Positions 1 through 60,784 of a stretch of 60,784 nt of DNA are shown in pieces; positions within the stretch are counted from its first letter, which is position 1, and every line of letters begins with the position of its first letter. Origin of the DNA: Saprospiraceae bacterium (lineage in GTDB: Bacteria; Bacteroidota; Bacteroidia; Chitinophagales; Saprospiraceae); NCBI GenBank assembly GCA_016787345.1, contig JAEUUU010000155.1:1-60784 (forward strand). The letters are read 5' to 3'. The notes below the pieces were generated by a model. The model saw only the letters and a program-made list of their open reading frames with translations. It was not told where the DNA came from and did not search any database. The position numbers and the translations under genes were made by a program.

Positions 1-11
1 AGAACGGGTGA

Positions 12-1886
12 TTGAACGACAGGGGCTCGACAAAACCTGAATTTGACAAGATTGACCCTACCTTTGCCGCTCCGCTCATGCGCCAACTCCTTCGCTACTA
101 CCGCCCTTTTCGCCGCCAGCTGGCCCTGGCAGTGCTCAGCAACCTGCTGATGTCGGTCTTTATGGTGATCAGCATCCCCGTGCTGCAGCCTTTTTTACAG
201 ATCCTCTTCAATCCCGACGAAATGACCGCCAAAGCCGCCGAACCACAGGGTGGCTTCGATGATCTGGAATCGCGCAGCAGCGCTTTTTTTGCCAACCTGA
301 TCCGCGAACACGGCCGCGAAGAAGCCCTTTTGCTGGTTTGTATTTTTCTCGTGCTGGTATTTTTCGGTAAAAACCTGTTTCGTTACCTCTCCCTGTATTT
401 TCTGGCCCCGGTTCGGCAAGGCGTCGTGCGCGACCTGCGGCAGCAAATGGTCGACAAGATCCTCCAGCTGCCGGTTTCCTATTTCACCGAATCGCGCAAG
501 GGCGACCTGATGAGCCGCATCTCTTCCGATGTGCAGGAAATCGAATGGAGCATCGTCGGTGTGGTGGAAAGCATTGCAAGGGAACCGCTGGTGATACTGG
601 GCAGCGTGGCTTTTATGGTGTACGTATCGCCCGGGTTGCTGCTTTTCGTCCTCGGACTGATGTTGTTTTCCGCGCTCATCATCGGTGGGGTAGGGCGCTC
701 GCTGCGGCGGCAGTCGGGCGAGGCGCAAACCCGCCTGGGCATGCTGGGGGCTTTGGTGGAAGAAACCCTCGGCGGCCTGCGCATCATCAAGGGCTTTAAT
801 GCCGAACAATGGCAACACGACCGCTTTGCCCGTGAAAACAGGGGGTATGCCCGCACGCTGGTACGGCTCTACCGCCGGAAAGACCTGGCTTCGCCGCTTT
901 CAGAGTTTTTGGGTATTTCGGCGGTGGCGATCCTTTTGTGGTTCGGGGCCAAACAGGTATTTGCAGGCGAAATTTCGGCCGCCACCTTTATCACCTTTCT
1001 CTACGCTTTTTACAACGTCATCGAGCCAGCCAAGGCGCTTTCCGGCGCCACGTACAATATACGCAAAGGCATGGGCGCGCTCGAGCGCGTACAGGCGATT
1101 CTGCAGGCCGACGTTTCGATCCGGGAAGCGGAAAACGCCCGCCCGATTGATGCGTTTACCGATCAAATCGAGTTTCGCAATGTCAGCTTCCGCTACGCCA
1201 ATGCCGACCGGCCGGCCGTGGAAGGCATCGACCTGGTCATCCCGCGTGGGAAAATCATAGCCCTTGTAGGCGCTTCGGGCGCCGGCAAAAGCACCCTGGC
1301 CGATCTGTTGCCGCGTTTTTACGACGTCACCGATGGTCAAATCCTCGTCGACGGCGTGGACATCCGTCAGTTGCGCACGCACGACTGGCGTTCCCTGTTG
1401 GGCATCGTGAGCCAGGAGGCCATTTTATTCAACGATTCGGTGCGCAACAATATCCTGTTTTCCAGTACCGGCGCTTCCGAGGAGGCGCTGATTGCCGCCG
1501 CCAGGGCTGCCAATGCGCACGACTTTATCTCCGTGCTTCCCGAGGGCTACGATACCAATATCGGCGACCGAGGCTCGAAACTCAGCGGCGGCCAGCGGCA
1601 ACGCCTGACGATCGCCCGGGCCTTGCTGAAAAATCCGCCTGTGCTCATCCTCGACGAGGCAACCTCCGCCCTCGACAGCGAATCAGAGCAACTGGTGCAA
1701 GCCGCGCTTGATCGGCTGCTGGCCAACCGCACCGCTCTGGTGATTGCGCACCGGCTCAGCACCGTGCAGCACGCCGACGAGATCATCGTGCTCGACGGAG
1801 GGCGTATCGTGGAACGGGGCACACACGAGTCCCTGATGCAACAAGGGCAGTATTACCGCAAACTGGTTGAGTTGCAGGCGCTTTAA
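12..1886 (+). CDS. ABC exporter, fused permease and ATPase (MsbA-like)
   Basis: A 624-residue half-transporter. Residues about 25-330 form a six-helix exporter membrane domain and residues about 385-620 an ATPase domain with Walker A (GASGAGKST), ABC signature (LSGGQRQR), Walker B with the catalytic Glu (LILDEATSALD) and the H-loop His (IAHRLS). Length and order fit the MsbA/lipid and multidrug exporter family, which works as a homodimer in the inner membrane. Family membership is clear; the substrate is inferred only from similarity to MsbA. The frame has a TGA stop at 9-11 and the first start is TTG at 12, so an upstream gene may end directly against it. The ATG at 78 (residue 23, just before the basic stretch preceding helix 1) is an alternative start. 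Confidence 0.88.
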   Translation: MNDRGSTKPEFDKIDPTFAAPLMRQLLRYYRPFRRQLALAVLSNLLMSVFMVISIPVLQPFLQILFNPDEMTAKAAEPQGGFDDLESRSSAFFANLIREHGREEALLLVCIFLVLVFFGKNLFRYLSLYFLAPVRQGVVRDLRQQMVDKILQLPVSYFTESRKGDLMSRISSDVQEIEWSIVGVVESIAREPLVILGSVAFMVYVSPGLLLFVLGLMLFSALIIGGVGRSLRRQSGEAQTRLGMLGALVEETLGGLRIIKGFNAEQWQHDRFARENRGYARTLVRLYRRKDLASPLSEFLGISAVAILLWFGAKQVFAGEISAATFITFLYAFYNVIEPAKALSGATYNIRKGMGALERVQAILQADVSIREAENARPIDAFTDQIEFRNVSFRYANADRPAVEGIDLVIPRGKIIALVGASGAGKSTLADLLPRFYDVTDGQILVDGVDIRQLRTHDWRSLLGIVSQEAILFNDSVRNNILFSSTGASEEALIAAARAANAHDFISVLPEGYDTNIGDRGSKLSGGQRQRLTIARALLKNPPVLILDEATSALDSESEQLVQAALDRLLANRTALVIAHRLSTVQHADEIIVLDGGRIVERGTHESLMQQGQYYRKLVELQAL

Positions 1887-1931
1887 AAGCGGAATTTTCA
1901 ACCCGGATTTATGCCAGTTGAGCAGATGCCG

Positions 1932-1962
1932 TTTCAAATCCTCAAAAACCGGCTTACCTTTG
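1932..1962 (+). promoter_or_regulatory. Predicted promoter of the T9SS protein at 2060
   Basis: TACCTTTG at 1955-1962 fits the Bacteroidota -7 consensus TAnnTTTG. TTTC at 1932-1935, 19 bp upstream, matches three of four bases of the -33 TTTG. Transcription would start near 1969, giving a leader of about 90 nt. Confidence 0.45.
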
Positions 1963-2059
1963 GAGCACCGACCGCGGCAGGTTTCCCGGTCTCAAACGCG
2001 GGGTCGGCACTTTAATAACATTTTTAATCGCTCTCGGTCTAAAAACATCAAATCAATCC

Positions 2060-3190
2060 ATGAAACAGATGCTACTCGCTGCTTTCTCTGCACTGTGCTT
2101 TAACCTGCCTGCGCAAATAACGGTGACTTCCATGACCTTCCCGGCCGTGGGCGATACGCTCCGCTATGCGCGCACCTTCAATCCGCCCAATATCAATTTT
2201 CTCACGCCGCCGGGAGGCAACCAGTTTTGGGATTTTTCGGGACTCAATTCCGACGAAACGTTTGAAGTGGCATACAGCCCCGCCAACGAAGGCCAAAGTT
2301 CGGGCAGTTTTCCCGGGGCGGAAACTGCAGTGATCGGTACCACCGGCGAGTCGTACTACAATATTACCGCTGCCAAATTTGAATTGCTGGGCTATGCCGG
2401 CTCCGATCCCGCCAACTTCGGGGTGCAGGTGCTGGCCAAATTTGCCCCCCCGCTGATCGAGCGCCGCTCGCCGATGAATTTTTTTGACATCAACCAGCAA
2501 GTGGCCGACCTGTCTCTTCCCTTTTCCATCGAAGATTTGCCCGACAGCCTCCTGGGCAATATCCCCGGCATTCAGTTTGTCGACTCGATCCGGGTGCGTA
2601 TCAATTACCAGCGCCTCGAAGCCGTCGACGGCTGGGGTACGCTGAATATTCCTGGTGGACAGTACCCGGTTTTGCGCGAAAAACGCACCGAATATACCAC
2701 GACTGCCCTTGATGTGCATTCCTTCCTGGGCTGGATTCCTGTACCCGGCGGCTCCGGGGGTCTGCTCGATTTTCTGGGCACGGATACGACCGTCGTGTAC
2801 CGCTTTTTATCCAATACAGAAAAAGAAGAAATCGCCATTGTCACCGCCAACAGCGAACTGAACGGCGCGGAATCGGTGCGGTACAAAAACAACGGCACAA
2901 CGCCGGTTTTCCACATTAATGCTCCCGGCTCGGCCAGTATTCAGGCATACCCCAACCCGGCTACGGAGTGGGTACGATTCGATTGCAGCAACCTCCCGCC
3001 CGATGATTACACGCTCAAAATTTTCAGCATTATCGGCAAAGAGATCTGGAAAAATAACTACACCATGTCGGGCAACAAATCGATCCGGCTCGACCTCAAC
3101 GATTTTAAAAAAGGCACCTATTTTTATAGCCTGGAAGACCGAAGAGGCAATATCATCGGTACCAAACGACTTGTGGTTGTTAAGCCATGA
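2060..3190 (+). CDS. Secreted protein with T9SS type A sorting domain
   Basis: A 376-residue protein with an N-terminal signal peptide (cleavage near residue 19, LPAQ). Residues about 295-376 form a Por-secretion-type sorting domain: it opens with the AYPNPATEWV motif typical of type A domains, followed by the beta-rich IFSIIGKEIW region and an ending KRLVVVKP. Such proteins cross the outer membrane through the type IX system and are released or anchored at the surface. The body (residues 20-290) is beta-rich and I do not recognise it. The gene stands alone between the ABC exporter and a strong terminator hairpin, with its own predicted promoter, so it looks monocistronic. Confidence 0.85.
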   Translation: MKQMLLAAFSALCFNLPAQITVTSMTFPAVGDTLRYARTFNPPNINFLTPPGGNQFWDFSGLNSDETFEVAYSPANEGQSSGSFPGAETAVIGTTGESYYNITAAKFELLGYAGSDPANFGVQVLAKFAPPLIERRSPMNFFDINQQVADLSLPFSIEDLPDSLLGNIPGIQFVDSIRVRINYQRLEAVDGWGTLNIPGGQYPVLREKRTEYTTTALDVHSFLGWIPVPGGSGGLLDFLGTDTTVVYRFLSNTEKEEIAIVTANSELNGAESVRYKNNGTTPVFHINAPGSASIQAYPNPATEWVRFDCSNLPPDDYTLKIFSIIGKEIWKNNYTMSGNKSIRLDLNDFKKGTYFYSLEDRRGNIIGTKRLVVVKP

Positions 3191-3233
3191 TAATGGTCGG
3201 TTGATGAAGTTGATGAGGTTTATAAGGTTTATG

Positions 3234-3272
3234 AAAAGGAGGGTGGATGTGAGAGCATCCACCCTCCTTTTT
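3234..3272. terminator. Rho-independent terminator, strong hairpin
   Basis: A 16-bp perfect stem (3234-3249 with 3256-3271, AAAAGGAGGGTGGATG pairing with its complement) closes a six-base loop. T-rich flanks follow on the plus strand and an A-run precedes it, so it can also stop minus-strand transcription. It sits 44 bp after the T9SS gene. Confidence 0.85.
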
Positions 3273-3307
3273 ATAAACCCTAACAATTCTTATAAACCAT
3301 GTAAAAA

Positions 3308-3739
3308 ATGAAATCCGTGCTGCTCTACGGCGCTGCTCTGGGACTGCTGCTGATGTCGATGCAGTTCTTTCGCTACCGGCTGTTGGTGTACGACCACAGC
3401 ACGGAAGCTTTTGTCGGTATAATTGCGCTCTTGTTTACGCTGGTGGGCGCCTGGGCCGGGCGGAAATGGCTGATGCCGAAGAAAGCAACCGAAGTGCCGC
3501 AACACAAAGAAGTGGTTTTGGCGGGAGAGGAAGCCGCGCAAAAACTCGGGATTACGCCCAGAGAACTGGAGGTACTTCAATTGATCGCTCAGGGGTTGAG
3601 CAATCAGGAAATTGCCGAACGCTTGTTCGTTTCGTTGAACACGGTCAAAACCCATGCGACCAACGTATTTGCCAAACTCGATGTACAGCGCCGTACCCAG
3701 GCTATTCAGAGGGCGAAAGCCTTGGGTATTTTGACCTGA
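3308..3739 (+). CDS. Membrane-tethered LuxR-type HTH regulator
   Basis: A 143-residue protein. Two hydrophobic segments (about residues 5-20 and 35-55) form a short hairpin anchor, and residues about 78-140 are a LuxR/NarL-type DNA-binding domain with the classic ITPRELEVLQLIAQG, NQEIAERL and VKTHATNVF elements. It has no receiver domain, so it is not a normal response regulator. The likely role is a transcription factor held at the inner membrane, perhaps regulating the DUF4199-type gene 120 bp downstream (inference). The start at ATG 3308 lies just after the terminator region and gives a complete first helix. Confidence 0.8.
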   Translation: MKSVLLYGAALGLLLMSMQFFRYRLLVYDHSTEAFVGIIALLFTLVGAWAGRKWLMPKKATEVPQHKEVVLAGEEAAQKLGITPRELEVLQLIAQGLSNQEIAERLFVSLNTVKTHATNVFAKLDVQRRTQAIQRAKALGILT

Positions 3740-3859
3740 ATGCGCTCCTACTAAAGTATGATTTTGAAGGGACGTATCCCGATTCACCCGAAAGTACGAG
3801 GGTAGATTGCATTCGTACACCTTCCTTTGTCGCAGTTTTTCACTCAAAACGACTGTGAT

Positions 3860-4372
3860 ATGAACAAAACGATTCTTCGCTACGGCCTTCTTTCCGGTGT
3901 AATCGCCGCACTGCTCATGACCCTGACGGCCCTTTACTACCACAATTCAACCGACTTTTCCGGCGGTGAAGTCATTGGCTATGCCGGTATCCTGTTGAGT
4001 ATGCTGTTTGTCTTTCTGGGCGTGCGTGCGTACCGGGAGCAACAGGAGGGGCGGTCTTTCGGATTTGGTAAAGCCTTTCAGGCAGGCATTCTGATCACCC
4101 TGATTTCCTGCGTATTGTACGTGGTTACCTGGCTGGTCGTATATGAAACCCTGATGCCCGATTTTATGGACAAATTTATCGAACAAAGCCTGACCAAATT
4201 GCGCGCCTCGGGCGCCAGCGAAGTTGTTGTGCAACAGGAGGCCGCCAAAATGCAGGAATACAAAACCATGTATGAAAACCCGCTGATTCGGGCAGCCATG
4301 ACCTTTATCGAGCCTTTTCCGGTGGGATTGCTGGTCACGCTGGTATCTGCGCTGATTCTACAGCGCAAGTAA
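3860..4372 (+). CDS. DUF4199-type inner membrane protein
   Basis: A 170-residue protein with about four membrane helices (residues 8-27, 37-56, 75-98, 148-168) and a polar, charged loop between helices 3 and 4. The layout and the closing ALILQRK-type end match the DUF4199 family, which is common in Bacteroidota and has no established function. I chose ATG 3860, which gives MNKTILRYG directly before the first helix; an upstream in-frame ATG at 3827 would add 11 unconvincing residues. A weak promoter-like TTCCTTTG lies at 3822-3829. The LuxR-type gene upstream is a common companion for such proteins, so a regulatory link is plausible. Confidence 0.75.
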   Translation: MNKTILRYGLLSGVIAALLMTLTALYYHNSTDFSGGEVIGYAGILLSMLFVFLGVRAYREQQEGRSFGFGKAFQAGILITLISCVLYVVTWLVVYETLMPDFMDKFIEQSLTKLRASGASEVVVQQEAAKMQEYKTMYENPLIRAAMTFIEPFPVGLLVTLVSALILQRK

Positions 4373-4514
4373 TTCCGGTCGGGAGGACTTCAAACGTTAG
4401 CAAAAAGTGAAAATGAAAAAAAAGCGCAACCCCGCTGTAACACCCTTGTCCTTTCCAACGTCTGCTCAAATATCGGACGACCAAACATTTTCACACCCGT
4501 TTAATATCGACGTT

Positions 4515-5135
4515 ATGAAGACCAAATCTTTTCTGCTGTTTTTGGCGCTTTTTGTCAGCCAACTGGCTATCGCACAACGTGAAGAAACCATCGCCGGCGA
4601 ACGCAACCTGGGCTTTACCGGTGTCTGGGGCGGCAGTAAACACCAACTCATGAGCCTGGGCGACAACAACGCCTACCTGCGCGGCGGCTATTTCGGACTG
4701 GAGTTCGGCAAAGCCCTGTTCATTGGCTACGGCCGTTACCGCACCGACGACAATTTCACCCTCGGCGCCCTGCAAAACCAGAATTTCGACATGCGCTGGC
4801 GCGTGGGTACCCTGGGCTACGGGTTTCAGAACTACAAAGCCGTCCACCCGATGATCAATATCGACGCCGGCGCCGGCAAAGTCCGGATCGGTGATCTGGG
4901 CACCGATCGCATCGTAGTGATCCAGCCCTCGGCAGGTATCGAGATCAATGTGTTCCGCTGGTTCCACCTGGGCATCGAAGGCGGCTATCGTTTCGTCACC
5001 GATTCCGATCTTCCGGGCATCAGCGACCGCGATCTTTCAGGCGCCTTCGGGCAGGCCACCCTCAAATTTGGTTTTTCCTGGGGCCGCTATCACAAGCGGG
5101 ATCATCGCCACGACGATGATTACGACCGTGACTGA
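4515..5135 (+). CDS. Secreted or outer-membrane beta-barrel-like protein
   Basis: A 206-residue protein. Translation from ATG 4515 gives a clean signal peptide (MKTKSFLLFLALFVSQLAIAQ); the longer frame from 4407 adds a polar N-terminus that would hide it, so 4515 is preferred. The rest alternates glycine and aromatic residues in strand-like blocks (for example YGRYRTDDNF, LGYGFQNYK, GIEGGYRF) as in small outer-membrane barrels. The last 16 residues are rich in His and Asp, which could bind metal (inference). I recognise no named family. The gene ends 61 bp before a terminator and appears to be transcribed alone. Confidence 0.65.
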   Translation: MKTKSFLLFLALFVSQLAIAQREETIAGERNLGFTGVWGGSKHQLMSLGDNNAYLRGGYFGLEFGKALFIGYGRYRTDDNFTLGALQNQNFDMRWRVGTLGYGFQNYKAVHPMINIDAGAGKVRIGDLGTDRIVVIQPSAGIEINVFRWFHLGIEGGYRFVTDSDLPGISDRDLSGAFGQATLKFGFSWGRYHKRDHRHDDDYDRD

Positions 5136-5196
5136 GCGGAAACCGGTATTTTCAAAGAACATCCTGCGCCATAAACTGAAACTACCTTGTCACAGG

Positions 5197-5237
5197 CGCC
5201 AATCCCGTAGAATTTTGCGGGCTTGGCGCTTTTTTTG
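5197..5237 (+). terminator. Rho-independent terminator
   Basis: GCGCCAA at 5197-5203 pairs with TTGGCGC at 5224-5230, with an inner CCCG/CGGG stem, and is followed by seven T at 5231-5237. It ends the transcript of the 4515-5135 gene. Confidence 0.8.
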
Positions 5238-5325
5238 TGTCAAAAAGCGCCTGATTGACAGTAATGGCCAGCCGCCTGTGATGAAACTTTACCTGCTCCA
5301 TCAGGTATTCTCCTGGGCTTCTCCG

Positions 5326-5333
5326 TACCTTTG
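5326..5333 (+). promoter_or_regulatory. Predicted -7 element for rocD
   Basis: TACCTTTG matches the Bacteroidota TAnnTTTG element and lies 23 bp before the rocD ATG. No clear TTTG is present at the -33 position, so the call rests on one element. Confidence 0.4.
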
Positions 5334-5356
5334 CAGTCTATCTTAATTTGATTGCT

Positions 5357-6610
5357 ATGGAAGTCCTGACCAACACCACCAACCGTACCTCAGCCGAGCT
5401 GATCGACCTCGAACACCGTTACAATGCACACAATTACCACCCCTTACCCGTCGTACTGGATCGCGGCGAAGGCGTGTTTGTGTGGGATGTGGAAGGCAAA
5501 CGTTATTATGACTTTTTGTCGGCATACAGCGCCGTCAATCAGGGGCATTGCCACCCGCGCATCATTCAGGCGCTGGTCGAACAAGCCCACAAACTGACCC
5601 TTACCTCGCGGGCGTTTCACAACAGCCAATTGGGGATATACGCCGAATTCATTACCCATTATTTCGGATACGACCGCGTGCTGCCGATGAACACCGGCGT
5701 CGAGGCCGTAGAAACTGCCGTCAAACTTGCCCGCCGCTGGGGATATCGCATCAAGGGTGTTCCCGACGGGCAGGCGAAGGTGATCGTCGTCGACGGCAAC
5801 TTCCACGGCCGGACCCTGCTGGCCATCTCGGCCTCCACCGACCCCAGCAGCCGCCGTGCTTTCGGCCCATACCTGTCCGGGTTCATCACCGTGCCTTACG
5901 ACGATATCGACGCCCTCGAACAGGCTTTGCAGGACCCGCACGTGGTTGGTTTCCTCGTCGAACCCATTCAGGGGGAAGCTGGCGTAAATGTTCCTTCCGA
6001 CGACTACCTGCCCAGAGCTTTCCAGCTTTGCCAGCAACATCAGGTCTTGTTTATCGCCGACGAAGTGCAAACCGGCGTTGCCCGCACCGGCCGGCTCCTG
6101 TGTTGCGATCATTTTGGAATCAAACCCGACCTGCTCATCCTGGGCAAGGCATTGAGCGGCGGCGTTGTGCCGGCCAGTGCCGTATTGAGTTCGGACAAAG
6201 TTATGCTGACCCTGCGCCCCGGCGAACACGGTTCCACTTTCGGCGGCAACCCGCTGGCTTGCGCCGTAGCCATGGAGGCACTTCGTGTGGTGGAAGACGA
6301 AAGCCTGGCTTCCAATGCCGAGTATTTGGGACAAATATTCAGAGCCCGCATGGAGGCCTTGTATCAAAAACGCCCCGATCTCATCAAAGGGGTTCGCGGC
6401 AAGGGCCTGTTGAATGCTGTGCTGATCAACGATGCCGAAACCAGCGAAACCGCCTGGAATATTTGTCTGGCCATGGCCGAAAACGGTTTGCTGGCCAAAC
6501 CTACCCACGGCAACATCATTCGTTTTGCGCCCCCGCTCGTGATGACCGAGGAGCAAATGAATGAGTGCTGCTCGATCATTGAAGACGTTTTTACCCGTTT
6601 TGAAAAATAA
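5357..6610 (+). CDS. rocD: Ornithine--oxo-acid aminotransferase
   Basis: A 417-residue class III PLP-dependent aminotransferase. It converts ornithine plus 2-oxoglutarate to glutamate-5-semialdehyde plus glutamate, linking arginine breakdown to proline. Visible signatures are the N-terminal HNYHPLPVVL substrate region, NTGVEAVETAVKLARRWGY, the GNFHGRT loop, the DEVQTG stretch that contacts the cofactor, and LILGKALSGG with the PLP-binding Lys. The length is typical of bacterial ornithine aminotransferases. I took ATG 5357; the frame opens at TTG 5348, which adds three residues. A -7-like element lies 23 bp upstream. The gene ends 59 bp before sucC, and both are central-metabolism genes that may be co-transcribed. 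Confidence 0.92.
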   Translation: MEVLTNTTNRTSAELIDLEHRYNAHNYHPLPVVLDRGEGVFVWDVEGKRYYDFLSAYSAVNQGHCHPRIIQALVEQAHKLTLTSRAFHNSQLGIYAEFITHYFGYDRVLPMNTGVEAVETAVKLARRWGYRIKGVPDGQAKVIVVDGNFHGRTLLAISASTDPSSRRAFGPYLSGFITVPYDDIDALEQALQDPHVVGFLVEPIQGEAGVNVPSDDYLPRAFQLCQQHQVLFIADEVQTGVARTGRLLCCDHFGIKPDLLILGKALSGGVVPASAVLSSDKVMLTLRPGEHGSTFGGNPLACAVAMEALRVVEDESLASNAEYLGQIFRARMEALYQKRPDLIKGVRGKGLLNAVLINDAETSETAWNICLAMAENGLLAKPTHGNIIRFAPPLVMTEEQMNECCSIIEDVFTRFEK

Positions 6611-6669
6611 GCGCATCGTACCTTGCGCCCCGTTCATCTATCCATTACTTCATTAATTCATTCCGCATA

Positions 6670-7863
6670 ATGAACCTCCACGAATATCAGGGAAAGGAAT
6701 TGCTCAAATCCTACGGCGTAAAGATCCAGGAAGGCATCGTTGCTGAAACCGACGCAGAAGCCGTTGCAGCGGCTAAAAAAATCAAGGAACTGTATAATTC
6801 CGACTGGTGTGTGATCAAAGCGCAGATTCACGCCGGCGGTCGCGGCAAAGGCGGCGGCGTCAAACTCGCTAAAAGCCCCGAACAAGCCGGCCAGATTGCC
6901 GACGACATTCTCGGCATGATGCTCAAAACGCCGCAAACTCCCCCGGAGGGCAAATTAGTGCGCAAGGTTCTGGTCGCCCAGGACGTGTTTTACCCCGGCG
7001 CCAGCGACCCCAAAGAATTCTACATCAGTATCCTCACCGACCGCGGCCGCGGCTGCAACGTGATCATCTATTCCCCCGACGGCGGGATGGACATTGAAAA
7101 AGTCGCCGAGGAAACGCCCGAACGCGTATTTACCGAAAACATCGACCCGCTGCTCGGCCTCCGGCCCTTCCAGGCCCAAAAAGTCGCCTTCAACCTCGGC
7201 CTTAGCGGCCAGGCTTACAAGGAAATGGTCGACTTCGTTCAAAAACTCTACGCCGCCTTCGTCGGCTCGGACGCCAGCCTCTTCGAGATCAACCCCTGCC
7301 TCAAAACCTCCGACGACCGTATCATCGCCGTCGATGCCAAAGTGGCCCTCGACGACAACGGCCTCTTCCGCCATCCCAACCTCGAAGCGCTGCGCGATAC
7401 CTCGGAAGAAGACCCGGTCGATGTGGAAGCCCGTACCCACGACCTCAACTACGTCAAACTCGACGGCAACGTGGGCTGTATGGTCAACGGCGCCGGCCTT
7501 GCCATGGCTACCATGGACCTGATCCAGCTCTCGGGCGGCGAACCGGCCAACTTCCTCGACGTGGGCGGCACCGCCGATGCTCAACGCGTGGAAAATGCCA
7601 TGCGCATCATCCTCAAAGACCCGCACGTCAAAGCCATCCTGATCAATATCTTCGGTGGTATCGTGCGCTGCGACCGCGTGGCGCAAGGCGTGGTGGATGC
7701 CTATCATACCATCGGTAACATCCCGGTGCCCGTCATCGTGCGCCTGCAAGGCACCAATGCCGATCTGGGCAAAAAAATCATCGACGAGTCGGGCCTCAAA
7801 GTGTACGGCGCCGTCGAATTCCAGGAAGCCGCCGATCTGGTGAAGAAGGTGCTAATGGGGTAA
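6670..7863 (+). CDS. sucC: Succinyl-CoA ligase (ADP-forming) beta subunit
   Basis: A 397-residue ATP-grasp subunit of the TCA-cycle enzyme that makes ATP (or GTP) from succinyl-CoA. It starts MNLHEYQGKELLKSYGV, the invariant N-terminus of the family. Also visible are the nucleotide-binding stretch AQIHAGGRGKGGGVKLAK, the metal-site segment LFEINPC, and the C-terminal ligase domain with GGTADAQRV and the IFGGIVRCD loop that meets the alpha subunit. The length is normal. sucD is not in the window, so the two subunits are unlinked here, as is common in Bacteroidota. A terminator-like hairpin inside a tandem repeat starts 49 bp after the stop. Confidence 0.95.
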   Translation: MNLHEYQGKELLKSYGVKIQEGIVAETDAEAVAAAKKIKELYNSDWCVIKAQIHAGGRGKGGGVKLAKSPEQAGQIADDILGMMLKTPQTPPEGKLVRKVLVAQDVFYPGASDPKEFYISILTDRGRGCNVIIYSPDGGMDIEKVAEETPERVFTENIDPLLGLRPFQAQKVAFNLGLSGQAYKEMVDFVQKLYAAFVGSDASLFEINPCLKTSDDRIIAVDAKVALDDNGLFRHPNLEALRDTSEEDPVDVEARTHDLNYVKLDGNVGCMVNGAGLAMATMDLIQLSGGEPANFLDVGGTADAQRVENAMRIILKDPHVKAILINIFGGIVRCDRVAQGVVDAYHTIGNIPVPVIVRLQGTNADLGKKIIDESGLKVYGAVEFQEAADLVKKVLMG

Positions 7864-7911
7864 TGGGGTAATGTGCTAATTAGTTAATGTGCTAATGTGC
7901 TAAAAATATAG

Positions 7912-7949
7912 CGCGGATGCTTCGGGGCTGCCGGGGCATCCGCGTTTTT
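7912..7949 (+). terminator. sucC terminator hairpin (first of two copies)
   Basis: CGCGGATGC at 7912-7920 pairs with GCATCCGCG at 7936-7944, followed by TTTTT. The second copy of the same structure lies at 8042-8081 with a longer T-run, giving tandem terminators after sucC. Confidence 0.8.
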
Positions 7950-8002
7950 CTGCCGCAAAACCATTGCGGGGCATACGACAACAATTCACGATCAATTATC
8001 CG

Positions 8003-8022
8003 CCCACGACTTCAGTCGTGGG
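8003..8022. repeat. REP-like 20-bp palindrome, copy 1
   Basis: CCCACGAC and GTCGTGGG enclose a TTCA loop. Palindromes of this kind are familiar scattered intergenic repeats near RAYT/IS200-type transposases in other genomes; no transposase is in this window. Confidence 0.7.
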
Positions 8023-8132
8023 TATTTGATTAAAAATATAGCGCGGATGTTTCGGGATTTCCGGGGCATCCGCGTTTTTTTACCGCAAAACCATTGCGGG
8101 GCATACGACAACAATTCACGATCAATTATCCG

Positions 8133-8152
8133 CCCACGACTTCAGTCGTGGG
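8133..8152. repeat. REP-like 20-bp palindrome, copy 2, overlaps a stop codon
   Basis: Identical to the palindrome 130 bp upstream. Its inner part (8142-8152) supplies the stop codon and last residues of the minus-strand kinase. Confidence 0.7.
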
Positions 8153-8720
8153 TACTTGATCCCCGATTTCCAATTCCCAGAATCCTTTCGACCTGCCATT
8201 CAAGGTCCCGATCTTCTTCCAGGCGCAATACCGGACAGGGAAGGCCATTCAACCATTCCAGTTCCTTGTCGCGGCTTCGCCAGCTATCGCCTGGCAGGTC
8301 GTAGTCGGCCGCCCAGCGCAGAAATTTTTCAAAAACAAGGTGCAAATCGCCGCCTTCCGCCAGGCGTTCGGGGCCATAACGCGCGGTTTCCCGCTTTCGG
8401 ATGCGCTCCAGGCGCAACGCAGCGGGCAGCCAGCAACACACGGCCAGATCGAACCGGGGAATAAAAACATCGCCCCAGCCGCACATCGATCCGGACAGTA
8501 CCCATTGTTCGCCAGCCCTGTCGAGGTCGTGGCCCAGCAACTGTCGGCGGTGGTCCGGATTGCGTTTTCGTTTATACGGCAGTTCATCGCCGGTAAACCA
8601 GTAGTAATCGTCGGTATCAAAAAAAGGATACCCCAGGCGCGCGGCAAGGGTGCGGCCCAGGGTGCTCACGCCCGAACCGGGCGCGCCAAACAAATGAATA
8701 CGTTGCGGAAAAACAGACAT
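8142..8720 (-). CDS. P-loop kinase-like protein (adenylate/shikimate kinase fold)
   Basis: A 192-residue single-domain P-loop protein. The Walker A is an unusual GAPGSGVST (residues 12-20), with Val where Lys is usual, as in FlaR/topology-modulation-like small kinases. An acidic FDTDDYYW stretch follows, as for a substrate site, and RIRKRETARYG resembles a lid with basic residues. The substrate is unknown. The start ATG overlaps the stop of the upstream protease by one base (TGATG), so translation is probably coupled. The last five residues are encoded by the tandem repeat, which also supplies the stop, so the C-terminus has been changed by repeat insertion. Confidence 0.7.
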   Translation of the reverse strand: MSVFPQRIHLFGAPGSGVSTLGRTLAARLGYPFFDTDDYYWFTGDELPYKRKRNPDHRRQLLGHDLDRAGEQWVLSGSMCGWGDVFIPRFDLAVCCWLPAALRLERIRKRETARYGPERLAEGGDLHLVFEKFLRWAADYDLPGDSWRSRDKELEWLNGLPCPVLRLEEDRDLEWQVERILGIGNRGSSTHD

Positions 8721-10156
8721 CAGTCGTCCCGCTTTCGGAAGCGGTAGGAGTAAAGGTCGGGGATATTTTCGTAGTAACCGTCGAGTACTACGCCGTTATA
8801 AGCGCTTTGGATGGCCGCTATGGCCTCTGCTGCATCGCTGACGCGGTTGCCATTGACGCTGGCGATCACAAAACCGGGCTGCATATTGGTGGCTGCCACG
8901 ATACTCCCGCGCCGTACGCTGACGACAATGGCGCCCTGCGAACGGATGTTGCGTTTTTCATCGCGGCTCAAATCGCGCAATTCAAAACCCAGCTGCTGGT
9001 CGAGCTCGGTGCCCTGTACTTTGGCCACCCCGGTGGAATTGTTGCCGTCTTTGAGCAAAATGTTGCTGCGCAATCTGCGGCCATTGCGCCAGTAATCGAG
9101 CGTCAGGCGGTCGCCGGGCCGGAAGCGACCGACAAACTCCTGCAGCTCCGGCGTGCTGCGTATCCGGGTGTCGTTCAGTCCGATGATCACGTCGCCGATA
9201 TTCAGCCCTGCATCGTGTGCTGCGCCGTTGGTACTGACGCGCGTGACGTAAACGCCTTCGGCAGTCGGCAGCCCAATTTCGCGGGCGCGCTCACTGTCGA
9301 GGTCTTCGATGCCCACGCCCAGGTAGGCGCGCTGCACGACACCGAATTCGCGCAGGTCGCGGATGACTTTTTGCGTCAAATTGGAGGGCACGGCAAATGA
9401 ATAGCCTTCGTAACTGCCTGATTCGGTAATGATTGCCGTATTAATTCCGATCAGCTCGCCGGCGCTGTTGACCAGGGCGCCGCCGGAATTGCCGGGATTG
9501 ACCGCCGCATCGGTCTGCAAAAACGACTCAATGCTGCCGCCGCCGCCGAGGATGTCGATGTTGCGGCCTTTGGCGCTGATAATACCCGCCGTGACGGTGC
9601 TGGACAGGTTGAACGGGTTGCCTACGGCCAGCACCCATTCACCCACTCGGACGGAATCGCTGTTGCCAAAAACCAGAAAGGGCAGGTTGCCTTCATCAAT
9701 TTTCAGCAGGGAAATATCAGTGGAGGGATCGGAGCCCACAAGTTTGGCCATGTAAGTGCGCCGGTCGGCCAGCGTGACTTTGATCTCGCTGCTGTTGTCG
9801 ACGACGTGGTGGTTGGTGACGATGTAGCCGTCGGGCGTCACGATCACCCCGGAGCCGGAAGAGCCGGTTGGAGAAGCGCCCCACAAACCGCTTCGACTTT
9901 GTTGTACGGCGCGAATGTTCACGACCGCGGGCGTAGCCAGCTCGGCTGCAGTAATAAAATCCGTGGGCGCGGAAGAATAAAATCCGGCGTTCAGGCGGGC
10001 ATTAAACAGTTTGTCGACCAGACTGGCATACTGCGCCTGGCCTTCTACGGATTGATTCCACAAAACAGCATGCCGCGGCTCGAACAGGCGGTAGAGGAAA
10101 ACGGCGAATACGGCGCTTACCAGGGAAACAAAGCAGAGGGCTGCATATCTTTTCAT
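8720..10156 (-). CDS. HtrA/Deg-family periplasmic serine protease
   Basis: A 478-residue trypsin-like protease of the envelope quality-control type. An N-terminal hydrophobic segment (residues 4-22) is a signal or anchor. The catalytic triad is visible as His117 (TNHHVVD), Asp147 (STDISLL) and Ser224 (NPGNSGGAL). Two PDZ domains follow, about residues 275-375 and 385-470. I chose ATG 10156, which puts MKRYAALCFVSLV at the N-terminus; an upstream extension to 10261 would bury the signal. The gene is divergent from dapF and coupled to the downstream P-loop kinase by a TGATG overlap. Which DegP/DegQ/DegS role it plays cannot be told. Confidence 0.9.
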   Translation of the reverse strand: MKRYAALCFVSLVSAVFAVFLYRLFEPRHAVLWNQSVEGQAQYASLVDKLFNARLNAGFYSSAPTDFITAAELATPAVVNIRAVQQSRSGLWGASPTGSSGSGVIVTPDGYIVTNHHVVDNSSEIKVTLADRRTYMAKLVGSDPSTDISLLKIDEGNLPFLVFGNSDSVRVGEWVLAVGNPFNLSSTVTAGIISAKGRNIDILGGGGSIESFLQTDAAVNPGNSGGALVNSAGELIGINTAIITESGSYEGYSFAVPSNLTQKVIRDLREFGVVQRAYLGVGIEDLDSERAREIGLPTAEGVYVTRVSTNGAAHDAGLNIGDVIIGLNDTRIRSTPELQEFVGRFRPGDRLTLDYWRNGRRLRSNILLKDGNNSTGVAKVQGTELDQQLGFELRDLSRDEKRNIRSQGAIVVSVRRGSIVAATNMQPGFVIASVNGNRVSDAAEAIAAIQSAYNGVVLDGYYENIPDLYSYRFRKRDD

Positions 10157-10315
10157 ACGCACAACAGGATAATTTTGCGGTAAAATTTGGCAGGTCGTTT
10201 GAAAACGAAGCGAACCGTAATTTAGTTTGAAGGGACAATATCCCCGCCAAAAAGTTGACAAGAAACAGGCCCAAAAGCGCGTTAATGCATCAATTTACCA
10301 TTTAATTAACCAAAA

Positions 10316-11128
10316 ATGCAATTTTGGAAATACCAGGGTGCCGGAAATGATTTCATCATGGTCGACCAGCGTGAGCGCCAATGGCTGACCCGCGCCGATA
10401 CCGACCGCGTCGCTTTCCTCTGCGATCGCCATTTCGGCGTCGGCGCCGACGGGCTCATCCTGTTGCAATTGCGCGAAGGTTTCGATTTTGAAATGATCTA
10501 TTTCAACTCCGACGGCCGCGAAAGCACCATGTGCGGCAACGGAGGGCGCTGCATCGTCGCATTTGCCCATCAGCTGGGGATTATCCGCGATCAATGCCGC
10601 TTTTTGGCCATCGACGGCGAGCATGCTGCGCGTATCACTGAAACAACGCGGGCATTGGCGCCCGGCGAAATTTGGGTGGAACTGCACATGCAGGACGTTC
10701 GCCGCGTCGAAACCTCGGGCGATGCATACGTGTTGAATACCGGTTCGCCGCATTACGTGCGTTTTGCCGAGCACCTCGAGCAACTCGATATGGTGCGCGA
10801 AGGCAGGGCTGTTCGTTATTCCGAAGCTTTTGAAAAAGAGGGGATTAACGTCAATATTGCCGCGCCGCTACCCGAGGGTTTCGATATACGAACCTACGAA
10901 CGCGGCGTGGAAGACGAAACGCTGGCTTGCGGCACCGGCATCACGGCAGCCGCCATTGCCTGGCAACTCCGGCAAAACCTCCCGGCTCGTGGGCAGCGGG
11001 TGGAGGTATCGCCCATTCGCGCGCGGGGCGGCACGTTGTCGGTCAATTTTGTGGCCCGGCCCGACGGCAGTTTCAGCGACATTTGGCTGTGCGGCCCGGC
11101 CCGGCGTGTTTTTTCAGGAGAAATTTAA
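10316..11128 (+). CDS. dapF: Diaminopimelate epimerase
   Basis: A 270-residue cofactor-free racemase that converts LL- to meso-diaminopimelate for lysine and peptidoglycan synthesis. Both catalytic cysteines are present in their standard settings: Cys73 in TMCGNGGRC and about Cys205 in LACGTG. The N-terminus FWKYQGAGNDFIMVD is diagnostic. The length is normal for the family. It is divergent from the HtrA gene across a 159-bp gap in which I see no clear -7 box. The next gene begins 21 bp downstream, so a two-gene transcript is possible. Confidence 0.95.
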   Translation: MQFWKYQGAGNDFIMVDQRERQWLTRADTDRVAFLCDRHFGVGADGLILLQLREGFDFEMIYFNSDGRESTMCGNGGRCIVAFAHQLGIIRDQCRFLAIDGEHAARITETTRALAPGEIWVELHMQDVRRVETSGDAYVLNTGSPHYVRFAEHLEQLDMVREGRAVRYSEAFEKEGINVNIAAPLPEGFDIRTYERGVEDETLACGTGITAAAIAWQLRQNLPARGQRVEVSPIRARGGTLSVNFVARPDGSFSDIWLCGPARRVFSGEI

Positions 11129-11149
11129 AAACCTTTCAATTCCACTATC

Positions 11150-12340
11150 GTGAGAATTTACCTGCTGTTGTTGTTTGTTATTTCAGGAAGCAGCCTTTTT
11201 GCCCAAAATGAAGGCATGTTCCGTATCCCCACGGTTGAACTCACCCCTTCGGAGCGTATCGTACAGGAACGGCAAATGCTCCGCCAGGCTTTTTTGTCGG
11301 GCGACGACCAGGGTGTCAACCGCCTGCTCGATACCCTGACGCTCGTGCTGGAAGATTCCGTGCTTGCGGCGACTTTTCCCGAAGAACGCTGGTTACTGTG
11401 GTACTGGACGGGCAATTACCCCCGCCTGTTTGCCGACGTTTTGGATTACAACCAGCATTATCGCTTTGTTCAAAGCCAAAAGTTGCCGCCGCCGGCCGAT
11501 AGCCTGATTCAACTGCTGGATGAGGTTTCAGCTGCCAGTGCGCACCTGTTGTATCAAAAAATCACCGCCGCGCATCTTGGCGCCGAAGAAACGGCTTTTG
11601 CCACCCTGCACCTCCAGTACCTGCTTACCCCCCGACCGACCGATCGGCAAGTGGAGGAACAGGACGAAAACGTGGTCGCTTTTTTGGAAAAATTTCCCGC
11701 TTCCCCCTTCCGGTACTACTTGCGCAATTTTTTATACGGCCATACCAAAATGCTCAACAAGGGTGTCGATCTGGACATTATGCTCACCGTGGCGCGCCCC
11801 GACGGCCGCTACGGGGCGCATTTCCGCACGGCTGTCGGGTTTTCGTTCGGGATCGATTACTGGAAAAACCGCTGGCTGGTCGGCGGCCGTTTCGGCATGG
11901 GTTTTCAAAGCACCCGCATCGATTTTCTACTGGAACGCACCGATGTCGCCCGCGACTCCCTGGGCATACTCGGGTACCTCGGCGCCGAAACCGGCCTGAT
12001 CGTACTGAACAAAGGCAAAGTCAGGGTAACGCCCATGGCCGGCGGCGGTCTGGCGCTGTTGAGCATACCCGCCCGCCGGGAATTTGACTTTGCGCAGCGC
12101 TACTCGTACCTCAATTTCTACGGCCAGGTCGGCCTCAACCTCGACTACCGCATTGGCCGGCGCAAAGACGCCTACGAATGGTCGTCGGGCGCTACCGGTC
12201 AGGGCGGCATTCGGGTCAGTTTGGGTTATCAATGGATGTCGTTCGGCAACAAAGACCTGGCTTTGCAGGGAAATATGTTGTTTATCGGGGTCGGTTATAC
12301 CTTTATGACCCGGCACGCCTACCCTTTGTCTTACCAATAG
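11150..12340 (+). CDS. Secreted, probable outer-membrane barrel protein of unknown function
   Basis: A 396-residue protein starting at GTG 11150 with a clear signal peptide (MRIYLLLLFVISGSSLFAQ). Residues 20-190 are helical and charged. Residues about 200-396 consist of alternating strand segments (MLTVARPDGRYG, FSFGIDYWKNR, GGRFGMGFQ, LGYQWMSFG) ending near an aromatic, as expected for an outer-membrane beta-barrel. No family was recognised. It follows dapF by 21 bp and precedes the degenerate PncB-like gene by 23 bp, so the three may share a transcript. Confidence 0.65.
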   Translation: MRIYLLLLFVISGSSLFAQNEGMFRIPTVELTPSERIVQERQMLRQAFLSGDDQGVNRLLDTLTLVLEDSVLAATFPEERWLLWYWTGNYPRLFADVLDYNQHYRFVQSQKLPPPADSLIQLLDEVSAASAHLLYQKITAAHLGAEETAFATLHLQYLLTPRPTDRQVEEQDENVVAFLEKFPASPFRYYLRNFLYGHTKMLNKGVDLDIMLTVARPDGRYGAHFRTAVGFSFGIDYWKNRWLVGGRFGMGFQSTRIDFLLERTDVARDSLGILGYLGAETGLIVLNKGKVRVTPMAGGGLALLSIPARREFDFAQRYSYLNFYGQVGLNLDYRIGRRKDAYEWSSGATGQGGIRVSLGYQWMSFGNKDLALQGNMLFIGVGYTFMTRHAYPLSYQ

Positions 12341-12363
12341 TATCAGGATTAACACGAAAAGAG

Positions 12364-13287
12364 ATGCCCAATTCAGCAATATTCGACTGGTTTTCCGATT
12401 TGAGTCCCGCCTTTGCCGCTCGTGAATGCTGGCACGACGGCAGTTATCACCGCCAGGTCAGTTGTCAGGTCACGTATCGCTCCGACGCACCTTTTGCCAT
12501 AGCCTGCGGGGCGGCCCTGCTGGTCGAACACATCCGGCGCTTCCGGTTTTCTCCGGATGTCATTCAGCGCCTGGGACAGGTGAGCGATGCGCAGGGCCGG
12601 TCGGCTTTTGACGAAAGTTTTCTCAATCATTTGCAGCGCATGCGCCTGCAGGTCAACCTCTGGGCGCCCCCGGAAGGTACGCTGCTGTTGCCCGGCGAAC
12701 CCCTGCTGATCGCCCGGGGGCCCGAAGACCAGATTCGTTTGCTGCGTTCGGCTTTCCGGCTGTTGTTCTGGGAATCGACGCATTGGGCAACCCGTGCGGC
12801 ACTGGAGCGCTGGGGCCGCGGCGATCTGGTGGAAGAGGATACGCCGGCGGCGCCCTCTTTGCCCTTTCATCCCTCGGGCTGGAAAAGCCGGGCTTTGTTT
12901 GTCGGCGGGGCGGGCATAGATGCCCTGCACCCTGCGGAAACGGCGCCGGAAGCTGGCGACTTCTGGCAGGAAGGCACCCAGCTGGTGCAGATCAGGCGGC
13001 TTTTCAAGGGCAGCCAGCCTTTGGGCGACGTGTGGCTTAGCCGCGAACAGGAAGAGGTGGCCAGCGTGAGCAAAACCACGGTTCATTTCCGCGACGAACA
13101 CACCCACCGCGTCCGGACGATCCATTTTACCCGTTTTCAAAACCTGTATCAGCCTGTTTTGTCGAAAGGCCATCCGGTGCTGGCAGCGCCCCGACTGGGT
13201 TATTTCCGGCAGCGAACCCTGAAGCAGATGGAAGCGTTTCACAAAGGTCATCTGGATGGATACGGAATGGGCTGGCTGGCCGTTTAA
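12364..13287 (+). CDS. Degenerate nicotinate phosphoribosyltransferase-like protein
   Basis: A 307-residue protein; typical PncB enzymes have about 390-490. Residues 1-150 follow the NAPRTase N-terminal domain: FDESFLNHLQRMRL, APPEGTLLLPGEPLL, and the helix ending with a WATRAA-like substrate-site motif. The C-terminal part (about 210-307) resembles the family's last strand-rich domain. The central barrel that holds the phosphoribosyl and His-phosphorylation residues is missing or collapsed to a short linker, so catalysis of the normal reaction is unlikely. There is no frameshift or internal stop, so it appears to be kept as a protein. Start ATG 12364. Its stop overlaps the TAATG of the next frame. 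Confidence 0.6.
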   Translation: MPNSAIFDWFSDLSPAFAARECWHDGSYHRQVSCQVTYRSDAPFAIACGAALLVEHIRRFRFSPDVIQRLGQVSDAQGRSAFDESFLNHLQRMRLQVNLWAPPEGTLLLPGEPLLIARGPEDQIRLLRSAFRLLFWESTHWATRAALERWGRGDLVEEDTPAAPSLPFHPSGWKSRALFVGGAGIDALHPAETAPEAGDFWQEGTQLVQIRRLFKGSQPLGDVWLSREQEEVASVSKTTVHFRDEHTHRVRTIHFTRFQNLYQPVLSKGHPVLAAPRLGYFRQRTLKQMEAFHKGHLDGYGMGWLAV

Positions 13288-13310
13288 TGGAGAGTTTTAC
13301 CCGAAATCAT

Positions 13311-13703
13311 ATGGCAAACAACACAATCGAACTGCGAATTACTTTCAAAATCAGCCCCGAGCGGCTGTACAATGCCTGGCTTGACAGCGCCGAACACAGC
13401 GAAATGACCGGAACCAGCTCGGTCGCCAGTCCGGTCGCCGGCGCCGAATTCAAGGCCTGGGACGGCTACATATCGGGCAAAAACCTGGAACTGCTGGAAG
13501 GGCGGAAAATCGTGCAGTCGTGGCGCACGACTGATTTTGACGAAGAAGACCCCGATTCGCGGCTGGAAATCCGTTTCGACCCCGCGCCCGGCGGCTGTGT
13601 CCTGACCCTGATCCACAGCGACATCCCCGAGGGGCAGCCCGATTATGCGGAGGGCTGGCGGGAGTATTATTTCGAGCCGATGAAGGCGTATTTTGAGCAG
13701 TAA
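13311..13703 (+). CDS. AHSA1/SRPBCC-domain protein
   Basis: A 130-residue single-domain protein of the START/Bet v1-like (Aha1 C-terminal-type) superfamily. It shows the FKISPERLYNAWLDSAEH opening, the FKAWDGYISGKNLEL strands, the RKIVQSWRTTDF strand and a C-terminal helix ending EPMKAYFE. The fold holds hydrophobic ligands in a cavity; no enzyme activity can be assigned. The frame also has an ATG at 13287 that overlaps the upstream stop (TAATG); this would add eight residues not usual for the family, so 13311 is preferred, but coupling through 13287 is possible. Confidence 0.75.
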   Translation: MANNTIELRITFKISPERLYNAWLDSAEHSEMTGTSSVASPVAGAEFKAWDGYISGKNLELLEGRKIVQSWRTTDFDEEDPDSRLEIRFDPAPGGCVLTLIHSDIPEGQPDYAEGWREYYFEPMKAYFEQ

Positions 13704-13715
13704 GCTGCCCGGAAT

Positions 13716-14327
13716 TTATTCGAATTCAGCCAGTTGATAGGCTATGTAGCCCTCTTTGATTGCGTCTTTAAGCAATTGTTTATAGGGTTCACCGGGGCGG
13801 TAGAGGTAAATTTGTTTGTCTGGCCCCCGATATACCTGTTCAAATCTGGTTGCAGGCGATCCGCTTTTATCAAAAATAAACAAAGATTCTCTCAGCAGTG
13901 TCCAGCCGGCCCCAAGATGATTCACGTCGACGGCAAAAGCCTTTGACACCAGGGGTTTTTCATAATAGATGGGTTGGCCACCCAGGGTCAGCTTTTGCTG
14001 TACGTATTCAAATATGTAATAAGGGGAAACATTGGGTTCCTGCGCTTCCTCATGTAGAGCAACGAGGGGCAGGGTCTTGTTTACGAAATAGCCAGCCTGC
14101 CCGGACATACCTTGTTTTGACGGGTCATACGTAGTCATATCCGGCGTGATCAACTCAGCGACTTTCTTCGGCCCGGGTTCATAATAAACGAGCCAAACTT
14201 CGTTGGCATCCAGTTGTGCCCAGTAAACCAGGTGGATGTCGTGCTTCGGCCTGTATTGACACTGTGCAAGCGCAGTCAGCAAGACAGTAAGAGTGGCAAA
14301 GGCTGAAAAAAATTTGACGATGTGCAT
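13716..14327 (-). CDS. Secreted protein of unknown function
   Basis: A 203-residue protein. ATG 14327 gives a signal peptide (MHIVKFFSAFATLTVLLTALAQ) followed by Cys; the lipobox-like LAQC has Gln at -1, so lipidation is doubtful. The rest is a globular beta-rich sequence with no motif I recognise. The longer frame to 14639 runs through ruvB and is a shadow. It lies 10 bp after the ruvB stop on the same strand, so it may be transcribed with ruvB by read-through. Confidence 0.65.
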   Translation of the reverse strand: MHIVKFFSAFATLTVLLTALAQCQYRPKHDIHLVYWAQLDANEVWLVYYEPGPKKVAELITPDMTTYDPSKQGMSGQAGYFVNKTLPLVALHEEAQEPNVSPYYIFEYVQQKLTLGGQPIYYEKPLVSKAFAVDVNHLGAGWTLLRESLFIFDKSGSPATRFEQVYRGPDKQIYLYRPGEPYKQLLKDAIKEGYIAYQLAEFE

Positions 14328-14337
14328 AAGGTGTTTT

Positions 14338-15351
14338 TTAAAACAAAGTCCCTGCCTGCGTCGGCGGCACCACCCCGATATGGTGGTAGGCTTTGGCGGT
14401 TGCCTGGCGCCCGCGGGGCGTGCGTTGCAGATAGCCTTCCATGATGAGGAAGGGCTCGTGTACTTCTTCGATGGTGCCCGGTTCTTCGCCCACGGCCGTG
14501 GCGATGGTGGTGAGGCCGACGGGCCCTCCTTTGAATTTATGAATAATGGCCGACAGGATGCGGTTGTCCATCTCGTCGAGTCCGTGTTCGTCGACGTCGA
14601 GCGCGGAAAGGCCGTAGCGCGCAATGTCCTGGTTGACAATGCCTTCGCCTTTTATTTGGGCAAAATCGCGGATACGGCGCAGCAGGGCGTTGGCGATGCG
14701 CGGCGTGCCCCGGCTGCGGCGGGCGATCTCGTGCGCGCCGTCGTCGGTGATTTCGATATCGAGGATGCCGGCCGAGCGGCGCACGATGCCTTCGAGGGTG
14801 GGTACGTCGTAGTAGTCGAGGTGGCAGTTGATGCCGAAACGCGCGCGCAGGGGCGAGGTCAGGAGGCCCATTCGGGTGGTGGCGCCCACCAGTGTGAAGG
14901 GGTTGAGCGTAATCTGGATGCTGCGGGCGTTGGGGCCGGAATCGATCATGATGTCGATCCGGTAGTCTTCCATAGCGGAGTAGAGGTATTCTTCCACCAC
15001 GGTATTGAGGCGGTGTATCTCGTCGATGAAGAGCACGTCGCCGGGTTCGAGATTGGTCAGGATGCCGGCCAGGTCGCCGGGCTTTTCGAGTACGGGGCCG
15101 GAGCTCATTTTGAGTGCGGCGCCGAGTTCGTTGGCGATAATGTTCGACAGGGTGGTTTTGCCCAGGCCGGGCGGACCGTGGAGCAACACGTGGTCGAGCG
15201 CTTCTCCGCGCTGGAGGGCCGCCTGGATAAAAATCTGGAGGTTGTCGACGATTTTGCGCTGACCGCTGAATTCGTCGAGCAACTTTGGCCGAAGTGCCTT
15301 TTCGATGAGCTTATCTTCGCCGCCCTGCTCGTTGTTGAGTTGTTTTGACAT
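14338..15351 (-). CDS. ruvB: Holliday junction branch migration helicase RuvB
   Basis: A 337-residue AAA+ motor that drives Holliday junction branch migration with RuvA. Visible are the [13 protein letters not shown]-terminus, Walker [10 protein letters not shown], Walker [10 protein letters not shown], sensor 1 in the GATTR segment, the arginine-finger segment LRARFG, and the C-terminal winged helix ([13 protein letters not shown]). I chose ATG 15351 (MSKQLNNEQ); TTG 15360 would add three residues. ruvA and ruvC are not adjacent. It is divergent from the membrane protein at 15403. Confidence 0.95.
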
Positions 15352-15402
15352 CCAGGGCAAAATTCAAATTTTTTGTTTTGAAAGCCAAATTCTTTTTCCG
15401 CC

Positions 15403-16116
15403 ATGCATGAGATAGTTCCGCCGCCGACCATCCAGCCCGATATTTTCTGGTACGGACTCCGGATCGCCGAGCCGGTGATTGCGCTCACGGCCCTGATGAT
15501 TACCGCCGTGTGCTGGTATGCCTGGCGGCGCCTTGCGCGCACGGCGCAGTCCAATGCGGTGGTCTGGTACATCCGGGCCTTTTTCCTGCTCATCGGCGGC
15601 GCCACGCTGGTGGGCGGTTTGATCGGCCACGCTTTTTTGTACCATTTCGGTTTTCACTGGAAAATACCGGGCTGGGTGCTGAGCATGTTGGGTGTGGCGG
15701 CCCTTGAACGCGCGGCGATCCTGCATGCCAAACCCTTGATCGCGCCGTTTTGGGGCAGGTTTTTCAGCGTGATGAACGTCGTCGAACTGGTGGCGATCAT
15801 GTACCTGGCCCTGGCGACCCTCAATTTTCACTATGTGGAAGTGCATACGGGCTACGGCCTGATGATCGTGGTGGGCCTGTTCGAGGGTTTTGTGTACTGG
15901 AAAACGCGCGACGCCGGCAGCCGGCTCATCCTGCTGGCGATACCGATCATGGTCGTCGCGGTGGTCGTCCATCTGGCTTATTTTTCGTTCAGCGTGTGGT
16001 TTACCTATTTCGACATCGGGCACGTGCTCATGTGTATGGCTTGCTGGTCGATGATGCTGGGGGCGGAGCGGATGCAGTTTTATGATAAAATCAGGGCATA
16101 CAGGATTCGGGCTTGA
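15403..16116 (+). CDS. Multi-pass membrane protein of unknown function
   Basis: A 237-residue protein with about seven hydrophobic segments (residues 20-40, 48-72, 82-100, 115-140, 150-165, 175-195, 200-220). His residues sit near membrane boundaries (LIGHAFLYHFGFHW, HLAYFSF, DIGHVLMC), a spacing seen in metal-dependent membrane hydrolases such as the ceramidase/PAQR group, but I cannot confirm that link. The ATG at 15403 directly follows the divergent ruvB start region. It converges with the deoxynucleoside kinase, with only two bases between the stops. Confidence 0.6.
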   Translation: MHEIVPPPTIQPDIFWYGLRIAEPVIALTALMITAVCWYAWRRLARTAQSNAVVWYIRAFFLLIGGATLVGGLIGHAFLYHFGFHWKIPGWVLSMLGVAALERAAILHAKPLIAPFWGRFFSVMNVVELVAIMYLALATLNFHYVEVHTGYGLMIVVGLFEGFVYWKTRDAGSRLILLAIPIMVVAVVVHLAYFSFSVWFTYFDIGHVLMCMACWSMMLGAERMQFYDKIRAYRIRA

Positions 16117-16118
16117 AT

Positions 16119-16751
16119 TTACAGGCTCCGAAACTGCAACCCCTTTTCAAACTCCCCGTGCATCAGCGCCACAATCGCTTCATACACCTGTTCTTCGCTT
16201 AAAAAATTGGCTTCTCCCAGGTCGAGCACGACGATCGGGATTTCCTCTTCGGTTTTGAAATAGTCGAAGTAGGCCTCCTGAATCTCCGTCAGGTACGCCG
16301 CGCTGATGTTGCGCTCCATGTCGCGGCCGCGCCGCTGGATTTGCCGCAACAGCACCTCCACCGGCCGGTGCAGGTAAAGCAGCAGATCGGGTTTGGGGTA
16401 GGAGTTGTTCAGCACGGTGAACAGCCTTTGAAAAAGGCGGAATTCCTCCTCGTTGAGGTTGTTTTTTGCAAAAAGCAGGGTTTTTACAAAAAAATAGTCG
16501 GCCACGGTGGTATTGCGAAACAGGTCGGGTTGCGCGAAGTGTTCCTGCAATTGTTTGTGGCGCTCGGTCATAAAAAACAGTTCGACGGGGAAGGCGTAGC
16601 GCTCGGGCTGCTCGTAGAAAAAGGGCAAAAACGGGTTGTCGGTGAATTGCTCCAGCACCAGCGCGTAGCCGTGGCTGTCGGCCAGGCGGTGGCAAAGGGT
16701 GGTTTTTCCCGTGCCGATATTTCCTTCGATCGCGATAAAACGGTGTTGCAC
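16119..16751 (-). CDS. Deoxynucleoside kinase
   Basis: A 210-residue nucleoside salvage kinase of the dNK/deoxyadenosine-deoxyguanosine kinase family. Visible are the P-loop IEGNIGTGKTTL (residues 8-19), the FYEQPERYAFPVELFF substrate helix, the family's RDMERNISAAYL lid-type Arg residues, and the YLHRPVEVLL stretch. It phosphorylates deoxynucleosides to monophosphates. Base preference cannot be told from sequence alone. It lies 19 bp after folK on the same strand, so the two form an operon; this folK-dNK pairing is common in Bacteroidota. Confidence 0.88.
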   Translation of the reverse strand: MQHRFIAIEGNIGTGKTTLCHRLADSHGYALVLEQFTDNPFLPFFYEQPERYAFPVELFFMTERHKQLQEHFAQPDLFRNTTVADYFFVKTLLFAKNNLNEEEFRLFQRLFTVLNNSYPKPDLLLYLHRPVEVLLRQIQRRGRDMERNISAAYLTEIQEAYFDYFKTEEEIPIVVLDLGEANFLSEEQVYEAIVALMHGEFEKGLQFRSL

Positions 16752-16770
16752 AGCCGGATAGAGTAGGGGA

Positions 16771-17277
16771 TCAGTCGATCATAACGACGTCGGAGGGGTC
16801 GTCGCATTCGGCGTAGAGTTCGTCGATGGCTTGTTTGAGCACCGGGTGAACAAATTCCGCGGCGATTTCCATCATGGGTACGAGAATGAACGCCCGTTTG
16901 TGGAGCTCGGGGTGCGGAATTTCCAGCCCTTTGTCGCGCACCACACGGCGGCCGTAGAACAGGACGTCGATGTCGATGGTTCTGGGGCCCCATTTTTCGC
17001 GGCGTTCGCGGCCCAGTTCGCGTTCGATCTTGGCGATGGCGTCGAGCAGTCCGCGCGGATCGAGGCTGGTGTTGACCATGACGACCTGATTGAGGAAGGC
17101 ATCCTGATCGGTTTTGCCCCAGGGCGCGGTTTCGTACACGTGGCTTTTACGGGCGATTTTGCCGATGGTTTTCTGGATCAGGCCCTGTGCGGAGCGCAGC
17201 TGGGCAGCCCGGTCGCCCACATTGCTGCCGAGGCTGAGGTATACGTCGATGTATTTTTTCGTGACTTGAGTTTGCAT
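16771..17277 (-). CDS. folK: HPPK, 2-amino-4-hydroxy-6-hydroxymethyldihydropteridine diphosphokinase
   Basis: A 168-residue folate-pathway enzyme that moves pyrophosphate from ATP to the hydroxymethylpterin. It shows the N-terminal YLSLGSNVGDR, YETAPWGKTDQDAFLNQV, and the catalytic/metal segment WGPRTIDIDVLFYG followed by IPHPELHKRAFIL. I chose ATG 17277: the other ATG, 17295, lies beyond a predicted -7 element (17284-17291) and would place the promoter inside the gene. Its pathway partner folP lies far away at 44619. Confidence 0.92.
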   Translation of the reverse strand: MQTQVTKKYIDVYLSLGSNVGDRAAQLRSAQGLIQKTIGKIARKSHVYETAPWGKTDQDAFLNQVVMVNTSLDPRGLLDAIAKIERELGRERREKWGPRTIDIDVLFYGRRVVRDKGLEIPHPELHKRAFILVPMMEIAAEFVHPVLKQAIDELYAECDDPSDVVMID

Positions 17278-17283
17278 GGGGGG

Positions 17284-17291
17284 CAAAGGTA
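17284..17291 (-). promoter_or_regulatory. Predicted -7 element of folK, implying a leaderless start
   Basis: On the minus strand TACCTTTG ends six bases before the folK ATG at 17277. In Bacteroidota transcription begins about that far from the element, so the mRNA may begin at the start codon. No good -33 box was seen. Confidence 0.35.
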
Positions 17292-17341
17292 ACAAAACTG
17301 CAAATTGGGTGAGGCGGCGATAATTTCGACGAAGAAAGCGC

Positions 17342-17349
17342 TAATTTTG
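17342..17349 (+). promoter_or_regulatory. Predicted -7 element of the lipoprotein at 17385
   Basis: TAATTTTG matches TAnnTTTG and lies 35 bp before the start codon. A -33 TTTG is not evident. Confidence 0.4.
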
Positions 17350-17384
17350 CCGTCCAAATTAACACTAAACTTTAACCGGTAATT

Positions 17385-17879
17385 ATGAAGAATTTGCTTT
17401 GGAGTATCTCTGTTTTAAGTCTCTTGCTGTTTGCTGCCTGCCAGTCGAAAGACGCCAGCCTTGCCACTCAGATTACGGAACAAGCCGCGGCTGCAGAAGC
17501 CAATGTGCCGGAATTTACCACCACGGGTACTAATCTGAGCAATCTGGTCGATCAGGTGCAAAAAGTACCCGATGCGTTGAAAAAAGATACTGCTTCGAAC
17601 TACGAACTCGTCCAACGCCGCATCGTTACGTTCCAGCCGAAATACGACAAATTGAACGGCGACTACGAAAGCCTGCTTCAGCAGATGAAGACCCTGTCGG
17701 CCGATTATGCGGCGGGTAAGATCGGAACCGACGAGGCCAAGAAAAAATACGATGAAATCAGCGCAGAGCTGAAAAGTATTGGCGAACACCTGAAAAGTTA
17801 TCAGGAGACCTACAACCAGTTTTCGGCCGATTATGCCAAGATGATGGCCGATTTCAAAGGCAGTACGGAGTCGAACTAA
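17385..17879 (+). CDS. Small coiled-coil lipoprotein
   Basis: A 164-residue lipoprotein. A hydrophobic signal ends in the lipobox FAAC (Cys at residue 19), followed by QSKDAS. The mature part is almost wholly helical and charged, with heptad-like patterns at residues about 75-155, predicting a coiled-coil rod anchored to a membrane. No family was recognised. It is preceded by a predicted -7 element and followed by 243 bp with only a short GC-rich hairpin-like stretch and the leader of the next gene, so it is likely monocistronic. Confidence 0.75.
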   Translation: MKNLLWSISVLSLLLFAACQSKDASLATQITEQAAAAEANVPEFTTTGTNLSNLVDQVQKVPDALKKDTASNYELVQRRIVTFQPKYDKLNGDYESLLQQMKTLSADYAAGKIGTDEAKKKYDEISAELKSIGEHLKSYQETYNQFSADYAKMMADFKGSTESN

Positions 17880-18122
17880 GGTTTTTTTGTTTAAAAATAT
17901 TCCCGGCATGATGAAGCCGGCTTACCATGAGTCATTCCGGTACACGGGATGGCTCATGGCGCTTCAGGGCTGATTTTTTGATTCGTATGGGTTTCGTAAG
18001 TGGCTGCTTTAACCAAACGCCGGCCGGATTTTTTGTGTGCAAATAGCGATGCAGCGAAAACTCTGGCTGCCGAATCCTGCATTTTGCCTTTTTTTGCTTC
18101 GGCTTTTCCAAACATCACAAAA

Positions 18123-18542
18123 ATGCGATTGTCGTTCCTGTTCTTTTGCCTGGCTATTCTTGCCCCTGTTTTCCTTTCTGCACAAACTTCCACCCCGGCC
18201 GCGGCCATTGATCCGCGCTTGTACGAGGTATACGAAAAAGACTATCTCGAACGCCTGCGCACGGAACAACCTACCCTGATTCTGCGCTGGAATTTTTACC
18301 TGGACAATGCCTTCGTCGTCAGTGAATACCCCACCGACAAAGGCGATATGGGCCAATTGCCCGAACTGCAAATCACTGATCCCGAACATTTTAATATCTT
18401 GTTGATCGAACGGGACCAACCCACTGCCCGCGATTGGGACAAACCTGTGTTCTACCGCATTGCCGGCACGAACAAGATACTGATGTACTGGTCGGGCAAA
18501 GATTTTAACCGTAAATTCAGCGAGTGGCTCGCGAGCCGTTGA
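18123..18542 (+). CDS. Small secreted protein of unknown function
   Basis: A 139-residue protein. ATG 18123 gives a textbook signal peptide (MRLSFLFFCLAILAPVFLSAQ); the frame extends up to 18000 but those residues are not signal-like. The mature domain (about 115 residues) has mixed helix and strand with conserved-looking aromatic positions (LRWNFYLDNAFVV, VFYRIAGTNKILMYWSG). No family was recognised. It ends 43 bp before the giant SprB-like gene and could share its transcript. Confidence 0.7.
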   Translation: MRLSFLFFCLAILAPVFLSAQTSTPAAAIDPRLYEVYEKDYLERLRTEQPTLILRWNFYLDNAFVVSEYPTDKGDMGQLPELQITDPEHFNILLIERDQPTARDWDKPVFYRIAGTNKILMYWSGKDFNRKFSEWLASR

Positions 18543-18585
18543 GGTCGCTATACCTAACCAATCCTTCTCTCCTTTTTGCTGCAAC

Positions 18586-21500
18586 ATGAAAAAACTGCTG
18601 CTTCTGCTGCTCCTCTTTGCGACGGCTTCGCTGGCTTTCGGCCAAAACTATATCATGAGCAATGCGCCGATCACGGATTGTTCGGGGACTTTTTACGATC
18701 CGGGCGGCCCTTCGGCCAATTATAGCAACAACCAGAATTTTACTGCCACGATCTGCTCCGACGGTACCAATGGCACCCACGTCCGCCTGAGTTTTTCGGG
18801 CGCCGATCTCGCAACGGGCGACCTGTTGTGTTTTTACGACGGCACCACGACGGCAGCGCCGCTTTTGTCGTGCTCCGACGATTACTCGCCCGGCCAACCC
18901 TTTGTGGTACAGGCCACGGCGGCGAATCCCAGCGGGTGCATCACGGTGAGTTTTATTTCTAATGGTAGCGGCGTTGCATCCGGCTGGGCAGCCTCTATTT
19001 CCTGCGTGCCGTCGTGCCAGCAGGTATTGGCCGACCTGGTCTCGACCAATCCTGCCGCGGTACCGGCCGACACCGGCTGGATCGACATTTGCCCCGGTCA
19101 GCGGGTGTTTTTCAACGGGCAGGGCGTTTATCCGCAAAATAATTTTGCCTACCCGCAGTCGGACCTGACCACCACTTTCGAATGGAACTTTGGCGACGGC
19201 GACATTTCGTACGGCCCCAATACCTCGCACCGTTTCGACGAGCCGGGCGGCTACTACGTCCAACTGGTGCTGATCGACGTGCAGGGCTGTCACAGCACCA
19301 ATCTGATCAATCAGCGCGTCCGGGTGGCGCCCCCGCCGGATTTCAGCCTGGTGACGGCCCCTTCGGCCATCTGCGCCGGCGACACCCTCGAACTAAGCGC
19401 CAATGTAGCCGATTCGACCGGGGCGGAAACCCTGGTGGTGATGCCCAATGCGGGCACTTTTGCCGCCGAAGGATTCCGTTCGGATTCTTTGCCTTTGCCC
19501 GACGGTACGGGTATTCCCTACGAAACGACCATTTATTTTACAGAATTCTCGCCCGGTCAGGTGCTGACCAATGCCAATGACCTGCTCAACGTCTGCGTCA
19601 ACATGGAGCACTCCTGGATGCGCGACATAGAAATCAGTCTGACCTGCCCGAACGGCCAGAGCGTCATCCTGCACGATCATCCCGGCAACTTCGGCAGCCA
19701 GGTTTTTCTGGGCGTTCCGAACGACAACGATGCCTTTTTTCCCATACCGGGCGAAGGATTTGAATATTGCTGGACGAATAACGCACCCAACGGCACCTGG
19801 ATCGAATACGCCAACAGCGTATTGCCGCCTTTCGGCGGTACCATACCGGCTGGCGATTACACCCCTTTCGATCCCTTTACCGATCTCATCGGTTGCCCGC
19901 TCAATGGCGAATGGACCATCACGGTAACCGACCTCTGGCCCATTGACAACGGATTTATTTTTTCCTGGGGGATTACGTTCGATCCGGCGCTTTACCCTGA
20001 TATCGAAACCTTCCAGCCGCAGTTTGTCAATTGGGGCTGGAACAGCCATCCTTCCATTTTTTACAGCAATTCCGATTCCATCGCCGCTTCGCCGCAAAAT
20101 GCGGGGACAGCCGGGTATCTGTTCAGCGTGACGGATGCTTTCGGCTGCACCTGGAATACGACCGTCACGGTGCCGGTGTTGCCGCCGACGCACCCCAATT
20201 GCCATACTTGCCAGGAGCAGTACAATGAATTGCCCGATACCTTCCTCTGCGCAGGCTCATCGATCATGCTCGACGGTGCATTCAACGGACAGACGCCGCA
20301 GGAGATTCGTTTTGAAGCTTTTCCCGACTACCCGGTGGGTAACGGCAACCACCCGCACAGCAACCCTTACGTATCGCCGATCGCTGTGAGCAGTCTGGGT
20401 TTCAACACCCTGACCAGTCCGACAACCCAGATTGCCTCTATTTGTATCGATATAGAAACGGATTTCGATGCAGACCTGAACATTTACCTGCGATCACCCG
20501 ACAATAAAACCCTGGAACTCTCGACCGGTAACGGCGGGGCGGGAGACAATTACAAAATCACTTGTTTTTCGCCCGTGGCTTCTACACCAATAGTGGGGCA
20601 GGCGGCGCCTTTTAATGGAACTTACCAGCCGGAAGGCAACTGGAACAACCTGAACAACGCCGCCATCAACGGCGACTGGAAACTGCTGGTGTCCGATGGT
20701 TTCGGCGTCAATCAGTTGGGCAGGGTCAAATGGTGGAGTATCAGTTTTAACGTGCCGACCAATGTAACGTACACCTGGACCAACTCCGCGACCCTGAGCT
20801 GCAACAACTGTCCCACACCGACGGCTTTGCCGCTCAATTCTGCGACTTACGTCATGACGGCGGTCGACAATTTTGCCTGTATACACCGCGATACGGCGAC
20901 GGTGACGGTCGGTAGCTTTTATCCCGCTCCGGGCAATCTGGATGCCGCGATCGGCGCGCCCGGTACACTGGTCTGGACCTGGACGGCCGTTCCCGGCGCT
21001 TCAGGCTACGAAGTCAATGTCAACGGCGCCGGCTGGCAAGCCGCCAACGGCACCCTGAGCCACACGGTGTCGGGTCTGTCGGCCGGTGATCTGGTCAATA
21101 TCATGGTGCGTGCGCAAGGCGGCAACCCCAACTGCCCGCCCTCCGTTGCAATCGGTTCGGAAACTTATTTCAGTTGCACGCTGGTGGCAACCTTGAGTTC
21201 TCAAACCCCGGCCTTGTGTTTTGGCACGGCCACTGGTTCGGTTGTTATCACAACCACCGGCGCAGCCGGCGCCCCGGTATTTATTCCCGACGGCAACGGC
21301 CCGGTACAGTCCAGCGGTACCTTTCAGAACTTTTTCACCGCCGGCGCGCATTTTGTCATCGTACAGGACACCAGCGGCTGCCGAGATACCGTCGATTTTG
21401 TAATCACGGAGCCAACCCAACTCAGCGTCGACGCGGTAGCTACCGACGTACTGTGTTTCAACGACGACAACGGTTCGGTGACGGCCAATACCCAGGGCGG

Positions 21501-24500
21501 TACACCGATGTACACCTTTGCCTGGCAAACCTGTGCCGGTGTATCTGCCGGCGCTGGACAAACCTTGAACAACCTGGTTGCCGGTTGTTATCGCGTGACG
21601 GTTACCGACGCCAACGGATGCACGGCGACTGACAGCGATGTAATCGATCAACCTACGGCTTTTGTTTTCAGTTCGACACAGGATTCGGTCAATTGTTTCG
21701 GCGCCAGCGATGGGGGCGCCACGCTCAACGTGACCGGCGGCACGCCGGGATACACTTTCAAATGGGACAACGGAGAACTCACACAAACGGCTGTTGCGCT
21801 CAATGCCGGCTTTCACTCCGTGACCGTGACCGATGCAAACGGCTGCAAAGCGGTGACCCTCGTTCAGGTCCTGCAACCCACTCAACTGACGATTACCAGC
21901 ACCACGGCGACCGATGTCGCCTGTTTTGGACAAAATAATGGCTCCGCGACGGTCACTGTGACCGGAGGGACTACTCCTTATTCGTACTTCTGGACCGGGG
22001 CACAAACCAATGCCACGGCAAACAACTTGCCGGCCGGCCCATACAGCGTAACCGTAAGCGATTTTCACAATTGTACGGCCGTGGGTTCCGCGGTAGTCGG
22101 TTCGCCGACGCAACTGGTCGCGCAGTTCTCCTCGGTAACCAACGAGCAATGCGGCGGCGCTTGCGACGGCGCCGCGAGTATTCAGGTCAGCGGCGGCGTC
22201 ATGCCCTATGATTATCAATGGAATAACCCGAACGTGCCCGATGGCAATCCCACGGCCACGAACCTTTGTCCGGGTAATTATGTCGTCACGATCATGGACG
22301 ACAGCGGTTGTACGACCACGGTCACTACGGACGTGCAAGCTGCCGTGCCTATGATTGTCAATATTTCCGTCGTCCAGCCTTTGTGCGCCAATAATGCCAA
22401 CGGCACCCTCACCGCCACGATTTCCGGCGGCGCCATGCCTTACCAAACCGTTTGGAGTACCGGATCGAACATGCCTGTTATTCCAAATTACGCCTGCGGA
22501 CAATCATATACACTCACCGTTACGGATGCCCAGGGCTGTACTTCCACACAAACGCTGCCCAACGCACCCTGTCCGGGTTTGCTCGAAATTACCAGTATCG
22601 CGCCGACACCGGCCTTGTGCAATGGCGACGCCAACGGGCAAATTGCCGTCACGGCGAGCGGCGGTACAGGTACCTTGAATTACCTCTGGAACGACCCCAA
22701 CCAGCAATTCGGTCCCTTTGCGTTCAACCTCACGGCGGGGCCTTACATCGTTACTGTTACAGATGCCAACGGCTGCAGCCTTACCGCTACGGCTACTGTC
22801 GACGAACCCGACCCGCTGACGGCCGTCATTACGCCGACCAATGCCAAATGCTTTGGCGAAAGTTCGGGCTCGGCACTGGCGGTCGCGAGCGGCGGCACCG
22901 GCCCTTACAACTACAACTGGAATGTGCCGCAAACCGGGCCTGAGATCATTAATTTGCCTGCCGGCGTGTACTCACTAACCGTAACCGATGCCAACAATTG
23001 CCAGTTCTCCGGCGTCACGGCAACGGTTGGGCAGCCTTCCTCAGCCGTGCAGATGAGCGTCAGTCAAACCCTTATCGCCTGTTATAATATTGATCAAAAT
23101 ACTGCCCAGGCAGCCGCCTCTGGTGGCAACGGCGCGCCGTTCAGTTACATGTGGAGCAATGGCCAGACCACGGCTGCTGCCACCGGTCTGAATGCCGACC
23201 TTTCGTACAGCGTCACGGCCAGCGATGCCCAGGGTTGCTCGGCGGTACAAAGTCTGGAACTGGACGAACTGGACAGTATCGCCGTAAACGTCGCCTTTAC
23301 CCAACCCAACTGTGCAGGCGCAGCGGATGGCCAGGCGGCTGTCAACTTTATCGAAGGTGGCATCGGAGGCGGAATTATCAATAACTACCTCTATACCTGG
23401 AATATACCGGGCGCCACGGGTGTCAGTTTTGTCGATGGTTTGTCGGCAGGTACCCCTTATTCCGTCACGGCATCCGATGCGCAGGGCTGTACGGGCACTT
23501 TTGCTTTCAGCCTCACCGACCCGGTGCCCATCGTGGTAGTGGCCGCGGCCAACAACGTGACCTGTGCAGGATTTTCCGACGGCACGGCCACGGTGACTTC
23601 CGTTCAAAGCAATCAGGACGTGACCGGGTACGTGTGGAGTAATGGCGAAACCACGAAGCAGATAACCGGCTTGCCCGCGGGTACTTACACGGTCACTGTG
23701 ACCAATGCGAACAGTTGCACCGGCCTGGCCTCGGTTGTTGTGGAAGAACCTTTGCCGCTGAACCTCGATTTTGAAGTGGACGAGATCAAGTGCGCCGGCG
23801 ACAGCAATGCGACCATTCAGGTCAATGTAGCCGGTGGTACGCCTGAATATCAATTATTGTGGAATACCGGCGATCAGCAGGACGAACTGAGCGGCATCGG
23901 TCCCGGCGTCTACATCATTACGGTAACAGACGCCAACAACTGCGTACTGGTCGATTCGATGCGGGTCATTTCTCCCGATCCGCTGAACATAGGCCTCGAA
24001 ACCTTTGATGTCGATTGTTTTGGCGAAACTAACGGGCGGATCAAAATTACCGTCATAGGGGGCGAATTGCCCTACCGATACAGCCTCGACGGCGGCCCCT
24101 TCATGGGCACTTCCACTTTTATTCAGGTGCCGCCGGGGGCGCATACCGTGGTGGTGCGCGATGCCAACGGCTGTACCAATTCGGCCACGGATACCATTCA
24201 GCAACCGCTGCCTGTCGAAGTATTTATCGGTATCGACACGACCATTCTTTTCGGAGAATCGCTCCTGCTCGAAGCCGAGGTCGCCAATGCCGTGGGTATG
24301 CCCGTTTTCCAATGGCAAAGCGCGCTGGCGGATACGCTGGTGTGTCTAGATTCGCTCGATTGCTATTCCATACTTGTTCAGCCGGAATACGGCAATGTGT
24401 ACAAACTCACGGTGATTGATGAAAACAACTGTCGCGGCTATGCTCAAATACAGGTACAGGTAGAGAAGCCACGGGGCATTTTTGTGCCCACCGGATTTAC

Positions 24501-24768
24501 GCCCAACGGAGATTTTAATAACGACCTGCTGGTTGTTTATGGCAAAACACGCACCGTCCGTCAAATCACCTCTTTCCGCGTCTACGACCGCTGGGGCGAG
24601 CTCGTGTGGGAAGACAAAAATTTCCCGATCAACGACGACAACCGCGGCTGGGACGGCAACTTCCGGGGAGAAGCCTGCCAGTCGGGCGTTTACATCTGGA
24701 CAGCCGAAGTGGAATACCTCGACGGCTACACCGAAACGGCCAAAGGCCACACGACTCTGATTCGCTGA
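18586..24768 (+). CDS. Giant T9SS cargo protein with CUB, PKD, P-domains and SprB repeats
   Basis: A 2060-residue surface protein. In order: signal peptide (1-20), CUB-like domain (about 25-140), PKD domain with the FEWNFGDGD motif (about 190-250), two proprotein-convertase P-domain-like modules (about 280-470 and 575-722), a fibronectin III-like domain (about 779-861), 13 SprB-type repeats (about 865-1875, each with a Cys near the start and a GCT/NGC end), and a gliding-motility-type (type B) T9SS sorting domain (about 1966-2060, with FVPTGFTPNGD, RVYDRWGELVW and GWDGNFRG). It is probably exported by T9SS and held on the surface as an adhesin. The adjacent PorP/SprF gene is the usual partner. 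Confidence 0.9.
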   Translation: MKKLLLLLLLFATASLAFGQNYIMSNAPITDCSGTFYDPGGPSANYSNNQNFTATICSDGTNGTHVRLSFSGADLATGDLLCFYDGTTTAAPLLSCSDDYSPGQPFVVQATAANPSGCITVSFISNGSGVASGWAASISCVPSCQQVLADLVSTNPAAVPADTGWIDICPGQRVFFNGQGVYPQNNFAYPQSDLTTTFEWNFGDGDISYGPNTSHRFDEPGGYYVQLVLIDVQGCHSTNLINQRVRVAPPPDFSLVTAPSAICAGDTLELSANVADSTGAETLVVMPNAGTFAAEGFRSDSLPLPDGTGIPYETTIYFTEFSPGQVLTNANDLLNVCVNMEHSWMRDIEISLTCPNGQSVILHDHPGNFGSQVFLGVPNDNDAFFPIPGEGFEYCWTNNAPNGTWIEYANSVLPPFGGTIPAGDYTPFDPFTDLIGCPLNGEWTITVTDLWPIDNGFIFSWGITFDPALYPDIETFQPQFVNWGWNSHPSIFYSNSDSIAASPQNAGTAGYLFSVTDAFGCTWNTTVTVPVLPPTHPNCHTCQEQYNELPDTFLCAGSSIMLDGAFNGQTPQEIRFEAFPDYPVGNGNHPHSNPYVSPIAVSSLGFNTLTSPTTQIASICIDIETDFDADLNIYLRSPDNKTLELSTGNGGAGDNYKITCFSPVASTPIVGQAAPFNGTYQPEGNWNNLNNAAINGDWKLLVSDGFGVNQLGRVKWWSISFNVPTNVTYTWTNSATLSCNNCPTPTALPLNSATYVMTAVDNFACIHRDTATVTVGSFYPAPGNLDAAIGAPGTLVWTWTAVPGASGYEVNVNGAGWQAANGTLSHTVSGLSAGDLVNIMVRAQGGNPNCPPSVAIGSETYFSCTLVATLSSQTPALCFGTATGSVVITTTGAAGAPVFIPDGNGPVQSSGTFQNFFTAGAHFVIVQDTSGCRDTVDFVITEPTQLSVDAVATDVLCFNDDNGSVTANTQGGTPMYTFAWQTCAGVSAGAGQTLNNLVAGCYRVTVTDANGCTATDSDVIDQPTAFVFSSTQDSVNCFGASDGGATLNVTGGTPGYTFKWDNGELTQTAVALNAGFHSVTVTDANGCKAVTLVQVLQPTQLTITSTTATDVACFGQNNGSATVTVTGGTTPYSYFWTGAQTNATANNLPAGPYSVTVSDFHNCTAVGSAVVGSPTQLVAQFSSVTNEQCGGACDGAASIQVSGGVMPYDYQWNNPNVPDGNPTATNLCPGNYVVTIMDDSGCTTTVTTDVQAAVPMIVNISVVQPLCANNANGTLTATISGGAMPYQTVWSTGSNMPVIPNYACGQSYTLTVTDAQGCTSTQTLPNAPCPGLLEITSIAPTPALCNGDANGQIAVTASGGTGTLNYLWNDPNQQFGPFAFNLTAGPYIVTVTDANGCSLTATATVDEPDPLTAVITPTNAKCFGESSGSALAVASGGTGPYNYNWNVPQTGPEIINLPAGVYSLTVTDANNCQFSGVTATVGQPSSAVQMSVSQTLIACYNIDQNTAQAAASGGNGAPFSYMWSNGQTTAAATGLNADLSYSVTASDAQGCSAVQSLELDELDSIAVNVAFTQPNCAGAADGQAAVNFIEGGIGGGIINNYLYTWNIPGATGVSFVDGLSAGTPYSVTASDAQGCTGTFAFSLTDPVPIVVVAAANNVTCAGFSDGTATVTSVQSNQDVTGYVWSNGETTKQITGLPAGTYTVTVTNANSCTGLASVVVEEPLPLNLDFEVDEIKCAGDSNATIQVNVAGGTPEYQLLWNTGDQQDELSGIGPGVYIITVTDANNCVLVDSMRVISPDPLNIGLETFDVDCFGETNGRIKITVIGGELPYRYSLDGGPFMGTSTFIQVPPGAHTVVVRDANGCTNSATDTIQQPLPVEVFIGIDTTILFGESLLLEAEVANAVGMPVFQWQSALADTLVCLDSLDCYSILVQPEYGNVYKLTVIDENNCRGYAQIQVQVEKPRGIFVPTGFTPNGDFNNDLLVVYGKTRTVRQITSFRVYDRWGELVWEDKNFPINDDNRGWDGNFRGEACQSGVYIWTAEVEYLDGYTETAKGHTTLIR
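21178..24210 (+). repeat. 13 SprB-type protein repeats
   Basis: Coding repeats of about 75-85 residues. Each starts with a short CF/CN/CAG motif plus a GS or GT, and contains GG.PYTY.W and a VTDANGC-type end. They are diverged, unlike the DNA-level similar repeats of the other giant gene. Confidence 0.8.
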
Positions 24769-24833
24769 TTTTGTTAAACACCTTTTATGTTAACCGTTTT
24801 CTCCGAAATTAACGCCGCTAAATAACCCTCCTC

Positions 24834-25895
24834 ATGCGCTATAACTACACTCCTGTCTTGTTCCTTCTGGCCGTCCTGTTGTCGGCAAGCACCGCTTCTT
24901 TTGCTCAGGACCCGCGTTTTTCACAATATTACGCTTCGCCCTGGAACCTCAATCCGGCCATGACCGGCGTTTTTTCCGGTAAATGGCGCGTCACGGCCAA
25001 CTACCGCGACCAATGGGGAAGCATCCTCGGCGATACGCCGTTTCGCACCTATTCCGCTGCCGCCGACCTGCGCGTCAACGTTGGCGGGGGCGATGATTAT
25101 GCCGCTTTCGGGATCGGCGCCATGCACGACGAGGCTGGCGTAGCCCGCTATGCACAAAACAAAGCGCATCTGGGCGGCGGCTTTATCAAACAACTGTCGG
25201 GCGGCCGCTACCAGGCCGAGCACTACCTCTCGGCCGGAGCGCAGTTGGGTTTTGGGCAAAATTCGGTCGACTGGAGCCGGCTTTGGTTTACCCGGCAGTT
25301 TGACAACGTCAATGAAATTCCGGATGGGAATCTTTCCAACGGAGAACCTTCGATGAATGCCAACTCCGGCGTGTACCTCGATTTCAACGCCGGTCTGCTC
25401 TGGTACGTTCTGTTTGGCGAAGGCGGCTTTTTTTATGCCGGCGGCGCTATGCACCACCTCAACTCGCCCAATATCGCGCTGACGGACAACGGCAACGAAA
25501 CGTTGTATTCCCGCTGGTCGGGTCACGTGGGCGGCCAATTGCCCGTTACGGAAAATTTCAGCCTGCTGCCCGGCGCCCTGGTGATGAAACAAGGGCCCGC
25601 TTTTGAAACCGATTTTGGTCTCAATCTTCGCTATTCCAACAACGATTACAACGAACTGGCCCTCCGCGCCGGCGCCTGGGCACGCCTGGGCAACCGCCTC
25701 GACAAAGGTATTCAGGCCGACGCCGTCACGATCGTCGGGATGCTCGAACTCGAACGCTGGATGCTGGGCCTGAGCTACGATATCACCGTTTCGTCGCTGG
25801 CTGGCGCCAACAATTCGCGCGGTGCGTTTGAAGTATCGCTGACTTATTTTCACCCCGAATACCGCCGCGGCCGCGTAGAATGCCCACGTTTTTAA
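24834..25895 (+). CDS. PorP/SprF-family type IX secretion membrane protein
   Basis: A 353-residue outer-membrane protein with a signal peptide (cleavage after SFAQ, about residue 24). It opens with the family hallmark DPRFSQYYASPWNLNPAMTG, continues with the NYRDQWGSI segment, and is followed by about 14 beta strands. In gliding Bacteroidota SprF-type proteins are needed to place their SprB-type partner on the surface; the pairing directly downstream of the SprB-repeat gene (65 bp) fits that role. The end is aromatic-poor (VECPRF), slightly unusual for a barrel. Confidence 0.88.
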   Translation: MRYNYTPVLFLLAVLLSASTASFAQDPRFSQYYASPWNLNPAMTGVFSGKWRVTANYRDQWGSILGDTPFRTYSAAADLRVNVGGGDDYAAFGIGAMHDEAGVARYAQNKAHLGGGFIKQLSGGRYQAEHYLSAGAQLGFGQNSVDWSRLWFTRQFDNVNEIPDGNLSNGEPSMNANSGVYLDFNAGLLWYVLFGEGGFFYAGGAMHHLNSPNIALTDNGNETLYSRWSGHVGGQLPVTENFSLLPGALVMKQGPAFETDFGLNLRYSNNDYNELALRAGAWARLGNRLDKGIQADAVTIVGMLELERWMLGLSYDITVSSLAGANNSRGAFEVSLTYFHPEYRRGRVECPRF

Positions 25896-25914
25896 ACTTT
25901 AACCGCCGTTTACC

Positions 25915-27810
25915 ATGAAAATCAAGCTGCTTTTTTTGTTGTTGATCATTGTCAACAGTCTCACGGCCCAGGGTCTGAAAATTACCCCGGAAAGACCCCA
26001 GGCCGGGCAAACAATCACGTTTGAATACGACCTGACCCGCGGTCCGCTGAAAGCGTATGCACAGGAGGCCGCCGTGCAGGTGATGGAATTTTCGGAAAAC
26101 GGCACGCCCGAATCCCGCCCGGCCTGGGTATCGAACGACGGCAAAACCCTCAGCGGTACGATCCGGCCCGCCGCGGCAACCCTGGGGCTGGTGCTGCATT
26201 TTACCGGCGGCGAACATTGGGACAACAACAATGCCGCGGGGTACTACGTCCTGATTTGCCAACCCGACGGACAACCGCTGCCCGAGAGCCGGGCGGCAAA
26301 AGTGGCTTTCCACAGCCGTTGGGGCAGCCTCGTAGAACTGGAAAACAAGCCGGCCTCCAACCTGGCTTTGCTCGACGAAGAATTCGCAGACCACCCCGAC
26401 CTGAAGAAAAAATACTTCCCGCAATACGTATCGGCGCTTCTTTCCGTCAAACGCGGCGACGAAGGCAAACAGGCCGCTCTGGCCCTGCTCGATCAGGTCG
26501 TCAGCGATCCCGGCACCACGGAGAAAAACCTGCAGGCTGCCGTTCGCCTGTTGGACCGCATCCAGGAAAGCGCGCGCGCTAACGCGCTGAAAGAACGCCT
26601 GCGCAAAGAATATCCGCAGGGCTTGCAGGTACAGCAAGACCGCCAGGCTGCAATCCAGTTGCAAAACGACCTGACTGCCCGCGAACAGATGATCGCCGAC
26701 TATGTCAGCAGTTTCCCGCCGCAAACCGACGCCGATCGCGATGCCATCGACCAGATGTGGAACCGCCTGGCGACCAAATATGCCGACCAGAAACAGTGGG
26801 ACAAATTCAAGGCCGCCGGCGAAAAAATGCGCCCGCCGGCCCGCGCTTCGCTCTACAATAACATCGCCTGGGACCTGGCCGAGCACGGCGAAGACCTGAC
26901 CCAGGCCAAACTGCTCGCCGGCGAGGCCGCCAACTGGGCCAAAACCGAATACGAAACCCCCGCGCAGCCCCAACCCGCTTACCAAACGCCGCAGCGCTGG
27001 CAGACCTCGCGCGCCAACAACTTTGCCGGCTACGCCGACACTTATGCCTACGTGCTGGATAAATCGGGCGATGTAAAAAGCGCCATTTCCTGGCAGGAGC
27101 AAGCCGTGGCGCTCAGCAAAGGCGAATCGACCGACATGAACGAACGCCTGGCCAATTACCTGGAAAAAGACAAATCGCCCGAACTGCGCTACCGCCTGGA
27201 ATCATTTATCCGCAATGGACAGGCCTCGCCGGCCATGAAAACCCAGTTTAAAAAGTTATACATCTCCGAAGACCGCTCGGAAGCCGGTACGGCCGCCTAT
27301 CTCGCCGAACTGGAAAAAGCCGGTCTGCAAGGCAAACGCAAGAAACTGGCCGCGGAAATGCTCGACCGCCCCGCGCCTGCATTTACCTTGAAAAACCTGA
27401 AAGGCGAAACCGTCAGCCTCGAAAGCCTCGGCGGCAAAGTGGTGGTGATCGACTTCTGGGCAACCTGGTGCGGGCCCTGTAAAGCTTCTTTCCCTGGTAT
27501 GCAAAAAGCAGTCGATCAATACAAAAACGATCCGCAGGTCGCTTTTGTGTTCGTGGATACCTGGGAGCGGGCGCCCGACAAAGCCAAAGCTGCCGGCGAT
27601 TTTATTCAGGAGAAAAATTACACCTTCAACGTGCTGATGGATACGGAAGACAAAGTTGTTTCCGACTACGGCGTTTCCGGTATCCCTACCAAATTTGTGG
27701 TGGATAAAAACGGCCGTATCCGTTTCAAAAGCGTAGGCTTCGGAGGTGATGCCGACGCACTCGTGGAAGAGATCAATTTGATGATCGAACTGGCAAAAGC
27801 GCAGCCTTGA
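25915..27810 (+). CDS. TlpA-like thioredoxin-fold protein with long N-terminal region
   Basis: A 631-residue secreted protein. A signal peptide (1-19, ending LTAQ) is followed by an Ig-like N-terminal domain, a helical TPR-like central region (about 140-470) and a C-terminal thioredoxin domain of the TlpA/AhpC type (about 483-631), with the redox motif WCGPC (Cys519 and Cys522) and the cis-Pro GIPTKFVVDK. It probably reduces or isomerises disulfides in the periplasm, or is an outer-membrane thiol-disulfide protein. It follows the PorP gene by 19 bp, suggesting co-transcription, so it could serve disulfides in the Cys-containing SprB repeats (inference). Confidence 0.85.
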   Translation: MKIKLLFLLLIIVNSLTAQGLKITPERPQAGQTITFEYDLTRGPLKAYAQEAAVQVMEFSENGTPESRPAWVSNDGKTLSGTIRPAAATLGLVLHFTGGEHWDNNNAAGYYVLICQPDGQPLPESRAAKVAFHSRWGSLVELENKPASNLALLDEEFADHPDLKKKYFPQYVSALLSVKRGDEGKQAALALLDQVVSDPGTTEKNLQAAVRLLDRIQESARANALKERLRKEYPQGLQVQQDRQAAIQLQNDLTAREQMIADYVSSFPPQTDADRDAIDQMWNRLATKYADQKQWDKFKAAGEKMRPPARASLYNNIAWDLAEHGEDLTQAKLLAGEAANWAKTEYETPAQPQPAYQTPQRWQTSRANNFAGYADTYAYVLDKSGDVKSAISWQEQAVALSKGESTDMNERLANYLEKDKSPELRYRLESFIRNGQASPAMKTQFKKLYISEDRSEAGTAAYLAELEKAGLQGKRKKLAAEMLDRPAPAFTLKNLKGETVSLESLGGKVVVIDFWATWCGPCKASFPGMQKAVDQYKNDPQVAFVFVDTWERAPDKAKAAGDFIQEKNYTFNVLMDTEDKVVSDYGVSGIPTKFVVDKNGRIRFKSVGFGGDADALVEEINLMIELAKAQP

Positions 27811-27838
27811 CGTTTCGACGGCGTACTTTTGTCCCCGT

Positions 27839-28807
27839 ATGACCCAGCAGATTCGCCATTCCTTTCTCTCTATTGTGGGGGTGCTCCAGACCCCGCACAA
27901 CATTCGTGAATTGTCGGCCTGGCTTACAGGCCTTTATGCCGAATTGTCGGCCAATTTTTCGGATTTTGAGTTCGTGATCGTCAACAACCACCTCGACCAG
28001 GCGCTTGTCGATGCGGCTATCCGGCCCCTGCCGGAGGCTTTGCGGCAAAATATTTTTTTGCTCAACCTGAGTACCCGCACTGGCCGCGACAACGCCTTGC
28101 TGGCCGGACTCGACCGGGCCAACGGCGATTATGTGGCGGTTTTTGAGTTCGATTTCGTTCAAAAACCCGAACTCGTCACCCGGATGTGGGAAAAAAGCCG
28201 GGAGCACTTCGACATCGTTTACCTCCGCGCACGGGAACGCCGGCAGCCTTTTTTACAACGCCTGTTGTACCGGGCCTTTTACGGCATCATGCGGCGCTAC
28301 TCGGGGCTTCGGCTTGATCCACGCGCACACCATACCCGGCTCATCAGCCGGAGGGCCTTGAATTCATTGCTTCGCTTGCGCGAAAACAGCCATTATCTGA
28401 AAGCCATTTATGCCCTCGTCGGCTACAATACCACGGTCATCGACGTGGAAGAGCCACTTTTTCCCGACGCGGGCACGAGTTGGGGGGAGCAGTTCAGGGC
28501 CTCGCTCGTTGCGGTCACGTCGTTTACAACCTTCCTGCGCAGCCTGATGCTCTGGATATTTCTGTTCTCCTGCGTTGTGGCCGGAACAGCCGTGTTCAAT
28601 GCCGTAAAAGTCAAACTCACACGGGTCGATATTTTCGGCGATTATCAGGAAGCATTGAGCGGCTGGGCCTTTCTGGTCGTGATTATTTCGGTGTTTTTTG
28701 CCATTACCTGCCTGAATTTGTACGTAATGTCGATCTACCTGTCCAATATTTATACGGAAATCAAAAACCGGCCACCCTACATTCTGGAATCGGTGAAACG
28801 GTATTAG
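27839..28807 (+). CDS. Family 2 glycosyltransferase with two C-terminal membrane helices
   Basis: A 322-residue protein of the ArnC/DPM1-like GT2 type: a GT-A domain (about 8-225) plus two membrane helices (about 235-258 and 280-305). The nucleotide-site region LSTRTGRDNALLAGLDRANGD is normal in form. The metal site usually reads DDDLQ but here is FEFDFVQKPE, so one or more acidic residues are moved. Such enzymes transfer sugars from UDP/GDP-sugars to a polyprenyl carrier. The start at 27839 lies 28 bp after the TlpA-like gene. Activity is likely but not certain because of the altered metal motif. Confidence 0.75.
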   Translation: MTQQIRHSFLSIVGVLQTPHNIRELSAWLTGLYAELSANFSDFEFVIVNNHLDQALVDAAIRPLPEALRQNIFLLNLSTRTGRDNALLAGLDRANGDYVAVFEFDFVQKPELVTRMWEKSREHFDIVYLRARERRQPFLQRLLYRAFYGIMRRYSGLRLDPRAHHTRLISRRALNSLLRLRENSHYLKAIYALVGYNTTVIDVEEPLFPDAGTSWGEQFRASLVAVTSFTTFLRSLMLWIFLFSCVVAGTAVFNAVKVKLTRVDIFGDYQEALSGWAFLVVIISVFFAITCLNLYVMSIYLSNIYTEIKNRPPYILESVKRY

Positions 28808-28825
28808 CGGGGGGGCGGATTGATT

Positions 28826-28858
28826 TTTGACAAATCTCCGTTAATTAGCCTACCTTTG
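28826..28858 (+). promoter_or_regulatory. Bacteroidota consensus promoter for the RNA helicase
   Basis: TTTG at 28826-28829, 21 bp spacer, TACCTTTG at 28851-28858: a full match to TTTG-N19-21-TAnnTTTG. Transcription would start near 28865, giving a leader of about 70 nt, long enough for a cold-shock-type RNA structure. Confidence 0.75.
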
Positions 28859-28937
28859 CACCAAGTTCCCCAAAACAACCCTCAATTGCGCGGAGGCAGG
28901 TTTGCCGGCCGCGATTTTTTTTGTTTAATAATACTAT

Positions 28938-30266
28938 ATGACTTTTCAGGATTTAAACCTCATTGAACCTATTCAGAAAGCCCTGGCCATGGAAGGCTAT
29001 TCCACGCCGACTCCCATCCAGGCTCAATCCATCCCTCACACATTAAAAAGCCGGGATTTGTTGGGCTGCGCCCAAACCGGCACCGGAAAAACGGCAGCAT
29101 TTGCCCTGCCGATTCTGCAAAATCTGATCACCACCAGTTCGGAGAAGCGCCAACCCCTGCGTCAGATTCGTTCGCTGATCCTGACGCCCACCCGCGAATT
29201 AGCCATCCAGATCGGAGATAGTTTTACCGCCTACGGCCGTTTTATCCGCTTGCGGCACACGGTGATTTTTGGCGGCGTATCACAACAAAAACAGGTCGAA
29301 GAACTGAAGCGCGGGATCGATATCCTCATCGCGACGCCCGGCCGCCTGCTTGATTTGATCCAGCAGGGTTTTATCAACCTTCGTCAAATCGAGATTTTCG
29401 TCCTCGACGAAGCCGACCGCATGCTCGACATGGGCTTTATTCACGACGTGCGCAAGGTAATCGCCCTGTTGCCGAAGCAACGACAGACCCTGTTTTTCTC
29501 CGCAACTATGCCGCCGGAGATCCAGAAACTCGCCGACAATATTTTGTCACAGCCGGTAAAAGTATCGGTCGACCCAGTGTCGTCGACAGCCGAAACCGTG
29601 CGGCAGAGCCTTTATTTTGTTGAAAAAAAGGACAAAAAAGGGCTGCTGATCCACTTGTTGCAAAACCCGGCCATTCCGGAAGTACTTGTGTTTACAAGAA
29701 CCAAACACGGGGCCAACAAGGTGGCCAAAGACCTGAATGCCGCCGGCATCCGCGCCGAGGCCATTCACGGCAACAAATCTCAGAATGCCCGCCAGAATGC
29801 GCTGAATGCCTTTAAAAAACGCCAGATCCGCGCGCTGGTCGCCACCGACATCGCCGCCCGGGGGATCGACATCGACGACCTCACCCACGTGCTTAATTAC
29901 GAAATGCCGAATATCCCCGAAACGTACGTGCACCGCATTGGCCGAACTGGCCGGGCCGGCGCCAGCGGTATCGCGATTTCTTTCTGCGACGCCGAAGAGC
30001 GACCCTACGTACGCGATATTCAGAAACTGATCGGGAAAAGTATACCCGTGGCGGTATCCGACTATTTGCCCGGCGCCGACTCAGCGCCTATCGCCCCGGC
30101 CGTATCGCCGGAAAAGAAGAGTGCCCCGCCCCGGCCGAAAGTCAACGCACCAGCACAGCCGCCAAAAGAAAAGTCCGACAACAAAAGACGCAATTCCCGC
30201 CGCCGTTATCGCGGAAAGAAAAATGCAACTTCTGACAGTCGGACTTCGGAAAGGCCTGGCTTCTGA
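28938..30266 (+). CDS. DEAD-box RNA helicase, RhlE-like
   Basis: A 442-residue ATP-dependent RNA helicase. Motifs in order: the Q motif with TPIQAQSIP, motif I AQTGTGKT, Ia PTRELA, II DEAD (about 158), III SAT, V and VI with the ARGIDID and HRIGRTGR segments. A basic Arg/Lys-rich tail (residues 375-442, with [14 protein letters not shown]) is typical of RhlE-type enzymes and binds RNA. It likely works in ribosome assembly or RNA decay, often in the cold. It has its own strong promoter and a leader of about 70 nt. Its stop lies six bases from the stop of a convergent gene. Confidence 0.9.
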
Positions 30267-30272
30267 CGAGCG

Positions 30273-30737
30273 TCAATCGTAAGCGTAGAAGCTGTTGGCG
30301 ATTTCGATAGCCTTGCTTTCCTTGCCGTTTTCGTAGGCGATGATAACCAGAAGGTTGGTGCTGCTTTCGCGGTCGAGCAACGCCACGATCAGGGCATTGA
30401 CGCCGTCTTTGGTTCCCTTGACGTAGTACCCCGTAAAGTCGTCGACATCAGCTTCGTCGGCAGCTTCCACAGAATCGTATTCCAGTTCGACCGCCATGGC
30501 CACAACCGCCTCCGCGAGGTTGTCCTTGGTCACGTTTTCATCCTGAAAAGGCAGGATGGAAAGGGCCATCGAACCGTTTTCGGCGCTAAATTCCTCCGAG
30601 TTGTTGGTTGTAATCGTGAAGTCGCGCGGAATGGAAAATCCTACGCCATGGGTATCCCAGTGATAATCGATCATTTGGGCGGAAACGGTGCAGGAGCAGG
30701 CGATAAGCACTGTCGCGGCCAGCAAGAGTTTTTTCAT
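30273..30737 (-). CDS. Small secreted protein of unknown function
   Basis: A 154-residue protein with a signal peptide (MKKLLLAATVLIACSCTVSAQ, cleavage about residue 21). A two-Cys motif in the signal region is not a clear lipobox. The mature domain has alternating strand and helix with acidic residues, and resembles small beta-sandwich stress or adhesion proteins only in general form. It converges with the RNA helicase. The 207-bp region beyond its start (30738-30944) holds the start regions of two divergent genes and no other structure that I can see. Confidence 0.65.
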   Translation of the reverse strand: MKKLLLAATVLIACSCTVSAQMIDYHWDTHGVGFSIPRDFTITTNNSEEFSAENGSMALSILPFQDENVTKDNLAEAVVAMAVELEYDSVEAADEADVDDFTGYYVKGTKDGVNALIVALLDRESSTNLLVIIAYENGKESKAIEIANSFYAYD

Positions 30738-30898
30738 ACGAGTAGATGGGTTTTAATAATGAAATAACCTCGTAAAGGTGAAAATTACCCATCGTATCGA
30801 AGCAGCAAACCGGAAAAAAATTGCACTGAAACCGGGTTAAATCGACGTTACTTTTCCAGTCTTTCTTCGTCTGGAAGGCGCAATAACGCGGAAGTCGC

Positions 30899-30906
30899 TA
30901 ATTTTG
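30899..30906 (+). promoter_or_regulatory. Predicted -7 element of the LysM gene
   Basis: TAATTTTG matches TAnnTTTG, 38 bp before the start codon. The same sequence context (GCTAATTTTGCCG) precedes the lipoprotein at 17385. Confidence 0.4.
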
Positions 30907-30944
30907 CCGAAACCACCATTTTTTCACGCAAAACAATAAAATCT

Positions 30945-31328
30945 ATGTCTGTTCAAGCCAAGTACCAGCCCGTTCTTGATTTCGCCTCCAATCTGGATGT
31001 TCAAAACGGCTCCGTCATGGAAGAAAACGGCGTACTGAAAGTTACCGGTACTGTCCATACACAATATGAAAAAAACCAAATCTGGGACCGCATCAAAGAA
31101 GTGGGCGGCGACAACCCGAATGATATCGTAGCCGATATCCGCGTTGCCCAGACGGCCTACTTCGCCAAATACACGGTGGAAAAAGGCGACTCGCTGAGCA
31201 AAATCGCCAAGCATTTCTACGGCGATATGATGAAATACAAGCAAATCTTCGAAGCCAACCGCTCCATCCTCGACGATCCGGATCGCATCGAAGTCGGCCA
31301 GGAACTGATCATTCCGTTCGAGCAGTAA
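30945..31328 (+). CDS. LysM-domain protein with N-terminal BON-like region (YgaU-like)
   Basis: A 127-residue protein with no signal peptide. Residues 15-70 form a BON-like alpha/beta region (GVLKVTGTVHTQYEKNQIWD). Residues about 78-126 are a LysM domain: YTVEKGDSLSKIAKHFYGD then RIEVGQELIIP. The order resembles E. coli YgaU/Kbp, a cytoplasmic potassium-binding protein, rather than a wall-binding LysM protein. A cytosolic small-molecule or ion-sensing role is therefore more likely than peptidoglycan binding (inference). It is transcribed alone, with a terminator 21 bp downstream. Confidence 0.8.
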   Translation: MSVQAKYQPVLDFASNLDVQNGSVMEENGVLKVTGTVHTQYEKNQIWDRIKEVGGDNPNDIVADIRVAQTAYFAKYTVEKGDSLSKIAKHFYGDMMKYKQIFEANRSILDDPDRIEVGQELIIPFEQ

Positions 31329-31349
31329 TTTTTCGGCCGAATAAATTTA

Positions 31350-31387
31350 AAGGCGCAAGGCAGAAGGTTCTGCTTTGCGCCTTTTTT
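31350..31387 (+). terminator. Rho-independent terminator after the LysM gene
   Basis: AAGGCGCAA at 31350-31358 pairs with TTGCGCCTT, with an inner CAGAA/TTCTG stem, followed by a run of T ending about 31387. It also sits between two convergent genes. Confidence 0.8.
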
Positions 31388-31405
31388 ATAGTCTACAGAG
31401 TTTTT

Positions 31406-33580
31406 TTAAAGGCGAATGGCAACCGTCGCTACAAAGCTTCTCCCGTCGGAAGGCCAGATGCCGGGGCCGGGGTAGAATGTCGGGCGTTTGGTGAAATATT
31501 GTTCGTCGAGCAGGTTGCTGGCGCTCAAACGCAGTGTGAGTTGCGGGGAAATCCGCCAGGTGGCATTCAGGTCGAGCAAGCTATAAGCGGGTACCAAACC
31601 AACGGCGCCGTTGGCCGAAGGTTCTTTCGTATTGAACGGATCGGCGTACGATTCGGCGGTATAGCTGTACAAAAGCGAGACGCTGAGTTCTTTATACCGC
31701 ACATTGAGGCCGTTGCGGCTGATCCATTCCGGCACGCTTTCGACGCGGTTACCCTTTATGCCGCGGTTTTCACGGCTGCTGACGCGCAGCGAGTCGCCCA
31801 GGTAATCGGCGTTGAACCAGGAAGTCGAACTGAAAATATTGACCCGAACTTCGTCGCTCAGGTAAAAGCCGTATTCTGCGAAAAGTTCGAGCCCCAGGGT
31901 GCGGGCATCGCCGATATTGGTGCGATAGAGCACAAAAGTATCGCGGCTTTCGTCGTACTCGGCCAGGTTGCCCAGGCGGTTGTTGTATTGCAGGGCGAAA
32001 GCGCTGAGATCCCATTTGAAATTGCGGGTACTGCCACGCCAGCCCAGTTCGAGGTTGTATCCGAAAGCGTCTTCCAGGTCTTTATCTACCTGTTCATAGA
32101 TGTTGGCCGGAATAATATCTTTCAGGATGACCGGGCGGTAAGCCTGCGACCATCCGGCATAAAATGTCTGATTTTCGCTGATTTGATACTCTGTATTGAC
32201 GCCCAGAAGCGGGAAATTGTGTTCAATGGTGTTGAGCAGTTCCTGCGGGTCGTAATACGTGGTTTTTCCGGAGAGTTTGGAATGGCCAGATTCGTAGCGG
32301 AAACCCGGGCTCAGGGAGAGCGAGCGGGTCAGTTGAAATTTGTTTTCGAGGAAAAACGCAACATTGCGGCTGCGCAACCACAGGTCGCGCCGGAAACCGT
32401 TGGCATCCACGCTCAGATCGTAATCGCTGCCCGTGGTGCCGACGCCGAGTTGCCGGCGGTTCAGATCGTTGTGCATGTATTGCACGCCGGCGGCGAGGTT
32501 AGAGGTATTGCCCAGCAAGTCGTAGTGGCGCAATATTCGCAACTCTGTGGTGTAACTGTTGAAATTGTCAATGTCGACCTGGCGGGCATTGTAGGTCAGC
32601 GAAGCGGCGTTGATGGTATCCTTCACGTTGGCCGGGCGGTCCCACATGACGCTGTTGCGGTAACCCAGCACAGCAGAGGCCGTCCAGCGCAGGCTGGTCC
32701 GGTTGTCGATATGCCAGTCGAGCGTAAAGGAAGGCACATAAATTTCCGGGCTGTAAAAGTTGCGGGAGCGGGTCGACTGGCGCGGGTTGGCTTCGAATTG
32801 CGCGTCGGTCAGCGCGCCCGGAAGGCGGTAGATGTATTGGGAGCGCAGGAATTCGGCGCGAAGCGACAAGCGGTCATTGAGGTGGTAACGGAGCATCAGC
32901 CCCTGCCCGTCGAAGTCCGATTCGGCATTGTCGCGGTAGCCTGAGGAAACGCGTTTGCTGTAATACGCCTGGTAATCGAGTCGTCCGATACGGCCGCCGA
33001 CGGCATTGTAGGTGCTCAGCAAGCCGTAGGAACCTACCGAATTGATCGATTCCAGGCCGATTTGTCGCGTGGTATCGGGTTGGCGAAGCACGTAGTTGAG
33101 CATACCGCCAAACTGTGCGCCGTATTGCAGGGCCCCGGTGCCGCGTACCAGTTCGATACGGCCGATGGCTTCCATGGGGATGCTCAGGTGGCTGGCCGGG
33201 TAGCCGTACATGTCGGAATTGGTGATGATACCGTCGGTGCGTACGTTGAATTCCCAGCCCCGGTGCGGATCAAGGCCTCGGGTGGAGATATTGACCTGAT
33301 TGCCGGAACCGTCCATGTCGTACACAAACACGCCGGGAATTTTGGAGAAGATCTGGCGAGCGGTTTTTTCAGCGATGTTGGCGTCGGTATTGTCCAGGCT
33401 GATTACCTCGCTCTTTTTACCCGCCCAGATGTAGGTGCCCTGAACGGGTGGCAGGCGGTCGATGGTCAGCCGCTGGGTGCGGATGGAGACTTCGCGCAGT
33501 TGGATGGAATCTTCGGGAATTTGCGCGAACAGGGCGCTTGAGTACAAGCAGATAGTCGAAATGAACAGCAGATTCTTCAT
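31406..33580 (-). CDS. TonB-dependent outer-membrane receptor, FecA-like
   Basis: A 724-residue receptor. A signal peptide (MKNLLFISTICLYSSALFAQ) starts at ATG 33580; an in-frame ATG at 33598 would add six residues. There is no carboxypeptidase-like N-terminal domain and no SusC-type architecture. The plug (about 55-180) shows VFVYDMDGSGNQVNISTRGLD and the IELVRGTGALQYG motif. The barrel ends with VATVAIRL. The plug most resembles Fe(III)-dicitrate/siderophore receptors, so a chelated metal or oxyanion is a plausible ligand (inference). A phased TTAA-box operator lies directly upstream, identical in layout to that of the neighbouring haloperoxidase-like gene. Confidence 0.88.
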   Translation of the reverse strand: MKNLLFISTICLYSSALFAQIPEDSIQLREVSIRTQRLTIDRLPPVQGTYIWAGKKSEVISLDNTDANIAEKTARQIFSKIPGVFVYDMDGSGNQVNISTRGLDPHRGWEFNVRTDGIITNSDMYGYPASHLSIPMEAIGRIELVRGTGALQYGAQFGGMLNYVLRQPDTTRQIGLESINSVGSYGLLSTYNAVGGRIGRLDYQAYYSKRVSSGYRDNAESDFDGQGLMLRYHLNDRLSLRAEFLRSQYIYRLPGALTDAQFEANPRQSTRSRNFYSPEIYVPSFTLDWHIDNRTSLRWTASAVLGYRNSVMWDRPANVKDTINAASLTYNARQVDIDNFNSYTTELRILRHYDLLGNTSNLAAGVQYMHNDLNRRQLGVGTTGSDYDLSVDANGFRRDLWLRSRNVAFFLENKFQLTRSLSLSPGFRYESGHSKLSGKTTYYDPQELLNTIEHNFPLLGVNTEYQISENQTFYAGWSQAYRPVILKDIIPANIYEQVDKDLEDAFGYNLELGWRGSTRNFKWDLSAFALQYNNRLGNLAEYDESRDTFVLYRTNIGDARTLGLELFAEYGFYLSDEVRVNIFSSTSWFNADYLGDSLRVSSRENRGIKGNRVESVPEWISRNGLNVRYKELSVSLLYSYTAESYADPFNTKEPSANGAVGLVPAYSLLDLNATWRISPQLTLRLSASNLLDEQYFTKRPTFYPGPGIWPSDGRSFVATVAIRL

Positions 33581-33595
33581 AAGGCGATACGGCAG

Positions 33596-33662
33596 CAAAG
33601 GACAGGAAGGGTAGCCGGATTTACCTTAAAATGGAATTAGAACTGGTTTAATACACCCTTAA
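33596..33662 (-). promoter_or_regulatory. Predicted promoter with four 11-bp-phased TTAA boxes (TonB receptor)
   Basis: On the plus strand the boxes nTTAA, nTTAG, nTTAA, nTTAA start at 33625, 33636, 33647 and 33658, exactly 11 bp apart. On the minus strand these read TTTAAGG, ATTAAAC, TCTAATT and TTTAAGG with 4-bp gaps. A -7-like GTCCTTTG (plus 33596-33603) begins 22 bp from the first box. The 7+4 geometry is that of PhoB/OmpR-type response regulator operators placed over the -33 region, as for activation. Confidence 0.6.
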
Positions 33663-33673
33663 ACAGATTCGTT

Positions 33674-34243
33674 CTAACCGCCGGAAGCATTTTCCGGGGT
33701 GGCGGGATAAACTTTCTTCACGGTATCGACCTCCATGGCTTCGCCTTTGTGGAAAAGGCCCTTGTGTACTTTCACGAGTGAATCCTGAAAATACTCCGCT
33801 TCAATAACGATTTCACCTTCTTTGGACCATTTGCGGAAGAACCCTGTTTTTCTGCTGTTTTTAAAATCGGCAGTAAACTGAATTTCACCCGAGTCGTACC
33901 ACAGGGTATCGCCCAGGTTTTTTTCACCGGCCATGAAATGTTGCACCTCGCGGATATTTCCACTGGGGAAATAATAAACGGTGCGGCCTTCTTCGAGGTC
34001 ATTTTTAAAATTGCGTTCGGCTCTCACCTTCCCGTCGGGATAATACTCGATCATTTTTCCTTCTTTGCGGCCATCAACTACGTAGTATTTACGCTTTATC
34101 GCTTTGGTATCGAAATAGTCGATTTTTTCCAGCGGAGTGACGTTTTTAGCGGGCATATCGCTGTTGCATCCGGTTGTTATAAATCCAAGCGACAGCAGAA
34201 CAAGAATAGAAATACCGAATTGATAAAATTGCAGGAGACGCAT
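33674..34243 (-). CDS. MORN-repeat lipoprotein (YwqK-antitoxin-like)
   Basis: A 189-residue lipoprotein with the lipobox ITTGC (Cys about residue 26). Residues 50-175 contain about five MORN-type repeats (GRKEGKMIEYYPDGKVRAE, DLEEGRTVYYFPSGNIREV, and similar with spacing about 22). Such proteins are often annotated YwqK-like antitoxins, but here it is an envelope protein and no toxin partner is present. The start lies 24 bp after the hairpin that follows the first haloperoxidase-like gene, so it is probably transcribed by read-through from that gene. A role in the same regulon is plausible. Confidence 0.75.
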   Translation of the reverse strand: MRLLQFYQFGISILVLLSLGFITTGCNSDMPAKNVTPLEKIDYFDTKAIKRKYYVVDGRKEGKMIEYYPDGKVRAERNFKNDLEEGRTVYYFPSGNIREVQHFMAGEKNLGDTLWYDSGEIQFTADFKNSRKTGFFRKWSKEGEIVIEAEYFQDSLVKVHKGLFHKGEAMEVDTVKKVYPATPENASGG

Positions 34244-34266
34244 ATGAAAGCAGGCATAATGAAAAA

Positions 34267-34298
34267 AGAGACCGCCGCCGGCGACGGTCTCTTTTTTT
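34267..34298 (-). terminator. Terminator or attenuator hairpin between paralogue 1 and the MORN gene
   Basis: AGAGACCG at 34267-34274 pairs with CGGTCTCT at 34285-34292. T-runs flank both sides, so on the minus strand the stem is followed by TTTTTTC. It ends the paralogue 1 transcript or limits read-through into the MORN gene, whose start is 24 bp away. Confidence 0.75.
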
Positions 34299-34319
34299 AT
34301 GGCATAAAGAGATTGAAAA

Positions 34320-35711
34320 TTACTTTTTCCAGGGCAGGTCGTTTACGTGACGGCCGATGACCGTGCCATAGCGAACGCCTTCTTCCGAATCCATGCGGAA
34401 GTGTACGCCCAGCGGCACGCGCGACCAGCCGTTTTCCTGAGCCATTTCGTAGAAGCTGCCGAAGGTGCGCGGGGTTCCGATGAACTCGGTGCGGCCTTCG
34501 TGGCAGCGGTCGGTCAGAGAGTAGGCATAACCGAATTCGCTGGCCAGGGCTTCCGCGCCGGCAGCGCCGAAAGTGGCGTGGCCGGAGGGATATGCCGGGA
34601 ACGAGGGAGTAAGCCCTTTGTCGCCCGTGATCGGGTTGTCGAGGTTGGTGTGCCAGTTCGGATCGATTACGCGGCGGATGTAGCTTTCCGGGCGCTCGAC
34701 GTTGTAGTAGTATTTCGAGTTCCAGGCGCCAACGCCGGCGTCGTTGAGGGCCATACCGACTTTGGCATTGGTAACGATCGTTTTTTCCAGGTTGGCGTTT
34801 TCCAGTTCATACACCTGATTGGCAACGGCGATCCACCGGGGGGGAGGAGAGAAGGTCAGATTGAGGAGGTCGTCGCTCCAGAATTCACCTACCCATTCGC
34901 CTTCAAAGGACTGCGCCGGGGTGTTTTGTGCGTAAACTTCCAGTGCCTGGGCGTACAACTGCGATTGCGGGTTTTCGCTGAAAGCCAGCGGCGGGCGGCA
35001 CAGTTTTTCGCCGTCGGGCAGAGCGAACGTGCGCACTTGGCCCCAGTAGGGGAACATACCTTTGCCGGGACCGGGGTAGGTGGGCACCCAGTCGCCGTTG
35101 CCGTCGAAGTGGTCTTGCCAAACGTAGTTGCCAAACGGATCGAGGTAGGCGTCGTGTCCAATCGCATCCGTTTTGGACCATTCCCACATGGCGGCGGCTA
35201 CAGCGCGGCCGTGGTTTTGGGAACGCTGGAACACGTCTGCGCTTACCTGTGATTGGTAGGTAGCATTGTTGGTGTTTTCCAGTGCGGCAATCTTGGCGAA
35301 GCGGCTCGGATCGGCAGTGACAAAGAGTTTGTCCATCAGGTAAGCGTAGGAGGCATTCACCACCGTTGGCCAGTGGTATTCGGCGCCTTCCTGTACTTGC
35401 GGGATTGTGAGACCCGGATACAGGTTGGCCAGCGACTGGTACTCCGGCATGCCGCTCACACAGGCTTCATAGGCAGAGAAGCCCATGTAGGCCAGTGCGC
35501 GGGGCGCGGGACCGGGACGATAGCCGGCGGCGTAACGTTCCAGTTCGAGGAAAAGGTTGTTCCAGCCGTGGGCGACTTTGTAGTCGTAGTTGGAAACCAG
35601 ATTCTGGTCGCCAGGAGTGGTATCCTGAGGGTTATCTTTACAGGCGGTAACCAGTAAGGCTGTCATAAAAAAGCCCAACAGGATTAAAGAGTAGTTTTTC
35701 AACATTCGCAT
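34320..35711 (-). CDS. Vanadium haloperoxidase/PAP2-superfamily lipoprotein, paralogue 1
   Basis: A 463-residue protein. The signal peptide ends at the lipobox VTAC (Cys about residue 24), so it is a lipoprotein. The C-terminal PAP2 domain has the whole catalytic signature: KX6RP (Lys333, Arg340), PSGH (His378) and SRX5HX3D (Arg431, His437). In this superfamily these bind vanadate (haloperoxidase) or hold a phospho-His (acid phosphatase); the sequence does not tell which. It is similar along its full length to the two genes upstream on the same strand. The start region bears a four-box operator like that of the TonB receptor. ATG 35705 is an alternative start. Confidence 0.85.
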   Translation of the reverse strand: MRMLKNYSLILLGFFMTALLVTACKDNPQDTTPGDQNLVSNYDYKVAHGWNNLFLELERYAAGYRPGPAPRALAYMGFSAYEACVSGMPEYQSLANLYPGLTIPQVQEGAEYHWPTVVNASYAYLMDKLFVTADPSRFAKIAALENTNNATYQSQVSADVFQRSQNHGRAVAAAMWEWSKTDAIGHDAYLDPFGNYVWQDHFDGNGDWVPTYPGPGKGMFPYWGQVRTFALPDGEKLCRPPLAFSENPQSQLYAQALEVYAQNTPAQSFEGEWVGEFWSDDLLNLTFSPPPRWIAVANQVYELENANLEKTIVTNAKVGMALNDAGVGAWNSKYYYNVERPESYIRRVIDPNWHTNLDNPITGDKGLTPSFPAYPSGHATFGAAGAEALASEFGYAYSLTDRCHEGRTEFIGTPRTFGSFYEMAQENGWSRVPLGVHFRMDSEEGVRYGTVIGRHVNDLPWKK

Positions 35712-35756
35712 AAAAAGAAGGATATTTGGTTAACTAATGTTCTGACTTTGGTTCCA

Positions 35757-35823
35757 CAAAGGTCAGGCCATAATGACTAAGAGGGCTTAATGCGGCTTTA
35801 ATTCGGCCTTAAAAAGTGCTTAA
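35757..35823 (-). promoter_or_regulatory. Predicted promoter with four 11-bp-phased TTAA boxes (paralogue 1)
   Basis: nTTAA boxes start at 35786, 35797, 35808 and 35819 (plus strand), exactly 11 bp apart; on the minus strand they read TTTAAGC, TTTAAGG, ATTAAAG and ATTAAGC with 4-bp gaps. A -7-like GACCTTTG (plus 35757-35764) begins 22 bp from the first box, the same distance as at the TonB receptor gene. HTTAAK-N5 repeats of this type are known for PmrA, and 11-bp direct repeats for PhoB. Confidence 0.65.
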
Positions 35824-35837
35824 AAATTATTCGTCAT

Positions 35838-37220
35838 TTATTTTTTCCAGGGCAGATCGTTGATTCTTCTTCCGATATCGGCGCCAAAACGCGCGCCTTC
35901 CTCGGAGTCCATGCGGAAATGGACGCCCAGCAGTATCCTCGACCAGGCATCTTCGGCAGCCATCTCGTAAAAGCTACTGAAAGTACGCGGCGTGCTCAGA
36001 AACTCGATCCGGCCTTCGTGGCAACGATCGGTCATGGCATAAGCAAAGCCGAATTCACTGGTCAGCGCTTCGGTTGCTGCCGCGCTGAACGTTGCATGTC
36101 CGGAGGGGAACGAAGGGAAAGATGGTGTAATGCCCTGATCGCCGTTCAAAGGATTGTTCAGATTGGTTTTCCAGTTGGGGTCGATCACGCGGCGGATATA
36201 CGTTTCGGGGCGTTCTGTGTTGTAGTGGTACTTTGAAAACCATGCGCCTACGCCCGCATCGTTCAGGGCCATGCCTACTTTGGCTGTGGCTGCGAGGGCT
36301 TTTTCCAGATTGGCCTGTTCATTTTCCAATACCTGGTTGGTCACTGCGATCCAGCGCGCCGGAGGACTGAACGTAAGATGGAGCAGATCGTCGCTCCAGA
36401 ACTCGGCAACCCATTCATTTTCATAGGAAAAAGAAGGTGTGTTTTGCGCATACACTTCGAGCGCCTGCGCATACATGGCGGATTGTGGATTCTGGCTGAA
36501 AGGCAGCGGAGGGCGGCAGAGTTTATCGCTCTCCGAAAGGGCAAATGTCCGTGCCTGCCCCCAGTACGGATACAGGCCTTTTCCCGGCCCCGGGAAGGTG
36601 GGCTTCCAGTCGCCATTGCCGTCGAAGTGGTTTTGCCATTGGTAGTTGCCAAATGGGTCGAGGTAGGCATCGTGGGCAATATCGTCGGTTCTCGACCACT
36701 CCCAAATGGCAGCCGCTACGGCGCGACCGTAATTTTGGGAAAGTTGGAACGTCTCGGCGCTGATCTCCGATTTATAGGCCGCGTTGTTGGCGTTTTCGAG
36801 CGTGGCGATTTGATCGAAGCGGTCGGCTGCTTCATTTTTAAAAAACTTCGACAGCAGGAAGGCATAGGATGCATTGACGACCGTTGGCCAGTGGTACTTC
36901 ACCCCTTCCAGAACGGGCGGTATCGTCAGGCCGTTGTAGTACGGCGCCAGCGACTGGTACTCCGGCATGCCACTAACACAGGATTCATAGGCGGCAAAAC
37001 CCAGGTAACCAAGCGAACGGGCGGTTGCACAGGGCCGGTAGCCGGCGGCGTACCGCTCTATTTCCAGGTAAAGTTTGTTCCAGTCATATACGACCTGATA
37101 ATCGTATTGCGATACCAGATTGAGATCGGGCGGTATTTCCTGGGGTTTGTCCTTGCAGGAAGTGATGAAGAATAAACCGGACAGGGCCAATAAAGCGGCG
37201 ATTAAAGAACTACTTTTCAT
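35838..37220 (-). CDS. Vanadium haloperoxidase/PAP2-superfamily lipoprotein, paralogue 2
   Basis: A 460-residue lipoprotein (lipobox ITSC, Cys about residue 22). It carries the same active-site set: KYHYNTERP, PSGH with His375, and SRILLGVHFRMD. Compared with paralogues 1 and 3 it has more replacements around the PSGH motif (PSFPSFPSGHATFSAAATEAL). This suggests an older split or a different substrate (inference). It lies 126 bp from paralogue 1 and 127 bp from paralogue 3, with no TTAA-box operator in front; a terminator-like hairpin sits 34 bp before its start, so expression may depend on read-through. Confidence 0.85.
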   Translation of the reverse strand: MKSSSLIAALLALSGLFFITSCKDKPQEIPPDLNLVSQYDYQVVYDWNKLYLEIERYAAGYRPCATARSLGYLGFAAYESCVSGMPEYQSLAPYYNGLTIPPVLEGVKYHWPTVVNASYAFLLSKFFKNEAADRFDQIATLENANNAAYKSEISAETFQLSQNYGRAVAAAIWEWSRTDDIAHDAYLDPFGNYQWQNHFDGNGDWKPTFPGPGKGLYPYWGQARTFALSESDKLCRPPLPFSQNPQSAMYAQALEVYAQNTPSFSYENEWVAEFWSDDLLHLTFSPPARWIAVTNQVLENEQANLEKALAATAKVGMALNDAGVGAWFSKYHYNTERPETYIRRVIDPNWKTNLNNPLNGDQGITPSFPSFPSGHATFSAAATEALTSEFGFAYAMTDRCHEGRIEFLSTPRTFSSFYEMAAEDAWSRILLGVHFRMDSEEGARFGADIGRRINDLPWKK

Positions 37221-37253
37221 GATAAATCAGCGTTGAAGAAGAAGTTGACAAGA

Positions 37254-37311
37254 AAAAGAGGTTGCCTCACCAGTCTTCCTGAGTAGCCAGACTTTTGAGA
37301 CAACCTCTTTT
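37254..37311 (-). terminator. Terminator or attenuator hairpin between paralogues 3 and 2
   Basis: AAAAGAGGTTG at 37254-37264 pairs with CAACCTCTTTT at 37301-37311, with an extra CTCA/TGAG stem inside, and is followed on the minus strand by T-rich sequence. The next start codon is 34 bp away. Confidence 0.7.
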
Positions 37312-37346
37312 CAGCGCAAAAAAACGAAAAAAAACGCTATTCTTCC

Positions 37347-38726
37347 TTATTTCTTCCAGGGCAGGCTATTCACCAGCCGGCCGATTTCCGTACCAAAACG
37401 AACGCCTTCTTCGGAATCCATTCGAAAGTGCACGCCGAGTGGCACGCGTGACCAGCCGTTTTCCTGGGCCATCTCGTAAAAACTGCTGAAAGTGCGCGGC
37501 ATACCCAGGAATTCGTTACGGAACTCGTGGCAGCGGTCGGTCATCGAGTACGAATAACCGAACATGCTGGCCAGGGCTTCGGCGCCGGCAGCGCCAAAAG
37601 TGGCGTGACCGGAAGGATAGGCCGGGAAAGAGGGTGTAATACCTTTGTCGCCGTTGATCGGATTGTCCAGATTGGTATGCCAGTTGGGGTCAATCACCCG
37701 GCGGATATACGTTTCGGGGCGCTCTACGTTGTAGTAATACTTTGAATACCAGGCGCCTACGCCGGCATCATTGAGTGCCATGCCTACCTTGGCGTTGCTG
37801 ACCACCGCGGTCTGGAGATCTGGCTTTTCGCGCTCGTACACCTGGTTGGCAATAGCGATCCATCGGGGCGGCGGACTGAAAGTCAGGTCCAGCAAGTCGT
37901 CGCTCCAGAATTCGCCCACCCATTCGTCGGCATAAGCTTGCGAAGGCGTGTTCATGGAATACACTTCGAGGGCTTGGGCGTACAATTTGGAAGTGGGCGC
38001 TTCGCTGAATGCCAATGGCGGGCGGCACAGGCGTTGGTCGTTGCGCAAAGCAAAAGTGCGCACCTCGCCCCAGTACGGAAACACGCCCTCTCCCGGCCCC
38101 GGATAGGTGGGAATCCAGTCGCCGTCGCCATCGAAATGGGCTTGCCAGTCGTAGTTGCCAAACGGATCGAGGTAGGCATCGTGACCGATATTGTCGGTTT
38201 TCGACCATTCCCAAATAGCTGCTGCAACGGCCTGGCCATGGGCTTTGGAGCGGTCGAATACTTCTGCACTCACTTCGGCGCGATATTTGCTCTCGTTAGA
38301 TGTTTCCAGAATGCTGATTTGTTGAAAAAGATCATCTTCGGCAGTCGGGAAAAAACGACGCATCAAATAAGCCGACGATGCATTGACCACTTCCGGCCAA
38401 TGGTATTCGCGGCCCTCGAGCGGTTGCGGAACGTTCAGACCGTACAAACCGGCCAGCGACTGGTACTCCGGCATTCCGGGCACCGTGGCTTCGTAAGCAG
38501 AAAAGCCGAGATAGGCCAATGCGCGGGGAGCCGGTCCGGGGCGATAACCCGCGGCATGGCGTTCGATTTGGAGAAAAAGATCGTTCCACTGGAATACTAC
38601 GCTGTAATCGAAATCGGCAACTTCTTTAGTGAGTCCGGTGTTCTTTTCCTTTCCGCAGGCGCCAAACAGCAATGCAAGGAGCACAAAAACACCAGCCAGC
38701 GACAAGGGCGTCGACAATTTTTTCAT
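37347..38726 (-). CDS. Vanadium haloperoxidase/PAP2-superfamily lipoprotein, paralogue 3
   Basis: A 459-residue lipoprotein (lipobox FGAC, Cys about residue 24). The active-site signature is complete: KYYYNVERP, PSGH with His374 and SRVPLGVHFRMD. It is closer to paralogue 1 than to 2 in the PSGH region. It is the first gene of the minus-strand set and is divergent from the response regulator across 149 bp (38727-38875), a region in which I see no phased TTAA boxes; only A/T-rich stretches are visible there. Its regulation may therefore differ from that of paralogue 1. Confidence 0.85.
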   Translation of the reverse strand: MKKLSTPLSLAGVFVLLALLFGACGKEKNTGLTKEVADFDYSVVFQWNDLFLQIERHAAGYRPGPAPRALAYLGFSAYEATVPGMPEYQSLAGLYGLNVPQPLEGREYHWPEVVNASSAYLMRRFFPTAEDDLFQQISILETSNESKYRAEVSAEVFDRSKAHGQAVAAAIWEWSKTDNIGHDAYLDPFGNYDWQAHFDGDGDWIPTYPGPGEGVFPYWGEVRTFALRNDQRLCRPPLAFSEAPTSKLYAQALEVYSMNTPSQAYADEWVGEFWSDDLLDLTFSPPPRWIAIANQVYEREKPDLQTAVVSNAKVGMALNDAGVGAWYSKYYYNVERPETYIRRVIDPNWHTNLDNPINGDKGITPSFPAYPSGHATFGAAGAEALASMFGYSYSMTDRCHEFRNEFLGMPRTFSSFYEMAQENGWSRVPLGVHFRMDSEEGVRFGTEIGRLVNSLPWKK

Positions 38727-38875
38727 AAGGAGGTTTTTTAATCAAAGAAACAATTCAAATGGTGGATTTATAAAATATCTCCTTCCAGGGAAGAATGAAG
38801 GATGCATTTTTACAGCAAAAACCCGGCCGATCTTGTCTGCCTGATTTAGAACAGAATAACAAACCGCTTTACCTG

Positions 38876-39559
<684 letters not shown>

Positions 39560-39567
39560 CAGAGATC

Positions 39568-40947
39568 ATGCAAATTCGTACACGACTTACGATACAGTTT
39601 ATCACCATCGTCGCGGGTATTTTGTTGCTTGCGCTGTGTTTTACTTATTTCAAGTTCAAACACCTCGCAGAAGACGAATTTTACAGCAGTCTGCGCTCCA
39701 AGGCGCTGATGACGGCGGAAATGATGTTTCACGATGAAGACGAAGCCAAACTGAAGCCTATTTCGGACGATCCTTCCGAAAGCGCCAGGGCTGAAACACT
39801 GCCTTTTCACGACAATATCACCATTTACAATGCCCAGTTGCAGAAGGTTTTTGCCTTCAACCGCAACGCCAGGCCGGTTAGTCATGGCCAGTTGCAGGCT
39901 TTGCTGGGCGGGCAGGGTGAGCGCCGCTTTTTACATGGCAATTTTCACGCCCTGGGGCTGAAACACGTCAGCAAAACGGGCCGGGAATACGTGATCGTCG
40001 CAGAATCGATTTTTAATTCGGAAGACCTGGTCAATCTTCGCAATATCCTGATTATCAGTTTTTTTCTCGGCGTTACGATTGTTGCGGCTGGTGGCTGGTT
40101 TTATGCCGGGCAAGCGCTTGCCCCGGTGTCGCGAATTGTAAATCAGGTCGATCAAATGTTGCCCGAAGACCTGAGCGCCCGACTGGATTCGCCTAACAGC
40201 CATGATGAAATTTCGCGGCTGGTCGTCACGTTCAACCGCTTGCTCGACCGTATTCAGTTTGCCTTCCGGATGCAGAAAAGCTTTATTTCCAACGTCTCAC
40301 ACGAGTTGAAAAATCCGCTGTCGGTGATTATCTCTCAGCTGGAAGTGGCTTTGCATAAAGACCGTCCAAAGGAAGATTACCAGTCGACTATTCAATCGGT
40401 GCTCGACGACACCCGTGAACTCAACGACATCACCGAAAAACTGCTCCAGTTGGCCCGCGTGCATTCCGAGGGCGCCAATATCGCCTTCGAGCGCATACGG
40501 CTCGACGAAACCATGCTGCAAACCCGGGCAGCTTTGCTCAAAATCCACCCCGATTATCATATTGCCTTCGACATCGAGGGGATACCCGAAGAAGAGGAGG
40601 AATTGTACGTTCATGCCAATGAACCGCTCCTGCGCTCTGCCTTGCTCAATTTGATGGATAATGGCTGTAAATTCTCACCCGACAAACGGGTAGAGGTCAA
40701 AATATGGTTCAATACCAGGGGCAAACACCGGATCGAAATTGCCGACCACGGCCCCGGCATTCCGCAAAAAGACCTGCAACTGATTTTCCAGCCTTTTTAC
40801 CGCAGTTCTCAAAGCATTCACGTCCGGGGTTCGGGTATCGGGCTTTCGTTGGTCGACAGTATCATGAAGATTCACCGAATCGGTATGCGTGTCAATTCGA
40901 CGCAGGGCAAAGGCACCACCTTTTTGCTCGAGTTTCCTTCCATTTAA
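39568..40947 (+). CDS. Membrane sensor histidine kinase
   Basis: A 459-residue kinase. Two membrane helices (about 10-30 and 154-176) enclose a periplasmic sensor of about 125 residues that I cannot assign. A HAMP-like linker is followed by the DHp domain with phospho-His245 (SHELKNPLS) and a catalytic domain with the N box LNLMDNGCKFSP, G1 DHGPGIP and G2 GSGIGLSL. It pairs with the response regulator in front (8-bp gap), and its 3' end lies 9 bp before paralogue 4, so kinase, regulator and one putative haloperoxidase form one operon. The signal is unknown; phosphate, vanadate, metal or halide are candidates. Confidence 0.92.
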   Translation: MQIRTRLTIQFITIVAGILLLALCFTYFKFKHLAEDEFYSSLRSKALMTAEMMFHDEDEAKLKPISDDPSESARAETLPFHDNITIYNAQLQKVFAFNRNARPVSHGQLQALLGGQGERRFLHGNFHALGLKHVSKTGREYVIVAESIFNSEDLVNLRNILIISFFLGVTIVAAGGWFYAGQALAPVSRIVNQVDQMLPEDLSARLDSPNSHDEISRLVVTFNRLLDRIQFAFRMQKSFISNVSHELKNPLSVIISQLEVALHKDRPKEDYQSTIQSVLDDTRELNDITEKLLQLARVHSEGANIAFERIRLDETMLQTRAALLKIHPDYHIAFDIEGIPEEEEELYVHANEPLLRSALLNLMDNGCKFSPDKRVEVKIWFNTRGKHRIEIADHGPGIPQKDLQLIFQPFYRSSQSIHVRGSGIGLSLVDSIMKIHRIGMRVNSTQGKGTTFLLEFPSI

Positions 40948-40956
40948 ATTCCGGTT

Positions 40957-42297
40957 ATGCGTTATTTCATCCTCCTGTTGGCGTTTGTAACCGCGGCAGT
41001 CGCTTGTAAACGCGACGCCGACCTGGATGAACGTCCGGATTTCAGAGAGGCCAAAAATGTGGTGCAAGCCTGGAATGCGCTACTGCTGGATCTGGAGCGC
41101 CACACGGAAGGGTATCGGGCGCCTGTAAGCGCCCGGATGTTTGCCTACATGGGGATGGCGGCCTACGAATCCGCAATGCCGGCTTTGATTCAGGATCATC
41201 TTTCCGTGGCCGCATATTGCCCCGGCTATGCGCCGCCGCCAATACCCAAATCCGGGGTATTCAACCTGCCAGCCAGTCTGAATGCAGCTTACGGACAGAG
41301 CATACGGCACTTTTTCCCAACGGCCAGCCAACAGATGAAACAACGGATCGAGGACACGGAAACAGGGTTGGCCAAACAGTTTGTTTCCGGACTTGCCGAC
41401 GAGAATTATGCCCGCTCGGTCGCCTACGGTCGCAGCGTAGCCGACGCCGTGTGGCAATGGTCGAGAATGGACAGCCTGGGGCATGACGCTTATTTGTACA
41501 ACTACGACCGCTCTTACGTCCCGCCGGTTTGCATCGGTTGCTGGCAGCCCGACGAGATACACCGGACGCCGGCCCTGACGCCCCATTGGGGAAAAGTGCG
41601 CCTGTTCCTGTTGCGCCGGGGTCAGATAGCGGTCAACCCGCCCGCTTCATTCGACGACGAGCCGGGCTCGACATTTTATACAGAGGCCATGGAAGTATTT
41701 TCTGTGTCGCAACCGATGTCGAAAGAAAACCGCTGGCTGGCAGAATTCTGGAGCGACGACGTGCCGGGCCTTACCGTTACACCGGCAGGCCGATGGATCT
41801 CGATTGCCAATCAGGCGGTCGAACAGTACCCCATAAGCCTGCCGGAAACACTCGAGTTATACCTGCGCCTGGGCTGGGCGCTCAACGATGCCTGCGTGAT
41901 TTGCTGGGACGCGAAGTACCAGTATAATGTAGAAAGACCACAGGCTTACGTCAATCGATACATTCAACCCGGCTGGGAGCCCCTGCATGCCAACCCCTCT
42001 TTCCCCGCGTATCCTTCCGGCCATTCGGCCTTCGGGGCCGCGGCCGCAGAAGTATTGGGTGATGTGATCGGGTACGACACACCAATTACCGATCGAACAC
42101 ATATTCATCGCAAGGAATTTGCCGGCAAACCCCGTGAGTTTGGCTCATTTGCCGAAATGGCGCAGGAAAATGCGTTTTCAAGGGTCGCACTAGGCGTGCA
42201 TTACCGGATGGATTGTGAAGAAGGCCTGCGCCTTGGTCGCTTGGTGGGCCGTGAAATCATACACATGAAACTTCGCCGAAATGAGGTGCGGCTTTGA
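40957..42297 (+). CDS. Vanadium haloperoxidase/PAP2-superfamily lipoprotein, paralogue 4
   Basis: A 446-residue lipoprotein (lipobox AVAC, Cys about residue 17, followed by acidic residues KRDAD). It keeps the full catalytic signature: KYQYNVERP, PSGH with His356 and SRVALGVHYRMD. It is the most diverged of the four, with a Cys-rich insert near residues 187-196 (CIGCW) and a shorter stretch before PSGH. It is the third gene of the two-component operon (9 bp after the kinase), unlike the three tandem minus-strand paralogues. Phosphatase or haloperoxidase activity is possible; sequence alone does not decide. Confidence 0.83.
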   Translation: MRYFILLLAFVTAAVACKRDADLDERPDFREAKNVVQAWNALLLDLERHTEGYRAPVSARMFAYMGMAAYESAMPALIQDHLSVAAYCPGYAPPPIPKSGVFNLPASLNAAYGQSIRHFFPTASQQMKQRIEDTETGLAKQFVSGLADENYARSVAYGRSVADAVWQWSRMDSLGHDAYLYNYDRSYVPPVCIGCWQPDEIHRTPALTPHWGKVRLFLLRRGQIAVNPPASFDDEPGSTFYTEAMEVFSVSQPMSKENRWLAEFWSDDVPGLTVTPAGRWISIANQAVEQYPISLPETLELYLRLGWALNDACVICWDAKYQYNVERPQAYVNRYIQPGWEPLHANPSFPAYPSGHSAFGAAAAEVLGDVIGYDTPITDRTHIHRKEFAGKPREFGSFAEMAQENAFSRVALGVHYRMDCEEGLRLGRLVGREIIHMKLRRNEVRL

Positions 42298-42365
42298 AAA
42301 AAACGGCATGTATTGGGCGCTGTTTTCGGGTAAATTCAATCTTTGCAGCCTAAACTTACCCACCC

Positions 42366-43544
42366 ATGCGTATTCTGCTTGTTTTCTGCTTCGCCCTGCT
42401 CGCCGGAGCAACGCTTTCGGCCCAACCCGATATTGAAAAAAAGATCCAGACTCAACTGATCCTTGCCGAAGACGGTGACGTCGTCACGCTTCCGGCGGGG
42501 ACGATTACCCTCACAAATACCCTTTGGCTCGATGAAAAACGCAGGGTGGTGGTTAAAGGCGCCGGCGAAGACAAAACCATTCTTTCCTTTAAAAACCAGA
42601 CCCAGGGCGCCGAAGGTTTCAAAGTGACCAATTCGAGCGAGATCACCTTGAAAGACTTCACCATCGAAGACGCCAAGGGCGACATCATCAAAACCCAGCA
42701 GGTCAGCGGCCTGATCCTTCAAAATATCACGGCACGCTGGACGGGCAAACCCAAAAAGACCAACGGCTCGTATGCCTTGTACCCCGTCCAGTGCTCGCGG
42801 GTGATCATCGATCATTGCACGGCCATCGGGGCTTCCGATGCGGGTATTTACGTTGGGCAGTCCGACAGCGTGTGGGTGCGCAATTGCATAGCATTTCACA
42901 ACGTAGCCGGCATCGAGATCGAAAATACGACCAATGCCTGGGTGTACGACAACCAGGCTTACAACAATACCGGCGGCATCCTGATCTTCGACCTGCCCGA
43001 CCTGCCCAAAAAGCGCGGCGGCCACGTGCGCGTGTACCGCAACGCCGTCACCAAAAACAACTTCCGCAACTTTGCGCCCAAAGGAAATATCGTGGGCAAG
43101 GTCCCGCCAGGTACCGGTATCATGGTGCTGGCCACGCACGACGTTGAAATTTACAACAATACCATTCTCGACAACAAAACGGCCAGCACGGCCGTCATCA
43201 GTTATTATATCACCGAAAATCCGATCAAAGACAAGGCCTACATCCCTTACCCCTCGGGCATCAGTATTCACGACAATAAATACAGCACCGGCAAACGAAT
43301 GCCTACCTGGAAAAATAAAATGGGCTTTCTTTTTTGGCTCAAATTCGGCCGCCGGGTGCCGCACGTTTTGTACGACGGCATTCAAAACCCGGATTACCTG
43401 AATCCCGACGGCTCTGTCCGTCCGGAACACCGCATTTGCGTGCGCAACAACATCAACGGAACTTTTGCCAACCTCAAAGCCGACAAAAAATTCAAAGGCA
43501 TCAGCCGCGATCTTCAACCGTATGACTGCACCATTCCGCAATAA
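42366..43544 (+). CDS. Parallel beta-helix protein (partner of the SO2930-type cytochrome)
   Basis: A 392-residue secreted protein with a signal peptide (MRILLVFCFALLAGATLSAQ). The body is a right-handed parallel beta-helix of NosD/pectate-lyase type, with turns such as NCIAFHNVAGIEIENT and YNNTGGILIFDL. It belongs to the family usually found as a two-gene pair with SO2930-family diheme cytochromes (TIGR03805/TIGR03806), exactly as here: the cytochrome gene overlaps it by 23 bp. The role is unknown; beta-helix proteins often bind or cut polysaccharide. A promoter-like TATTG-N22-AATCTTTG lies at 42311-42345. Confidence 0.82.
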   Translation: MRILLVFCFALLAGATLSAQPDIEKKIQTQLILAEDGDVVTLPAGTITLTNTLWLDEKRRVVVKGAGEDKTILSFKNQTQGAEGFKVTNSSEITLKDFTIEDAKGDIIKTQQVSGLILQNITARWTGKPKKTNGSYALYPVQCSRVIIDHCTAIGASDAGIYVGQSDSVWVRNCIAFHNVAGIEIENTTNAWVYDNQAYNNTGGILIFDLPDLPKKRGGHVRVYRNAVTKNNFRNFAPKGNIVGKVPPGTGIMVLATHDVEIYNNTILDNKTASTAVISYYITENPIKDKAYIPYPSGISIHDNKYSTGKRMPTWKNKMGFLFWLKFGRRVPHVLYDGIQNPDYLNPDGSVRPEHRICVRNNINGTFANLKADKKFKGISRDLQPYDCTIPQ

Positions 43545-44622
43545 GTTGCCGCAAGGCAAAATCTGGTTTTTGGCATTAATGCTCATGGTCGTGACGGGTT
43601 GGCAGGTTGCCCTGCCCGATGAAGCAGCGCCCAAAAACCTGCTCTCCGAGTACGGCTTTTTTAAAGGCCCCCTGGCCAACATGCAACCCGCCGAGCAGGT
43701 ATTTCCCTACGAAGTGAACGCGCCCTTGTTCAGCGACTATGCCGAAAAAGCGCGTTTTATCGCATTGCCGGCCGGGCAAAAAATGACTTATCATCCCGAT
43801 CAGGCATTCGAATTTCCCGTCGGCGCGGTATTGATTAAAAACTTTTATTTCTACCATGAAGCTGCGCACCCTGAAAAAGGGCGACGCATACTCGAAACCC
43901 GTTTGCTGATCAAAGAGGAAAAAGGCTGGAAAGCGCTCGAATACCTCTGGAATGACGAGCAAACCGACGCAGTGCTCGAAGTGGCCGGCGCCAGTTTCCC
44001 TTTTCAATGGGTCGATGCAGGTGGCAAATCGCAGTCCATTCAATATATCGCGCCCAACCTGAATCAGTGCAAGGGCTGCCATTCGTACGACGGCAAATTT
44101 GTGCCCCTGGGCGCCACGGCCCGGCAGTTGAACCGCGCAGTCGACGCTTCCAACCATGCTGAAAATCAATTGGTTTACTGGAATAAAGCCGGCTGGCTCG
44201 ATCTTCCTGCTGACTTTGATGCCGCCGCGGCGCCCCGGCTGGCCGACTACCGCCATCCCGCCGAATCGCCGGCCAATCCCGCATTCTCCGACCCGCTGAC
44301 TGCCAGCGCCCGCGCTTACCTCGACGCCAATTGCGGGCATTGCCACAATGCGCACGGCCCGGCCAGTACGAGCGGCATGTTTCTCGATATTTTCGAAACA
44401 AACCCCGAACGCCTGGGCGTCAACAAAACCCCTGTTGCCGCCGGCCGCGGCAGCGGCAACCGCCGCTTCGGCATCGTGCCTGGAAAACCCCAGGAAAGTA
44501 TTCTGGTATACCGGATGGAAAACGGAGAACCGGGTGTGCGCATGCCCGAACTGGGCCGCCAACTGGAGCACCGCGAGGGCGTTGAACTGATCAAAAACTG
44601 GATACGTCAAATGCACCCATGA
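43522..44622 (+). CDS. SO2930-family diheme c-type cytochrome
   Basis: A 366-residue protein with two heme-binding motifs, CKGCH (Cys183) and CGHCH (Cys271), after an N-terminal hydrophobic segment (about 14-32) that targets it to the periplasm. Match to the SO2930/HNE_0200 family is based on the pairing and layout: a beta-sandwich-like first half, then the CxxCH pair. It probably carries electrons or oxidises a small molecule. The start ATG 43522 lies inside the beta-helix gene (23-bp overlap), so translation is likely coupled. Its stop overlaps the folP start (ATGA). Confidence 0.82.
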   Translation: MTAPFRNKLPQGKIWFLALMLMVVTGWQVALPDEAAPKNLLSEYGFFKGPLANMQPAEQVFPYEVNAPLFSDYAEKARFIALPAGQKMTYHPDQAFEFPVGAVLIKNFYFYHEAAHPEKGRRILETRLLIKEEKGWKALEYLWNDEQTDAVLEVAGASFPFQWVDAGGKSQSIQYIAPNLNQCKGCHSYDGKFVPLGATARQLNRAVDASNHAENQLVYWNKAGWLDLPADFDAAAAPRLADYRHPAESPANPAFSDPLTASARAYLDANCGHCHNAHGPASTSGMFLDIFETNPERLGVNKTPVAAGRGSGNRRFGIVPGKPQESILVYRMENGEPGVRMPELGRQLEHREGVELIKNWIRQMHP

Positions 44623-45476
44623 TGCAACAAACGACCCTCAACTGCCGTGGCCGGCTGCTTGATCTGAGCACACCGGTCGTCATGGGCATCCTCAACGTCA
44701 CGCCTGATTCGTTTTTCGACGGCGGTCGCCACGACGATCCGGGTCATGCGCTCCGGCAAGCGGAGAAAATGATTCGCGAAGGCGCTCGCATCATCGACGT
44801 CGGCGGCGCATCGTCACGGCCCGGCGCTGAAACCGTGCCAGAGGAAGAGGAGTTGCGGCGCGTTGTACCGCTGGTATCACAGTTGGCCGCTGCTTTTCCC
44901 GAAATCATCCTTTCAGTCGACACCTGGCGGGCTCGCGTGGCGCGGGAGGCAGCAGCTGCCGGCGTCGGTATCCTCAACGATATTTCTGCGGGCCGCATGG
45001 ATGATAATCTTTACCCGGAAGTCGCGAAATCGGGGCTCCCGTACGTTTTGATGCACATGCAGGGGACGCCTGCCACTATGCAACAGGCGCCCGTTTACGA
45101 CGATGTGGTCACGGAAGTACTCGACTTTTTTATCGCTGAAATCGGTCGCCTACGTGCTCTCGGTGTGAACGACATCGTGCTCGACCCGGGATTCGGTTTT
45201 GGCAAAACCGTGGAACACAACTATCGTTTGCTCAATCACCTGTCGCTGTTTACCAGCGTTACAGGACTGCCTGTTCTGGCCGGCATTTCACGCAAGTCGA
45301 TGATTTGCAAGGTATTGAGAGTGAATCCTGAAAACGCGCTCAATGGCACGACCGCCCTGCACATGGTTGCATTGCAACAAGGGGCAAAAATTCTGCGCGC
45401 CCACGACGTAAAGGAAGCAATGGAGGTGATCCGGCTTTGGGAAGCGGTGGAAGCGGGAAAAACTCAGCTCTCCTGA
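44619..45476 (+). CDS. folP: Dihydropteroate synthase
   Basis: A 285-residue TIM-barrel enzyme that joins hydroxymethyl-dihydropterin pyrophosphate and p-aminobenzoate in folate synthesis; it is the sulfonamide target. Signatures are MGILNVTPDSFFDGG, DVGGASSRPGAE, the DTWRARVA stretch, and LDPGFGFGKTVEHNYRLL. The start at 44619 overlaps the cytochrome stop as ATGA (Met at 44622 is an alternative), so the folate gene is translationally tied to a redox pair, an odd context. Its 3' end overlaps the convergent TerB-like gene by 13 bp. Confidence 0.93.
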   Translation: MMQQTTLNCRGRLLDLSTPVVMGILNVTPDSFFDGGRHDDPGHALRQAEKMIREGARIIDVGGASSRPGAETVPEEEELRRVVPLVSQLAAAFPEIILSVDTWRARVAREAAAAGVGILNDISAGRMDDNLYPEVAKSGLPYVLMHMQGTPATMQQAPVYDDVVTEVLDFFIAEIGRLRALGVNDIVLDPGFGFGKTVEHNYRLLNHLSLFTSVTGLPVLAGISRKSMICKVLRVNPENALNGTTALHMVALQQGAKILRAHDVKEAMEVIRLWEAVEAGKTQLS

Positions 45477-45943
45477 TGGCCCGGCGGCGCAATCGGCGTC
45501 AGCATGGGCAGGTCCACCCAGCGCGATTCTTCACTTGAGACGGCGCCGATGCGCAGAAACCCGCCCGAAGCTTTTGCAGTTTCGAGCGCCAGGCTACGGA
45601 AACTTTTGTACAGCGCAGCGCCGAGTGCCGGGTCCAGTTTGGCCAGCAAGGGGTTGATGGCTTCTAGTTCGGCAGCCAGGGCAGCTTCGCGGGCTTCGGT
45701 TTCGGCAGGGAGGGATGCGAGTTTGGCGCTGACTTTTTTGACAAAACCGGTGGAAACGGGGGCGTAAAAATCGTTGATCAGTTTGGGTTTAGCATACGTA
45801 AAAACATCCACCAGCCGGTCGGTCCAGTCTTGTTCGTGGCGGTCAAATTCGCCGTCGGCAGCAGCCAGCAGAGCAACGACAAGGACAGGCGCTTCGGACA
45901 GTTGCGCCATTTCAGCAGGGGGTAAGGTATCGAAGTCGGACAT
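45464..45943 (-). CDS. Small protein, TerB-like alpha-helical
   Basis: A 159-residue, mostly helical acidic protein. The motif VVALLAAADGEFDRHEQDW resembles the first metal-binding helix pair of TerB/DjlA-N proteins (D-G-E-F followed by E), so a TerB-like fold is possible. The remainder is Ala/Leu-rich with no other motif. It has no signal peptide, so it is cytoplasmic. The gene converges on folP with a 13-bp overlap of the ends, so the two transcripts are antisense there. The fold assignment is tentative. Confidence 0.55.
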   Translation of the reverse strand: MSDFDTLPPAEMAQLSEAPVLVVALLAAADGEFDRHEQDWTDRLVDVFTYAKPKLINDFYAPVSTGFVKKVSAKLASLPAETEAREAALAAELEAINPLLAKLDPALGAALYKSFRSLALETAKASGGFLRIGAVSSEESRWVDLPMLTPIAPPGHQES

Positions 45944-46038
45944 GTTGAGTTGTTTGGTTCACAGTCGAATGCAAAGTTAAAGCCTGCTGCCGGGCCGGGT
46001 TAAATCTTAGCGGTTTTTAATGAATAACGGCTTTTGTT

Positions 46039-46154
46039 GGACAGGTTTTTTTGGACAGGATTTACAAGATTTACAGGATTGGATTGTTTATGCGGCTTCG
46101 CCGCATGTCTTTTATCCTGTAAATCTTGTAAATCCTGTCCCAAAAAACCTGTCC
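46039..46154. repeat. Long inverted repeat (41-bp arms) with nested hairpin
   Basis: Inner arms at 46053-46079 and 46114-46140 are perfect (27 bp, built from GATTTACAAGATTTACAGG); the arms continue to 46039 and 46154 with one bulge. A further small hairpin (TGCGGCTTCGCCGCA) lies in the loop. It can form a cruciform or a long RNA hairpin between two minus-strand genes. Confidence 0.85.
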
Positions 46155-46174
46155 CCCAAAAAACCTGTCCTAAA

Positions 46175-46228
46175 CAGCAAAGCCGCAAAGAACGCAGGGA
46201 ATCTGCGCGCTTAGCGGCTTTGTTGCTG
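46175..46228 (-). other. Hairpin after the giant adhesin gene, possible 3' end
   Basis: GCAAAGCCGC near 46177-46186 pairs with GCGGCTTTG near 46214-46222 and CGCAG/CTGCG forms an inner stem. It has no strong T-run on the minus strand, so it is a weak terminator at best. Confidence 0.4.
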
Positions 46229-46242
46229 CATCGGCTACCTGT

Positions 46243-49200
46243 TTACTGCACGATGGTCACATCGCCTTTCATCAGGATACTACGGCCATCGATGAGCACG
46301 ACTTCGGCCCACCAGACGAACACAGCCGGGTTCATGACCTGTCCGCGGAAGGTGCCGTCCCAGCCGAGTTTCGGATCGTTGGGCTGGATGTCCTTGGCCT
46401 GGAAGACCTGGTTGCCCCAGCGGTCGTAGATCTGGAGAGAACGGATGATTTCCACCGTGTTCTGCTGTGCCCAGATGAGGAACTCGTCGTTGACGCCGTC
46501 GTCGCTGTTGGGGCTGATGGCGTTGGGGGCCCAGATATTCGGTTCGGATACGCGGACGATGATTTCCGCCACATCGACGCAGCCGTCGACGTTGATGATC
46601 GTGACGGTGTATTTGGTGTCGCGGAACGGGCGGGCGATCACCTTGGTCGGCAGGTTGGTCAGCGTGAGGCTTTCCATAGGCGACCAGATGATGGTGTCGA
46701 TCTGCGACATCGGGATATTGATTGCGGCGGTGAGCGTGGCGGATTCACCGAACTGGATGGAGATTTCGGGATCGACGGTGACATTGGGCTCGACCGGCAC
46801 AGGGAAGGTGAGCACCTGGTTGTATTCGCAACCGTTGATGTCCTGCACGGCCAGGTTGTAGGTGCCGGGCGTCAGGTTGCCGAACTCGTTGGCGTTGAGG
46901 AAGGTTTCACCGCCATCGATGGAATACAGGTACGGGCCCACGCCGCCGATCACCTCGTTGAAGGTGATGGCGCCGGGTTGGCCGCCGCAGGCGGGTTTTT
47001 CGGTGGCGAGTTCGAGTGCCGCGGGGTAGTTGGTATTCTCCGTAACAAGCGTCTGGTCGGTTGCGGTGCATCCGGTTTGTGTATTGGTAACCAACAGGTT
47101 GTAGGTGCCGACGGCATTGACCAGCGGTGTGGCGGAATTGGCGCCGGCGAGGATGTTGCCGTTTTGTGTCGTCCACTGGTACACGAAGTTGATACCGGCG
47201 GAAGATCCGCTGGCGCTCAGTTCGTCTTCTTCCACGGAGCAGGTGAGTTCGAATCCGTTACCTGCCTCGGCCAGCGGCGGCTGAATATCCTGCACGACCG
47301 TGGTGGTGAGTTGGGCGGGACAGCCGTTGTCGGTGTTGACAATGTCGAGGGTGTACAGGCCCGGCTGGTTGACGGTTGGGTTGAGTGTGGAAGCGCCGGA
47401 GAGGATACCCGGTCCCGACCAGTTGTATTCAAAGACGCTGCCGCTGCTGCTGCCGGCGCCGTTGAGTTGCACGGTTTGCACGGCACAGGTCAGTTGTTCG
47501 GGGGCGGCGATCAGAACGTTGGGCGGTGTTTGGTCGGTTGCCACCAAGAGTTGATCAGTGTTGGTACAGCCGTTGTACAGGTCGGTGACCAGGAGGCTGT
47601 AGGCGCCGCCGGTACCGATGGTGGGCTGCGCCGTATTAGCACCGCTGATGATCGTGCCGCCGTTGGAAGCCGTCCAGTTGTAAGAGAGGCCATTGACGCC
47701 GCCGACGGCGATGGCGGAGAGCACGAGTTGCGGATCGGTGCAGGTCACTTCACTATCCGGGCCGGCATTGACGGCGGGTGGGGTGACGTTTTCAGCAACG
47801 ATGACAGTAGCCGTTTCGGTACAACCGTTGTCGCTGTTGGTCACCTGCAGGGTGTACGTGCCGGGTTCGGCTACGAGCGGGGAGAGGGAGGTGACGCCGT
47901 TGAGGATTTGTCCGCCGTTGGTGGCCGTCCATTGATAATTAAAATTATTACCCACGCTGCTGCCCGCGCCGCTCAGGGAGAGGGTCGTGACCTGACAGGT
48001 CAGTTCGCCGGGCGTTGCGGCTGCGGCCAGGGGGGCATTGACGTCCTGCAAGACCACGGCCGTTGCCGTGGAGGCGCAGCCGTTGACCTGGTCGGTCACC
48101 TGGAGCACATAGTTGCCGGGTTCGCCGACGAGGGGTTCGAGCCCGTTGGCGCCGCTCAGAATCTGGCCGTCGGTGGTGCTCCATTGATAAACAAACTGGG
48201 CGCCGCTGCTGCTGCCCTGTCCGCTCAGTTGCAGGCTGGCGTCGGTGCAGGTGAGTGTTTGGGGCGCGCCGGTGACGGCCAGGGGCGGTGTGATGTTTTG
48301 ATTCACCACCACGGAGCTGACGGCCTGACAACTGTTCTGGGTGTTAAACACCAGCAATTGATAGGTTCCGGGCGCACCGACGGTCGGGGCGAGGGTATTG
48401 GCGCCGGAGATGATCTGTCCGTCGGAGGTCGTCCAGGTATAGGTAAATGCAGCGCCTACGCTACTTCCCGATCCATCGAGCGGCACGGTGGTGACGGCGC
48501 AGGTCAGGGTGGGCCCGTTGCCGGCAATAGCCGTGGGCAAGCTGGCATCCTGGGTGATTACGACCTGGTCGGTTGCGGTACAGAAGTTGTCGGGGTTGGT
48601 GATGGTGAGGTTGTAAATGCCGGCGGCATTGACGACCGGGTTGAGCGAATTCTGACCGCTGACGAAGTTGCCGTTCTGGGTTGTCCAGCCGATCTGGTAA
48701 TTCGGACCGGCATTGCTGACGGTAGCGCCGAGGGTGTTGGTGGTGTTCAAGCAGGTCAACACGGCGGTTGGGCCGGCATCGACCACGGGGTAAAATACAT
48801 TTTGCGCCACGGGCACGGAAGCCGTTGAGGTGCAACCGGTGAGCAGATTGGTGACCAGCAGGTTATAGGTTCCCGGCTGGTTGACGGTGGGCGTCAGGGT
48901 ATTCTGGCCTGCCAGGATGTTGCCACCCGAAGTGGTCCACAAATACGCCAGTTGTCCGGGGCCCTGCGCGCTGGCGCTGCCGCCCAGTTGGGTCTGGATG
49001 AGCTGACAGTTGAGGGTAGGCGAGGGGCCCGCGTTGACGGAGGGCGGCGTGAGGTTTTCGGTGACGACGGTCACGTCCTGTGCGGTGCATCCATTTTGCG
49101 GGTTGCTGACCAGCAGGGTGTAGGTGCCGGGTTCGTTGATGGTGGGGGTGAGCGAGTTGGCGCCCGAGACGATATTACCGCCGTTGGAGGCCGTCCATTG

Positions 49201-52200
49201 GTACTGGAACACGGGTCCGATGCTGCTGTTGGTACCGTTGAGCTGGAGGCTGGCGACGGTGCAGGTGAGCAGGGGATCGGCGCCGGCATCGGCCTCGGGG
49301 GAATTTTGATCGAGCAGGATTTGCACGGAAGAGGAGGCCGTGCAACCGTTGGTTTGATCGGTCACGGTGAGGTTGTAAAAACCGGACTGATTGACAATCG
49401 GGCTCAACGTGGTGTTCCCCGAAACGATGTTGCCATTGCTGGTCGACCACAGGTAGCTGTATTGCTGGCCCTGCGACGAGCCGCTGCCGTTGAGGGTGAG
49501 TTGCGGGTTGAAGCAGGAAATCACGGCGGGCGTTCCGGCGTTGGCCAGGGGCGGCGTGAGGTTTTGATCGACGGTGACAGTTGAACTGGCGGTGCAGTTG
49601 TTGGTCGTGTTGAGGATATTCAGCGTGTACTGGCCGGGCTGGTTGACGGTGGGCGTGAGGGTGTTTTGTCCGCCGGTGAAGTTGCCATTGGCCGTGGTCC
49701 AGTTGAACTGAATATTGGCGCCCTGTGTGGAGGCATTGCCGTTGAGTTGAACGGAACCGACGACGCAGTTCAGTTCACCCGGAACGGTGGCCAGGGCCGT
49801 GGGCACGTTGGCGTCCTTGTTGACGGTAACGACGTCGGTGGCGGTGCAACCCGTTTGTGTATTGGTAATGAGCAGGTTGTAGGTTCCGGCGGCATCCACG
49901 ACGGGGTTGAGGGTATTGGCGCCGGAGGCGATGTTGCCGTTGGCGGTGGTCCAGCTGTATGCAAACTGGGCGCCGGTGCTGCCCGTGCCGCTCAGGGTAA
50001 CCGTCGCATTGGTGCAGGTGATGAGGCCGTTGGGCCCGGCCTCAACGCTCGGCGGGGTGGTATTTTGGTCAATGACGACATTATCGACCGCCGTGCAGCC
50101 GTTCTGGATATTGGTCACCAGCAGGTTGTAAGTACCGGGTTGGTCGACCACCGGGGAAGCGGTGTTCTGACCGGAGATGAAATTGCCACCGGCGGTTGTC
50201 CACAGGTAGGTGAATACGGGTCCGCTGCTCGAAGGGGAACCATCGAGGGTGAGGGTGGGGAAGTTGCAATTGATTTGCGCTGCCGGACCGGCTTCTGCCA
50301 GGGGCAGGGCCACGTCGTTGGGGATATTGACCGAAGAGAGTGCGGTGCAGCCGTTGGAGGTATTGGTGACCAGCAGCTCGTACAAACCGGGTGCGTTGAC
50401 GGTGGGGTTGAGGGTGTTGCCGCCGTTGACGAGGCCCGGGCCGCTCCATGCGTAATTGAAGTTGGCGCCCTGGCTGGAAGCCGAACCGTTGAGCACGAGT
50501 TGTTGCACGGCGCAGGTCAGGGTGTCCGGAGCACCGGCGCTGGCAGTGGGCAGGCTGGCGTCGGCCCCTACGGAGGTGGAGGCCGAGGCGGTACAACCGT
50601 TCAGGGTATTGGTCACGACGAGGGTGTAGGCGCCCACGGCATTGATGACGGGGTTGAGGGTATTGTTGCCCGAGAGGATGTTGCCGTTGGCGGTGGTCCA
50701 GTTGTAGGTATAACCTGCGCCTGCACTGGAACCGACACCGTTGAGGATCAGCGAATTAACGGTGCAACTCAGGATGCCGCCCGGAGCGACCGCGGCGTTG
50801 GGCGGCGCGATGTTTTGGCCGACCGTGACGGTGGCCGTCGAAGCGCAGCCGGTCTGGGTATTGAGTACGTTGAGGTCGTAGGAACCGGGCTGGTTGATGA
50901 TCGGGTTGAGGGTATTCGAACCCGAAACGATGTTGCCGTTGAGGGTGGACCAGACGTAGACGTACTGTGCGCCCTGGGAAGAGCCGCTGCCGTCGAGGTT
51001 AAGCTGGGCATTGGCGCAGGTGAGGGTGGGCGCCGGGCCGGCGTCGGCGGTGGGGAAGGTCTGGCTGGTGACCACGCTGGCCGATGCGGTGGAGGTGCAA
51101 CCGTTCTCGGTGTTGGTGATGGTCAGGGTGTAGGTGCCCGGTTGGTTAACGATGGGGTTGAGGGTCAGGTTGCCGGAAAGGATGTTGCCGTTGGTGGTCG
51201 ACCATTCGGCGAAGAAAGGCCATCCGTCGGAGGAGCCGACGCCGGAGAGTTCGACCTGCGGAAACTGGCAGGTGAGGGTGCCGGTGCTGACGGCCACGGC
51301 GGTGGGCAGGCTGAAATCTTCGGTGACGACGACCGAGCCGGTGGCGGTACAGAAGTTTTCCTGATTGGAAATGACCAGGGTGTAGGTGCCGGGTTCGTCG
51401 ACCTCCGGGGTGGGCGTGCCGTTGCCGTAGAGGATGTGACCGTTGGTGGTCGTCCAGTTGTAATTAAATTCGTTGCCCTGCGACGAACTGGAAGCGTCGA
51501 GTTGGACGGAGGGGAAATTGCAGTTGAGTTGCAGCGGCGGGGCGATGCCGAGGGAGGGTTGGGTCGTGTTTTCATCAACAAAAACCTCCACTTCATCCGT
51601 GCAGCCGTTGGAAGTATTGGTAACTACCAGGGTGTAATAACCGGCTTCGTTGACCTTGGGTTTCAGCGTCGTGGCGCCGGATACGATATTACCCGGACTG
51701 GCGGTCCACTGGTAGCTGATATTGGCGCCGGTAGTGGTGCCGACAGCATTCAATTCAACGACTGCCGTGGCACAGTTGATGATGCCCGGCGGTTGGACAA
51801 AAGCGTTTGGATAATTTTGATTGATATTAATCGTAACGGAGCTGGTTTTGGTACAACCGTTGTCGTTGTTCGTTACAGTAAGCGTATAGGTTCCCCCTGC
51901 ATCGACCACCGGGTTGAGGGTTGTTTCGCCGGAAACGATACTTGGCCCCGACCATTCGTAGCTGAATTGCGGCCCGACCGATGCCGTGGCATTGATCGTA
52001 TAAATCGGAGCGGTACAAGTCAACGTAGCGCCAGGCCCGGCATTGGCTGTTGGCGGTGTAATGTCTTGTGTGACGGTGACTTGCGCCTGATCAGTACAGC
52101 CGCTGACCGAGTTGGTAATCAGAAGGTTATACGTGCCTGGGTCGTTTACGGTCGGTGTAGGCGTATTGGCGCCGGAAACGATGACGCCGTTGGTGGTCGT

Positions 52201-55200
52201 CCACTGGAATACGTCGTTCGGTCCCTGGGTAGAGCCGGTGGCATCCAGATCAATTTCCGGGTTGTAGCAATTGAGTATGCCCGGGGTGGCGACGACCGCG
52301 TCGGGTGTGTCGAAGTTTTCATCGACGGTGACAAAGTCTTCACTGGTGCAACCGTTGGTGGTATTGGTCACCACCAAATAATATACGCCGGGTTGGTTGA
52401 CGGTGGGGCTCAGGGTATTCTGGCCGCTGACAAAGTTGCCGGGGTTGGCCGTCCAGGTAAAGGTAAAATTGGCGCCTGTGGATGCCTGTGCCTGCAGTTG
52501 CACGGTCGGGTGCAGGCAATTGAGCAGTTGTTCGGGGCCAGCGCTGACGTTGGGATAGTTTTGGTTGGAGTTGACGTTGACCGTGACTTGTTTGGTGCAA
52601 CCATTCGCGTTGTTGGTCACTGTGAGGGTGTAGGAACCGGGGGCGTCGACTACCGGGTTCAAGGTGGTTTCACCCGAAACGATGCCCGGGCCCGACCATT
52701 CGTACGTAAAATCGGGGCCTTGCGAAGAGCCGTTGCCGTTGAGTGTAATCTCCGGGTTTTGGCAGGTCAGCGTCTGGGGCGTAGCGACGGCCGCGACCGG
52801 TTGGGTCAGGTTGGCCGCGACGGTGACAAATGCGGTGGCGGTGCAATTGTTGTCCGGGTCGGTGACGACGACCGTATAGGTACCCGCGGCGCTTACATCG
52901 GGGCTTGACGTGTTGCCACCGCCGCTGATGACGCCGCCGTTGGTGGCCGTCCACTGGTAGTTCAGGTTGCCGTTTTGCGACCAGCCGTTAGCCTCCAGCG
53001 TGATCACCGGATTGTAACAGTTGACGATATCCGGCGGATTGATGTTGACCGTGGGCGGAACGTTGTTGCCCGTGACGGTCACGCTGGCTTCATTGGTGCA
53101 TCCGGTGACGTTGTTCGTCACTACAATGGTATAAGTACCGGCGAGGTTGACCTGCGGGGTAAGGGTGTTTTGTCCGGAGACAAAGTTGCCGTCGGTGGTG
53201 CTCCATTCAAAAGAAAAGTTGGAACCCGTGCTCGAACCTACGCCGCTGATGCTGACAGTCGGATTGGTGCAGCTAATGGGGACATTGCCGTTGGCGACAG
53301 CGTTGGGCAGGTTGGCATTCTGTGTGACGTTGACGGTCACGGTTTTTGTACAGCCATTGTCGTTATTGGTGACGGTAAGGGTATACGAGCCAGGGGCGTC
53401 AATGACCGGATTCAGGGTCGTTTCACCCGAAACGATGCCCGGACCGGACCATTCATAACTAAAATCAGGTCCGGAAGAAGAACCGTTGCCGTTGAGTGTG
53501 ATTTCCGGAAACTGGCAGGTAAGCACGGCCGGCGGCGCTGCTACGGCCACGGGTTGTACGAGATCCGCTGTAACGGAGATTGTCGCGGTGGCGGTGCAGC
53601 TGTTGACCGGATCGGTAACCGTGACGGTATAGGTGCCGCCAGCGCTGACTGAAGGCGACGAGGAGTTGCCGCCTCCGCTGATCACGCCTCCGCCGGAAGC
53701 CGACCAGTTGTAGTTGACGTTGCCGCTGGAAGAGTTGGCGTCGGCATTCAGATCGATGGTCGGGGTGAAACAGTTGACCTCTCCCGGCGGGTCGATATTG
53801 ACCGTGGGGGGCGTATTGTTGCCTTCGACCGTCACGCTGGCTTCGGCCGTGCAACCGTTGTTGGTATTGGTGACCAGAATGGTGTAGGTGCCGGCCAGAT
53901 TGACCTGCGGGTTGATGGTATTGGCGCCGCTGACAATGTTGCCGTCGGTGGTTGTCCATTGATAAGTAATGGCGCCGCCGGTGCTGGAACCGTTGCCGTT
54001 GATGGAAACAGTCGGGTTCGTGCAGCTGATATTGACGGGCGAGTTGGCCGCGGCGTTGGGCGGATTGGCGTTTTGTGTGACGTTGACGGTTACGGTTTTG
54101 GTGCAGCCGTTGTCGTTGTTGGTGACGGTGAGGGTATAGGAGCCGGGGGCGTCGATGACCGGATTCAGGGTCGTTTCACCCGATACGATACCCGGTCCGG
54201 ACCATTCGTAACTGAAATCCGGTCCGGTGGAAGAACCGGTACCATCAAGGGTAATTTCGGGCAGTGAGCAGGTCAGTACGACCGGCGGCGCGGCCACGGC
54301 CACGGGTTGTACCAGATCGGCTGTGACGGAGATGGTCGCAGTGGCGGTACAACTGTTGGCCGGGTCGGTTACGGTCACCGTGTAGTTGCCGCCCGCGCTG
54401 ATCGTCGGAGAAGATGTATTGCCGCCACCGCTGATCACGCCACCGCCGGAAGCTGACCAGTTGTAGTTGACGTTGCCGCTGGCGGAGTTGGCATCGGCGT
54501 TCAGGTCGATGGTGGGGGTGAAGCAGTTGACTTCACCCGGCGGGTTGATGGTGACGGTGGGAGGCGTATTGTTGCCGCTCACCGTTACGCTGGCTTCGGC
54601 TGTACAGCCGTTGTTGGTATTGGTGACCAGAATGGTATACGTGCCGGCCAGATTGACCTGCGGATTGATCGTGTTGCCGCCGCTGACGATGTTGCCGTCG
54701 GTCGTCGTCCATTGATAAGTAATGCCTGCGCCGGTGCTGGAGCCGTTACCATTGATGGAAACGGTCGGGTTGGTGCAGCTGATATTGACGGGCGAGTTGG
54801 CCGCGGCGTTGGGCGGATTGTTGTTTTGCGGGACGGTGACACTGACGGTTTTTGTACAACCGTTTTCATTGTTGGTCACAGTCAAAGTGTACGTACCACC
54901 CTGATCTACAATGGGTTCGAGGGTTGTTTCCCCGGATACGATGCCGGGCCCCGACCATTCGTAGGTAAATTGCGGGCCCGTTGAAGAGCCATTTCCATTA
55001 ATGGTAATTTCCGGTGTTGTACAAGTCACCTGACCGGTAAAAGTCGCTACAGCGGTAGGCTGGGTTGTATTTTGGGTAATGACGGCTGTTGCCGTGCTCG
55101 TGCAATTTTGGCTGTCTGTTACAGTAAGAATATAGGTGCCTCCGCTGGTGAAGGTTGGTTCGGGTTGGTTGGAGTTATTGCTCCATAAATAAGTGTACCC

Positions 55201-57534
55201 TGGCGTGCCTCCGTCGACACTTACACTTACAGTGCCTTGCGGTGTGTAACAGTCGATATTGGTTTCAACGGTCAGGTCAACCGTAAGCAGGGGCGGCTCA
55301 TCCAGGGTGATGGTCGCTTCCTCGGTACAGCCTTTGTTGTCGGTCGCCGTCACGGTGTAGGTGCCCGGTCCGAGGTTATTTTGGGTCGCGCCCGATCCGC
55401 TGTTCGACCACACATAAGTGTATGGGTTGGTCCCGCCGCTGGCCGAAGCGGTGATAGAGCCGTTGGCTTGCCCGAAACATTTCGGATCGATACCATTCAG
55501 GTTGACGCTGACGTCGTATTCCAGCAGGTTGGCCGTGCCGCTTACGGTGCCGGTACATCCGTTTTGCCCCGTGACACTGACCAGGCTGTACGTGCCGGGA
55601 TCGGTGACGGTGATGGTTGCCGGCGAACTTGAAAAGGATTCGGTCATTTGACCATTCGGGGTGTTGTAAACCACCTCCCAGGGCGACAGGCCGGTCAGGG
55701 TGATGGTCAGCGTAACCGAACCTGGGGTGTCTTCGCAGAAATATCCGCTGCCGCTCAGGTTGGCGGTGGGGGAGGGTTCGAGGGTGACGGTTGCTGTTGC
55801 AGTAGCGGTATTGCCGCATTTTTCCGTGACGGTGACGGTGTAGGTGTTGGTTCCCGGCGTCGTCACCGTAATGCTTGGCGTAGTTGCGCTATTGCTCCAC
55901 AGGTAAGTGTAAGGCGTCAGGCCACCGCTTACCGTGGGCGAGATCGTTGCGCTGTTGCCGCCGCACAGGGTTTGATCTTCGAGCGTGACTTCCAGCGGCG
56001 GGACGTCATTGATCAAAAAAGTCAGTTCCTGCAAAGAGCAGGAGCAGGCATTTTGGAGTTGAATGATAATGGATTCCTGGCCTTCAATGATGAGATCGGC
56101 AAATACGGTAACCGGGATCAGAATTTCTGTCTGATTGGCCGGAATGGTGATCGGATTGGGCAAATCGGCGTAGTCTTCGCCCGGGGTTGCCGTACTGTTG
56201 GAGCCAATGGTGTAGTAAATATCGACTGGTTGGGATACATCGCCGCCGATGCGGATGAATTTGATAAAACCGCCGGTGCAGCCTTCATACGCAAAAGTTT
56301 GTCCGGCCGGGTAAACGGTTTCCGGTTTGATGGTGCCGCCCGCATCAAAGGAGTTGGCCTTCAAAAAAACGGCCGAAGCAAAAGCGGCATCACCGATGTC
56401 GGCGATAGCGAGTTTGATGTGATAGGTGGAGCAAGGCGTAACGTTGGCTGTGGCGGTGAGCACGCTTGTCCAGCCGTCGAGCTGGTTGTCGGCCGTGTTG
56501 TAGGTGCCGGTGCAGGTAGGCGTAGGGCCGCCGCCGAAGGTGTTGTTATTGACGTAATAAGAGGAATTACTCAGGTGGTTGACGTTGTTGATGGTCACCG
56601 GGGTAGAGGTACTGGGAATCAGGGCGATATTCTGATTGCCGCCAAAGCCGGGGCCGCTGATGAAAAAGCCGAACACGTCGTTGAAGTTGGAGTTGACGTA
56701 TTCGCAATATTCTTCCGACCCGAAAACGAAATCGAACTGAACCGTCGAGGCGGTGGGTGTAAAATCAAACTCGATTTTAGAAACGTCGTACTGGTTACCG
56801 CCGGTCAGCGTAGCCAGGTCGGTATCGTCGGCAGAGTTGTTGCCAAAACCGCCCCCGGCATTGGCCGCGTTATTGGGGCCGTGTACGACGTTGACGTTGC
56901 CCGTGCAAAGAATCACCCCGTTTGCGATATTTATACTACCCGCGCCGTTGGTAAATGTGCCGCGCGAGTTGGCGTTGCCTGCCGAAGTTACATTGGATAC
57001 ATCGAAGCAGTTGCCGCCGATAAGCGTATTCTGGATGAGGCTGGTGGCCCCAATACCGCCCGTGGTGGAGATATTGGGCGCAAACATTTGCGGCGCCTGT
57101 TCGACGAAAGCTTCCATCCAGGGATTGGGGCAGCTTTCGCACATGACCGACAGGTACAGCGGAATATCCGTCGTACCAGGCTCAAAGTTTTCACTGGCTA
57201 ACAAAAAGGTAGCCTGGGCTCCCTCGGCGACAAATCGCCGTTCTGCTGGCGAGTCGCCGCGCGTCATGGAAACCGCCTTTTTTTCCTGAACAGCGTCCGC
57301 CATGGACAACTCGAAAGTGGAACGTTGTCCCGCCGCCATAGGAACGGCGTTGACGGAGTAGGTTTCGCCAGGCGTCAGGCCGTTCAGTATAACCTGATGT
57401 TTGCCATGGGAAACCGTCAGCGGCGTGCGAATCTGGCGCCCTTCCAGCGTTACCTGAATCGTTTGTTGTGCATTTAGTTGGTGGGCAAAAAAAGCCGTGA
57501 TGACCAGGGTTAAGAGTGTAAACCAACGAGCCAT
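46243..57534 (-). CDS. Giant T9SS type B adhesin with 32 Ig/PKD-like repeats
   Basis: A 3763-residue protein. Order: signal peptide (1-22, ending LNAQ), a choice-of-anchor-L-like domain (about 140-385, with VQFDFVFGSEEYCEYVN), a Calx-beta-like domain (about 418-515), four diverged PKD/SprB-like modules (about 515-834), 32 tandem repeats of about 84 residues (835-3512), one more SprB-like repeat, and a gliding-type T9SS sorting domain (about 3600-3763, with APNAISPNSDDGVND, YDRWGNQVF and GWDGTFRG). It is likely exported to the surface as a long fibre that binds cells or surfaces. No PorP/SprF gene is next to it. The frame is open throughout. Confidence 0.9.
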   Translation of the reverse strand: MARWFTLLTLVITAFFAHQLNAQQTIQVTLEGRQIRTPLTVSHGKHQVILNGLTPGETYSVNAVPMAAGQRSTFELSMADAVQEKKAVSMTRGDSPAERRFVAEGAQATFLLASENFEPGTTDIPLYLSVMCESCPNPWMEAFVEQAPQMFAPNISTTGGIGATSLIQNTLIGGNCFDVSNVTSAGNANSRGTFTNGAGSINIANGVILCTGNVNVVHGPNNAANAGGGFGNNSADDTDLATLTGGNQYDVSKIEFDFTPTASTVQFDFVFGSEEYCEYVNSNFNDVFGFFISGPGFGGNQNIALIPSTSTPVTINNVNHLSNSSYYVNNNTFGGGPTPTCTGTYNTADNQLDGWTSVLTATANVTPCSTYHIKLAIADIGDAAFASAVFLKANSFDAGGTIKPETVYPAGQTFAYEGCTGGFIKFIRIGGDVSQPVDIYYTIGSNSTATPGEDYADLPNPITIPANQTEILIPVTVFADLIIEGQESIIIQLQNACSCSLQELTFLINDVPPLEVTLEDQTLCGGNSATISPTVSGGLTPYTYLWSNSATTPSITVTTPGTNTYTVTVTEKCGNTATATATVTLEPSPTANLSGSGYFCEDTPGSVTLTITLTGLSPWEVVYNTPNGQMTESFSSSPATITVTDPGTYSLVSVTGQNGCTGTVSGTANLLEYDVSVNLNGIDPKCFGQANGSITASASGGTNPYTYVWSNSGSGATQNNLGPGTYTVTATDNKGCTEEATITLDEPPLLTVDLTVETNIDCYTPQGTVSVSVDGGTPGYTYLWSNNSNQPEPTFTSGGTYILTVTDSQNCTSTATAVITQNTTQPTAVATFTGQVTCTTPEITINGNGSSTGPQFTYEWSGPGIVSGETTLEPIVDQGGTYTLTVTNNENGCTKTVSVTVPQNNNPPNAAANSPVNISCTNPTVSINGNGSSTGAGITYQWTTTDGNIVSGGNTINPQVNLAGTYTILVTNTNNGCTAEASVTVSGNNTPPTVTINPPGEVNCFTPTIDLNADANSASGNVNYNWSASGGGVISGGGNTSSPTISAGGNYTVTVTDPANSCTATATISVTADLVQPVAVAAPPVVLTCSLPEITLDGTGSSTGPDFSYEWSGPGIVSGETTLNPVIDAPGSYTLTVTNNDNGCTKTVTVNVTQNANPPNAAANSPVNISCTNPTVSINGNGSSTGGAITYQWTTTDGNIVSGANTINPQVNLAGTYTILVTNTNNGCTAEASVTVEGNNTPPTVNIDPPGEVNCFTPTIDLNADANSSSGNVNYNWSASGGGVISGGGNSSSPSVSAGGTYTVTVTDPVNSCTATATISVTADLVQPVAVAAPPAVLTCQFPEITLNGNGSSSGPDFSYEWSGPGIVSGETTLNPVIDAPGSYTLTVTNNDNGCTKTVTVNVTQNANLPNAVANGNVPISCTNPTVSISGVGSSTGSNFSFEWSTTDGNFVSGQNTLTPQVNLAGTYTIVVTNNVTGCTNEASVTVTGNNVPPTVNINPPDIVNCYNPVITLEANGWSQNGNLNYQWTATNGGVISGGGNTSSPDVSAAGTYTVVVTDPDNNCTATAFVTVAANLTQPVAAVATPQTLTCQNPEITLNGNGSSQGPDFTYEWSGPGIVSGETTLNPVVDAPGSYTLTVTNNANGCTKQVTVNVNSNQNYPNVSAGPEQLLNCLHPTVQLQAQASTGANFTFTWTANPGNFVSGQNTLSPTVNQPGVYYLVVTNTTNGCTSEDFVTVDENFDTPDAVVATPGILNCYNPEIDLDATGSTQGPNDVFQWTTTNGVIVSGANTPTPTVNDPGTYNLLITNSVSGCTDQAQVTVTQDITPPTANAGPGATLTCTAPIYTINATASVGPQFSYEWSGPSIVSGETTLNPVVDAGGTYTLTVTNNDNGCTKTSSVTININQNYPNAFVQPPGIINCATAVVELNAVGTTTGANISYQWTASPGNIVSGATTLKPKVNEAGYYTLVVTNTSNGCTDEVEVFVDENTTQPSLGIAPPLQLNCNFPSVQLDASSSSQGNEFNYNWTTTNGHILYGNGTPTPEVDEPGTYTLVISNQENFCTATGSVVVTEDFSLPTAVAVSTGTLTCQFPQVELSGVGSSDGWPFFAEWSTTNGNILSGNLTLNPIVNQPGTYTLTITNTENGCTSTASASVVTSQTFPTADAGPAPTLTCANAQLNLDGSGSSQGAQYVYVWSTLNGNIVSGSNTLNPIINQPGSYDLNVLNTQTGCASTATVTVGQNIAPPNAAVAPGGILSCTVNSLILNGVGSSAGAGYTYNWTTANGNILSGNNTLNPVINAVGAYTLVVTNTLNGCTASASTSVGADASLPTASAGAPDTLTCAVQQLVLNGSASSQGANFNYAWSGPGLVNGGNTLNPTVNAPGLYELLVTNTSNGCTALSSVNIPNDVALPLAEAGPAAQINCNFPTLTLDGSPSSSGPVFTYLWTTAGGNFISGQNTASPVVDQPGTYNLLVTNIQNGCTAVDNVVIDQNTTPPSVEAGPNGLITCTNATVTLSGTGSTGAQFAYSWTTANGNIASGANTLNPVVDAAGTYNLLITNTQTGCTATDVVTVNKDANVPTALATVPGELNCVVGSVQLNGNASTQGANIQFNWTTANGNFTGGQNTLTPTVNQPGQYTLNILNTTNNCTASSTVTVDQNLTPPLANAGTPAVISCFNPQLTLNGSGSSQGQQYSYLWSTSNGNIVSGNTTLSPIVNQSGFYNLTVTDQTNGCTASSSVQILLDQNSPEADAGADPLLTCTVASLQLNGTNSSIGPVFQYQWTASNGGNIVSGANSLTPTINEPGTYTLLVSNPQNGCTAQDVTVVTENLTPPSVNAGPSPTLNCQLIQTQLGGSASAQGPGQLAYLWTTSGGNILAGQNTLTPTVNQPGTYNLLVTNLLTGCTSTASVPVAQNVFYPVVDAGPTAVLTCLNTTNTLGATVSNAGPNYQIGWTTQNGNFVSGQNSLNPVVNAAGIYNLTITNPDNFCTATDQVVITQDASLPTAIAGNGPTLTCAVTTVPLDGSGSSVGAAFTYTWTTSDGQIISGANTLAPTVGAPGTYQLLVFNTQNSCQAVSSVVVNQNITPPLAVTGAPQTLTCTDASLQLSGQGSSSGAQFVYQWSTTDGQILSGANGLEPLVGEPGNYVLQVTDQVNGCASTATAVVLQDVNAPLAAAATPGELTCQVTTLSLSGAGSSVGNNFNYQWTATNGGQILNGVTSLSPLVAEPGTYTLQVTNSDNGCTETATVIVAENVTPPAVNAGPDSEVTCTDPQLVLSAIAVGGVNGLSYNWTASNGGTIISGANTAQPTIGTGGAYSLLVTDLYNGCTNTDQLLVATDQTPPNVLIAAPEQLTCAVQTVQLNGAGSSSGSVFEYNWSGPGILSGASTLNPTVNQPGLYTLDIVNTDNGCPAQLTTTVVQDIQPPLAEAGNGFELTCSVEEDELSASGSSAGINFVYQWTTQNGNILAGANSATPLVNAVGTYNLLVTNTQTGCTATDQTLVTENTNYPAALELATEKPACGGQPGAITFNEVIGGVGPYLYSIDGGETFLNANEFGNLTPGTYNLAVQDINGCEYNQVLTFPVPVEPNVTVDPEISIQFGESATLTAAINIPMSQIDTIIWSPMESLTLTNLPTKVIARPFRDTKYTVTIINVDGCVDVAEIIVRVSEPNIWAPNAISPNSDDGVNDEFLIWAQQNTVEIIRSLQIYDRWGNQVFQAKDIQPNDPKLGWDGTFRGQVMNPAVFVWWAEVVLIDGRSILMKGDVTIVQ
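46999..55032 (-). repeat. Array of 32 Ig/PKD-like coding repeats, about 251 bp each
   Basis: I counted 32 consecutive units from residue 835 to 3512. Each has a first Cys (such as LTC or ISC), a W in the middle, SG.NTLNP, P/AGTYTL.VTNT and a second Cys in the NGCT motif. The Cys pair is kept in every unit, so each domain probably has one disulfide. Confidence 0.88.
52774..55032 (-). repeat. Three tandem 753-bp super-repeats (each three domains)
   Basis: The first nine domains form three A-B-C triplets. The A units start at 55032, 54279 and 53526, and the next A-type unit at 52773: exact 753-bp steps (251 codons). The first two triplets are nearly identical; the third is more diverged. Confidence 0.8.
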
Positions 57535-57838
57535 AGTAGTTTTGTTATGCAGGTTTGGACAAAAAAGTGCAAATTGAACAGCGCAAACTGGCGTTGCGTG
57601 TCAGTGTTCGGATTAGCAAAAAATGAGGTATTGGAAAAATTCAATTTTGAAGGAAGCGTGGCGAATGTATTAATATTTCGCAAAACAAGCCTGTTTTGCC
57701 TTTTCAAATATTCTTGAAACGGGATTTTTATAAGTCTGGTTGCGCCTCGAAATTCGGCATGCCCACACCGGCGCTTCGCCTTACATTTGCCGTTCTATTT
57801 TCGTATTTTCAACAATTTTTACAGACCGGCTTTTCTGC
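57535..57838. other. 304-bp intergenic region between the divergent adhesin and mutS genes
   Basis: A-rich sequence with no gene. TACATTTG at 57782-57789 fits a -7 element for mutS, 50 bp before its start. I see no clear -7 box for the adhesin on the minus strand and no repeat or hairpin of note. Confidence 0.5.
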
Positions 57839-60514
57839 ATGGCGCGTACCAAAAAAAACGAATCAAACTCCAACGGCGCTCCGTCTACGACCCCGCTGAT
57901 GGCGCAGTATGTTCAGGTAAAAGCCAAACACCCGGATGCCGTGCTGCTTTTCAGGGTGGGCGACTTTTACGAAACCTTCGGAGAAGACGCCGTTCGGGCC
58001 TCCAAAGCCCTGGGTATCACCCTGACCAGCCGCAACAACGGCGGCTCCGACGTCGAACTGGCCGGGTTCCCGCACCATGCGCTCGATATGTACCTGCCCC
58101 GGCTCGTGCGCGCCGGCTACCGGGTGGCCATCTGCGAACAAATGGAAAAGCCGGTGCCTGGAAAAGTCGTTCGCCGTGCTGTCACCGAGGTGGTTACCCC
58201 CGGCGTTACGACCGACGACGCCTTGCTGGAACACCATCAAAACAACTACCTGGCCACCCTTGCCTGGGCGCCCAACGATCGGTTCGGCGTGGCCTTCCTC
58301 GATATCAGTACCGGCGAGTTTTTTGTCAGCGAAGGCGACACGCCAACCATCGACAAACTGTTCCAAAGCTTCAAACCCGCCGAGATCGTATTGCCCAAAA
58401 GCCGCCAGAAGGAATTTGTCACACTGTTCGGCGACCGGTTTTATTGCTATGCGCTGGAAGACTGGATTTTTACGCACGACTTCGCCCGCGAAAAACTCCT
58501 CCAGCACTTCCAAACCGCCAGCCTCAAAGGTTTTGGCGTGGATGAACTCGACCTGGCCCAAACGGCGGCCGGGGCAGCGCTCCACTACCTCGCCGCCACC
58601 GAAAACACCCGACTGGCGCATATCCTGAGCATCAGCCGGCTGCAGACCGACCGCTATGTGTGGCTCGACCGGTTTACCATCCGGAATCTGGAACTGGTGA
58701 GCGCCAACCAGGAACACGGAACTTCATTGTTACAGGTGCTCGACAAAACACTGAGTCCTATGGGCGCCCGCCTGCTCAAGAAATGGATTCTGCTTCCGCT
58801 GACCAGCCTGACCCAAATCAGGGAGCGGCAAGAGGTGGTTGCTTATTTCGTCGATCATTCCGATTTCGTATCAGACCTGGAACCCCATGTGCGACAAATA
58901 GGCGACCTGGAACGGCTCATGGCCAAAACGGCGGTCGGAAAAATCAATCCGCGCGAAGTCATGGCCTTGCGGCGCGCCCTGCTGGCCATCGAACAACTGA
59001 AAGAATCGCTCTCCGGCGCCAGCCCCGAACTCGGCAAGATGGCCGATACCCTGCAACTTTGCCTCACCCTGCGCCAACGCATCGAAGCTACCATCGCCCC
59101 CGACCCGCCAACCGATGCGCGAAAAGGAGGCGCCATTGCCGACGGTGCACACCCCGAACTCGACGAACTGCGCAGCATCGCCCGCAACAGCCGCGAACAC
59201 CTGCTGGCCATCCAGCAGCACGAAACGGAACGAACCGGCATTTCCAGCCTGAAAATCGGGTTCAACAACGTGTTCGGGTACTACCTCGAAGTCACCAGCA
59301 AATGGAAAGACCAGGTGCCGCCCGAATGGACGCGCAAACAAACCATCGCCAACGGCGAACGCTACATCACCCCCGAATTGAAAGAACTGGAAGCCAAAAT
59401 TCTGGGCGCCGAAGAAAAGATGCTGGAACTGGAAGAACGCATCTTCCGCCAACTGGTGGAAGAAACCGCCGGATATATCCAGCCGATCCAGCACAATGCC
59501 CAACTGGTGGCCCGGCTCGATTGCCTGCTCACCTTTGCCAAAAATGCCGCCCAGTACCACTACGTCCGCCCGGAAGTGGACGACTCCACTGTTGTCGACA
59601 TCAAAGCCGGCCGGCATCCGGTCATCGAACGCCAACTTCCGGTCGGAGAGCAGTTTGTGCCCAACGACGTGTGGCTCGACAACGAAGACGTGCAAATTAT
59701 CCTGCTCACCGGCCCCAATATGGCCGGTAAATCGGCGCTCCTGCGCCAAACCGCACTCATTGCACTCATGGCGCAAATGGGCAGCTTCGTGCCGGCCGAC
59801 GCAGCGCGTATCGGTCTGGTCGACAAAGTATTTACCCGCGTGGGTGCCAGCGATAATATCAGCGGGGGGGAAAGTACGTTTATGGTGGAAATGAACGAAA
59901 CGGCGCTGATTATGAACAACGTCAGCGAGCGCTCGCTCATCCTGCTCGACGAAATCGGGCGCGGCACCTCTACCTACGACGGCATTTCCATCGCCTGGAG
60001 CCTGGCCGAATTCCTGCACAACAACGAACGGGCGCGACCCAAAACCCTCTTCGCTACCCACTACCACGAACTAAACGAACTGGCCGAAACCCACCCGCGT
60101 ATCCACAATTACCACATTAGTACTCGTGAACTGGGCCACAAGGTTATCTTCCTGCGCAAACTCACGCCCGGCGGCTCCAATCACTCCTTCGGCATCCATG
60201 TGGCGCGCCTGGCAGGTATGCCGCAGGTAGTCGTAGAACGCGCCCAGGAAATATTAGCCACCCTCGAACAACAACACATCGAATCGGCCGACCGGCAGCG
60301 CCCGCCCGCACCGGAAAAAAATCAGCCGACAGCAGAAGACTTGCGGAAAAAAGTCAAAAACATCGCCGCCCCGCTGCAATTACACATCTTCGACGTGGAT
60401 GAATTTACCCTGAAAATCAAGGAAGAACTGTTGTCCCTGGATCTGAATACCATGACCCCGATGGACGCGCTCTGGAAGTTGAATGAATTGGTGAAAATTG
60501 CGAAAAATAAGTAG
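57839..60514 (+). CDS. mutS: DNA mismatch repair protein MutS
   Basis: An 891-residue MutS1-type mismatch sensor. The start ATG 57839 gives MARTKKNESN; the frame opens at 57740 but those residues are not family-like. The mismatch-reading FYE motif is seen in FRVGDFYETFGED. The connector, lever and clamp domains follow, then the ATPase with Walker A GPNMAGKSALLRQ, Walker B LLDEIGRGTSTYDG and the TH..HEL segment. The tail (about 830-891) carries the helix-turn-helix. A promoter-like TACATTTG lies at 57782. The last part of the gene is repeated in reverse at the window end. Confidence 0.95.
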   Translation: MARTKKNESNSNGAPSTTPLMAQYVQVKAKHPDAVLLFRVGDFYETFGEDAVRASKALGITLTSRNNGGSDVELAGFPHHALDMYLPRLVRAGYRVAICEQMEKPVPGKVVRRAVTEVVTPGVTTDDALLEHHQNNYLATLAWAPNDRFGVAFLDISTGEFFVSEGDTPTIDKLFQSFKPAEIVLPKSRQKEFVTLFGDRFYCYALEDWIFTHDFAREKLLQHFQTASLKGFGVDELDLAQTAAGAALHYLAATENTRLAHILSISRLQTDRYVWLDRFTIRNLELVSANQEHGTSLLQVLDKTLSPMGARLLKKWILLPLTSLTQIRERQEVVAYFVDHSDFVSDLEPHVRQIGDLERLMAKTAVGKINPREVMALRRALLAIEQLKESLSGASPELGKMADTLQLCLTLRQRIEATIAPDPPTDARKGGAIADGAHPELDELRSIARNSREHLLAIQQHETERTGISSLKIGFNNVFGYYLEVTSKWKDQVPPEWTRKQTIANGERYITPELKELEAKILGAEEKMLELEERIFRQLVEETAGYIQPIQHNAQLVARLDCLLTFAKNAAQYHYVRPEVDDSTVVDIKAGRHPVIERQLPVGEQFVPNDVWLDNEDVQIILLTGPNMAGKSALLRQTALIALMAQMGSFVPADAARIGLVDKVFTRVGASDNISGGESTFMVEMNETALIMNNVSERSLILLDEIGRGTSTYDGISIAWSLAEFLHNNERARPKTLFATHYHELNELAETHPRIHNYHISTRELGHKVIFLRKLTPGGSNHSFGIHVARLAGMPQVVVERAQEILATLEQQHIESADRQRPPAPEKNQPTAEDLRKKVKNIAAPLQLHIFDVDEFTLKIKEELLSLDLNTMTPMDALWKLNELVKIAKNK

Positions 60515-60524
60515 ATAAAGGTTT

Positions 60525-60572
60525 GAGGATGCGAGGATTTGAGGATGCGAGGATTTGAGGATGCGAGGATTT
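60525..60572 (+). repeat. Three tandem copies of a 16-bp unit (GAGGATGCGAGGATTT)
   Basis: Perfect units start at 60525, 60541 and 60557. The mirror arm on the other side of the palindrome (60657-60688) has only two copies. Confidence 0.9.
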
Positions 60573-60573
60573 G

Positions 60574-60655
60574 AAAAAAGGGTTATTTCTGCGCTCTGAT
60601 GCGTTTGCTGTCATCTGACTTCATCGCATTGTGAGCGCAGAAATAACCCTTTTTT
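60574..60655. terminator. Large hairpin with T-runs at the mutS 3' end
   Basis: AAAAAAGGGTTATTTCTGCG at 60574-60593 and the four bases after it pair with 60633-60655, leaving a loop of about 36 bases. T-runs flank both sides, so it can end transcripts from either direction; here it stands at the centre of the inverted repeat. Confidence 0.7.
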
Positions 60656-60698
60656 CAAATCCTCGCATCCTCAAATCCTCGCATCCTCAAACCTTTAT

Positions 60699-60784
60699 CT
60701 ACTTATTTTTCGCAATTTTCACCAATTCATTCAACTTCCAGAGCGCGTCCATCGGGGTCATGGTATTCAGATCCAGGGACAACA
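60699..60784 (-). pseudogene. Partial inverted copy of the mutS 3' end
   Basis: Reading the minus strand into the window edge gives the last 28 residues of MutS (ending LVKIAKNK) and the stop codon (CTA at 60699-60701). It is cut by the window edge, so it could be a second mutS copy, a fragment or an assembly artefact. Confidence 0.6.

Follow-up and report, generated by a model that had tools for sequence, protein, structure and literature searches.

Several response regulators of the OmpR/PhoB family act on operators built from direct repeats. In Escherichia coli, the pho box bound by PhoB is made up of direct repeats with an 11-bp period that overlie the -35 region, as in the arrays presented here, although its sequence differs from that of our boxes. 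The CiaR operator of Streptococcus, TTTAAG-N5-TTTAAG, shares both the core and the 11-bp period with these arrays; CiaR is a Firmicute regulator acting on a Firmicute promoter, and the likeness is one of motif. To our knowledge, few operators of Bacteroidota two-component systems have been characterised.

PmrA (BasR) of Klebsiella and Salmonella is an OmpR-family regulator that binds head to tail to the half-sites CTTAAT and CCTAAG, placed 5 bp apart and thus with an 11-bp period (PMC3973317; PMC4660055). It differs from the system described here in having two half-sites instead of up to four, and an asparagine, Asn196, where our regulator has Phe198. PhoP of Mycobacterium tuberculosis likewise binds direct repeats, each a 7-bp motif followed by a 4-bp spacer, but the motif described there is TCACAGC and not TTAR (PMC4832192).

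Two phased arrays in a haloperoxidase-like gene cluster

We analysed a stretch of 60,784 nucleotides from a Saprospiraceae bacterium (contig JAEUUU010000155.1), referred to in full as the window. Its features of interest are collected in Table 1. On the minus strand the order is PAPc, PAPb, array 2, PAPa, the MORN gene, array 1 and the TonB receptor gene, and the plus-strand genes are the response regulator, the kinase and PAPd.

Table 1. Candidate operator arrays, promoter elements and genes of the locus (window coordinates)
Feature	Position	Strand	Remarks
Operator array 1	33626..33662	-	four boxes, 11-bp period, one TTAG; upstream of TonB receptor gene
Operator array 2	35787..35823	-	four boxes, 4/4 TTAA; upstream of haloperoxidase paralogue PAPa
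CCTTTG, -7-like element, TonB-receptor promoter	33596..33601	-	distal TTAA to TTTG, 63
CCTTTG, -7-like element, PAPa promoter	35757..35762	-	distal TTAA to TTTG, 63
OmpR-type response regulator (receiver and Trans_reg_C)	38876..39559	+	recognition helix TNVVEVYVNFLRKK; proposed array binder; PF00072, PF00486
Histidine kinase (HAMP-HisKA-HATPase)	39568..40947	+	cognate by adjacency
TonB-dependent receptor, proposed target gene 1	31406..33580	-	PF00593, PF07715
PAPa, vanadium-haloperoxidase-like, proposed target gene 2	34320..35711	-	PF01569 (PAP2)
PAPb, tandem paralogue	35838..37220	-	PF01569; upstream without box pair
PAPc, tandem paralogue adjoining regulator	37347..38726	-	PF01569; no array seen upstream
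PAPd, divergent paralogue 3' of kinase	40957..42297	+	PF01569; same place in many relatives
MORN-repeat gene flanked by array 1 and PAPa	33674..34243	-	PF07661

The sequence-only reading of this DNA had described four boxes phased at 11 bp in each of two promoters, and direct reading of both arrays bears this out. On the plus strand, the boxes of array 1 read CCTTAAAATGG/AATTAGAACTG/GTTTAATACAC/CCTTAAACAGA, with cores starting at 33626, 33637, 33648 and 33659, and those of array 2 read GCTTAATGCGG/CTTTAATTCGG/CCTTAAAAAGT/GCTTAAAAATT, with cores starting at 35787, 35798, 35809 and 35820; the period is exactly 11 bp in both. The two operators had been called identical; seven of the eight boxes are TTAA, and the core at 33637 is TTAG. 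The minus-strand CCTTTG does lie at an equal distance from both arrays, as had been proposed, although we count 24 nt by eye to the nearest TTAA and not the earlier 22. Array 2 is identical in the near relative G025. The arrays are thus tandem TTAA-containing half-sites at an 11-bp period, the arrangement of PmrA- and CiaR-type operators, and as judged from their sequences the putative operator and its regulator belong to the known OmpR/PhoB direct-repeat kind.

Membership of the regulator in the OmpR/PhoB family follows from its receiver and winged-helix Trans_reg_C domains and the adjacent histidine kinase. Scanned as the longer open reading frame 38795-39559, it scores 99.1 bits for PF00072 (cut-off 30.2) and 73.6 bits for PF00486 (cut-off 26.2). 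Its best NCBIfam model is CopR/CusR/CzcR (TIGR01387), at 230.6 bits and under the cut-off of 279.2, and it also falls short of the PhoB models TIGR02154 (153.5 of 296.2 bits) and NF053854 (142 of 270) and of the PmrA/BasR model NF007928 (156.6 bits, cut-off 330). Being under the PhoB, PmrA and CopR/CusR cut-offs, the protein was rejected as PhoB itself, and the heavy-metal signal suggested by its CopR-like scores was not adopted. The kinase reaches 197.2 bits against TIGR01386, below the cut-off of 292.55, and the TonB receptor lies under the cut-offs of all 17 NCBIfam models listed. For this receptor we take the ATG at 33580, chosen by eye, as the start; the listed reading frame starts at a TTG at 33598. 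PAPa, the one of the four PAP proteins that was searched against haloperoxidase structures, matches 4cit (phmmer E 1.7e-30) and 1idu (E 2.3e-11); the alignment to 1idu includes the PSGH stretch. PAPa resembles the vanadium-dependent haloperoxidases; halide oxidation is a putative activity, and the protein may be a phosphatase.

We propose that the two arrays most likely serve the adjacent two-component system as activator operators, through which PAPa and the TonB receptor gene would be switched on. On receipt of a signal, the kinase would phosphorylate the OmpR-type regulator, whose dimers would occupy the direct repeats (11-bp period) head to tail, all on the same face of the DNA, with the -35 region lying under the proximal box. 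The bound regulator would then bring RNA polymerase to these promoters, whose -7 element (G[TA]nCTTTG) is weak, and the haloperoxidase-like and TonB receptor genes would be expressed. The -7 consensus TAnnTTTG spans -12 to -5 (PMC9723704), and if the TTTG is taken to lie at -8 to -5, the nearest window box would start near -38, a position that fits an OmpR-family activator. The promoter that adjoins the regulator itself (38727-38875) contains no array. If correct, the proposal would give a handle on what switches on this Saprospiraceae gene cluster.

Rarity, conservation and spacing of the arrays

At the sequence level, this activator proposal is supported by the repeats, their conservation, their co-occurrence with the regulator and their whole-turn distance from the -7-like element. 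The repeats are rare. With at most one mismatch, arrays 1 and 2 are the only ones in the window, and none arose in 100 dinucleotide-preserving shuffles. In the 5.28-Mb genome, four exact phased TTAA occur at 2 places (reversed-pattern control 0) and three phased TTAA at 7 places in 5 loci (control 2). Chance repeats in AT-rich intergenic DNA could account for part of the class with up to two mismatches, which is not clean because its 13 places compare with 8 in the reversed-pattern control; as an account of the window arrays, chance is scarcely credible, given that no shuffle yields them, that orthologous promoters keep the pair and that it is phased in other genomes too.

A genome scan for randomly scattered arrays and a search of orthologous loci had both been proposed by the sequence-only reading as checks, and the outcome of each agrees with its claim that the regulator at 38876 controls both genes, a claim now supported by placement, by the conserved pair and by co-occurrence, with binding as the presumed link. 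When overlapping registers are merged, the genome has five arrays with at most one mismatch, four of which have one of the 11 Trans_reg_C (OmpR-type) genes no more than 6 kb away: the two in the window and two on contig C170. The C170 arrays lie next to another regulator-kinase pair and precede a 308-aa gene of coiled-coil-like type and a gene for a 2103-aa repeat protein. The fifth array, on contig C104 (penicillin amidase), has no Trans_reg_C gene within 6 kb and was dropped as a member, since it lies off phase at 68 nt to TTTG by eye. No array with at most two mismatches is found in the 11-17 kb fetched around each of the other nine regulators. A sigma-70 scan returned 0 sites, against 3.5 in shuffles.

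Related genomes were drawn from the genus group, 37 genomes in one search and 41 in the gapped-pattern search described below. Of the 27 loci fetched, 13 have the full order TonB receptor, MORN, PAPa, regulator, kinase and PAPd, and several others are cut by contig ends. A TTAA-N7-TTAA pair is kept upstream of PAPa in 21 of 23 regions, often as TTTTAAGCrCTTTTTAAT, and upstream of the TonB receptor in 10 of 17, being missing in the other 7; most orthologues have two perfect boxes only. The two PAP regions that lack the pair (L143 and L144) have regulators at 55 and 53 percent identity, with NYLRNK and GYIRNK helices, and the pair is absent in the two orthologous loci with the most diverged regulator (G003 and G012). 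A scan at up to two mismatches found 9 arrays at period 11 in the 27 orthologue loci, where each of the periods 8-10 and 12-14 gave 0-2; among 33 other loci of the same subfamily, there were 15 arrays at period 11 and 0-1 at the other periods. Orthologues are not independent samples.

Co-occurrence bears on a second explanation, in which the main binder is another OmpR-type regulator of the same cell. The C170 regulator is the obvious candidate, as it has the same NFLRKK recognition helix as the window regulator and similar arrays beside it. In eight loci with a PAPa homologue, the stretch that was fetched contains no regulator (the count leaves out the window and G025, where the regulator is 3 kb away). 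Two of these have the pair without an adjoining regulator, as such a binder in trans would allow: in G029 (L077) the PAPa homologue has the pair while a different contig carries the orthologous regulator, and in G013 (L063) the pair lies ~260 bp upstream, the contig ends 440 bp upstream and no regulator is seen there. The other six (L080, L082, L085, L087, L089 and L090), with no regulator listed on their contigs, lack the pair over 4.4 kb, although C170-like regulators are present in three of the six genomes (G001, L234; G018, L176; G032, L172), which makes another main binder unlikely. The neighbouring regulator is thus kept as the proposed binder.

The spacing of the pair to the -7-like element is also constrained. 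With CTTTG sought 30-75 nt away, the distance from distal TTAA to TTTG is 52-53 or 63 nt in 18 of the 21 pair-bearing PAP regions (L122, L135 and L146, among these 18, also have a nearer CTTTG), and CTTTG is absent from this range in the other three (L125, L125b and L132). All 10 pair-bearing TonB regions have a distance of 42, 52-53 or 63 nt. Distances of about 42, 52-53 and 63 nt correspond to whole helical turns, and in the 63-nt class (the window, G025, G008, G024 and G004) additional boxes fill the additional turn. A gapped pattern allowing 27 gap lengths gave 37 matches in the 41 same-genus genomes, against 3 in the control. This locus accounts for 20 of the 37; one of the three gaps, which were picked post hoc, is present in 18 of these 20 and in 10 of the 17 elsewhere. 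The pattern misses both window arrays, with 0 matches in the genome itself, because 63 exceeds its limit by one base. Binomial figures on the gap classes overstate the case, as they treat orthologues as independent and the gaps were picked post hoc, and a stronger argument is that unrelated promoters differ in spacing by whole turns.

Helical phasing with the -7-like element would be equally expected if the arrays were phased A/T blocks that curve the DNA or serve as an RNA polymerase UP element, with no operator involved, and AT-rich blocks at an 11-bp phase just upstream of a promoter do have this appearance. We regard this as very improbable, since the cores are TTAA or TTAG separated by mixed spacers, tend to accompany the regulator, and have a fourth base that tracks a regulator residue, as set out below.

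Arrays were also sought more widely, as four TTA cores with at most one mismatch of 12, and loci were classed by the identity of their regulator to that of the window. Period-11 arrays were found in 30 of 72 loci at 45 percent identity or more (4-7 at other periods), in 9 of 11 at 36-45 percent (0-2 at other periods) and in 3 of 19 below 36 percent (2-5 at other periods). The corresponding figures for period 11 and for other periods were 23 against 7-14 in 80 GTDB loci and 28 against 7-11 in 40 loci that represent as many other genera of the class. The arrays often lie ~1.4 kb from the regulator, which is just past the kinase. In 20 control loci with distant regulators, a scan at up to two mismatches found 8 arrays with period 11, other periods giving 0-2, and a stricter scan found arrays in 3 of 19 control loci. 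All are in L187-L189, which have PhoB-like regulators, and phased TTAA arrays are therefore not private to this subfamily. Because the arrays are recognisable in sequence, recur in several families and often lie just past the regulator and its kinase, the regulons of uncharacterised systems should be predictable. A core-free autocorrelation at lag 11 found arrays but, because simple repeats dominate, its locus means failed to single out period 11 (0.622 at 11 against 0.682 at 8 in the orthologue set), and it was replaced by the core-based scans.

Residue 198 of the regulator and the fourth base of the box

In alignment, Tyr220 of M. tuberculosis PhoP stands opposite Phe198 of the window regulator; the PmrA alignment, offset by two residues, puts PmrA Asn196 at this position as well. 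PhoP Tyr220 is described as hydrogen-bonding a cytosine in the major groove (PMC4832192). PhoB Arg201 bonds guanine and corresponds to PmrA Asn196, and through the latter to our Phe198 (PMC3973317). Asn196 itself makes no base contact in a docking model of PmrA (PMC3973317), whereas a base contact is reported from a crystal structure (PMC4660055).

Across the strict-array loci, the residue at 198 and the fourth base of the core go together. Among 58 pooled regulator loci, 57 of them from Bacteroidota, Phe198 occurs with 28 A and 0 G, and Tyr198 with 3 A and 27 G; this count drops 8 ties (A = G), the distant controls L181-L200 and L139, a Phe locus with AGGG in a simple tandem repeat (ATTTAGGGGGC) that would bring Phe to 28 A and 1 G if kept. 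By set, the genus group has Phe with 19 A and 1 G (L139) and Tyr with 0 A, 11 G and 1 tie; the GTDB set has Phe with 4 A and 0 G and Tyr with 2 A, 10 G and 3 ties; and the class set has Phe with 5 A and 0 G and Tyr with 1 A, 6 G and 4 ties. The GTDB and class sets were fetched after the rule had been formulated; the GTDB and genus sets share L251, L255 and L266, none with a strict array. The three Tyr loci with A are L270 (Omnitrophota), L326 and L382. In the genus set, 23 of 43 NF and 20 of 32 NY loci have no strict array, so the count stands on the others.

When the helix was left out in building the tree, residue changes numbered 8 and base changes 7. Independent pairs on the starred branches numbered 3 at first (1 concordant, 0 opposite, 2 with no difference) and 4 later (2 concordant, 0 opposite, 2 with no difference, in 196 of 200 pairings), too few to test in either case. 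Pagel's test favours the dependent model, with a margin of 14.4 log units over the independent model (p 8.5e-6), on a quick tree with a midpoint root and a flat root prior, and a few deep changes can mislead tests of this kind.

From these data, it appears reasonably likely that a one-residue code operates in a large Bacteroidota subfamily of CusR-like regulators, in which residue 198 would set the fourth base of the 11-bp phased TTAR array. By analogy with PhoP, the Tyr hydroxyl would bond the cytosine opposite the G and so read the cytosine of CTAA/TTAG, and Phe would read the thymine of TTAA through the methyl group of that base. A single aromatic swap would then insulate paralogous two-component systems of one cell from each other, and sequence would suffice to locate the operators of many regulators that are still uncharacterised. 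Correlations between regulator residues and operator bases have been analysed in a similar way for other families, in studies of GntR and IclR regulator-motif co-evolution (PMC4494728; PMC8222616); in the open-licence literature, which we queried mostly for other points, we found neither an OmpR-family counterpart in Bacteroidota nor a report of the rule, which is possibly new. Such a correlation makes it cheap to test how a single helix position determines specificity in the OmpR family and how duplicated systems stay separate.

Five further loci were left uncounted, their helix having been missed by the regular expression or carrying another residue: L378 and L386 (Phe with A), L390 (Tyr with G), L367 (Leu with A) and L248 (Ala with A). 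The neighbouring K/N position was considered as the determinant and rejected, as Phe with N goes with A (2/2, plus L378 and L386) and Tyr with K goes with G (8/9). All three of the uncounted loci with Phe or Tyr agree with the rule.

Placement of the arrays in the window

Relatives keep an array, with up to four TTAA-type boxes on an 11-bp period, next to the regulator gene, whereas the corresponding array in the window lies two genes away, at the haloperoxidase-like paralogue PAPa. No array is present in the interval between PAPc and the OmpR-type regulator gene (38727-38875), and the tandem copies PAPb and PAPc, within 35838-38875, are likewise without one.

Further arrays in the same genome and elsewhere

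On contig C89 of the same genome (locus L024), three phased TTAA boxes (~2990-3058) lie upstream of a gene for a 932-aa CarboxypepD_reg/TonB receptor. The distance from the first box to a TTTG, counted by eye, is 63 nt, as in the window arrays, and this receptor gene is a candidate third member of the regulon, remote from the regulator.

Contig C170 (locus L021, 8180-9246) carries a second regulator-kinase pair with two arrays, one in front of a 308-aa coiled-coil-like gene, the other in front of a gene for a 2103-aa repeat protein; similar arrays adjoin related regulators in other genomes. Arrays of this kind also occur near the PhoB-like regulators of three control loci (L187, L188 and L189), whose helices read RKIRKK/RKLREK, and thus the operator style extends past the subfamily of the window regulator.

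Other features of the window

The scan that gave the terminator-like hairpin returned 8 hits in the region, compared to 8.2 in shuffles. In a few relatives (L121, L133, L134, L140), genes for the diheme cytochrome c and for dihydropteroate synthase adjoin the cluster as well.

Additional features of the window
Feature	Position	Strand	Remark
Genes for a diheme cytochrome c (SO2930 family) and for dihydropteroate synthase	43465-45476		
Very long ORF	46243-57534	-	3763 aa
Very long ORF	18586-24768	+	2060 aa
Terminator-like GC-rich hairpin, then T run	34271-34285	-	between PAPa and MORN gene
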